64,000 bases of DNA, from the NCBI GenBank assembly GCA_963971425.1, contig OZ020519.1, positions 7,952,028-8,016,027 of the forward strand, in the 5' to 3' direction. Below, piece after piece: positions 1 to 64,000 of the stretch (position 1 is its first letter; each line of letters opens with the position of its first letter). The translations under genes were made by a program, and so were the position numbers. Below the pieces are notes generated by a model. That model saw only the letters and a list, made by a program, of their open reading frames with translations. It had not been told where the DNA came from and ran no database searches. The stretch is from Bryoerythrophyllum caledonicum. Lineage: Eukaryota > Streptophyta > Bryopsida > Pottiales > Pottiaceae.

Positions 1-1739
1 CTGCGACGTTGACAACGGAGCACGGGCTGGGGATGTCAATGGAGGCAGCGGAAGTTGGCTTAGGGGATGGAGATGCACCTGTAGCTACCGCAGCAGTCTC
101 CACAGTCGTCGAGGATGTTTACTCCTTTGCAGAAATCCCGGCGTCTGGAGCACATACAACTGAACCGGTCCACACCGAGCAGGTAAACTAGAATAGGCAT
201 GTTGTGATCATAATGGAGGTGTCAGGATGTTTTGCTAGATGTCTTCTCAGTCATCTAATGTCTTTGTAGAAGTCTGCAGACGTCTTCTCAAACATCTAAT
301 GTCTTTGTGGATGTCCTTAGACGTCTTCTCAGACATTTAATGTCTTTCAGGATGTCTTCAGACGTCTTAGGAAACATCCTTGCGTCTGTGGAGACATCAA
401 GCAGACATTGTCACGGACACTGCTATGTTTGTTTCATTTGTGTCCTTGCAATTGGAGAAGGTTTAATCTTAATTACAGTGTTTGCTCTACTGGTATGTGT
501 AATGATTGATGACTATTATGCTTTGAATTTGTAGTTGGATGCACAACAAGTCTAGAGACCACGGGAACATCCCTCTTGTCCAAACATGAGTGCAATGTGT
601 ATTGTGCATGCAATGGAAAATTGCAGATGTAGTGATGCATTGGAAGTGCAGGACGCTTTGGAAACAGAGGGTGCTACTGCTGAATTTGTGACGTGCAGTC
701 CCAAGCCCGGTAACATAGCGAAGACATTGTCGAAGACACTGAAGCCTCCAGGATTGTCTAAACCGGCAAAGAAGGACACAACAAAGCCCCCTGGAGCATC
801 TTAATCGACGAAGGCTGATGCGACAAAGGAAGCTGAGAAGGTTGGGCAGAGAGGCACCTTCACAAGAGCGGAGGCAATGAAGAAAAAATGACGACAACTT
901 TGTCAAAGTAGGTCAGTGATTGCACAATACAGTGCTACACCCTATCATATGCAACTGTGCCACTTTAGGACGCATGAAATCTTTCTCACATTTGCTAGAC
1001 GTCTTTGAAGACATCTGGTAGAATATGTGAACGTCCTCATGGGCATCTCAGATGTCTAGTCGGACATCCTGAAGGATGTCTTATCACACAGAGCAGCATG
1101 TATTGCACTTTGTCGGGCATGTTGAACGTTCACATAGTATATTCAGTAGGGCTAACAATTTATGGACATTAGGAAGTACACCATGCATATATAGGTTGAC
1201 TCATTACCGGGATTTACAATACTTTCTTTCTTATGTGAATCCCTTCTTAAACCGCACTTGTTGAACATGTGCAGCGTCGGACTAGGTCAGAACTATATGG
1301 GAGTAGCAACATCAGCCAGCTACGTGGAGGAACTGGAAGTTGTGGGTGCGTAGTACATCGCTGATGTCCGCAAAAGTTATTTTTGGATGCAATGGTTTTT
1401 TTATATTACATCACAAACAGTTATAACAACTAAATTGTGATGCAACCTTGTTTTATGAATATGCAATGCTAATTTGTAATATTAGCAAGCAGCCAACACT
1501 GTTGTTGAAATTTTTTACAGTGAGTACTGCGATGTCTGTATGTGTCTTTGAACGTTATGTAAGACGTTTTTAAAGACGTTTGGAGCAGTAATGGAAGACG
1601 TTGTCATGGTCACTTGCAATGTCACAGTGAATGTTTTAATGGTGACTAGACCATGCTTCAAGAGACGTCTACGTATGGCATTGGATGTCTTATAAGACAT
1701 CATGTACAGGACGCGAGGATGTTCTCTCTGACGTCTATG

Positions 1740-2130
1740 AATCACATCCTCGCAAACATCTTCTCAAACGTCACATCAGACATCCTGTGTAGCATCCTGA
1801 ACAACATCTTCTCAAACGTCATGTAAGACATGATCTCCAGCATCCTCTGAAACATCTTCTCGAACAACGTAGCAAACATCCTCTCAAACATCTTCTCAAA
1901 CGAGATAGCAAACATCATCTTAAACATCCTCTCAAACATCCTCCCGAACATCCCGTAAGACATCTTCTAAAACATCCTTCACAACATAACATGAGCAGTA
2001 CCATGTCTCAAGTGAAATCTCGGCAGACGCTCATAAAAATGCAAAGACATCACAACAGATATCTCATAAGACGTCGTAGATGTCTGCCAAGACATCCGTG
2101 ATGTCTCCTTTTATGTCTATCAGTAACATA
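1740..2130. repeat. Degenerate subterminal repeats of the CACTA-like element
   Basis: Dense array of imperfect units around CATCTTCTCAAAC, CATCCTCTCAAAC and AGACATC in alternating orientations. Unit spacing is irregular (about 15-30 bp), so this is not a simple satellite. Such arrays near the ends of CACTA elements normally bind the element's transposase. Confidence 0.6.
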
Positions 2131-2161
2131 TTTTGAGCATAGAAACCCCCAAAATGATGCT

Positions 2162-2179
2162 GACGTGGCATGCCACGTC
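2162..2179. repeat. Perfect 18-bp palindrome with ACGTGG half-sites
   Basis: GACGTGGCATGCCACGTC is self-complementary over 18 bp. It lies in a GC-rich patch (2150-2350) of the CACTA-like terminal region, which has further ACGTGG/CCACGT copies at about 2235, 2333 and nearby. The half-site is a G-box/bZIP-type core. Whether it acts as a promoter element or as a hairpin cannot be told. Confidence 0.5.
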
Positions 2180-2542
2180 CTTTTTCCGAGTCCACGCTCG
2201 ATTTTCCCGCCTACGACGTAGGATTTTGGCGCCGCCACGTCATATTGTGTGGGACCACGGAAAAGTCCACATAAGGATGAAATTCATCGCCATGTGGCAC
2301 TGCCCGTTCACTTGGCGCTGATGTATCTCTGACGTGGCTCCCACATGGCACAGACTTTACCCTCCCAAAATTACCCCTAGACGTCTTAGACACAGAGATG
2401 TCTTCCGTGTCTTCTCGGATGTCTTCTTAGACAACCGCCCTGTCTAAGATGTCTTCACGCTTGCAAGACATGACCGTATATGTCTTTGCGTTTTTTGAGA
2501 CATCACTGAAGACATGACAAAAAACACGGTTTTCTTATAGTG

Positions 2543-4311
2543 TAGTTTGCTCCTCCAATTGAGGGCTTACTCATCGGTCCGCAGACGTCAGAGTGGAAGA
2601 AAAGGCCAGGTTCACTGGCTCTCGGGGTGTGGCTTGCCTTTGGAAAAGGCTTCCGGTGGTTTTTGCCAAGGGTGCACCCCTCGCAAGGAACTTCTGGGAG
2701 CGTAGGCGTGGACAAGTCAAGTCCATTTACATACTCGTATGTATGCATCCGAACTATGGTGGCCGCATTAACGTGGCCTAGGCGCTGATGCCAGAGCTCC
2801 AATTGCCATACTGAAGAGACTGCAAGTGCATGAGATGGTTTGGTGTCGCAAGTCATGTGTACTTGGCTGCTGCTGGGCTTGGCGACGGAGAAGTCAAGCT
2901 TGTAAAGTTGATCAGTACGTATGCCCGTCAGGACCTTTTTGCACTTGCCTTCATGCGACGTCAGGTAACATGTTGTTCGGGTGTATGTTGTCACAAAACC
3001 TTTGTCCGCAGCTCGCCCAACAGAAAAAAGGTTTTTTTTAAGGGTAGGTACGTAAAGTACCTGGTCAAGGGTGCCACGTTCTTGCCGATTGTTCACCATG
3101 CAGCCGATCTTGATTCTCCCAACGCCGCGGACCCACAGCCGTCGGTTATCGGCAACAAGTACTGGCCACCTTCCTTCGGCGATTTCAGAGAAGGTGTCGA
3201 ACCATTCGATTCTGTTTGTCATATGGTTGGTTGCACCGCCGTCCACGTACCAGACGTTGTCAGCACCAGTAGTGATTGTATTTGAGGTCATGAATGCCAT
3301 GCTGCCGGGTTCTTCACTGCTTGCGGCGTTGGCCTCGCTTTTTACTTCTGCCAGCTTGTCAATGTGGCCGCCTTTGCCTCCACTGCTCCTCTTCTTTTCT
3401 GGACACTCCTTGTCTTTCTCCCAATGCCCCTTTTGGCCGCACTTATTGCACCTCGTCGTTTTCTTGAGCTCGCTGATTCTACTCGCCCTCTTCTTCTTTT
3501 CTTCACTTGTTAGAGGACGGTGGTTGCTCCCGGAACTCTGTTCTTTGCCTGCAAAGAAGGCCTTGTCGGTGTCATCTTCTAGCTCTCCTTGTATTTTGTT
3601 CCGGCTCTCTTCTCAAAGCAAGCGAAGAGTGAGCGATTCTATGTTCTGCAAATGTCTAGGGACACTATCCCACGCAGAGATCATATGCCTATATCCTACT
3701 GGCAAGGAGCACATGATTTTGCTCATGATGGCCTGCTCGGATATACTCTCTCCTAAATCGTTCAACTGAGTAGCAAGCTCCTCTATTGTACTAATGTGGT
3801 CCATGACGTTAGTGTTGGGTCGCATGCGCAGCTCATAGAACCTCTGTTGGAGTAACTGAACATTCTCAGCTGCATTCAACTCATAAATGGTACAAAGGCG
3901 TCGCCACATCTGGTTCGAGGTCTTGCATGTCCTCAGACGGCGTATGAGCTTCGGGTCGATGGCCGATAGGATCATGGTCTGGCACTCGGCGTCCTTGTCT
4001 TCCCATTTGTCAGGGTTGTCGATCGTTTTGTGTAGAAAAGATCCATCCACAAATCCGAGTAACTTCCTGGCACGTAACATGATACTCATTTGGAATTTCC
4101 AAACACCAAAATTTTCACCAGTAAGTTTCTCCACGTGAGCAGTGAAGTTGGTAAAATCAGTTCGCTTGCCGCTTTGTGCGGAGCCTGATGATGCAGGACT
4201 CGCGCCACTGCCTGCTACTTCGCTTGAAGCGCCCTGCATGTCTACGACTACTTCTGTCATGACGTTCCTGCAGTGGAACGTCTCTAAGCTGTCGTCTTTC
4301 CTTTTAACCAC
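2543..4311 (-). pseudogene. Copia-type retrotransposon gag-protease-integrase, interrupted
   Basis: Minus-strand polyprotein fragment of a Ty1/Copia element. From the N-terminus it shows a UBN2-type gag (GENFGVWKFQM and the LRMRPNTNVMDHI region), a CCHC zinc knuckle near 3425-3465 (C-x2-C-x4-H-x6-C as read by eye), a protease region at WYVDGGATNHM (usual copia active site DSGA, here DGGA), a GAG-pre-integrase region (WHQRLGHVN, CEGCTLGK), and the first catalytic region of integrase (HSDVCGPM). The frame is broken by one TGA at 3613-3615, with the same frame on both sides. It is then cut at 2543, where CACTA sequence begins directly after GGANY. The rest of integrase, reverse transcriptase and RNase H are not in view. 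A non-autonomous relic. Confidence 0.9.
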
Positions 4312-6600
4312 TGATCGGTTTGGAGGATATTGACCTTAAGCTTTGACTCGCTGATCTATCTGTATACGTCTACCCAAGGCGTGAAACGGTGGACAAGAAC
4401 GTAACGTTAATCACATAAACAAATGAGTGTAACTTTGGCGGCTCTGCTAGCAGTATTCAGTGGAATAGGAAATGGAGAGGCAGTCAATCAATCTGACGCT
4501 CTCATCTCTAGTTCAGTGAATAGTATTGCATGTGAAGTGGGCCCATAACCTATTAACTGTGCCAAATTGACTCATTCTCTCTGACTCATAACATGCATTT
4601 GATCACTCATACACATAGTTTCGTCGTATAAACTCGCTTCATTTCACAGGGTAGAAACAAACAAATAATCAGATCAACACTCAAGGGCGTGTAAATAGTG
4701 GGTTCAGGCGTAACTAACTACTCATAGTTTGGTGAGGTTCGCCTAACGGTCTGGTGTGGTTATCAAGAGCTTCTGTTTGAGTTCGTGTGACGGTTTTCTA
4801 TGACATGTAGGTGTCCAGCTGTGATGTCCATCTGGACAGGGGTTTTACTGACTTCAACAGTTTGCATGCTGAATTTGTTGTCATTTAATATCAAGTGATG
4901 CTCTGTTGGAATTTTGAAAATATTTTTCATACAAAGAGTTTTTTTAGGGTTGGGGTTGTGCTCACACTTCTGTCCTGTGATGGTATGTGTGATGGTATGT
5001 GTGATGGTATGTTGATAGATGTATATGTTTCTCAAACATATGTTGAGCTATTGGATTGAGAATAATGTGTTTTCCGGGTTTGTAGGGATAATTGCTCGCA
5101 ATGCCAGATCATTGTTTTACGCAGTTAAGAAAACGGTAAGTTCCATTACATTTGGGAATCTTTATCTAGAGGCACATCAAGTTACCTGGTTTTGATTGTT
5201 AATAATTGTAGCAGGCCCCCTGGATTTTTTGCTTCGATGAAATTGTTGTTGCTATTATATGAGTTGTTTATTTGTAATATATTCGGGTGCGTTAGAAACC
5301 ATTTCAATTTTTCATTTTCAGATCAACCATAGGTATCTTTGGATATCTAAAAAAAACATGAGAGTATTTACTTGAATTGATGTCTACATTTCTACTAGTG
5401 TCTCTGTAACTGTAGGTGTGATTGGAAGGATTCAAGGAGCGAGATAGCATCGTTTTACATTTGCCTTGAATGTAGAGTATTGTAGTTTTTACATTTGCCT
5501 TGAATGTAGAGTATTGTAGTTTTCAGGTGGTAGTAGGCAGGCACAATGGCTTTGCATACAAAGGGACATGATTGTCATAGAAGTCAAACTATGAAGTTCT
5601 ATTACTTCTCTTTCAGTTTATTCAATGTTTTACATGTTGTATGTTTTTTGTTTTAGTATTTTTGAGACCAACTCAAAGTTTGTAATGTTTTAATAGATTA
5701 AGTGCATTTTGGCTCTAGTTTTCATAAATAGAATTATTATTATTATTATTATAATAAAAGGTGATTTTGTAATGATTGACTTTTATATAAAAATTACATA
5801 TTTTTTATATGAAATTTGTATATACTAAAATAATATATGATCTGTATGATTTGCATATAGATGTGAAATACATTAAAAACAATATAGGATGTATCTATAT
5901 ACAACACATGACATTAACAATGTAGTTTGTATACATAAATTATATGTACCTCAAAATAAAATACAATACAAAAAATATATATTATCAATACATATTTTCT
6001 ATAAAATTCTATATACAATCTATATAATTGACATATATTTTTCAAAAGGGATAATATTTATATTAAAAAAATTCAATACAAAGACGATATTAAACATACA
6101 TGTCTTGTATATAAATTTTATACAACATTTAAAAAAATCTATAAGAAGTTCATATGAAAAATTTACAATGTGAAGTTTAGACATTATTCATATCGTGATT
6201 TGTCAATATTGTATACAATATTGTATGCATATACAAACGATATTGTACCCTAGAGGTCTTGAAATTATATCATTTCTCAATGAAAATTATATAATATCCA
6301 TTGCCAATAATTTTCGTGATGTTATATAAATACAATATGTTAATTTTTCTCTTTAGAGACAATATGTATGTTTTTTCATATTGCGTACATATAAATACCA
6401 CGCAATGTTATTTTGCATACAAATATTGCATAGTATTTATACTATATGAAATAGAGAGGAATTGAGTCGATATTGTTTTGTTATGAATTTTATATTGTAA
6501 TTTATATAAAAATCATACATCATTTGTATTGAATTTTAGAGGTATATACTCCATATTGTATTAATATAGTTTTCATGCAGACTCAAGACAGGTAGATTTT
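4312..6600. other. AT-rich non-coding region, probable Copia 5' flank then unassigned
   Basis: The 5' LTR and primer-binding site of the Copia element should lie in the first part (4312-4800), but no clear LTR pair or tRNA-Met-like primer site can be seen. A short TGATGGTATGTG microsatellite lies at about 4978-5012. From 5640 to 6580 the sequence is very AT-rich with many short TATA/ATAT tracts and no supported gene. Confidence 0.5.
5454..5520. repeat. 34-bp tandem duplication
   Basis: Two direct copies of a unit beginning TTTACATTTGCCTTGAATG occur at a 34-bp period with no mismatch seen. It lies in AT-rich non-coding sequence and looks like a simple replication-slippage duplication. Confidence 0.7.
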
Positions 6601-6649
6601 AGAGCTTTCTAACTGATCAGTATTTTGGACTATGCAGGTGGGTGCAAGC

Positions 6650-7612
6650 AGAATGCCGGAGCCTGGGTGATAATGATACTCCGGAGGTGAGCGACCTTCT
6701 GAAAGCGGCACCACCATCGAGCGCCGCGGCGCGGCTTGTCCATCAACGAGGAGTTTCTGCGCGCGTCGGAGTCCGCGCAGAAGGCGTTGGAGGCCGCGGA
6801 GATCGAAGCCGATTGCTGTGAGAGGTACAAGCAATGGCGTTCTCTTGCTCTCTTCTTTTGGTTCTGGTTGCCGCCTGCAGGTTGCGCGAGTAGGAGCTCT
6901 TTTGCACTTGTAGGCCGATTTTCGTGACTTAGGGTTAGCCATTCGATGGTGTTTTTTTGAATGATGGGGGTTAGATCGGGTGGAATTTGTGGATTGGAGT
7001 GATAGCCTGACAGCCGACGTAGGGTTTGGCGCGAGAGATTGCTGAGAATCTAGTGGTAGGGAGAAGGAATTTCAGGTTCCGAAGTTCTGGCTACGGACTT
7101 GTACATAAGCTAGAATCTGCGTTTGTATTGTGAGTTCGACATTGCTCGACAGCGTCGTGGCGATCGAGGAAATTCGATATTGTAGTGCGGAAGTACGATC
7201 GTAGAATATTTGGATGCATTCCTAGGTGAATGGGGACAGGATAGACACACTTATCTGAGAGGCCTGCTTTAAGGAACTGTGGGCGAGGATGAATTTTGGA
7301 AGCTGCGCTTAAGGGTGTACATCAAGGGTTTCGTTTGCTTGGTTTGATACATTAGGTGAATTGTCAGTAGTTGTTATTATTGACCAGTACCCGTGCCGGT
7401 GTTCGAGTCGGAGGCATTGTGTTGTACTTACATGATTTTTTGATTTGCCTCAGGATTGCGAAGTCGTTAAGCAGTTGCAGCAGCACAACTAGTGAGATTG
7501 TGAGTGCATTGAGCGGCTGAAGCAAGTGTTGGAGCAGACTACTCCACGGCAGGATGTTATCACGAGTCTGAGTTTGTGATCGATTCGCTCGTGATATTGC
7601 GGCGAATGGGGT
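6650..7612 (+). pseudogene. Decayed two-exon gene fragment of unknown family
   Basis: Coding-like sequence that has lost its frame. A first block (about 6653-6832) reads in successive frames as MPEPG, GDNDTPEVSDLLKAAPPSS and then LSINEEFLRASESAQKALEA. It ends at a plausible GT donor (GAG/GTACAA, about 6825). A second block begins after a CAG at about 7452 and reads DCEVVKQLQQHN, then ECIERLKQVLEQTTPRQDV, then EFVIDSLVILRRMG, each in a different frame with stops between. The heptad-like pattern suggests a helical or coiled-coil protein. The family is not recognised. Several indels are needed to join the pieces, so it is called a relic. Its 3' part lies just upstream of the tRNA methyltransferase gene and may overlap that gene's promoter or 5' UTR. 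Confidence 0.5.
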
Positions 7613-7615
7613 GAC

Positions 7616-7660
7616 GTCAGAGTTCTAGGGTTTTAAGGGTTTTAGGGTTTAAGGACTGGA
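7616..7660 (+). promoter_or_regulatory. Telo-box-like tract upstream of the TRM11 homologue
   Basis: Three TAGGGTTT/TAGGG-type motifs lie within about 40 bp directly upstream of the start codon at 7683, followed by a purine-rich leader. Telo-boxes (AAACCCTA and its complement) are common in plant promoters and leaders of translation-related genes, which fits a tRNA-modification gene. Confidence 0.4.
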
Positions 7661-7682
7661 GAGGAGAGGAGGGGGTGGCAAG

Positions 7683-10542
<2,860 letters not shown>

Positions 10543-10708
10543 TCATGTTGACAGGTACGATATGGAACCGTGTTTACATGGTTTTTTTGTTCTTTGTAGC
10601 AATTGTCCCACCCAAACATGAGATGTGGCAGGTTTTGGACAGGATGCTGTGTTTGCACAGGTTTTACCCTTGTGCCATGCTAGAGTGATAATTGTTGATC
10701 ACTATGGT

Positions 10709-10864
10709 GGAGCGATCCAAAACTGCACCCCTCCCCAAACCTGTTCTGTACACCTCCCAAATCAGTGAATTCTTACACGAAATTTAGTCAACGTGAATTT
10801 TGGAGAAATGTACCTATTCAGTAGCAACATTGGGTCATCATGGTGTGCAGTTTTGGGTCGCTCC
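10709..10864. repeat. Inverted repeat, possible MITE or stem-loop
   Basis: GGAGCGATCCAAAACTGCAC at 10709-10728 is matched at 19 of 20 positions by the reverse complement of 10845-10864, with about 116 bp between the arms. It lies in the 3' flank of the TRM11 homologue. The size fits a small MITE, but no clear target-site duplication was found. The rest of 10543-11700 holds no other supported gene. Confidence 0.5.
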
Positions 10865-11723
10865 ACAATATTGGTGGGCCTGCGCCTGCTCGGAAGATAT
10901 GGTCAGAGTATGCCAGAGTTTGGAAGGATTTGCACGGAAGTTTCATCTAGACCCCAAGTTTTGGCACTGTAATGTACACCTCTGGTGGAATTTTCAGAAT
11001 TTTGAAGAATATGTTGTATTTCATATGAATTTTCTTCACTTTCACTTCGGAAAATCACAATATTGATAAAGTTCTACAAAAAAATCTGCAAATTTTGTGA
11101 CACAAGCAAGACATGTGATCTCATCTGCGAAAAATAAAACTAAAAAAATTCCACCAATATTTAATGAAGAAATAGAGCACAGTGGAATGGAAATTGGGAT
11201 TAATGCCACTGTCAGAGGCTCTGTCCTTTAGGAGCTAATCTGCATCAGTTACTAGTCTGCGTTAGGTACCCATCACCAAGTCTGCTTGTCCGTAACCGTG
11301 CACGTGAAGTTGCATGGCTCAGATCAATGTACTTCCATCGGACTATGAAAGATCCGGACGCTATTCTCCACATCGCCTTCCATTGAAATTGTGGCCGCAG
11401 CTCCGCAGTTGTAGTACTTGTTCTCACCAACTTCTGACGTTACAGTGGCGCCATAACTTCAACGCACTGCACCTGAATGTGCAGTAAACGCTGACACTTC
11501 TTCCAGTAGCCTACTCACACCGTACACGACCAGGTCACCGATCAGCACAGAAAGCTGACAGTGGAACTAGGACCGAAGTCAAGTTACAAGTTTACTTACA
11601 AGAGACCTGTCTCACATGCTGATGGCGCCTGGTTTGTCTCACCTGTTGTTGTGAATATTGCTGGGAATAAGAGGTTGGTGCACTTGTTTAGAATGCTCGC
11701 TGCTGTGAAGACTTCTCTTAGTC

Positions 11724-17438
<5,715 letters not shown>

Positions 17439-17929
17439 TTTCAATTTTCGTGTACAGATGATCAAGTTTTGAAATGCAGCTCTCCAAGTCCTCATGAAGA
17501 TGTTGCTGGTGCTCCTGTCGCTGCGGTTTCAAGCGGCGAGGAGAGAGCTTAGAGCCGAGAGATATTGTAAATTGAGGAGAAGGAGATGGCGAAGAATTGA
17601 GGACATGGATGGAGCGATTGCCATGGTTCAGTACAGAGCAGTGGTTGCAGTTGCTGCTGGCGCTCTTGTCGTTGCGGATTCATGCCACGGTTTTTTTTTA
17701 AATAAAATCTTAAAGGTAATATACACTGATGTATTATGGGGTACAGTATTTATTTTCAATCAAGCAAGTGTGTACCAGTCAAAGATTGCATGTAAATCTC
17801 CAATCAGTGTAGAAAATCAAATTACTTTCGTCCACACTAAATAAAGTCCAATTAAATTGATCATAAGAAAGGACTCTATTTAATCCCTAGTTTGTTGACA
17901 ATGTATGATTGTATTCCAACGACGTCAAT

Positions 17930-18290
17930 GTCGATGGTCCAGATGGCTGCAGCAAGAGGAGGTTACGGTGGTGAGCGATATGAGAAGCTTGAGTTTTAGA
18001 AGACAGTTGAGCAGAAATTTAAGTCGTTGAAAGACGCAGCCTGGCAGGTACACCGTCTAATCCCCATATTGTGCCAAGCAACTTTTGCCCTTGTCTGTCA
18101 CGTTGCTCGGTATCACCAATAACCGTAACATCGCACTTGGATGTTGCAGAGCGTCGATGCGACACAGTTTATTGATTCCATACAAACTGTGATAAGAGAG
18201 GAGTCTATCAAAATCGTCGAAGCGTGCAAATCCGGCCATCAGCTCATGCAGATGTGGCCTTCAGAGTCGAAGAAGGGAGTACTTCAATGA
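17930..18290 (+). pseudogene. Thymidylate kinase (dTMP kinase) C-terminal relic
   Basis: Two exon-like blocks give the C-terminal end of a plant-type thymidylate kinase, the enzyme phosphorylating dTMP to dTDP. Block 1 (about 17936-18047) reads AAARGGYGGERYEKLEF, then TAG at 17997-17999, then KTVEQKFKSLKDAAWQ. A GT-AG intron (18048-18149) follows. Block 2 (18150-18290) reads SVDATQFIDSIQTVIREESI and ends KKGVLQ-stop. The GGERYE-x-LEFQ lid region is the family signature. The expected Gln codon after LEF is TAG here. No P-loop exon is visible upstream, so only the 3' end was captured. Retention of the intron points to DNA-level duplication rather than retroposition. Confidence 0.75.
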
Positions 18291-19940
18291 AGCCCAGCCT
18301 TCAACTTCGGAATTTGTCTCTAATCAGGGATTAGATCTGCACTAACCAATGTCAGTTAGATGATCCAATAAGTCTCTACAGGGAAAAAAGGATGAGATGA
18401 CCGTTCATACAATCATCTAGAAGAAGCAATCCTTTCGGGGCAAGTTTTGTATACACATTGTTGGTTATGATCAGTAAACAGATAGCAAGGTCCCCCAAAC
18501 GATCAAATTTGTATCCATAATCTGGCAAACAGAAATGCACCCATACTGAGGTACTTGCCCGGAGACAAAATCCTTTGTGGACTGAGGTCATCTCATATGT
18601 AAATATCTGTACACCTAAAGCACAATATGTAGCTTAAAAAAATCCATATCTCATCCGTTGTCGGGCAACGAGAAACTAAGAAAGTGAAATTAATCGGCTC
18701 TTTGTTTGCGATTATCCAGACGAAGGTGTCTACCAAAGTCAGGAATGCTATGTTGTGAGCGGTGATCGGCGAGCGGCGAGTACTGAATTCATGACAATTT
18801 TTACCATTGTTTTTGTTGTGAAATTAAAAAGAACACCTATTGCCAAGAGTGTAGGTGGATCGTGCTTAAAAAAAAAAACAAAAAACAAAAAACATAAGAG
18901 AAATTATTGACCTGCAATCGCTTTAATTTATAGTTTATTGAATAGAGGCACCTATAGCCGTGGCACTATTATTAGAAATTTGGCAAAAAATCACAACTAA
19001 AAATAATTTGATAAGAGAATCTGATAGATAAAAAATGATACTTATTGATGGATTATATACAATTGATATAATGTGTTTTTGAAATTAGAACTATACCTTT
19101 ATCACACCATGAATAGTTTACGATATTTCGAATATTTTTAGATGGTCCATCACTATCATTCTCTCCACTTGGCACCCCGATCTTTCTTTCAGAAATTTCC
19201 ATATTCCCACAATCCCATATTGATTGGTGAGGCTGGGGAGGTGTACTATATAATGGCTGAGTACGACCATTACCTCCAGTGACAAGCCAGGATGGCCTGG
19301 TCATCTCAAGTCACAATTGATACTACCGTGGCAGCGTTCGGGTGCTAGTGCCGGGTATACAAGGACCTTGGGAGAGCAGCCTCATTCCGCTTGGTGTAGT
19401 TTAGATACAGGGTAGCTGCGGTTGTAGCACAACAAGTTTTTTGTTTTTGTTTTGTTTTGTTTTTTTTTCATTCGTCTTTTATATCCATATAACATATTCA
19501 CTTTATACATTTTGCTTCATGCACCTTGATATTTATTAGAATAGTACTACATATTTGACTCAATTAGAATAGTAATACGCATCCGAGAGAATTCTTCTAC
19601 TGCAATTCGCAGAGTTATTCAAGCAATGTTTATCCATGGACTTATGATATTTGCAGTAAAACAATTTAGATAGTTGAATAGATGTACTTTATCTCCATAT
19701 TTTTAATTCTATTGTATAAGAAAATATGGGGTACATAGATGTACTTCTCCCCCATTAATGAAATTTAAAATCGGGCTTATTTGGAATCCAAGTTTGCATT
19801 GAAATATATGTTACATTATCTCTAACTAGAGTACAAACATTTATGTTATTGAAACGAGAAATCAAATAAGACTTGCAAGGGTCATATATATCCATAAATC
19901 CAAAGCCTCATATCAGGTCAATACGGCACACAAAATAGAA
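18291..19940. other. Non-coding, repeat-derived
   Basis: No supported gene. A GC-rich run at 18756-18785 (GAGCGGTGATCGGCGAGCGG) resembles the complement of 50738-50760. A short block at 19310-19430 ends in ACAACAAG followed by a T-rich run (19436-19470), which may be a retroposon end. The rest is AT-rich. Confidence 0.4.
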
Positions 19941-19946
19941 GAATCA

Positions 19947-22900
19947 CTACTCTTCACTACTGAACTCATCGTCACTGCCCTGATGGATAAACGGCATACT
20001 GCTATCAGAACCACTATCGGAATCAGTACTAGCCTCCTCAGCCTCGTCATTCACAAAATCCTTTGCTCCAGAGCCGGATCGAGCAGTCGGAGGACGTCGT
20101 GGAGGCGACGGCTGCGCTACGGATGCAATGGCAGCAACTTCGGCATATTCAGGCAAAATATGACCATGCTCCGGACTCACAACCTTCCCTGTCAAGCGAG
20201 CAAGCACTCCAGCGGGAGGTGTAGACAGAGAAGCCATCAACGACGTCGAGAACCGTCTGCAATAAATTTTCATTAGTAAAATACCAATGATAGAAAAAGA
20301 TAACGAAAAAACCAAATAAAAGAAGAAAACTTACTTACAAGTTCTCTTAGGCGCAGTCTTAATCTCTGGTTCATCATCACCAAGCTCCAAAGGGCGCTTG
20401 AGAGAAGTCTGCTCCACGGGCTCAACAATTGCAGAAGTAACCTCCACCGTTTGTGGAATCATGGGTCGAAGCACCTCGTCTACCAAGTCCTTGTCTGGCT
20501 CCAAGGCAAGAATATGACGCTTGAGGGCTTTGCAAGCCCTGATACTTGCACCTAGAAAAAGTGTAGAATACAAACAGAATGAAATTAGAATCATGGTTTG
20601 AAAATCAAACCACAAAATGCAAGTATAAAATTAAAATACCTGTAGAAGTAGTAAGGTCCATGACGATCTCATCCTCCTTGGTGCAAAGATCAATAAGTGC
20701 CTCCAACAGATTCTGCGACTTCTCTCTGGCTCCTCGCCATGGCATCCTGGTGGAGGCTCTCATCGTCAGTGACTCCTGGATATTATAGTTGGTCAGATGA
20801 CCGTCTGAAGAAAGCTCAATCTCATCTGCCAAAAGCTCCACTCTGTCATTGAAGACAAATGGAGTTGGAGGATCCGCCTTTCTAACGAAGCACTTGACCA
20901 TGAAAGTCTTGTGTACGCGGCCGGGGCGAGCATCAGAGAAGAGGGGAAGTCCATTGATGGCGAACCACTTCGCCTCTTCGTCAAAACCCGACCATTGAGC
21001 CCAGGAAACCAATTCATTTGAAATGAACCTGGAATCTGGATAGAACACAATGATAGCTCCTCCATCACGAAGAAATGACTCTGCCAACTCGAAATTAAAC
21101 CGAATCCACAATGATTCTTTCCGACCCTTGGAGGTCGGCACTGTAGGTAGTGTGTTCCATGGTGGAATCACAGTACCACCCTAAATCTGTGGAACTGGCA
21201 AGTCCTCCGGGACGTCAAATATGAACATATCCGCCAAACCATCCTTTGTCAACTCCCCCTTCATGTACCGCGTCTTGGATTCGCCATGGGCAATCAACCA
21301 CTGTGCTATATCCCTCCAAACTGGTGGAACGTCATCCTCAGCAGTAACTGAATCATAGTCAGTAAAGATAGAGTAGGCGCTCCTATTGATTACCTCAACA
21401 GCAACAATGGATTCTGTCTGCTCCACGACAGGAATCGAATAGATGGTCTGCGTTGGTTTCGCAACGAATACTCTTGGGCGGCTGTTGGCAGATGGAGAAG
21501 CGCCAAATGTCGTCAATACAGGTGCCGGCTGTGAGAACGATCCAAGTCCCACGGCAAACAACAATTTCTCGGGCCCCTCCTTGGCCACCAGAGCTGCCAA
21601 TTCCTTGTTCCTCACTCGAGTCTCTTTCTTCTCCTTCCTTGCAGTCTCCTTCTCCAAACGGGCCGCTTCTCGCTCAGCGACTCTGGCTGCAATCCTGGAC
21701 GCCTTCTGTGCCCTCTCCTTGGCCTTTTCAGAGAGCTCAAGGTCAGGCTCAACCTGGAATGGAGCTAAAGCCTGCAAAGCTGGACCCGCACCAGAATATT
21801 GAGCCAAGGCATCACATGACTCCCGAAGCTCCACCTCATCACCTGGAGTTGGAGCTGAATGCCAAAGTTCCAAATACCAAGGACACTGAGCCAAATGATG
21901 CCGAGTAAAACGGCGCAACTGAGACTCTGTGAAAATGCACTCAGCGCTGACTGTGGTATCAGACTACTTTCTCAGCCGGATTGGCAACTCCCGAGGCTGC
22001 AAAGCTCCATTGGCAACGAGCTCTCGCCAAAAATAGCAGAACACCACTCTCTTCACACTCTGAGGTGTCTCGGGCTGCTTGAGAAACTCATCAGACTTCA
22101 CGAACGGCTTCGGCCCACTGAAATGGTTCTTGAAAGCCTTCTTCCAAAATGTCAGAGAGCTGGCCTCAACCCAGGAGCCAATATCAAGAACGGGGTTAGG
22201 GAGACCCTCCATCCTCATAGTGATGTTGTCATCCTTGACAACCTTGGCAAATAACTTCTCAGCCTCCTCCTCAAGCTGTAGAATGAAAACAAAATGTTAG
22301 TAACCAAGACTTTCAACTGATGGAAAAACAAACATGGCACGATAAAAGAAAATTGAACTTACCCCAGCCCAGAATGATGCCACGTCAAGCCAGGGTTTGA
22401 GACTGATCTCCAAACATGGTGCTTCTGGAAAATTGAATTCATCCCGCCCCTCTTTCGACAGATTCCACCAACGCATCCATCTACCTTTGAACCTCGCGGA
22501 ATCCTTGGAAGTGCAAAGCAATTGCAACTTCTCCGTTGTAATTTCGGGCTTGTTCTGATAAACATCATAATGATGAAGAACCTGTATCAAACGATAACAG
22601 AGAAGTGGTCAATAAAAAACAAAAAATCATTTAAAAGATATTGAATGAACGAGTACAAAGAATTGAATAAAAGACTACCTCTTTAAAAAACTCTTCACCA
22701 TTACGAGGGTCAGCAATAGCTAGAAGTCGAGTGAGTAAGGTGCCACATTGAGTCTTCTTCTTTTGTACCGCTTTAGAGCATAGAGTGACTAACTCCGCAG
22801 AGCTCCCAACACGATCAGCCCCAACACCGGTCACAAGTGTGTCACGGTAAGATCGAATACGATCTTCTTGAGCTGCAATAAGCTCCCGCTACACGAAGAA

Positions 22901-25900
22901 AATTTTGTTGTGTATTAGTATAATTTTCCATATTCAATAACATTACATATATGTATTCTGGGGCATGAATAACAGCATAGAGTTCACAATGATGGACCGA
23001 ATTTAACCCCAACGTACCTCATAAAGTAACTTCAAGAATGAATCAAAGGTCATCTGGTACCACTTTTTGGTGCCCTTTTTAGCCCACTCCGCCACACTAG
23101 CATCATGATCCTCCTCACTAATCAGACCCTTGAGCTGATCGAAGTCCAAAAGTCCAAAATGCTAAACTCTCTTCACATCATGTGACAGTTGCTGTGTCAC
23201 ATGGTCGAAGTCTTTCTGCCTGAGTTACAATCTTTATTAACTTCAAAGTCATGCGGAAATACCAATAGAAATACATATATGATGAAAGAGGGAAACAAAA
23301 AAATGAAATAAAGAAAAGAACTCACTTGTTCCAGTCCGTCATGGCATTTAATAATATATGGCGGTTCACCAATGAGGGCTCTAATAAAACTGCCTGAACC
23401 AGAACATGAAAGGAAGAATCGTGTCTATGCATGGTGGATATGACATCCATCCATGCAAGACGGCGGTGGTTGCCATCCCACACAAAAAAGTGACGATTAG
23501 AAAGGCTGCGCAACTCTGGCCTACTCGCAATCAAAGCCTCAAACTTCTGGTCCTCCGCCCTCCATAGTTCTGACCATCCCTCACGCTCCTCAAGCAAAAC
23601 TTCCCGCTCGACCATGGAAAAGTCCTTCAATGCTACATAGAAACATGCAGACCCAGGGCGGTAGCCTTTGACAAACTCGCTCTTCAGCTTCTCTATGTCC
23701 GGCTTGACTGGAATTCGCACCTCCGTCATTGGCAGCATTCGGCAAAGTGGGATGTGCAACTCTCCAATAGATGGATAATGAGACCTCTAGAGCACATCGT
23801 AGGAAGTCCCACGAATGGACTTCCTCAATGAAAGCTTAGTTGTGTCCAAACCGGGATCCACCTCCATCACCGGTATTAATTGCAGGAGTAAACTTGAATC
23901 AACATTCGGCGATCTCGATGCCTCTGGCGTGTGCGATCCTACAGCCCCTGGACCAGAAAACGTGTGCACACTAGGCATCCCCAACTCCTCTGTTGGAATG
24001 ACCTTGTCTCCGTGAAGTGACTCCATCTGAGGACATCCAGAATAATCAGTTAGGATATACAAACAATAACATGTAAGAAAAGCTTTTCCTAACTCAAGGA
24101 AAAATACCAAATGCAACATAATATGAAGAAAGCAACATGACTGAAATGCATAGAGTTCGAATTGACTAAAAAAAAAAAAAAAAAAAACTTTCTCTCACAT
24201 GGTAATGTTGAAAACTAATCCAGTACGTTTAGACAAGTTCACAATGCAGAATAAAAAAAACATTATAAGTAAATGGAATTAAACCAAATCGTGAAACAAA
24301 CTGAAATGGCCCTTCCTCGACTACTATACTAAAACAAGATTCCTGAACTCATGACTACTGGAAAGCACAAGAACGAACGCACAGCAAGCTCACACGACGC
24401 ATGTGTGAGCCCAATATTTTTAAATAAAAAACCAAACAGAGAACTGCTCACAGTACCTCGGATCCGAGGGACGCCTAACAACCTTCAAGTTCGGTTCTGG
24501 TTTTAATCTATCATGGACCACTCTACTCAGAATTGTGAACTCTTCAACTTAATCTAGATTGGAACTGAAATGGACTTAAAAGCATCTAGCAACTAAACTC
24601 ACTCTAGATTGTAGCACTCATGACTGTTGGAAAGTTAATGAGCGTACACACAACATGCTCACAGACATACTATGCATGTGTGAGCCGAAATTGGAAAAAG
24701 AAAAAATCAAAACTAAGTACCGGTCACTGTAGCTCGGATCCGAGGGACGCTGAAAAGCCTCCAAGTTCGGTTCAGATTCTAATCTATCATGCACCTTTCT
24801 ACTCTAAATTATGAACTCTTAATCCTCATCTAGATTGGAACTGAAATGGACTTAAAAGCATCTAGCAACTAAACTCACTCTAGATTGTAGCACTCATGAC
24901 TGTTGGAAAGTTAATGAGCGTACACACAACATGCTCACAGACATACTATGCATGTGTGAGCCGAAATTGGAAAAAGAAAAAATCAAAACTAAGTACCGGT
25001 CACTGTAGCTCGGATCCGAGGGACGCTAAAAAGCCTCCAAGTTCGGTTCAGATTCTAATCTATCATGCACCTTTCTACTCTAAATTATGAACTCTTAATC
25101 CTCATCTAGATTGGAACTGAAATGGACTTAAAAGCATCTAGCAACTAAACTCACTCTAGATTGTAGCACTCATGGCTGTTGGAAAGTTAATGAGCGTACA
25201 CACAACATGCTCACAGACATACTATGCATGTGTGAGCCGAAATTGGAAAAAGAAAAAATCAAAACTAAGTACCGGTCACTATAGCTCGGATCCGAGGGAT
25301 GCTGAAAAGCCTCCAAGTTCGGTTCAGATTCTAATCTATCATGCACCTTTCTACTCTCAATTACGAACTCTTCAACTTAATCTAGATTGGAAATGAAATG
25401 GACCTACAACATCTAGCAACTAAACTCACTTTAGATTCTAGCACTCATGATTGTAGGAAAGTTAATGCGCGCATACACAAGAAGTTCACAGACCTTCTAT
25501 GCATGTGTGAGCCGAAATTGGAAACCAAAAAACCAGAACAGAGTTCTGTTCACAGTACCTCGGATCCGAGGGACGCTTAACAACCTCCAACTTTGATTTT
25601 TTTTTTACATTTGTCTTACTTATCTTAACTATGATGAATGAAATTGTAAACCGAATAATGATATAATTTGAATCGGACCTTGATCACGTCCGAGAATTAC
25701 TGAGCTTAGATTCTTAATACCAGAGACTATCGAAATGCATAAACACGAAACACATCAAGTAAATTAAATGTGTGAGAAGGTGATAGTAAGACCCAACAAA
25801 ATAAACCACAATATAGTGGACACAGTCTCTCTAGGTCGAGGGACAAGAGGCTCGATTCGACTCTGGAACCCAGTTAACTCATAAGAAGAGGAAACATCGT

Positions 25901-27380
25901 CATCCTTTCCAAGAAGATGCATATCAGGTTTTATTTCTGAGTAGAGTATGAATTCACCACTAAAGTGAGCCGGTTCTTCCCGGATTCGGCAGCGTCTGCT
26001 CCAAATCTTATGAACGCACTTTCGGCTCGTGCATTAGAAGCACCAACCTGATTATGTCTCAAGGCATTTAGGGTTTATGAAATTCAATGAACAATGCTCA
26101 CAGTAATAGGGTTTACAGGATTGGAAAACGAAAAATATGTATTGGGTAATGTACGGCGGACTTGTGTTCATACTTCAAATTCAAGTACTGAACTTCAAAA
26201 TGAGCCACAAGACTTAGAATTTCCGATTTTGAAGTGAAACAAGTGAGTTGAAATAGATTTCAACTTACCTCTCTAGTTTGTGGCTGCAGCTCCGCCTCGC
26301 CGTGCATCTGTCCACTTCCTTCACCGTTCTCACAACCTTCTGCCTGCAAGAGAAAGGGATTCCTTATTATGCATAACAGGGTTCAGCAAGTCCACCATTC
26401 ATTCAAACTGAAGTTTATGGACGAATCAAATATGCGATGCTTTGGCAGAAACCCTAGCCGAAATTGTTTACCACACCAGAAGTATACTTCAGCCGCCACT
26501 TGTTAGTTCACGAACTACATGGTAAGTAAAATGGAGGTTCATTGAAGCCCTACAGGAGCAACAGCTCTTGCTCGAGTTGAACTCAAAATGAACCAGACAA
26601 CTTAAAACTCGAGAATATTGAATCGGTCAATGTCCTCACATACTAAAAGACAGATTCTAGAAACTTAATAGTCTAGTAAGCATGACGCACATTATAGTTG
26701 GAGACGCATTGTGATATTAAGGATACCAAACATACGATGCATTATGTAAATCATTCTGATGATATTGTACATGTGTCATTTGGGCCCTCTCGGCACCCAA
26801 TAGTATTGGCCCAGTTTCCCCTACGCTTCCTCGATCGTTCCGTGGTCGACCATTGGTTGCCCTGGACGAGGACCTATTCCTATTCCTTGTGGATCGTGTT
26901 GAATTAACTCGGCTCCTTGGGTCCATACTTGAGTCCATGCTTTGACAGTCATTGTCGTCAACAACACCGTTTGCACCCTTACCCCCATGCATCGAGCTTA
27001 CTGACGCATTAGGTCCAGTGAAATCACTCGTCATAATATCTTGTATAGACTCTTGTTCCTCCCTTTCACTACGCAGCTGCATCACATAGCTGGACGACTA
27101 CACAGTACGATTTAAAGTATGACCAATACATGATTGCACTATTGAAAATTTACTTATCATATGAAAATGAAGCACTTACTTTAACAATATTGTGTGGCGC
27201 CTCTTCTGCTTGAAGTATACTTGACAAATTCCTGAATCGCACGGGCCCCTCAGATGACAGGTCCTCACGCCTCTCCTTTGAAACCTTGGCCTTATGTTGT
27301 TGTCGCCGCGTTCCAGACCGACTGGGCTTTGGATATGAGTCGTCTGTTGCTCTTCTCTTCCGGCCACCCTTGCTTGTCAT
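19947..27380 (-). pseudogene. ParB-like / DNA-methylase-like fusion gene with four in-frame TAG codons
   Basis: Minus-strand gene. Exons that join in phase are 24026-23326, 23219-23018, 22888-22679, 22581-22363, 22275-20640, 20551-20335 and 20256-19947 (about 1165 codons); 26343-26269, 27097-about 26720 and 27380-27180 are probable 5' exons whose joins are uncertain. The N-terminal part has a ParB-like core: VRIPVKPDIEKLKSEF, then HFFVWDGNHRRLAWMDV, matching the G-x-R-R-x-x-A box of ParB/Srx-fold proteins. The middle is lysine/glutamate-rich and coiled (about 21600-21760). The C-terminal part has GAREKSQNLLEALIDLCTKE followed across an intron by DLTTSTGASIRACKALKRHI, the layout of the SAM-binding motif I of beta-class N4/N6 DNA methylases. 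The catalytic DPPY-type motif looks degraded (FDVPED). TAG codons at 23787, 23162, 21964 and 21181 interrupt an otherwise open frame with intact splice sites. Probably silenced mobile DNA; readthrough is not excluded. Confidence 0.65.
24345..25600. repeat. 276-bp tandem repeats, about 4.5 copies
   Basis: Direct repeats with a 276-bp period; equivalent points fall at 24620, 24896, 25172 and 25448. The three central units are nearly identical and the outer ones diverged. Each unit contains the palindrome CTCGGATCCGAG followed by GGACGC (about 24469, 24733, 25009, 25285, 25559) and a CATGCATGTGTGAG-like segment. The block lies between the exon starting at 24026 and the one ending at 26269 of the ParB/methylase gene, so it is intronic if that model holds. 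Confidence 0.9.
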
Positions 27381-27389
27381 CCTCTGCAA

Positions 27390-27975
27390 GTCGTCGTGGT
27401 TGCGTCACATTGAACATTTTCACCAGGGTAGTGCTGCTATGATATGGCTAGTTATCGTAGAACCATAATTACCCCACTTAGGTCTATGATACTATTTTAT
27501 TGTGTTGGCAACGGAATGGCCCAAACTCCGCATCAAGTTAATCAATTGTTGTCACCCTTAATTTGAATTTCAAAAACAAAGTTAGTCGTGACTATAGCAT
27601 TTCTATTACTTGCTTCTGCAGTCAGAATCATTCCACTTTTCTCGATTTATCATTTTCCGTAAGTGAATAACGACAACACCAGGGAATAATTAACTTCAAG
27701 CAGACTTAGTGGCTTAGTAGATACAACTAGTGCATATCTATTTGTAAATTGCTGACTTAGATCATGACCTCTAGATTTGAATCTGAACTTTGTCGTTTTC
27801 GTGTGAACATACAGCATACACTCGTTTATCACTAAATTGAATGATAAACTCCTCCTTAGTAGGATCAACCTATTAATTTCTTTCCTTAATTTGAAAGCTT
27901 TTCCATAATGATTGCGGCGCCGTCAGGGAGCGTGCATGGGCATCTGACATAAAGCGTTAAATATTTTCGCCGATT
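27390..27975. other. Intergenic, no gene seen
   Basis: Divergent spacer between the ParB/methylase gene (minus) and the MULE-like transposase gene (plus). It may hold both promoters; no specific motif was recognised. Confidence 0.4.
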
Positions 27976-30900
27976 ATGAGCACGATGCGTTTCCATAATT
28001 GGACGTCTCCACTGAGATGTTCAGGCAAGTTGTTGATTTCTTCAATATCCAACCGTCATCATAGACAGCAGGCATTCCATATCCTATGTTGTGGAGAGCT
28101 CTTGACTATGGCGTCACTGACATCTCAGTATGGTGGTGTTCCGCTTGTCGTGTCCGTTGGCGAGAATGGCACTGTTAATGTCCCGGAGGCAGTCCTCAGT
28201 AGTCGCTTCGGGTATAGACTTGGAACCGTCCATGTTGAGCAAGAGGTGTTTCATAGCTCGGGAATATTAGAACATTCTATGTACCAAGTGAAAGATCGAG
28301 ACGATTTAGGCTTTCTGTGGAACCTGTGTCGTGGTTCTTTTAAAGTATATGGTGTGAGGGATACTCAAACGTTTGCTAATGCGTCGTGTGCCGTGATGAT
28401 CCCTCCTATTGATTCTGGTGATATGATACTCGTGCCCGATTTGGGCACACGGTCTAACCCAAGCGTGCAGCTTCTAAGTGACACGGACGAGGACGTCTCT
28501 CATGTGAATTTAGGGGAATCATCGTACACCTTTAAGTCACAAGACTCTATCTGTCCCGATACGTCTATCCATATCCCAAGTAGGTCGCACATGTCTCCGT
28601 CTCTTTCCTTAGGAAAACCACTTGTCCATCCAAAATCTAAAAGTATCCGCAGTATGATTCCTTATGTTCGCAGGACCTGTATTAGAAAAGGATCCCGTTC
28701 TGAGTTGACACAAGTGGATTTCGACAGCATTCAGGTTTCACGTGTGAAGTATCTGCCTCCGTCTTACAACGGGGACGTGTTGTTTAAGTTGCCCCCACTT
28801 CCAGAAGGCATACCAACTCAGTTTGGAGGAGGACTGGATGGTATGAGCAAGCAACACGATGGTCACACATGGTGCAAGACAATGACTACGAATATCATGA
28901 ATGATTTTGGCCTCACATATCGGAAGTCATCTTGTACTGGCCATCTTCAATGTCCTAACCTTCATTGTGACTATAAGTGCAGGAATGAAGGTCGCACTAA
29001 TCAAACGGAGTGGAGTGGACTCGCCATTTCCCCCTGGCCTATGAATGGCGCTACGCACCCTAAATCAACCTTGGCTTGTAAGGTTTGTCAAACCCCGCCT
29101 ATTTGTCTAGCTCTCTGTGATGCTTGTATTTATTATGTGACGTGTACCGATGCGGAGCGCACCCGACTTGCCATTCATCTTGGTATTCACCAACATCCCA
29201 TCTCAAATGGAGTTGACCAAACCGCAATGGACGTGATGCATGAGTGCGTTGCGAAGGAAGTCGAGTGCACACCCAACGCCACTAATTCTGCTATCATTAT
29301 GGCAGCCAGTAAGAATTACCTATCCGATTACTTGATCCGTCCCGGATCGGGATCATGAAACCTTGAAGGAGCATCCATGGATGCTGTCTTGGATCAGTTC
29401 CAGACTCTATCATCCCCAAACATTCGAAATTTGGTATCGACATGCAAGCGCTTCTACAATGGTGGGAAGGGTGTCATGGACAACATCATGGAGCTAAAGG
29501 AGTCATCCAAGTTTGTCTTCATCCACGAGAACAAGTTCCCGGGCCAATCTAAAGGTAAGGTATTTGTATTTAAAATGTCTGTTGATCGTCCGGGTAGCGG
29601 TGTTGATCTTGTTCGGCGGATGCAACCGGGTGGAGACCTTCAAGATTGTTGGTTGATGTTTGATCACGTTAAGCGGGTTAAAGACTGGACTACCATGGCA
29701 TGCCATGTATACGACAGTAAGTATTGTAAAGTTATGACGATAGCTATGTGTGATATGCAATCGGAGGATGCTCAAGCACAACAGTTGTTTTGGGAGAACC
29801 TGAATGATACGATGAGCCATCACGGAGTGGAGAATACAAACTTTAAAGGGTTCATGGCTGATAGTGCCGGAGCGAATTGGCACGCTGTCCGGCGAGTGTA
29901 TGGCAATGGCGACAAAGACGTCCCGATCGAAAACAAAGAACGGACTTGTTTATTCCATTGGACCAAGTGCCTTCAACGAGCCACCACAAAGAGCATTCTA
30001 CCAGCATTCCAAGATCACTACATTGCACTTTGCAAGATTTGGAAGAACGCGAGATCACAAGAAGAGGCTGAAGCACAGTACAACGTCATTCGTGGATGGT
30101 GGATTTCATCTGGGGCTACTACCGAAAGCGGGCGTCGGGCGCTAGAAGATTGGATGGCTTTTTGGCATTTCCGATATAGACAATGGGGTGGAGCAATGCA
30201 ACTAGTAAGTTCTCGGATTTTTTGTTTATAAATATTCAGATTGTTGAAAAGTTATATGTAAATGATGTACTGACCATTGCTGTATGATATCAGGACCTTA
30301 CACAGGACGAGCGAGCTGACATGCGATCATGTAATCTTGCGGAGATAGTCCACAACTGCTGGCTTCAACAGTCCGGAAATACCATGACATGTTTATATGC
30401 GGCTACCGTGGATGACCTAATTCGGGCTTTCATGCAAATCACTTTGTACCGGGCATGGATCAATGGAGGGACCTCCGGAAAAGGTCCAGACAAAGGTACA
30501 CTTCGATTAAGATCTGCCCAACGTTCTGGTGATCCAAAACTCATTGCAGAAGCTGTGCGGAGTTTTCCGGGGGCAGATGATCTCTTGACAAAGACGGGCG
30601 GGCTCGTAGGAGCGGAGATTTTTGGGTCTACCAAACGGAAACTTGACATGCCACCGGGGTCCAGCAACGACTCCCACCGCTCCGATACGGTGAACTATTC
30701 GATTCCACGAGATGGCAGAAGGGTGACTCGAGCGCGGATCGAAGAGGCCCTAAATGAACAAGGTTCCGGGGTCCGTCACTCAACGGCAGTATTGGAATCG
30801 GAGGTTGATCCATCAAAGTGGCACGTTGGTCGACTTCCGAAGACCTCCCACCGAAAGTGCCAGGCATTGCAGGCTCACATTGGTCAGAGATGTGATGCTA

Positions 30901-31334
30901 GAGTTGGACGTGGGAGTCAGGGAACACCTGCCCCAACATATATTGGCAAGAAGAAGGAATTCAGGTCGCCCCGAAACACTACTGTCGAGTTCTGGTTTTG
31001 TGCTGATGATATTAACCGATGCGTGATGGGTTCGAAGAAACCGTTTGTAGTGGATTGGCCATCAGTCCCAATGACATGGCCAGTGAAGCTTGGCACGAAC
31101 CTTACGATGCAAGAAGTTTTATCGTTAGAAGAAGCATGTTTTCAGTTAGAGCAACGTGGTGCTTTGTCGCCTCGGAGACAATTCCAAGTAACTTTGAACA
31201 TGCCTCTTCCGCGAACAAACTTCCCGCTTCCAGATAATCCGGACTCATACCATACTTTCCGCAACGGCTACCAGATTCGTCGAAGTTCAGATGTGCCTTC
31301 CGTTGAGCACCGAAACAAGTATGCTGTATTTAAC
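27976..31334 (+). pseudogene. MULE-like transposase, N-terminal and catalytic part
   Basis: Two exons (to 30204, then from 30294; GT-AG intron of 89 bp) in one phase. A Cys-rich zinc-binding region lies near 28900-29200 (CPNLHCDYKC, CKVCQTPPICLALCDAC). The MULE/FAR1-type catalytic region follows, with LMFDHVKRVKDWTTMACHVY as the first-Asp region, FKGFMADSAGANWHAVRRVYG as the second-Asp region and ERTCLFHWTKCLQ. The start may be 27976 or the internal Met at 28108. One TGA at 29356-29358 interrupts the frame, with the same frame before and after, so a CGA-to-TGA change is likely. The protein runs into the inverted-repeat end of a 16-kb unit at about 31332 and its zinc-finger end reappears at 47776. 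An interrupted, probably inactive transposase. Confidence 0.75.
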
Positions 31335-31364
31335 TATTTCTGGACTTTGCAAAGTCCAGAAATA
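31335..31364. repeat. Perfect 30-bp palindrome at the left end of the 16-kb unit
   Basis: TATTTCTGGACTTTG is followed at once by its exact reverse complement, with no spacer. It overlaps the left inverted-repeat end. The matching right end carries the same TCCAGAA core twice (about 47741-47748 and 47760-47768) but not as a closed palindrome. Confidence 0.85.
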
Positions 31365-31394
31365 AGGAAGAAGGATTTTAGTCTCGTAAAATAG

Positions 31395-31884
31395 TCGCAC
31401 CAAAGAATATGAAAGGGATACCCAGTTAATTTATTTTAATCATTCAGACGGATATCTCCGGATGGTTTCAGTGATACATGACTAATCGAATATAGTGATA
31501 AAACAAGCGTGAAATTTTGTTCGTCGTGATCGACAAAATGATAACAACTTTCAAGCTAACACGTTTATAAAACAACCATGTAATATGGTGTACTGTACAT
31601 TTCTGTGGTAATATCGTGTAGAAGATGAGTACAGTGCATTTCAGAGCTTGAAGCATTGACATGCAAGGAATGCCGTTCAGACATCCGGAGATATCCGGTC
31701 GAAAGCAAAGTACTAAAAATATAATTGCTCGGCTGTTCAAAAACGACGATGCTACTCTGGAATGAAGTCTCTTTACAAAAGCGTTTGATACAAGACCAAA
31801 TGTAGGAAAAAGCAGTGACTGGTCTGAGCAAAATTCGTGGATCTAACAACAAATTCTATCCTTGCACAACCTCTCTGAAGAGCT
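31395..31884. other. Left terminal non-coding region of the 16-kb unit
   Basis: No gene. It contains GATATC-type palindromes at about 31449 and 31685, mirroring the variants near the right end (47378, 47550, 47711). Confidence 0.5.
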
Positions 31885-32322
31885 CTAAAGATCCTTCCAG
31901 TGAGCCGGTGCGTACATGTCCGAATCGACATCAGACCCTGTGTCACACCCAGTTTGAAATGGGCTGCAGCCGCCATCCGAAGAAGATTCCTCCTCGTCTT
32001 CATACCAGGGGTCGTCCTCCACCTCTTCTTCAACCGAAGCAACTCTATCAAGGGTCTCTTCCACATCGGAGTCGATCTGCTTCTCGTCCTCCGCATCACA
32101 GTCGATGCCGTAGTCCTCCTCTTGAACAAACTTGCTCTCAGCGTCATCCTCCAATTCGTCTAGAACACGCCGATCGGAACAGATCGCCCTTCTGTACTCG
32201 ACTTGTAAGAAAAGCAGTCTTCCCTTCTCCGAACCCTGAGCCTCGCTCACCATCCTTCGTGAAACTCTCCTATCTACCGAATCAGAGACATCCCTCTCCC
32301 TCTTTCTACTTCCGAAAGCCAT
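31885..32322 (-). CDS. Small acidic protein of unknown function
   Basis: Single open frame of about 145 residues starting at the Met of MAFGSRKRERDVSDSVDRRV. The N-terminus is basic (SRKRER, DRRVSRR), which could be a nuclear signal. The C-terminal two thirds are strongly acidic (DELEDDAESKFVQEEDYG, EEEVEDDPWYEDEEESSSDG). No family recognised. No stop or frameshift, unlike most of its neighbours. It lies convergent to the transposase gene, just inside the left end of the 16-kb unit. The composition could suit a nuclear partner or transactivator, but that is a guess. Confidence 0.45.
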   Translation of the reverse strand: MAFGSRKRERDVSDSVDRRVSRRMVSEAQGSEKGRLLFLQVEYRRAICSDRRVLDELEDDAESKFVQEEDYGIDCDAEDEKQIDSDVEETLDRVASVEEEVEDDPWYEDEEESSSDGGCSPFQTGCDTGSDVDSDMYAPAHWKDL

Positions 32323-33620
32323 CTCCTCTCTCTCCACCGTGGCTATGGCCTAATAAGACTTATGGTTGAAAGACAAAACATATGGATTATTGCAGCCCTG
32401 AACCGTCTCTTATACAATCCTCCCCACCAACCCACTAACTACACTTCTCGAGCGTAGGTACATTGATTTAAGTCGCCATAACACCGAGACTGCTGGACTT
32501 AATGGCAGATGCCAAATTCATGAACGAACAACATGGTAGGCCACGCGTCAAACGTCCTGTGATAATGAGATGTGAGAAGTACAATCTCCGCCGCCAACCA
32601 TCAGCATCACTTCAATCAAATGAAGGAACTCGGATGACTGATATTAACTGTGTAATTGACCGCCCACTTTCATATTAGCAGTGGCATGTCATAAATCAAA
32701 GAAAGAACCAGCCAGGAGAATGCCAAAAAGGTCTCTGTCATTTTGAAACAAGTTCCATTGATAGAGAAATTGCAGTATCGTAGTCACAGAAGATCTCCGG
32801 ATATGATTCAATAATATTCAGAACACCTAGGGAAGCTCAAAATTGGGAAATGTGGACCCCATTGTTAAGAATGGTAGATGTGAATCTCGTATCCGGAGAT
32901 CTCCGGCTAGATCTCACCCACTTGAACAAGGCAATAAATGAACATTCGTCCGACCACGAAATTTGTCTTCCATACCCGGAGATCTCCGGTAAGCGTCCTA
33001 TGAGATATGCGGGTCTGAAAATATTCCGGTGGAATAAACCAGTCAATAATAATTGTGTCACTACTCAATGTATCCTAATAACAGTGAATGGAAGAGCGCA
33101 AATCCGGTTCTCTTCACGAAAAGTGGCGAGAGCTGATAGGAGGGATGTCGAACTCTGGACCAGAAAATAATAGTCTTCACAGCCGGAGATCTCCGGTGCT
33201 CCTCCGTGAGGTCGAAGAGACTCGACGAGATTTTTCAGAAACAGAATTTCACAGAACAGAATTCTAGGTATTGGGAATCATCACCGAATCAAGGGTCAGC
33301 GGCATTCGCTTTCTCTAAGTTCACAAGCGCTGCTTCCTTCATTTTACGTGGAATGGATCTCGTCAGTTGGTTAACTTTGCTAGACCAAGTCGCAAACAAA
33401 ACAGAACTCACATGACACCATACAGGCTTCTCTTGGTCCGGAACCCAAGTGGCTTCCCAACAGTCCTGGTACTTCCGCTTCAGATTCTACTGCTTGTTAT
33501 CAGGCTCCCAATACTTAACGAGGAATTTTCCGTGGTTGACATTACCCTCATCCCTGACGACGTCCGAAATTGCTCTACCCTGCCAGACAGGATAGATGTC
33601 TGGATCACTAGGTCTAACTA
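32323..33620. other. Non-coding region with palindrome cluster
   Basis: No supported gene. Perfect palindromes start at 32893, 32976 and 33183, with a half copy at 32791. Spacings are 83 and 207 bp. It lies 3' of the DUF7869-like gene. Confidence 0.5.
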
Positions 33621-33624
33621 AAAT

Positions 33625-36600
33625 TCAGGACCCGAGACGAATATCACGCCAAGGATTAAATGTGGACTTTGGGGCTTCATTGGCGGGTCCACAATAAGGC
33701 TCGAGAACCTCATCTTCGGGAGTGACATCCAATGGTTGTGGAAGCGATCCTAGCGGATTTTCACCTCCCTCATGAGGGCCTCTCCAATCATGGGCTGGCC
33801 AGAATCCCTCTTCGAGCTCGGAGGGCGTCTGTGGAAGTGGCTTGTCAAGCTCGTCGATGACGTCCCTCCAGTACTGCAGGTATGGGCGGATGGAGTCTGC
33901 GTACCCTGCGCACTTTGACATTCCGGACGCCCAGTAGTCCACGTACTTCCGAAGCCCCGTCTTAATGAAGTTTTTGTTCTCCGTCGCTTTTTTGGCCTTG
34001 TCTCTGGCAACATCTTGGTTTCCGACCGGGTTCTGCTCCTCATTATCCCATATGGGCTTGAAAGGGACGGGCTTCGGAGAGCCTGTTGGAAGCATGGGAC
34101 GTCCGCTGTCATCTACCTTCCAGAGTTTTATCGGCTCTCTGTTCATCGGCAACCACTCTGCGTCAACGGCAGACTTCTTGAACTTCATGACCGGAACACC
34201 ATCATTGTCAACGTAGAACTTGAAAAGATGCATATCACTAAGTCCCACCAGACGTGCCGCCCCACTGCATAAAAAGCCATCGACGTAAGATTTAAAGTCG
34301 GCCACCTCTTGGATAACTTCCGGCATGAAGGCTAGTTTCTGTGACTTCATGAATGCCTTCATCAAATCCGCTAGAATATATGTACTGCTTTTCTTCAGTT
34401 CTTTCGATAGATGACTAAAGTAAGCATCAATATCTTCATGCGTATGTCCGACAACCAAGAAGCCAACCTGTATCTCCTTGAAAACGCCTCGAGCAGTTAG
34501 CAGTGATAAGAATGCCATCAAGTACTGGTTCTTGTTGTCCTTCGCTGAGTTGTCGAGCTGTAGAAACAATTTCGGTGGCAACGGTTTCGGTCCCTTAAAA
34601 GCACTGGGCTCCACGGGCTCTAAAGCGTCGACACACCTGCTCTTTCCCCTCATGAGCGCCGTGAACATCGAGTTTGGAGGAGGGTGCTCGAACAGCGCGC
34701 GCGTCTCATGTAATGGTGCTCCCTCAAGCCGCCTAAAAAGTTTTGCCAGAGAGGATATGGTGGCGTTTGAATCTCCCGGCCATAAAGCAGGAGCATAGTG
34801 AGCATACGCTCCGTCGACATGACCGTGAGCCACCATTCCGGTGACATTCATGGGAAGCTGTCCGAGACCAGATGTCGCCTTAGTAGTCCTCTACATGCGT
34901 GGAAGGGCCGTCTTCGCAGTGTCCATCTTGTCGTGAATGACACAGAGAAAGGTCAGCGGCTTCGCCTTCGACTCCTCCCTCCATGTCGCGTAAAGCTTCC
35001 GGCATAATTGTTGGTGATTCAAGTGAGCTTGCCTGTTGCTATAGAAGAGCTCGTATGCGGGCGTACCCTTAGGAGTTGTCAGTAAGAACTGATTGAACTC
35101 ATCGCAAGTACTGCATTTTGCGAAGGTGCTTCCAGACGGCTTAATAGCAACATTCCCGAAGAATTCCTTCCTTACCCTACTAACTGTGGACTGGCTTACT
35201 GGAGGGAGACCGTACTACCGTAGGAGTCGTTTGTCTGCAAAATGAAAAATTAACCTAGTGAGAGGAAAAATTTAGAAGTACAATCCAACAGACGGTACGA
35301 AGTACAGAGTAAATCAATTGAAGGTCAATGCAGAACAACGATGACCCAGCCGGAGATCTCCGGTTATGATACTTGGACATCGGTCGACGGAGCAAGGAGA
35401 ATACAAATCCATTGCAATATGCGGGGACTGATAACGTACATCATTGACGCTGGCTCGAATTTGCTTCCAGTTGTTTCCCGCAGGAAGATACTTGAGAGTG
35501 TCAATCCGACCATTCCCGACACTCCGCATTTGGTGAGGCATTTGATCTGCGTTGTCATTAATAATCGACGTCATTGAGCCCATCGCCTGTATAGTGGCAA
35601 GCCGTGGGCGCTTGATGCCCTTGTTACCGTGAGTTGCATTAATGATTCCTCTACTGAAATGTGCGATGTACGTGTGAAACGTGGACTTCCGAATTCCATG
35701 GATCGTGTACCATGCAACGGAGCAAACCTCCGTTCCCAAGAGCGTGACGTACTTTCTCTTCCGGTCCCCATCAATGGAGTGGAACTGCCCACCTACCGAG
35801 ATCGCATACTCCTTTCTATCTTCAAAGGATTTGTCATAGAATTTCTGTCTAACAGAAAGAGTCTGGGATTGTTGAAAATACTGGCAGCATCGTTTGGGAC
35901 AGCACCTTTCCGAGCTGACTTTGCGAATTTCGTCGTCGGTAGTCCTCTTGGTGTACAAGGATTCCTTCTTGTTAAGGTCCTGCTGTCGGGAAATGAAGCG
36001 GTAAGGCTCCTTCGCACGACCCCCCAAATGAGCGCCAGAATCTGGTTGTAAGGGCAGGGATGCAAAATGATCAATTGTGCATTTCAAAGAACGACCGGAA
36101 GGAAAACAACATTCAAGAATGGGCCACGATTCATGACTCATAATTCTCTCCGTGTCTCCCACAAAAACATCAAGGACAGTTACACCAATATTTTCTTCTC
36201 CCAAACATCCACTTCGGAAATGGTCTGCTGGGAAAGCGGCCATGATTCTCCCAGAGCAGAGCACCAACCCATCTCCGTCCAACCGCTGCACTTCAAGTCC
36301 AATCCATCGCTCTCGTGGTACGAATGGGGACTCGTCGGACCGGAGATCTCCGGTTGGAATCATGACATCCGCCCTTCTCCATAAAACGGTCCGCCGGAGT
36401 GTGTAAATAAGTGAATCGTATCCGCGTTGCAAGGGAATGAGTGGTAATTCTTCTGCCGCGGGGCATGTGGCCGTTGGTCTAAGTAATACGAACTCACTAG
36501 ATCCGACTGGTATGTCAATTCCAAGCCATTGACCCATGGGGTGAACCTCAACAATGGACGCTTCTCCAATTTCGCCTGAACCTGGCCTCATAAGGTTCAC

Positions 36601-36768
36601 GGACATTCCTGACCAGAGGTCCTCCGATCTTCCTGTAGACTCCTGGGATGGATCATCTTCTTCCGTGTAATTCACATGTCCAGAATCGGAGCACTGAGCT
36701 GCGACCATGGCAAGGTCTTCCGAGTCACTCTCCCACCAATCTGAGTCAGACATAGTCCCGTGCTGCAT
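33625..36768 (-). pseudogene. DUF7869-like protein with two in-frame TAG codons
   Basis: Minus-strand gene of at least two exons: about 36768-35400 and 35234-33625. Exon 1 begins MQHGTMSDSDWW and includes a Cys-rich start of the conserved part (RCCPKRCCQYF) and a helical DNA-binding-like stretch. Exon 2 has FAKCSTCDEFNQFL, VIHDKMDTAKTALPRM, then LQLDNSAKDNKNQYLMAFLS and VGFLVVGHTHEDIDAYFS. The last two are hallmarks, as I recall, of the widespread eukaryotic DUF7869 family, often linked with mobile DNA; an RNase H-like fold is possible but not shown. TAG at 34891-34893 and 35215-35217 interrupt one continuous frame. The exon 1/2 joint is not settled (a GTACGT donor near 35440 gives the wrong phase). 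It is the best candidate inside the unit for a transposase-like enzyme. Confidence 0.6.
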
Positions 36769-36866
36769 TGGTGGAATCTCGGTTGGTGGCTGATGTCCTG
36801 AATGAGAAATTGTGTGTATGTAGAGTCGATTTGGATGACCAACCTCAATATCCTCGTCAGGGATAG

Positions 36867-37076
36867 CCGGAGATCTCCGGCAGAGTGGATAATGATCGAC
36901 AACGACGACTTCTTGTTTGATTTTGAGAGAGAACAAAACAGAAGTAGCCGGAGATCTCCGGGAATCCTGCTTTCGATGATTCTGACAGCCACTGGAATCA
37001 ATGGGTGAAACCGTGGTTACCGGGCGAGATTGGCAGAATCCAGAATAGCACGGCATGAACAGTCGGAGATCTCCGG
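36867..37076. promoter_or_regulatory. Palindrome cluster upstream of the DUF7869-like gene
   Basis: Three CCGGAGATCTCCGG-type sites start at 36867, 36948 and 37063, within 310 bp upstream of the start codon near 36768. Spacings are 81 and 115 bp. The position fits an operator or enhancer array for a dimeric DNA-binding protein. Confidence 0.45.
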
Positions 37077-37104
37077 TTGAGTTTTTTGGCCTTGATCGAA
37101 TCAA

Positions 37105-40100
37105 TAGCCGTACGGAATATTCGCGGGTATGGCGGTGTGATACAGTTGCATAACCTGGTTAACAGTTCGGATTCACACGCCAAGAAATTACGTCATCTAT
37201 ATACTCGAGTCGAATATATTTACTGCTTCAGGGCTATGACTGTATCTTCGGAGACGAATTAGTTTAAAAATCTCTACTCGAGAGCTCGCGATCGACTCAG
37301 AGGACAGAATGCAACACAATCATCACCAATCCTCACAGACAGATAGCGAATACGGAATTATACGAGGGAACATACTTAACATTCCTGGAATAATGTCGAT
37401 TCGTTTCCCTACAGTTATCTAGCACGATGTCGCGCAAGCGAACACTGTCACTGACTCGCTCAGCTCCCATAGTATCTCAAACATCCTGAGCAAAAAAGGA
37501 GGAGAGCTGAGTTGAAGGATACTCTTATCCACCTTTCCATCACCTCGTGGAGGGAAAATTCAGGCGCTCAAATTTGAAACGAATCTTGGGCATGCATGCT
37601 CCTTCAAACTAACTGCTGTACACCATCATGATTGTGCGCATTCTTCGACGTGCCCACGACCGAGGCCACATTCCACTCATGATAATGAAAGGCTCGTACT
37701 CATGGGATGACCGTATTGTAAGGATACCATCTAGTTCCTAGAGTGCTGCAAATTTGAAAACGGATGATGAAGTATGCCCCATGATGTATCTTTGAATATA
37801 CTAGGGCCGTATCACGTCTTAGACTAAATCACAGTAAAATGTAATCATACAGGACTTCTCGTACTCACCTTTGTTAAGTAAATTATACCCTACCCAAGGA
37901 AAGGAGACGGCCCTCAGCTGCCTACTAGTATTGTTCATCAGGCAATACAAGACTCAAGTAGAACATCGGCGTTCGTTACCAATTAGAATAATCTCCAATA
38001 TTGCCTAGTTCGACAGAAGTTATATGGATGCTTGAGAAGAAACGTGCACAAATAACTGAGCAGATGCTTTTAGAAGTACAGCAACCCGGTCCTATGAATT
38101 CGGGTACAGCTTCCGTGTTCAGGCTGGATTGTGCATCAAGGTTTTAGGGTTTAGGGTTTAGGGTTTAGGGTTTAGGGTTCATGGTTTTCACGGTGTAGGG
38201 TTTAGGGTTCACGGTTTCTAGTTCACGGTTTTAGGGTTTAGGGTTAAGGATTCAGGGTTCACGGTTCACCGTGGAGGGGTCTGAGTTCATGAAGGTTGAG
38301 GGCTTATATCACCTATAAATGTATAAATTAAAAATATTTTATAACTATGAACTATAACCTTAAGTTTATCCATAATCATAACTTTTTTTAAAAACCTGGA
38401 TACTATAGAGTGTAAGGAAATTTAGCGAGAATTGAACAATAACTATTTATTTTGATACATTATAATTTAGTTAGAGAGAGAATAAAGAAGAGAAGGAGGG
38501 TAATGGATTTAATTTTAGAGTAGACTAGCTGTTGGCGCTTGCTTTGCAATGCATTAGCCCAACCATTTTTATGTATTTATAATATTAAAAAGTATTAAAA
38601 AGTAAAAGGTGGAATGGTTCACTATATTGTTGACAACGCGGTTGATTGTAGCGTTTTTGTAGTTCACTGCATGGTTGACTACGTGATAGTTCACTCCGTG
38701 GTTTACTGCGCAAATTATGATTTTAGTAGTATGACTAGGAGTTGGCTCTTGGTTTGCAACACATTAAATCAACCATTTTCATGTAGTTTTTATATCACAA
38801 AGTATTTAAGAAAAAAGGTAACAACAATCTACATAAAATATGAATATATCTTTGAAACCTATGCATTAATTTGAATAATGTAATAGAATGGGATAGAAAA
38901 AAAAATACTATTACAATAGTTCAATATTATTAACTATGGATGGAGATTGAGATAAAATAGGGAGAGTAAAACTAAAATAAATAAATAAACAAGTATGAGG
39001 GAGAGTTAGGGAGGGAGGGAGAGACTTGAGGGATTTATTTTTAGAGTAGTGTATATTTTTAGAATATGTAATAAGGGGAATCTAAAAAGAAAATCAAATG
39101 TAAAAAAGAGATGGGGAGGGAGAGTAAGGGCGAGGAAGAGTAAAATAGGGAGAGTAAGGGATTCTTTTAGAGTAGTAAGTTAATTATAGAATGTGTAAGT
39201 ATTGAAATCACGAGGAGTCTAAAAAATATTAGAATCAAGATTAAAAAAGAGATGGAGATGGAGAAGGAGGGGAGAGTAGAACAAAAATAAGAAAAACAAG
39301 TGAGGGAAAGAAGGGAGGGAGAGTAACGGAAAGGGAGATTCAGCTTTTCCACTAATGTCGTTTTAAATTCAAGTATAATTATTACTCTAATACCCGGTGA
39401 ACCCGAGTATCTATTATAGTCATATCTAATACCCATGAAACCGGGTATCAATACGTCTTCTCACGCATGCTCACGACATTGACAATGTCATGATTGTGAA
39501 ATGGACACGTTGTACATGTACGTCATTTCAGCTGATTTTTAACTTCACCCACTGTCATCATGAGCCGTCACACCCTTGAGCCGTCCAGCTTGTCCTCTTT
39601 GGGTTTTGAGAACTCCAAGAATGAATCATTTCTTGATTTTTTTGGCTTTTGTCTTCGTAATGTCGAAGGTAGTGAGCGGAAGTGGCGGGAGGGGTTTTCT
39701 TTCTTGGTTTGCGGAGTCGGCGTCGACGCATTAGGTTAGTTTTGTATGCGCTGTGAGAGGCCGTTGGTGTGCGAGGTGAGTGTTGATTTATGTGAAGGAC
39801 ATTGAGCGTGCCGTGGAGAGGTTGTTAACTGGATATGGACTGAAGGTCAGAGAGCAGGACTGAAAGAGAGCGAATGCGTTAGGAAGAAATTTGAAGAGCG
39901 CCTAGGTTCAGTAGCCAAGAGTGAACGACGTTGCGGTTGAGGGTGGCGTCAACACGAACGACCACGACGTACGAGTGCGCCGATTCGGCAACTGAAGAGG
40001 TATGTAAAGTCTCAAAAATGGCTTTCAGTGAAATTTCAGTTGAATTTACACAGGACTTCATAGAATCGTCACTGGAGCAGGTGTAGGGTTCGGTAAGCTC

Positions 40101-40990
40101 GAGAGAGTCGAATAGTACTGATGTTGATAATCGTTTGAGCGAAATAGAAGGGTTTAGGGTTTAGGGTTCTAGTTTTCTGTGCATTCAGTTTCGAAGGGCC
40201 GGAATTGAGCAATTTATGCAGTGTTGAAATTTGTTCCACCGAATTCCTGTATGTCAGAACTGGACCATACATTCTAGGACATTTGAGAGATTGTATAGTT
40301 TGTCGTTCTGAGTTGTTGAATGCTTATGTACTGCAGAGTTGTGTATACGCTTTAATCCAGAGCAGTTACTGGAGGAGATTGCGAAATGGCGACTACAGCA
40401 GGGACGTGGAATGAGAGTGCGTGGGATGGAAACCGGTAAGTATACACAATTGAACTGTTTATGCTCAGTCCGGGCGACCAGGTGGGGTTCCTTTTTTTGA
40501 GTGAGTTCCGAATTAGTTCTAATATTTCGGAGTGGACGAACACTTGAATGATTTTGAAAAACCTCAAAAAATGCGTACTAGAATTCCGATGCCTGTTTGG
40601 CTATAGTCGATTGGTTTTTTGTTGTCCCGTGAACATATTTGTATATCTATTCATGAATATGCGAATGATTTTGGAATTCCATGAATGTTTGAATGTGTTG
40701 TTCCTCACTGAGTCTGTCGAGTCTGGTTCGATTCAATGTATATAGTTTAATCCATGTAGAGTCGTCAAATTTGGCGTTCCATCGAAACATTAGCGGATTC
40801 TTCTTCTAGTGTGTAAGGTCGAGTTATAACAGAATTGTGTGAGCTCATTTGATACATATATTTATGTTCTCAATTATATAACTTGGTATTTAAGTATGTC
40901 AAACTTCAAGAGTTATAAGTCAAACCTCTCTGTAAATGAATGTAAATATTCGAGTCCTGATATGATCCGATTAGTGCTTCGGAGTGCCGT
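37105..40990. other. Gene-poor, palindrome-free interior of the 16-kb unit
   Basis: About 3.9 kb with no supported gene and no copy of the palindrome. It holds telomere-like repeats (38141-38262 and 40147-40170), a purine-rich stretch (38980-39320, many GGGAGAGTAA-like units) and AT-rich sequence. It may be a later insertion into the unit or a genuine spacer between its two divergent gene groups. Confidence 0.45.
38141..38262 (+). repeat. Interstitial telomeric repeat tract
   Basis: Five head-to-tail TTTAGGG units followed by interrupted TTTAGGG and TTCACGG variants. The plant-type telomere unit supports a plant source. A second short run (TTTAGGGTTTAGGG) is at about 40151 and another at about 51212. 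Confidence 0.85.
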
Positions 40991-41001
40991 ACGTGCTTCT
41001 G

Positions 41002-41276
41002 CCGGAGATCTCCGGCTGAAAATACGGAGTTCGAGTAATCAGCCGGAGATCTCCGGATGATGTAGCAATCAGATGAATATGTTAACCCTATACAGGAGTT
41101 AGTTATTCTCGAAAGTAGTCGGAGATCTCCGGACGTATCAAAACAGTGGAAATTCGCGTTGAGGGGTCATTAACCGGAGATCTCCGGTTCAGGTCAGAAA
41201 TAGACCCGTCAGAGCAGCCAGGATTCGTTCCTTGTCGGATGCACTCGACTTCCCCAAATCAGCCGGAGATCTCCGG
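41002..41276. promoter_or_regulatory. Five-copy palindrome array upstream of the ParB-like gene
   Basis: CCGGAGATCTCCGG-type sites start at 41002, 41043, 41119 (one mismatch), 41174 and 41263, spaced 41, 76, 55 and 89 bp. It is the densest cluster in the window and lies just before the first coding exon (about 41438) of the gene with a ParB-like segment. The layout resembles bacterial parS arrays beside parB, but the functional link is inference. Confidence 0.5.
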
Positions 41277-41437
41277 TTACTGTCCCCTGCTGGCACTGTG
41301 ATACAGATTTGGAAGCACGATTCATGGTTTCAATATCTAGGAACTTGTCAAGTGATTTTGTTTCGGATTCTTGTTATTGACCAGACAATTGCATCGATTC
41401 TAAACTACCTGCTTGTTCTTTCAAAATCATCTTGCAG

Positions 41438-44400
41438 GGATTCGTGGACAACCACACTTCCGACTGAATGTCGACCCGGTAAACTTGGGGCATTTGTAGA
41501 GTATTGGCTCCCTGAGTTTGTCTACAAAGGGATACACAATGTCGGCTACGTATACAATTGCCGAAAGAGCATAACCCAGTGGGGCATCAAGCTCATTAAA
41601 ACCCCTGACGGTGCCTGGGAATTCGTCCCTCAGCTTCGGATTGGCAAACGGGGTCACCCCGACATTGGTCTCCAGGTTCTCGAGTTGCAGGGACTTGATG
41701 ACGAGGTCAGTCTTGTCATCGTCCAGGAGAACGTGGACTCCTCCACCGAGCCACATATATACGGCTTGATCCTAGAATCATCTAAGATTTCGGATGAGAT
41801 GGTGGAGACCTGCCAGAGTGAGAACTTTTTATTTGCCCCTCCAACGGGTGATACGTGGTATCCGGAGTACGTGAATGAGTAGTGGAAGTGGATGGCTGAA
41901 GCACAAGAGAAGTCCCGAATGCCCTTTCCAGACGCAACTCCCAATCTGTCTCTGACACCAGCATCGACCTTGGCAAGAAAACGCAAGACCACCTTGAAGA
42001 CTTCGACCCCAGGATCTTCATCGCGGGCGGAGAAGGGGAAGAAAGCGAAGGCCGATGAGCCAGGCCTCGCGATCGAAAGGTGCCTAACTTCACACAGGCT
42101 GACCTCACAAAAATGAAGCGGACTGAAGTGGAAGCAATTGGCAAGGTACTCGACGACGCGTTCAAAAACGTTTACATACACAATAATAAGCCTTTGACAG
42201 TAGAAGACCCTGACACGAAGAAGGATGTCGTGAAGCTCGTTCATTTCGATAAGCTGCACCGGGCCCCCCCTGGAGGATTAGTATACAGGGGCATCCAGAA
42301 AGAACGGCTTGAAGGAATTATCAACGCAGTTCGCTCGTCTTCGAAGGCCACGACACCTGAGATTCACATTCGAGTCCTGCCACTGAAGAAGAAACCTGAA
42401 GGAAGTAAGGTAGAGTTTTTGGCGACCAAGCCGACGAAGGAGGACTGCCTGAGGGACTCGACACACTTTTACATTATCGGAGGTCAGCATACTGTGGCGG
42501 CGCACAAGGTTCTGTCACACGAATTGCCAGCAACGTGGACGCTTGAAGAGATCTCCCACTTCTCTATCATCCCGGTTTGGACAAAACCGGACCCCAAAGA
42601 CATGATCCTGCTACAGCTCTCGCGCGCTCTTAACCAAGATCTGACGGGTTTGCGGAAGGAGCAGAGTTTCACTGAGCAGCTGCAGACATGCAGAGTGAAG
42701 TGGTTTGAGTTCGGTAAACCAGCCCCCCAACTGTATGGTCGTCCTCAATCTGACGCATTCTCGGTAAATATACATTCTCAACCTGAATTTTTTTTTATTC
42801 CGTGGCTGTGCTCTATCCTCACAGCAACCAAACCAATCATCCGGAGATCTCCGGCTGCTTACACCCTGTAACTGTTTTCATTGCAGACGTTCCAACGGCA
42901 AGTGGTGCCAACGGTTTTTACACACCTCGGTAAAACAGACCCCAAAGACGCGAAGGTCCCACTTCTATTCGAGATGGATGATGCGGTGGTCCAGAAGTGG
43001 ATCCGAATCGACAGGCTGTTCGTCGCTGGAGACTTACCAGACTCCAACGGGAAGACGGGGGACCCAGCTAAGCTGAAGCGGAAACCTCTGGTGCAGAACG
43101 ACTTCAAGCCTCTTTACAAAATGCGCGCTGAAGACCTAGACTACCTCGCGGATTTAGTGCTCGAGAAGAAGGTCTGTGTGAAGTCCTCCAAAGCGGCAAA
43201 CAAAGGTACTATGAAAGGGCAGGCGGAGACTCTCGAAAACGCGGCGAACAGAGAGAAGAGAGTCCGTGCAATGAAGAATGAACTGATGCTTAAATACAAG
43301 TCGCACCCCCTTCCCTCGAAGGCTGCTGACTTCGTCCCATACACAAAGGAGCAGTGGGACGCATTTGCCGAAGAGAGGAATATTGGAAGGGTCCAGCTCG
43401 AGTCCTGGGTCGACGCCGCTAATCACTCTGCCAAGGGTAAAGCTCGGCTTGAGGGTCGACTGAAGGCGATAAACAAGGATACCGACCCCACTCCAGACTT
43501 CCTCGTGTCCATTTGGAGTCAACACATCATTGAAGATGCTGCCGAGGCCACACCCACGGATGATACGTCCCTGTTCGACTCCAAATACACCTGCAGGGTT
43601 ATGCCTGACAGAGGGGGCGAGATCGCCGAAGTACTTATCATGCCGGACATTCAGCAGTGGCGTAACGTCACTGACCCTCACTTTTACTTCTTTTTCCTTT
43701 ACAGCGTTAAAGACGACATATGCCGTGCACAGGTGCTAGATGTGTTTGACTTCAGAACCATTTTCGACCATCTCGAAGTGGACACAAAGGACGGGCGGAC
43801 GAGGGTCAGATCACCGTCGGTTCTTATCACTGACGTCGCAGGATTCGTTGAATTAAAGAGGTACATCAGTCTTCGGCAGAGAGAGTTCAGAGGCAAGGTA
43901 AAATTGTGGGCAACGCATGTCGTCTACTACTTCCCCCACCCTGGTGATGGATTTCCGGTTCCAGTAATTGGGGTCGAGGAGACAGTATACTGCATATTCC
44001 TGTATGAATACGATTCAAGCGAGACGCCTGCTCAGTCATTCAAGAGGCTCTTCAAAGGCCACCCCGAAAGAATGCCGGCCTTCTTTTCAGCCGCTCAACA
44101 TAAAGAAACCATCCAGCGCTGGAAGCAAACCGGTGTCCCATAGCTGAGGATCTCGGTCCTGGATTCGCTGTTCACGGGATACATCAGAGAGGGTATGGTG
44201 GTCGTCAATGTTCATGGAGGACCACATATTACATACCTCGGCTTGGTAAGCAAGACATCCTTCCCAAGCAATCCAATGTCTAAGATTTCCGGTCCGCATA
44301 CAGTTATATGAATTGGATATCGCCGTCCTAATTTTTTTTTGGTTTGCAGACTCACGACGCGCGGGTCCTCGAGATTGTGAACAGCGAAGATGCCAAAGTA

Positions 44401-45438
44401 AATGCCGAATCCTACGCAGAACAAATATTCAAATTCCACTTGAATATCTTAGCTGACGTTACCGACGCCGATCCTGAGGAGTTACTGGAGACTGACATCA
44501 CTGGGTCGACCCAAGGCGATGGTGTTCAAACACGGGCTATGTCGAGGATGAATTACACCGGCGAGGTATAACGCCTACGGATACTACCCGACCCGGAGAT
44601 CTCCGGATGTTTATTCCATTCGGATGCCCTCCATTCTTTTGGACTCGTCTTTATCATTGCCATGTTTATTTTTAGTTCCCCCGGTAGACTCGGACAACTT
44701 TAACCGGAGATCTCCGGGTGTATGATACCGTTTTATTTTGTATTGCGTCTTAATGTATTCCACACTGACTTCGTCAATGTGACGCAGACGACTGATGCCA
44801 CGATGCTTGATGTTGATGTGCGGAATGAACCAAGTTCATCAGCGGTTCCCAATTTTAGACTGGATTCCTTGGCTACAGCCGCTCGGATCATCGGTGTGGG
44901 CACCCCAATCGACCCATTGCAGGTAAACGTTGATGAACCACATCCTGCTGTCAGGCGTGCCTCGCCTAGTTCAACAAGCGACTCTACTCTGGACGGTAGA
45001 CGGCGTCCCTCTCAAATGGAAACCAGTTCGCATTCCGATAGGCAACGTTCTCCTCCGCCAGATCTGGACGATGACACGGCAATGTCCGATTGCCTGGAGT
45101 TCGACCACACCCACAGAGCACCCGGAGATCTCCCGCTGGACAACCCTTCCACGACGCCTCCTGAAGTGGAGGTTGTGTCCAAGACTACCGAGGACCTGAC
45201 TTTGCGTGACACTGATCACACGATGGATGAGGCATCGGCGCAACAAACATTGCGTGAATTACAGGTTATGAGCCCTCCGCGCAGCCCTCCACGGAGCCAC
45301 GGGCAGCTGGCTCAGAAAGAGAAGAAGAAGGCAATCGCGAAGAATCCTATGCCGAAAGTTCCTCCTCCTCCGCCTACAGTTCGGACAAGGGCCCAGAAAG
45401 ATAAGGTGAACAGTTACTTGTCCATCAAACCTTCTTGA
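41438..45438 (+). pseudogene. Multi-exon gene with a ParB-like (GGQH) segment
   Basis: Open blocks joined by good splice sites: 41438-42078, 42080-42764, 42887-44245, 44350-44565 and 44788-45438. Block 2 has LVYRGIQKERLEGIINAVRS then HFYIIGGQHTVAAHKVLSHE, resembling the ParB/Srx or DGQHR-type core, though with GGQH in place of GxRR. Block 3 (DVFDFRTIFDHLEVDTKDG, VKLWATHVVYYFPHPGDGF) is not recognised. Block 5 is Ser/Pro-rich and ends in a basic stretch (QKEKKKAIAKNPMPKVPPPP), probably disordered. Damage: TAG at 41880-41882 and 44141-44143 with the frame open on both sides, and a one-base frameshift near 42078. Introns carry palindromes (42841; 44593 and 44704). Block 5 contains a degraded copy (45122). 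Function unknown; a DNA-binding role is inferred. Confidence 0.5.
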
Positions 45439-45757
45439 TTGTTCTCTAGACAGTGCACTCTCTGCAGACCATGTTCTTACCACTACATTACTGGTATTCA
45501 GGTGTCGGCTGGATCAACACAGTCGAAGGATGTCGGTGGCAGAAGCCTCGCACAGACTGCTGAAGTCGCTGGTGTAGCTCAGACTTCTAGGGATACTACA
45601 CCTACTGTCCCAGGTGCCTAATATGGACATTCATACTTACGTGCCATCATCTATATAGTGCTCATTCTTTCATCCAGCATTTCTGGGTTCTGAGTGCGGA
45701 ACACTTTTATATATATCTTTGCAATTTCTCTAAGTTGTACAAGTTCCTCATCTCAGC

Positions 45758-46456
45758 CGACGTACTCGTATTTTGGGTTCACGTCTGAAGAAGTTTACGA
45801 CGATCGTCCGAGAGCCTCCAATCGAGGATCAGGTAACACAACAACGGGTTTATCATGTCGTGTTTGACTTAAATGGAGTTCTTGTGCACAGGGGGGAATT
45901 TAAACAGGGACAACCGAGAGACATCAAAGTAAGGCCGGGTTCCACTGAAATCCTGAACTTTGTGGGAGAGAAGGCTACTGTCTCATTCTGGAGCAGTGTA
46001 CTGGAAAAGAATATTGTGGATATCATCAAGGAGTTGCGCAAGAAAGGTGCTACCATTCCGGAAGGCGCCAGAATCCTGACACAGGCCGATTGCACAAAAA
46101 CATCATATATGCTTCCATCTCAGCCAAAGAAGCCAATTTTCCTAAAGGACCTGACAGTTTATAATAGCAAAGCGTCGCCCACATCTCCTAAGGATGTCTT
46201 GCTTGTGGACGATACCCCACTAAAGAACATCCTTAACGATCCCTTCAGCGCAGTTCATCCGCCATCATGGACTGGGAATACGGGTGAAGCCTGGTTGACC
46301 ACCATGTTTCTCCCATGGCTCTCCGGACTACTAGCGTCAAATGAGGATGTTCCCGACTTTGTTAGACGGAATCAATTGAAGTTTGCCAGTGATCCAGTAG
46401 ACAAAAATTCCACTCAGGCTCGCTCCGTGGTGATGGGCATAATTTCGGCGCCTTAG
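45758..46456 (+). CDS. FCP1/NIF-type HAD phosphatase-like protein
   Basis: One exon of about 230 codons, following an AG acceptor at about 45757 and possibly continuing a 5' exon (45503-45610). A basic start (RRTRILGSRLKKF) precedes an FCP1-homology domain: VYHVVFDLNGVLVHRG (motif I), VRPGSTEILNF, VSFWSSVLEKNIVDIIKELR, ILTQADCTKTSY, KKPIFLKDL, VLLVDDTPLKNILND (motif IV Asp pair) and PPSWTG. Catalytic FCP1 enzymes have DxD in motif I; here it is DLN, so the acid/base Asp is Asn and activity is doubtful. Many plant relatives with DLNG are, from memory, uncharacterised. Frame intact. It lies inside the 16-kb unit, so it is probable cargo; a role in modulating RNA polymerase II CTD or chromatin is only a guess. 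Confidence 0.65.
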   Translation, partial: RRTRILGSRLKKFTTIVREPPIEDQVTQQRVYHVVFDLNGVLVHRGEFKQGQPRDIKVRPGSTEILNFVGEKATVSFWSSVLEKNIVDIIKELRKKGATIPEGARILTQADCTKTSYMLPSQPKKPIFLKDLTVYNSKASPTSPKDVLLVDDTPLKNILNDPFSAVHPPSWTGNTGEAWLTTMFLPWLSGLLASNEDVPDFVRRNQLKFASDPVDKNSTQARSVVMGIISAP

Positions 46457-46809
46457 AACAATGAAATATACTGGATAGTATTAACTCTATGCTTTGTAAA
46501 TGTTTCGTCATGAATGTCTGTCGGATTTTGACCTTTCAATTTTGAAGACAAATGTTCTTGTCAGAAACGTTATTTGTTGAGGTCCTTCATTTTATTTGTT
46601 ATTGTTGGTGTCTCGCCCCCAAACTTCACCCTTAATATCTATGAACTCTATTGAGTATTCTCCTGACCATTTCCACTGCAGAACGTTGGTCTGGGAGGGG
46701 CACCCGGAGATCTCCGGTCCAGGATGTGACTTCAGTTCCTCCTACCATATTTTCTCGTCTTTTCAATGTTCAATTTCTAATTCTATGGTCGTGCCATCTA
46801 TTTCGCAGG

Positions 46810-47261
46810 TCATAATCATATCTCTCCGTGGTCCTCTCTGCTCGGACGAGGTCCTTGACTCGGCCAAGTCCCGATCCGCGCAGCTGCCTTCCTTTGATGA
46901 CACCGCAGATGTTATTCGAATACTACTGCGGTATTTCAATGTCGGGATCTGGTCTCCTATGCGTCCAGATAGGCTCATGGAGGTGGCCCAAGTGTTATTG
47001 CCCCCAGACATCTTATCAGATATTCTTTTTTGCTATGCCAGCAAACAGACTCGAAGGCCCAGCTATGTTAGGTTTCTCCACATCTTTAAGAAGGCCTCAT
47101 TTAATCCTAGAACAAGGCATTATTTGTGGCCTAAATCTGTTGTTGTTGCAGATCTAGATCCATTCAAGAATCCTAGAAAGGCTATAGTTCACTATCTAAC
47201 ATATGGGAGACACCATACAGGACGGGTAGAGGGCATCTGTAAAGCACTAAAATTAGAATAG
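46810..47261 (+). CDS. Hypothetical protein near the right end of the 16-kb unit
   Basis: Open stretch of about 150 codons after a TTTCGCAG acceptor. It reads VIIISLRGPLCSDEVLDSAK, then DILSDILFCYASKQTRRPSY and ends VEGICKALKLE. The mix of basic residues and hydrophobic helices suggests a folded domain, but no family is recognised. The 5' exon is not identified; the upstream intron-like region contains a palindrome at 46704. It may be the end of the FCP1-like gene's neighbour or a small separate gene. Confidence 0.4.
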
Positions 47262-47759
47262 TTGATTCGATTCTCCATGGATTACACGCGCCTCTTATCA
47301 ACGGCTACCCTTCATATTTTGTATGACACTTTCTTATAATGAAACAGTTTAGTACTGGACTCTTACTCTGATTTCATTCGGAGATATCCGGTTGCATGTT
47401 CTATCAATTGCGAGTAATTTCTGTCCGTATCTCTGTCCCATTTTTTCCTACCACATGTTTCCCAACCACACATTTGTGATGTACAGTATGTCCATTAATT
47501 TCTGTCTTCAGGACTCGGTTCTTCTTCTAGTTTCCACTTTGATTTTCACCCGGAGATATCCGGCTGCATGTTCCGGACTCACGTATTGTCTAAATTCAAA
47601 TTTGGTCGCTCTAGCCATTTCTTCCTTCATAAGTGTCATTGGTGATGCATTTAATGCTTGAAAAGTACTTGAAACTCCTCGGCTTTTACGCTTCACTCTC
47701 ATTTATGAGGCACATCTCCGGATCTTTCTTTTAGTCCTTAGTCCAGAATTCACCTCATA
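47262..47759. other. Right terminal non-coding region of the 16-kb unit
   Basis: No gene. It holds GATATC-type palindromes at 47378 and 47550 and a partial copy at about 47711, then two direct TAGTCCAGAA-type motifs ending at the inverted repeat (47774). Confidence 0.5.
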
Positions 47760-47775
47760 GTCCAGAAATAGTTGA

Positions 47776-48129
47776 ATTGGGCATAAGTGGTCAAGCGCAG
47801 CTCTGATGAAGAATTGCTACGTTACAAATGTCACCGCAATGCCGTATCCGGGATTTGGATGCGTTATCACTCTTCTAACGGAGAAAGAGAAGTCTTATTG
47901 CATAACCTTCACAGACTACCCTGCGTGTACATGTCCAGATTTCCTAAAGATGTCAGTGGAGGCGTTGGGGAAGAAATGGCAATGGAAGTACTGCAAGCAT
48001 GCGTACTACATCCTACGCTATTTATGTAAGATGGACTACAAGGAGGACTTATTCATGCATGCCCCAAGCTACAGCTTTAACGAGGTCATGCGCATTCTAG
48101 AGCTTGCTAATATTGCCGAGCAAGCATGA
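47776..48129 (+). pseudogene. SWIM zinc-finger C-terminal end of the split MULE-like transposase
   Basis: The frame opens directly after the inverted repeat: IGHKWSSAALMKNCYVTNVT, then FTDYPACTCPDFLKM and WKYCKHAYYILRYLC, a CxC...CxH SWIM zinc finger, ending FMHAPSYSFNEVMRILELAN. SWIM fingers sit near the C-terminus of MULE and FAR1-type transposases, and the segment GCYVTDV-ALPS...CTCP is familiar from the same family as the protein at 27976-31334. With no start of its own at the junction it is best read as the severed 3' end of that gene. Confidence 0.7.
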
Positions 48130-50350
48130 ATCTTGCAATGAAGTATCTTTTGAATAGTATTTGTATTTTGCAGTAGCTCGTATTTGAACATCTGCATTGA
48201 TTTTGCTTGTCACGTGTACGGCTAGTACTCAATGCATGAGTGAATTTATCACTCATACTTCTCTTCAATATACTAATTTATATTTCTCACTATCATTTTT
48301 TTTTGTACATTATGTATACCAACTTTAGAGATGCTATGTTAGCAACATGCAGAAGTTATGTCATGCATTGGCATCATATAACATCTCTAATTTTGAACCA
48401 TGCAAACTCAATGTGGAGAGATGGGATATCTTAATCCATTGGAAAATAGTTTATAATCAAATATTAGAACAATAGAATATTATTTGTCCCAAACGTTGTT
48501 ATTATAGCTATCACGATGAAAATATATGACTCCACATCCATTACTATTGGACTCCACAATCATTGTAAGTTTTATTAGATTTTTTATTTTATTGTGGACT
48601 TTGTAATTTTTTCCATTTAATAAATGGACCCTAAACCGCGAGTTGAAAGTTGTGGACATGAGCGACAAAAGAGAGTCGCTAAAAAACGTCTATGGTTAGT
48701 GATTCCACGGCTATAGGGTACCTTCTAAGTTTAGAAAATTCTTCCAATTTTTTTCGCAAAGTTTGTGAGAGTTATCGTTAGTTTCCGTGAAAAAAAAAAT
48801 TCTGGAAAAAAATGATTTATTTTTCTTATTTTTAGACTATTTTCTGCTCACCGCTGTCGTGTAGAGAGGGGAGCGCCTTGAGAATACGCGAGGTATCTGG
48901 CTGCGACTTCGTAGAGTCTGCTACGGAGTTCTGTCAAATCTTGTGGTTTTCGGTCTTCAGTCTTCAGTCTTCAAACTCCTCCCCGTTGGCCTATCCTGTG
49001 GTGGTTCTAAAGGGTTAAGGGTAAAGGTGGGTGATAAGAAACCACGGCCTCGGACGGGTAAAACGGGACGGCCAGACCACAAGCTGAAACCGTCCGAAAG
49101 ATTGGCTCCTAAAATTCAAACCCACGGTGACCAGCAAACGTGCCTCACCGGTGGGAACGACATAAACACGACCGTGTGGGCAATTAACCCCACTTTGCCG
49201 CAACAGAGTTTACAAGAACAGAATTGAAATACAACTAGCCTCCAAAGTTGGCTTGGAATCACAAAAAAAGAAATCGGACCACAAGCCACAACACACTTGT
49301 CTCCATCTTCTCTTCTCTTCAAGTCAAGCCTCAAGTCTTCAATTCCTCCATCCTTCAACTCCAAAGTCTTCAAGTGTTCAAAAATACTGAGAAACTCAAA
49401 AGAAGTGTTCAAAAACACAATGGAAAAGTTTCACCAAGGCTGTAACCTTCAAACAAGTAACACAGATGACTCAAAACTTTAAATACTAAGTGTAATAGCT
49501 CTCTAGAAAGCTAATTCAGACAACTAACAATCCTCCAAATTTCAAGTCAATCTAAACTACTGTCCGAAAGTTATACGAGTTCAAAGTTCTGCCTCTCCAG
49601 ATATTCAATCGCTCATAACTTCTTCTTCAAAATTCCAAATCTCAATTGCAAAAACTTTTTGAAGAGCTATGACCATGGTTTACGCACTTTGTAATTCTCA
49701 AACAATTCTAAACTACTTTCCAAAAGTGATGGACAATCAAAGTTCTGCCTACCCCTATTCATTCAAATCTCTATAACTTCTTGCTCACAACTCCAAATCT
49801 CAATTGTAATATCTTTCTAAAAATCTAAGATAGAGATGCACAATCCCTCAAAATCTCAAATCAAATTGAGAACTACAGAAAAAGTTGTGGCTCCTCGAAA
49901 CCTCTGCCCCTCAATGGATGGCCTCGGGTTTTCACAGAATTAAAACCTCAATAACTTTTTTTCTACAACTCCGAATTCAAAATTTAAAACGAGTATGAAA
50001 AGCTTTTGAAACAAGGAACAAGATTACAAATTTTCAATTCCACATCATTCAAGCTCAACGAGTTACACACAGTCAAAGTTCTCCTTCAAACCCTTACTCT
50101 CTCATCCGCACACACACACATACTCACTAAGGAATCTCCTTTTCCAACTTTTCCACCTTAAGTGGACGTGGGCACTCCAGCCCATATCACCCTACCCAAA
50201 GTACCCCACAAGGTACTTCATTACTTTCTTATCCTTTCCACTTTCAACCACATAAAATTCCCTAGTCATTTATTTATTGGAAGACTAAAAACTTAAACCT
50301 TCTAACCAACAAGATAATTAAAATAAAAAAAATAACAAATAAAAAGAAAT
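48130..50350. other. Repeat-derived AT-rich region, no gene seen
   Basis: No supported coding gene. From 49560 to 50080 there are loose repeats of AACTTCTTnnCAAAATTCCAAATCTCAATTG-like phrases (about 49616, 49780, 49955), typical of old LTR-retroelement sequence in plants, but no LTR pair was found. 48838-48860 has a CTCACCGCTGTCG motif like 50738-50760. Confidence 0.4.
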
Positions 50351-50384
50351 TTGTCGTAAGATAGCTGATGGTACGGACGTATAA

Positions 50385-50600
50385 AGGTGTTGATTCGCAC
50401 AACCTGATCGCCAAGTCGTGGACTTGGTTGGCTGGAAATGTCGTGGTCAGTGGCCGCCGCCGGTCCGGGTTCGAACCCGATCGAGTCCGTCGAGTGGTTG
50501 GGCGGCTCACGGCTTGGCTCGCTAGTGAGGCAAGAAAAATACCAGTCAACCCGCTACCTACCCCCCTGAGCAGTGACAAGAACGGTGCAGCACCTACATG
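50385..50600 (+). mobile_element. tRNA-derived SINE-like block
   Basis: GGTCCGGGTTCGAACCCGATC at about 50461-50481 contains a perfect RNA polymerase III B-box/T-arm (GGTTCGAACCC) that could pair as a T stem. TTGGTTGGCTGG about 40 bp upstream could serve as an A-box. No acceptor stem can be closed around them, so a SINE or tRNA-like relic is more likely than a tRNA gene. No A-rich tail or target duplication was confirmed. Confidence 0.45.
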
Positions 50601-50966
50601 TTAACACTTGCCCAAATCCTCAAACCGTGGTTCTCACCACGACCAAACCTTTTTACCTCATCTAACCGCTAGCTGTAATCAAAACATATCCACACTGGTA
50701 TTAATATCTACATGATGGAAGAATTTCCATCAGGACACCGCTCGCCGCTCACCGCTCACAAAATAGTGTCACTGCAACCAAAGTTCAGCTCCACAAGCAT
50801 GATACTCCAATCACAACAGGAGTCGTCTCTATAGTCCAATTTAATCTGATGCCTCTGGGTTAAGGGCTTCAAGTTTCAGGCTTTAACAACCACCTCAAAA
50901 GGTGACTCTTTACTCAACTTGATCGCTTCTACCATCCATCATTTGCGAGTCAAAACTATGATTTTT

Positions 50967-51393
50967 CTACTGCGCCGATGCCTCTTCCCTAAAGTCCTCC
51001 CTGCGCACTTTGTAAGGCCCTATGTACAACATGGGTTTCATGGTAGGAATGGCTTGCCCTGGATTCTCGGCCCAAATCCGCTCCTGTACAAATTAAACGA
51101 TACCCAACAATCTTCGTCAAGAAGAAACCAAAATTCAAACGGCAAGACATGTAACTGTAATATGCAATTAAGCGTGGAAAGAGAGAATATAAACCAATGT
51201 GTTTAAAGGATTAGGGTTTAGGGTTTAGTGTTTTTTTTTCTCAGAACTAATTGGGGAAGGGTTAGAGGTTTGGGAAGGTGACCTTGTGGAGCTGTTCGGT
51301 GACGGCGGCTGCGACAACGGCGGTGTAGAAGGCGGCGACATTGAGGACGAGGATCGGCGCCAAGGGCTTGGGGCACGAGTACGGCTCAACCAT
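50967..51393 (-). CDS. Small conserved plant membrane protein, two exons, 75 aa
   Basis: Exon 1 is 51393-51283 (37 codons) and exon 2 is 51083-50967 (38 codons plus TAG), joined in phase by an AAG/GTCACC donor and a TTTGTACAG acceptor. The product starts MVEPYSCPKPLAPILVLNVA, has one hydrophobic segment (about residues 10-30), then VTEQLHK/ERIWAENPGQAIP and MKPMLYIGPYKVRRED. The layout (short N-terminus, one membrane span, E-x-x-W-E/A-E-x-P-G, then a G-P-W/Y-K motif) matches a small plant-specific protein I recognise in outline but cannot name. A GC-rich open stretch upstream (MLLRKSLWRLWARR) ends in TGA two codons before the ATG and may be a leader ORF. Telomere-like AAACCCTA repeats sit in the intron. 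No defects seen, so likely a real host gene. Confidence 0.65.
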
Positions 51394-51684
51394 GTCTCAC
51401 AGCTGGTCGCGGTCCAAACTCGCCTGCGTCCGCCGCGCCCACAGTCGCCAGAGCGACTTGCGCAACAGCATGTTGGGCTCATCCCCAGTGCTCGCCGCTT
51501 GTGCGAGAACACGTTCTTCGGTATCACCATCGCCAACAGAATCCCTCCACAAACCCACGTCTACACTCCACCCAATTCCTCCACAATCAAGACCTACACT
51601 CACCAATTTCACAACAAGATTCGAACCCTAAGCCCTGAACCTAAACCCGCACTAAACCCAGAAACCGTAATCCCTGATCCCTAA

Positions 51685-53620
51685 ACCTACGTCTGCACTA
51701 ACACTTCATATCAAAGTCTACATACGAGTTGTTTGTGAAGTCGCCCAAAGGTAGCCATCTTTTGGTTTATGATACTTTATTGTATGTTTACTATTACATG
51801 TAGAAAAGCTTTGAGGTAGATCTTTCCGGTGGAAGAGCTTCGTGGTCTCTAAACTCTAGATAGATGTAGTTTGATTTGCTTTATGCTACACCCCTCTTTG
51901 GAGTGTTGTGAGCACCTGCATCGCTCCGGATGATGCGGGGGCCCTCAAATTTTTTACTACAAGGCCGCTTGGGGGGACGTTGAGGCTTTGAGACACTCAT
52001 GCCTCGCCGCGCATACACCAAAACAAACCCCAGAACTTTTGGTATTGTGTTCCCCCTTTTGCGCTCCTCATGCTCTCTCGCTTCTGCTTATGCGAACTTG
52101 GTCTCGTACAATAATCGTGTCATAATGGAGAACAACCGCCGTTGATGAGAACATCTAGCGTCCCTCCAAATCCGACGCCAAAGTGCCATTAGATTGAAGG
52201 ATATCCAGCGTCCTTATAAAGTTTAGAGTGACACTTTTGGTTGTGGTGGACGCCAAAAGTGGCGTATTGGCTCACTTGGTGTGCTTGTTGGTGCACTAGG
52301 TGCGGCTGCTTTAAAGGACCAAGCAACATAGATTTCTAAAATTAGAATTAAATTAGGAATTGAAATTTTACATTAAGTTTCCTCTCCTTAGACTTGTTGA
52401 CCTAGTTATAAGGAGGAATTATATTAAAGAAATCTAGAGAGTCGAGACTAAGTCATGTCTATTTTTTTGTACTCATGATTACATGTATTTTCACAAAAAA
52501 ACAAAAAACATTGTTATTGGTACGAAAACTTTCCAACACTGTAACACAAAAAAATTCAAAAAATTTATTGAAGTTAATAATCCATAGTGAAAGGTCCTCA
52601 AGGACTTCGGTTTCCTACCTTCCTAAAGTAAAACACCAATATCTTGCCATTGAAATATCTTACCTTTTGACAAGAGTGCATTTTTTTTCAATTTTTAGAA
52701 GTGTGGCTAATTTATATCCAAATTGGTGGCATTGAGGACAAACTCGAAGGCAACCATGTTTCTTGGAAACTTTCAAGGACTTGTTGGTGCATTTTCATGG
52801 TTCATTTTGATTAGTTGTATGCATCTAAGATCATGTCCCAGCCTTGAAGAGAATTGGGATGCAAAACAAATGTTTGGCTATTATTTTGCAAATTAGATGT
52901 TAAATTTTGGCTTTGAATCCAGTTTGATGACATTTTGCTTCTAGGTTTGACAAAACATTAAATACTTTGATATTTTTTAGAAAACATACTTGCTTTGGTA
53001 TGTTTTAGAAAAAATACCAACTTTGGTTGAAGACTCTACTAGGACATTGAATTGTGTCATTGTTAGGCCTTAAATAGTAGAGTCAGTGAAGGAACAAGAT
53101 GGGTAAGAATGGCCTTCATTACTACTAGCGTGAATAAAGAGTGTTGGAGGTAGTGCTACAACTTAGGTCCCGGAAACGAGATAGAACATGTCAAGTCTTT
53201 AAAGTCTAAGTGACTTTATCAATTCTTTGTTTGATAGTTAGAAACTTTAGTAATTTATTACATTCACCTAAATCTTATGAAAGAAGTGTTCAAGTTCCAA
53301 GTAAAAACTATTCTCCATAATGGTATATTGTTAAGATTTATTTATTGTGATCTAAAGGTACAATCATTTTAGATTTAAATCATTAAATATATCAAAATGT
53401 GTATATATTGCATTTTGAACATATGATGGTAATGCAGCCAAAGAATGTATAAAATAATCCAATGAGAAAAAGAATATAGAGTGAAGTTCTTCTTAAATCA
53501 TTCACACAAAAATATTGGACATGTACAAAAAGAATTAAGTTGAAGATCAATAGACGATGGAAAGCTGTCTAACAAACTTGATGAAACGCTGACGAGAAAC
53601 AAATTCTCAAATTACATATT
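51685..53620. other. AT-rich intergenic region, no gene seen
   Basis: No coding gene supported. Sequence composition and scattered poly-A/T tracts suggest old transposon remains, but no family was recognised. Confidence 0.4.
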
Positions 53621-53628
53621 GTCAAATT

Positions 53629-55047
53629 CTAGTCTAATAAATGTTTTTTGAAAAATTTAGACTTCCTATGGCATCTTCTAGCATTCTTACGAATGTCCTT
53701 AAGAAGCTTGTAAATCACTTTAAAGGTAGGTCTTTCAAGAGGGTCCATGTGCCAACACCTAATCATCAAGTCCACCATCCAAGGCTGTAAGTAGCTTGGC
53801 AATGTTGGTCTTCTACCTCGAAGCACATCAACATCCAATGTTCTTCTATCGTTAGCTCCAACCTCTTCAAATGGGACACATCCTGTCAAGACTTCATAGC
53901 ATGTCATTGCAAAACTATAGACATCCGCCGCTTGAGTGAACAAATCCGGTGTTGTATTCACACTCCTGTTCTTCAAAGCTCGTAAAATCTCCGGTGCTCT
54001 CCAATATCCAGTGCCCACACACCCAATTGAACACTCATAATCACTCACCATGCATACAATATTATGATCCACGTCTATGGAATCAAATTTATACTGTGGA
54101 TCATCTATAATTGGACAGACAATGAGCACATTGGAGGATTTCAAGTCTCTATGTAAAATGTTCTGCTCATGTAAATCTCGCATGCCATCCGCTATGTCCC
54201 CTATGATACCAAGCATGCAACATTCCTGATAGTTGCCATCGGGCATCATGAAGGGTGGATGACGAATGCAGTTGTGTTCCATTCTCACATCCAACCACTT
54301 CCGCAAATCTCCCCTGAATCGACGCATTTCAAATGCAAATCGTCCATCGTCCAACAACCTCCCATGCAATATTGGATTATACAAACCGCCAATCCATTTA
54401 GTATTGGCCACAGCACCTCTGTGGAGGAAGGCCAAGGGCCACTGCGATCGCAAGGCACCTACGGAAAATCCTGCCTTGAACACCTTCCAAACCGTGTCAA
54501 ATTCTACAATCTGAGGGTGCTCTGACGGAGTATATCCTGCTTCATAGATTTCGGCTTGGCCTCCCTCTCCAATTTTCTTTCCCAACACCAGCCCATCGTC
54601 CCCGATCTGAAAGAACTTACTCTTCGGATTGGCCTCCTGCAACCTCACCATCTCTTTCAAATTCTCCTCATACAGTGACACCCTCCCACTCTCCGTCAAC
54701 GCCTCGGAGCAGCCCTGCGACACCGACTCCGAGGTTGACAACGAGGCTGTGAAGTGCCTCGGTGCCACCTCAGTCCAATGGTCTTTGGATGCTACGATCG
54801 CAGCGTCTTCCCTGCTCATGCTCAACTCGCTCTTCAGCTCAATGATACTGTGAATGCGAGCGGAGAAGCACTCGTGCGAGGACGATGCAGGTTCGGATGA
54901 GGACGACGGGTCCTGGGTGTTGGAGCGGGTTCTTGCTTTCCTGGCCGTGAAGAAGATCGATTCCGGCAGATCGGTACTGCTGCTGGCCTCCATCTCAACC
55001 CTCGACCTCGTCCAACACATCTTAACCCTTGAAATCGTACAACCCAT
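53629..55047 (-). CDS. Intronless protein-kinase-like protein with N-myristoylation signal
   Basis: 472 residues in one exon. MGCTISR at the start is a good N-myristoylation site (Gly2) with Cys3 for palmitoylation, implying plasma-membrane attachment. A Ser-rich linker (20-130) precedes a Tyr-kinase-like/RAF-type kinase domain: Gly-rich loop IGEGGQAEIYEA at 159-170, candidate ATP Lys188 in VWKVFK, HRDLKSSN with Asp301 and Asn306, APE at 351-353, and Asp375 in AADVYSFAMTCYEV. The DFG motif is DYE (336-338), so Mg-binding Asp remains but the Gly is lost. Similar kinases are numerous in mosses as far as I recall. Neighbours give no pathway. No introns and no defects. It lies about 1 kb upstream of ABCC copy 2. 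Possibly a weak or pseudo-kinase. Confidence 0.85.
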   Translation of the reverse strand: MGCTISRVKMCWTRSRVEMEASSSTDLPESIFFTARKARTRSNTQDPSSSSEPASSSHECFSARIHSIIELKSELSMSREDAAIVASKDHWTEVAPRHFTASLSTSESVSQGCSEALTESGRVSLYEENLKEMVRLQEANPKSKFFQIGDDGLVLGKKIGEGGQAEIYEAGYTPSEHPQIVEFDTVWKVFKAGFSVGALRSQWPLAFLHRGAVANTKWIGGLYNPILHGRLLDDGRFAFEMRRFRGDLRKWLDVRMEHNCIRHPPFMMPDGNYQECCMLGIIGDIADGMRDLHEQNILHRDLKSSNVLIVCPIIDDPQYKFDSIDVDHNIVCMVSDYECSIGCVGTGYWRAPEILRALKNRSVNTTPDLFTQAADVYSFAMTCYEVLTGCVPFEEVGANDRRTLDVDVLRGRRPTLPSYLQPWMVDLMIRCWHMDPLERPTFKVIYKLLKDIRKNARRCHRKSKFFKKHLLD

Positions 55048-55628
55048 ATCGACCCTCTAACTCGTTGGATCCACACGTTGGTTGCACAAAAGTTGCGTGT
55101 AAGTGAGCTGCAAAACGACACGACTAGGCGAGACGGAATCAGTAGCAACAAGAAAACTATGTCTGTCGAAGGGGGAGATTTACGACTTGCACCCGAATCT
55201 GCAGACACCCTCTCCAACAACGGAAGAGAACTTCACTACAGCAGGTCCTGACATACAAACCACGTCCAATTCGGGTTGGTAAACCGATGACAACCTCGAC
55301 CTGTAACAAGCAATACTCACTCCAGACTCGCAGAGCACGTGCTACTTCGACCGTCTAACCTATTGTAGAGAAAAGTTGCCGGCCGTCGGTTGAGAACAGG
55401 CCTGGCTGACTGCAAGCCCGGAAGAATACTACTTCACGTTGCCAGACTCCTCACCAGCACCAGGCTCCCAGCCACACACGGCTTACTGCGGGCTGCGGCC
55501 ACTCTGGAAATAACAATTGAACACTTCCCGGCACAAGGTTCATCACCGATCTAGTCTTGCTAGGCTATCGACATCCAAACGGAGGTCGAGTACGATGAAC
55601 TGCCCCTGGAAAAACTAAGCATGGTCAA
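55048..55628. other. Intergenic spacer between kinase and duplicated segment
   Basis: No gene recognised. It should include the promoter of the kinase-like gene (minus) and ends at the left border of duplication copy 2. Confidence 0.4.
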
Positions 55629-56043
55629 GTACTTCCATCGGACTATGAAAGATCCGGACGCTATTCTCCACATCGCCTTCCATTGAAATTGTGGCCGCAG
55701 CTCCGCAGTAGTAGTACTTGTTCTCACCAACTTCTGACGTTACAGCGGCGCCATAACTCCAACGCACTGCACCTGAATATGCAGTAAACGCTGACACTTC
55801 TTCCAGTAGCCTACTCACACCGTACACGACCAGGTCACCGACAGTAATAAGCACCGATCAGACAGAAAGCTGACAGTGGAACTAGGACCGAAGTCAAAGT
55901 TACAAGTTAACTTACAAGAGACCTGTCTCACATGCTGATGGCGCCTGGTTTGTCTCACCTGTTGTTGTGAATATTGCTGGGAATAGGAGGTTGGTGCACT
56001 TCTTTAGAATGCTCGATCGCTGCTGTGAAGACTTCTCTTAGTC

Positions 56044-61635
<5,592 letters not shown>

Positions 61636-61881
61636 TTTCTATTTTCGTGTACAGATGATCAAGTTTTGAAATGCAGCTCTCCAAGTCCTCATGAAGTTGT
61701 TGCTGGTGCTCTTGTCGCTGCGGTTTTCAAGCGGCGAGGAGAGAGCATAGAGCCGAAAGATACTGTAAATTGAGGAGAAGGCGAAGAATTGAGGACATGG
61801 ATGGAGCGATTGCTATGGTTCAGTACAGAGCAGTGGTTGCAGTTGCTGCTGGCGCTCTTGTCGTTGCGGATTCATGCGGCG

Positions 61882-61947
61882 TTTTTTTTTTAGTAAAATC
61901 TCAATGGTAATATACACTCATGTATTATTGGGTACAGTATTCATTTT
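61882..61947. repeat. 66-bp target-site duplication of LINE, left copy
   Basis: T-run followed by AGTAAAATCTCAATGG and on to TATTCATTTT; the same sequence returns at 62835-62900 with one mismatch (GTACAG against GTACAA). The homologous site in duplication copy 1 (about 17690-17760) has it once. Confidence 0.9.
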
Positions 61948-62834
61948 TTTGTTTTTTGTTTTTTTGAAGCAAAACAAAACCATGTTTGATTGCAAAATGT
62001 CACCAGTACAGACAAGTGTGCCAGTTCCGGTCACACCAAGGACTCAAGACTCCGGAGTATCATGAAACTCTTTGACCCAGACGAAGTCCAAAGGCTGTTC
62101 CTAACAACTTAGAGATTTCTCCCTCTTCGGCCCATTTAAAGCTTAGCCTTTGAGTCCACCGAGGTTGGGGTTGATTGTTCCGTCCCTAGTAGTATGCTAC
62201 CAATTTTTCTCTGTTCAGCAGTAAACCTGAGGCTTTACCAAATTCTTCTAGGGTCTTGATCACCTTTGCAACAGTTTCTTCCTCCGCTCAGACCGATAGT
62301 GAGGTATCATTAGCATATTGTAGGAGGACTTGTGGCTCCGTTGCTCCTGGTAGATTTATACGTGTAATTCTTCCACTATCAACCTCCCTTTTGAAACACC
62401 TGTTGAGGATTTCTCCTACAATGAGGAAGAGGTATGGCGCCAAGGGGCACCCCTGCCTAACTCCTTGTTCGATGGTAAAGGTTTCTGTTACTCTCCCATT
62501 AATGCTAACTCTAGCCTTAGCATCCCTAAAGAGCAAAGCAACCATGTCAAGAAATTCCTTTGGAAAGTCCATAGCCTCCATGGCACGGAAAAGGAAACTT
62601 AGGTATACACGGTCATAAGCTTTAGAGAAGTCTAACTTTAGGAATAGTAGAGGTTGATTAGAGAGTTTGGCATGGTGAATAGTCTCGTGTGTCAGAAAAA
62701 TATTATCTAGGATGTATTTCATAGGAAGAAAGGCTGATTGATCAGGGCTTATCAGGTCCATTAAGATTGGTTGTAGTCTAATTTGGAGCCTTGGCATAAA
62801 TTTTGTAGGCTACATTGAGTAAAGTGATAGGTCT
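61948..62834 (-). mobile_element. 5'-truncated LINE insertion with reverse-transcriptase fragment
   Basis: Non-LTR retrotransposon piece on the minus strand. Its 3' end, at the low coordinate, shows an A-rich tail (T/G-rich on plus, 61948-61966). The RT fragment (62797-62288) reads DQSAFLPMKYILDNIFLTHE, LFLKLDFSKAYDRV, FTIEQGVRQGCPLAPYLF and LLQYANDTSLSV: RT motifs with the catalytic YADD box changed to YAND. Downstream the frame is broken. It is 5'-truncated at about 62834 and flanked by a 66-bp direct duplication of host sequence, the usual outcome of target-primed reverse transcription, though the duplication is longer than typical. Dead on arrival. Present only in duplication copy 2, so it post-dates the duplication. 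Confidence 0.9.
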
Positions 62835-62900
62835 TTTTTTTTTTAGTAAAATCTCAATGGTAATATACACTCATGTATTATTGGGTACAATATTCATTTT
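62835..62900. repeat. 66-bp target-site duplication of LINE, right copy
   Basis: Direct repeat of 61882-61947. After it the sequence resumes homology with the 3' flank of ABCC copy 1 (TCAATCAAGCAAGTGTG). Confidence 0.9.
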
Positions 62901-63109
62901 CAATCAAGCAAGTGTGTACCAGTCAAAGATTACATCTAAATCTCCAATCACTGTTGTAGAAAAGCAGATTACTTTCGTCCACACTAAATAATGCTCAGTT
63001 AGCATAAGAAACAGACTCTATTTAATCTCATTCCAGCTTCCTACACTAGGGTTTGAGCTCTAATCTCACTTGGACTATGCCCGGGGCAACGATATTACGA
63101 TAAAGCTGA

Positions 63110-63465
63110 TCAGTGGAGAAGGTAATCAACTTTGACCAGAAGTTGGACCTTCTCAGCATTGAAGTTTACAACCCGAGCTTTCACTTCCAAACTAGATCCT
63201 CAATGCTTCAACGATCCTCCACCTACATGTCCTTGGATATATCCATCACTACTTTCCCCTCTTTCTGCATCCGTTTGTCAAGAGCCAACATGTCATCACA
63301 GTTGAAGAGATTAAATCTAAGACTCTTTGAGCCCTTGTCGAATGGCTTGTACAATGAGGTCACGGCCTTGTCCATCACAACCATATCACCCTTCTTCACT
63401 AAAACCCGAAATCAACGTCAACACCATTGCGTTCCATCGGATCTTGTAATCAAGCTTCCAATTGG
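63110..63465 (-). pseudogene. Decayed Hsp70-like C-terminal fragment
   Basis: Minus-strand relic reading PIGSLITRSDGTQW, then VLVKKGDMVVMDKAVTSLYK, KSLRFNLFNCDDMLALDKRM and QKEGKVVMDISKDM, then TAG, and in another frame LEVKARVVNFNAEKVQLLVK. The order of a PLG-like strand, K-G-D, polar repeat, FNLFNCD and a final NF-x-K/EK-QL strand resembles the substrate-binding beta domain of plant Hsp70-type proteins. TAG and TGA codons and a frame change show it is non-functional. The assignment is from motif memory only. Confidence 0.4.
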
Positions 63466-63668
63466 ATCAATACCTTTCTCAAACGGTTGGTTTACACCAT
63501 AACCATACACTAAATGCTAACTACTACACTATTTCTTAATTCTAGTAAAGATTGCCTTTTTTTTTTTTGCACTTGTGCTCATTTACTGTATCAATGTAAG
63601 AAGTGAATAATAAAGTCCAGAAGTCGAGAGCTCTCAGAGTATCTTTTCAGTAATCTTCTGAAGTGCAT

Positions 63669-63786
63669 AACTCACTCAAATATTATCCGAATTGGACATA
63701 TGAGGTATTTTTAGGCATCTTCATTTTCCGTAGATATCAAAAAACACCTCATACGCCCAATTCGGACAAAATTCGAGTAAGTTATG
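63669..63786. repeat. Imperfect inverted repeat around CCGAATTGG
   Basis: 63669-63713 (TCACTCAAATATTATCCGAA and on) is about 80% complementary to 63738-63786, with a spacer of about 24 bp. It could form a long hairpin. Both arms carry TCCGAATTGG(A/G)C(A/G)TATGAGGT. The context is AT-rich and non-coding; a foldback element or LTR fragment is possible. Confidence 0.65.
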
Positions 63787-64000
63787 GCCATTTGAAAGTT
63801 GAGAATAAGGGCTCCGCCGATATGAAATCAGAGTTTCTTATTGTAAACAAATACTAATTGTCAACTTATTCACAAATAGCGTAATAGGCTAAGTACACTA
63901 TTCATACCACTACCCTAAACATCATTTTTAGTGTACCAAGGTCCATGTTTGAAACTCCTAGTGTGCTTCAGAAACGCTTCACGAGTTCACATCACCTTCA

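Follow-up and report, generated by a model that had tools for sequence, protein, structure and literature searches.

A high-copy multigene DNA transposon with a DUF7869 gene and a palindrome array, nested in an apparently MULE-like gene of the moss Bryoerythrophyllum caledonicum

VANDAL elements are a group of MULE transposons, and the En/Spm (CACTA) TnpA system combines a large element, short binding sites repeated near both ends and a second regulatory protein. Polinton-like elements duplicate 6 bp of target. For VANDAL, PMC5735166 describes a short element-specific motif that, within one family, is concentrated in noncoding DNA: introns, intergenic stretches and the termini. CACTA elements are described with CACTA termini and a 3-bp duplication, and Sola elements with a 4-bp duplication, a DDD-type enzyme, terminal repeats of 11-1124 bp and sizes sometimes above 15 kb, with a presence in the moss Physcomitrella (sections on these superfamilies in PMC10741241). 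In fungi, some transposons (KDZ and others) carry with TET/JBP an extra gene that is thought to counter silencing (PMC12730594).

Here we analysed a 64-kb stretch of B. caledonicum DNA (the window), in which a large interval splits a transposase-like gene. The initial annotation had placed this interval at 31332..47774, as a cargo element with no clean target-site duplication whose excision would not restore the frame exactly. Homology between copies reaches 11 bp (left) and 10 bp (right) beyond those positions and puts the true limits at 31321-47784 (16,464 bp). Once the limits were corrected, a clean AAGT was seen on both flanks, and retaining one AAGT joined the split gene into a single open frame. 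The 15-bp inverted repeat previously noted at both limits was recovered (AACTATTTCTGGACT at 31332-31346, AGTCCAGAAATAGTT at 47759-47773), and a search of the window for AGTCCAGAAATA with up to one mismatch gave four matches, three of them exact, where 0.39 were expected. The boundaries and the interrupted gene are as follows.

27961..31320, + strand: 5' portion of the split MULE-like transposase gene, the target, outside the element (ORFs, a weak Transposase_mut match and uninterrupted paralogues of its end)
31317..31320, no strand: left target-site duplication AAGT, 4 bp (flank comparison)
31321..31349, + strand: imperfect terminal inverted repeat of the left end (about 28 bp, starting ATGC)
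31335..31364, no strand: perfect 30-bp palindrome, formed by the terminal-repeat core and its complement
47756..47784, − strand: right terminal inverted repeat, whose core AGTCCAG recurs as a direct repeat immediately interior
47785..47788, no strand: right target-site duplication AAGT, 4 bp (flank comparison)
47789..48129, + strand: 3' portion of the split MULE-like gene, in which a SWIM-like pattern is seen by eye

Searches of the genome for the two ends showed that the element is present in high copy. All 40 scored left-end candidates (of 301) matched from base 1 to at least base 398 at 98-100% identity, and all 40 scored right-end candidates (of 283) from base 1 to at least base 393 at 97-100%. 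For 31 of the 40 scored left ends a partner was found among the scored right ends, at 16.2-19.4 kb in 29 pairs; the 40 left ends and nine unpaired right ends together mark at least 49 near-identical genomic places. The 30-bp palindrome was present at all 30 left-end loci viewed, with an internal base change in two (L034 and L037). A 4-bp duplication was found in 21/21 copies with both ends read (3/3, then 18/18 further copies, being those with both ends found out of 20 fetched), with 18 distinct 4-mers among the duplications. The short flanks differ between copies, and the targets are unrelated.

The target gene itself also belongs to a high-copy family. Among 132 scored candidates, at least 31 copies matched the joined flanks codon for codon (90-97% identical, query 1-296, exactly 888 bases, no stop), so that in these intact homologues the two parts are adjacent. 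That this is one split gene was thus borne out, whereas the SWIM C-terminus attributed to it was not found by Pfam and stands as a C-x-C ... C-x-H pattern, SWIM-like, seen by eye in the C-terminal part. Transposase_mut was matched at a sub-threshold E of 0.13, and "MULE-like" is accordingly a reading of the sequence, made in the initial annotation and by us, and not a profile result. No Rfam family was found in the window. Shared ends, 4-bp duplications and uninterrupted target paralogues agree with the earlier proposal of one large mobile unit; element genes lying outside the limits, a lack of copies sharing the ends, or non-adjacent parts of the target gene were not encountered. What splits the MULE-like gene is a single DNA transposon of a high-copy family, and that gene served only as its insertion target.

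Besides a DUF7869 protein and a NIF/FCP1-like phosphatase, the element encodes a protein that has a ParB-like motif and two or three others without assigned function. We compared the window copy with two others, A and B.

31885..32322, − strand: small acidic-protein gene (ORF; dN/dS 0.42 against copy B)
33289..36768, − strand: DUF7869 gene (PF25273, E 8e-46), its two main exons separated by an intron that contains a palindrome
41400..44143, + strand: two-exon gene whose product has a ParB-like motif (GGQHTVAAHK...LNQD); its intron contains a palindrome
44722..45438, + strand: low-complexity ORF (dN/dS 0.42), which may be the phosphatase-like gene's 5' exon
45734..46456, + strand: part of the NIF/FCP1-like phosphatase gene (PF03031, E 4.2e-13; dN/dS 0.49)
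46581..47261, + strand: right-end gene without assigned function, a stop-to-stop frame with uncertain start (dN/dS 0.36)

Between the window copy and copy B, dN/dS was 0.15-0.49 for all element genes. As every gene was below 0.5 in this comparison, they look like element genes and not passengers; the exceptions in other comparisons were the phosphatase part (0.52, A against B) and the right-end gene (0.95, window against A, on four changes). The label "cargo" is therefore misplaced for genes that are under purifying selection between copies and of which one probably encodes the element's transposase. The window copy is broken, and copies A and B also have stops in some genes; the right-end ORF is kept in all three. 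In the window the ParB-motif gene is interrupted, and its exact ends are uncertain; it had 101 scored genome matches and a dN/dS of 0.22-0.23 in three parts.

The functional labels given from sequence alone fared differently. The FCP1-like label agrees with a Pfam NIF match of 49.7 bits, against a cut-off of 21.8, and the DUF7869-like label with the strong PF25273 match. The motif in the 41400..44143 protein is one that we take to be ParB-like. That label found no support in profile searches: with E allowed up to 10, Pfam gave no family, with E up to 1 neither NCBIfam nor PHROGs gave any, and among PDB profiles there was no related chain, two weak Neurexin matches (E about 0.6) being returned.

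DUF7869 is likely the element's own transposase. Among 49 aligned proteins (positions numbered as in P0001; columns of 15 or more letters), we found conserved D115, D241-N242 and H277-T278-x-E280-D281-x-D283, giving three conserved acidic positions with a D241-E280 spacing of 39. The gene had dN/dS values of 0.15 and 0.21. Its start codon is uncertain (36768, or 37056 as the first ATG of the frame), and its three in-frame stops mean that the window copy is not self-sufficient; copy A has an uninterrupted ORF of 650 aa. Within the genome, 150/150 scored DUF7869 matches exceeded the family cut-off, and many of them lay in 1066-1087-aa frames. The liverwort Riccia sorocarpa accounted for 112 of the 120 DUF7869 matches listed, of 298, with a query built from Riccia proteins. 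A PDB profile search with DUF7869 gave no match, Pfam assigns these proteins to no named transposase family, and no paper naming DUF7869 was found in the literature searched.

Which superfamily this transposase would represent bears on the most tenable alternative, in which the element is a large Sola member whose Sola transposase goes by the name DUF7869. This reading, which likens the two by description, is a real possibility, if hardly the probable one. The 4-bp duplication fits Sola, although the link between DUF7869 and that duplication comes from one element family, and the terminal repeats of about 28 bp fall within the 11-1124 bp range; a size that can exceed 15 kb and occurrence in a moss are further points of likeness (PMC10741241, Sola section). 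Against it stand the absence of a named transposase family for DUF7869 in Pfam, and the multigene content and conserved palindrome array, which do not appear in the Sola description of that section. MULE/VANDAL elements have 7-12-bp duplications and CACTA/En-Spm elements CACTA/G termini with 3 bp, whereas this element has ATGC termini and 4 bp.

We then considered the palindrome, which occurs as an internal form and as a variant near the ends.

32893..46717, no strand: 18 internal CCGGAGATCTCCGG-type sites, 15 exact and three with one change
31449..31460, − strand: subterminal variant site CGGAGATATCCG, outer left (motif search)
31686..31697, + strand: subterminal variant site CGGAGATATCCG, inner left (no intact equivalent seen in copy A)
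47379..47390, + strand: subterminal variant site CGGAGATATCCG, inner right (motif search)
47551..47562, + strand: subterminal variant site CGGAGATATCCG, outer right (motif search)

The 14-mer CCGGAGATCTCCGG occurred 2718 times in the genome (437 Mb), against three occurrences of a control, and the 50 genomic places listed were all within element copies. In the window, all 15 exact occurrences lay inside the interval. CGGAGATATCCG with up to two mismatches gave 48 matches in the window where 3.0 were expected; three lay outside the interval (12202, 30558 and 56522), none of which is the palindrome itself, so the reported confinement of the palindrome holds. The internal sites are spread over 13.8 kb: three lie between the DUF7869 and acidic genes, three near the DUF7869 gene start, five ahead of the ParB-motif gene, two in introns, three near ORF starts at 44.6-46.7 kb and two well inside ORFs (36340 and 45122). 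Elsewhere in the genome, scattered single CGGAGATATCCG sites were rejected as small relatives on the loci viewed: L016, L018, L019 and L020 have one site each without element ends, in sequence that looks by eye like retrotransposon or other coding DNA. L015 is a 259-bp tandem array.

Conservation of the sites was assessed at two distances. In copy B, one of the 18 palindromes was lost and one changed. The CCGG arms of sites were kept in 32/36 cases and CCGG elsewhere in the element nearly as often (37/45), a count that overstates site conservation because only sites intact in the window entered it. Better evidence came from a diverged second subfamily, in which five orthologous sites before one gene kept 69/70 bases, while other positions of the same alignment agreed at 257/436 (59%, a figure lowered by poor alignment towards its end) and noncoding BLAST blocks at 73-79%. 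Information in the palindrome flanks is limited to positions -3/-2 and their mirror, giving the extended form YAN-CCGGAGATCTCCGG-NTR. Flank identity over 20 bases was 0.275 against 0.252 at random (maximum of 200 draws, 0.267), the excess being located at positions -3 and -2, and an origin of the palindromes as by-products of tandem duplication was rejected.

As the best explanation, we consider it probable that this is a terminal-inverted-repeat, multigene transposon with a DUF7869 transposase and an element-encoded regulator that binds the palindrome. The window's copy of this autonomous-type family is inserted precisely in one copy of a repeated MULE-like gene. The DUF7869 protein, by its residues a putative DDE/RNase-H-type transposase, would recognise the AGTCCAG(AAATA) core, present twice per end, and insert with a 4-bp stagger. 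A dimeric protein of the element may bind YAN-CCGGAGATCTCCGG-NTR ahead of genes and within introns, as well as the variant near the ends; the ParB-motif gene is the best candidate for encoding it, with the acidic and right-end genes also possible. Such a binder might turn element genes on or hold off host silencing, by analogy with VANC on VANDAL, and the NIF/FCP1-like phosphatase could, at a guess, aid it by acting on host transcription.

The known systems resemble this arrangement in part. We read the array as putative binding sites of an element-encoded regulator, like VANC anti-silencing in the distribution of its sites, the sole resemblance: VANC motifs grow by tandem repeats, whereas the palindromes here are scattered, with flanking agreement confined to 3 bp, and no VANC homologue was identified. 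En/Spm (CACTA) offers a large element, repeated short sites near both ends and a second regulator protein, but this element lacks CACTA termini and the 3-bp duplication, and its sites are mostly internal. The fungal TET/JBP transposons likewise pair a DNA transposon with an extra gene thought to be anti-silencing (PMC12730594); they differ in host lineage and genes, no TET/JBP family being found in the scanned element ORFs. With bacterial ParB-parS the element shares repeated palindromes and a protein with a ParB-like motif, but ParB membership fails every profile test, and no ParA partner was reported from Pfam scans of the element.

The palindromes might instead be only transposase-binding sites, comparable to CACTA subterminal repeats, with no separate regulator. 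The CGGAGATATCCG variant near both ends speaks for this, but the 18 internal sites do not, and the end sites are a different variant from the internal ones in the window, A and B; we find this rather unlikely. A bolder form of the regulator reading is a shade more doubtful: DUF7869 would be a not-yet-named transposase superfamily, and ParB-like loading on about 18 palindromes per copy would keep chromatin open (or copies clustered or partitioned), as a plant counterpart of VANC with a different fold.

An endogenous virus or Polinton-like element would also be large and multigene, but is very improbable: no polymerase, integrase or capsid family was found in the scanned element ORFs, the duplication is 4 bp rather than 6 bp, and of the 71 pattern matches that the DUF7869 profile had in IMG/VR, none was confirmed as a relative, so a viral source was rejected. 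Large size and several genes also recall a giant Starship-type cargo transposon moved by a tyrosine recombinase, which we hold to be more improbable still given short terminal repeats, 4-bp duplications, at least 49 places and no recombinase domain by Pfam in the scanned element ORFs. The chance that the interval is captured host cargo moved by the split MULE-like element, as its position inside that gene might suggest, is close to negligible, since inner ends are common to copies while short flanks differ (none of those compared being the MULE-like gene) and the split gene has at least 31 uninterrupted copies without it.

The favoured reading, a DUF7869 transposon with its own palindrome-binding regulator, gives a probable transposase job to a domain that is abundant in this genome and in Riccia sorocarpa. 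With one palindrome kept in the same places across diverged subfamilies, the element is a natural system in which to test how silencing is evaded by a large transposon. If a protein of the element does bind the palindrome, it would be an independent second answer to the question raised by VANC, of how a transposon can open its own copies and no others.

The limits of the element were set by comparing the window (C7:7952028-8016027 of a searched genome of 437 Mb in 894 contigs) with two other copies on C1, copy A (~1.56-1.58 Mb) and copy B (~3.74-3.76 Mb). Homology among the three ran from 31321 to 47784 (left start 31319 in one BLAST row), and so reached beyond the interval 31332..47774 of the initial annotation, whose 15-bp inverted repeat, interval-confined palindrome and split gene were all as described. 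A clean target-site duplication had been reported as missing, but at the corrected limits AAGT lies on both sides of the window copy, with CCTA in copy A and TTGT in copy B. As a further sample, the expected right-end region was compared in 20 of the 38 other copies with a scored left end. Both ends were located in 18 of the 20; we left out L063, with its right end absent from the stretch and the nearest scored right end giving a 34 kb span, and L064, with a right match of just 52 bp. An exact 4-bp duplication was seen directly in 13 of these 18, and in the other five once 1, 1, 5, 7 and 7 terminal bases unaligned by BLAST were allowed for. All 21 copies having both ends therefore carried the duplication, in 18 distinct sequences.

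With the element and one AAGT taken out, the two parts of the split gene formed one continuous frame, which corrects the earlier statement that excision does not restore the frame exactly. With 296 aa of the joined protein as query, 132 candidates in the genome were scored and yielded 133 matches. At least 31 of these were uninterrupted, covering query 1-296 over exactly 888 bases with no stop at 90-97% identity (96-97% in the ten best), and these intact paralogues, with both parts adjacent, supply the empty site that had been proposed as a check. The split gene is one of a repeated family, and the element is inserted precisely into one member. Movement of the interval by the MULE-like element was ruled out for practical purposes. 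As for the name "MULE-like", the SWIM-like Cys-His pattern could be recognized by eye; the Transposase_mut match was sub-threshold (E 0.13), and the label is otherwise that of the first reading. The gene family (27961-31320 and 47789-48129) is high-copy, with many matches of 94-97% having open frames, and may too have been recently active.

Several other features were observed in the window. A 6.4-kb ABC-transporter-domain stretch occurs twice in direct orientation (11324-17756 and 55625-61947, 98.3-98.7% identical), the repeats lying ~44 kb apart and flanking the split gene and element. Tandem-like self-similarity was seen at 24347-25590 (shift ~270 bp, 82-90% identical), Copia-type gag/pol ORFs at 2503-4335 (-), and, within the element, a run of TTTAGGG-like units resembling plant-type telomere repeats at 38136-38290.

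Searching the genome with both element ends, as the initial annotation advised, recovered further copies with the same ends. Candidates numbered 301 for the left 400 bp and 283 for the right 400 bp; 40 were scored for each, and all 40 matches began at base 1, reaching at least base 398 on the left (98-100%) and at least base 393 on the right (97-100%). A scored right-end partner was found for 31 of the 40 left ends (29 spans of 16.2-19.4 kb, and two of 26.2 and 34.2 kb), leaving nine without one. Counting left ends and unpaired right ends, the element occupies at least 49 places in the genome. Outside gaps, identity to the window copy was 98.5% for copy A and 93.0% for copy B, and from these values and the end matches we infer that most scored copies are young. 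Small-subunit RuBisCO had 20 matches in this genome, every one on a large contig (C4, C7, C9, C10 or C14), which makes the host photosynthetic; it is probably of the green lineage, as red-lineage algae carry this gene in the plastid.

The element is a large multigene TIR transposon, of a known broad kind. It resembles Sola, as described in PMC10741241, in 4-bp duplication, repeat length and size, whereas it fails as CACTA or MULE by termini or duplication length, and as Starship by the gene content of the ORFs scanned. The element was not described in the literature searched, mostly as titles and abstract starts, on large palindrome-bearing eukaryotic transposons, Sola and related superfamilies; on new liverwort superfamilies, Riccia genomes and bryophyte Sola; or on ParB in eukaryotic transposons. 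DUF7869 was not named in the literature searched. There is a real chance that the element's superfamily is so far unnamed.

The DUF7869-like label was confirmed by profile:

Element, minus strand, two exons: DUF7869 gene (profile match, E 8e-46)

In-frame stops in these exons numbered three in the window, none in copy A and two in copy B. A first protein search gave 167 relatives, the liverwort Riccia sorocarpa being the sole named organism among the 120 listed; a second, with seven Riccia proteins as query, gave 298, with Riccia accounting for 112 of the 120 listed. In this genome 150 of 150 scored matches exceeded the cut-off for the family, and many of them lay in frames of 1066-1087 aa. 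Conserved columns (the letter shared by at least 90% of rows having one there) included C54, C57, H114, D115, D241, N242, K245, D246-N249, H277, T278, E280, D281, D283, E323 and D326. The D241-E280 spacing of 39 could be compatible with a DDE transposase. Given the ends, the duplications and the conserved acids, DUF7869 would move the element by cut-and-paste with a 4-bp stagger.

Among the other genes, the phosphatase gave a significant NIF/FCP1-like match, in keeping with its FCP1-like label, and the acidic protein, low-complexity ORF and last gene had no Pfam match. The "ParB-like" label failed each profile test made; the presumed likeness lies in a motif. Among 8000 scored candidates from the protein database, this ParB-motif gene had only three relatives at E <=0.001, but the genome itself gave 101 matches out of 101 scored, most of them in ~590- or 518-aa frames. 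Between window and copy B, dN/dS was 0.42 for the acidic gene, 0.21 and 0.15 for the DUF7869 exons, 0.23, 0.22 and 0.23 for the ParB-motif gene taken in three parts, 0.42 for the low-complexity ORF, 0.49 for the phosphatase and 0.36 for the last gene. Values were 0.16-0.52 for A against B and, with few differences, 0.14-0.95 for window against A (undefined in two genes without synonymous change); all are rough, with a natural stop codon inside some stretches and stops in some genes of all three copies.

The palindrome CCGGAGATCTCCGG occurs 2718 times on each strand of the genome, against 3 for a reversed control, and the 50 places listed were all inside four element copies on C1. The window sites (15 exact, three with one change) are distributed as follows:

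Between DUF7869 and acidic genes: three sites
Near the DUF7869 start: three sites
Before the ParB-motif gene: five sites
Introns of the DUF7869 and ParB-motif genes: one site each
Near 44.6-44.7 kb: two sites
At 46.7 kb: one site
36340 and 45122: one site each, both well within ORFs

Several of the others touch the open stretch upstream of the first likely start codon, whose position is approximate. Near the ends of the window element lie four sites of the variant CGGAGATATCCG, of which copy A keeps three intact and copy B all four. The element's terminal variant site, CGGATATCTCCG, was also seen in the repeat unit of a 259-bp tandem array at L015 628-1849 (C1:42.6-43.8 kb).

Beyond the CCGGAGATCTCCGG core, the flanks were informative only at position -2 (A in 28/36 half-sites, p 4e-10) and at position -3 (31/36 with C or T), which extends the site to a 20-bp dyad, YAN-CCGGAGATCTCCGG-NTR, the form to be expected where a DNA-binding protein binds as a dimer. 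When copy B was compared with the window, 7/252 bases differed in sites against 147/1080 in flanks, a comparison biased by choosing sites intact in the window. CCGG conservation showed no clear difference between site arms (32/36) and elsewhere in the element (37/45). A comparison independent of that choice came from one copy of a diverged second subfamily, on C15:

L076, 1368-1831: six exact palindromes before the 518-aa ParB-motif frame

Five of these align with the window's five, with 69/70 bases the same against 257/436 at other aligned positions (73-79% identity in the better aligned noncoding blocks); the sixth has no window counterpart.

Sites so dispersed, conserved and dyad-symmetric call for a sequence-specific protein, most simply element-encoded, that would bind the palindromes. 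The motif bound by VANC21 of Arabidopsis lies in introns, intergenic stretches and noncoding termini of the family to which VANC21 belongs (PMC5735166), a distribution close to that of the palindrome here. By analogy with this distribution, our preferred reading is that the protein may act as a self-specific activator or anti-silencer of the element, with the predicted ParB-motif protein as first candidate.
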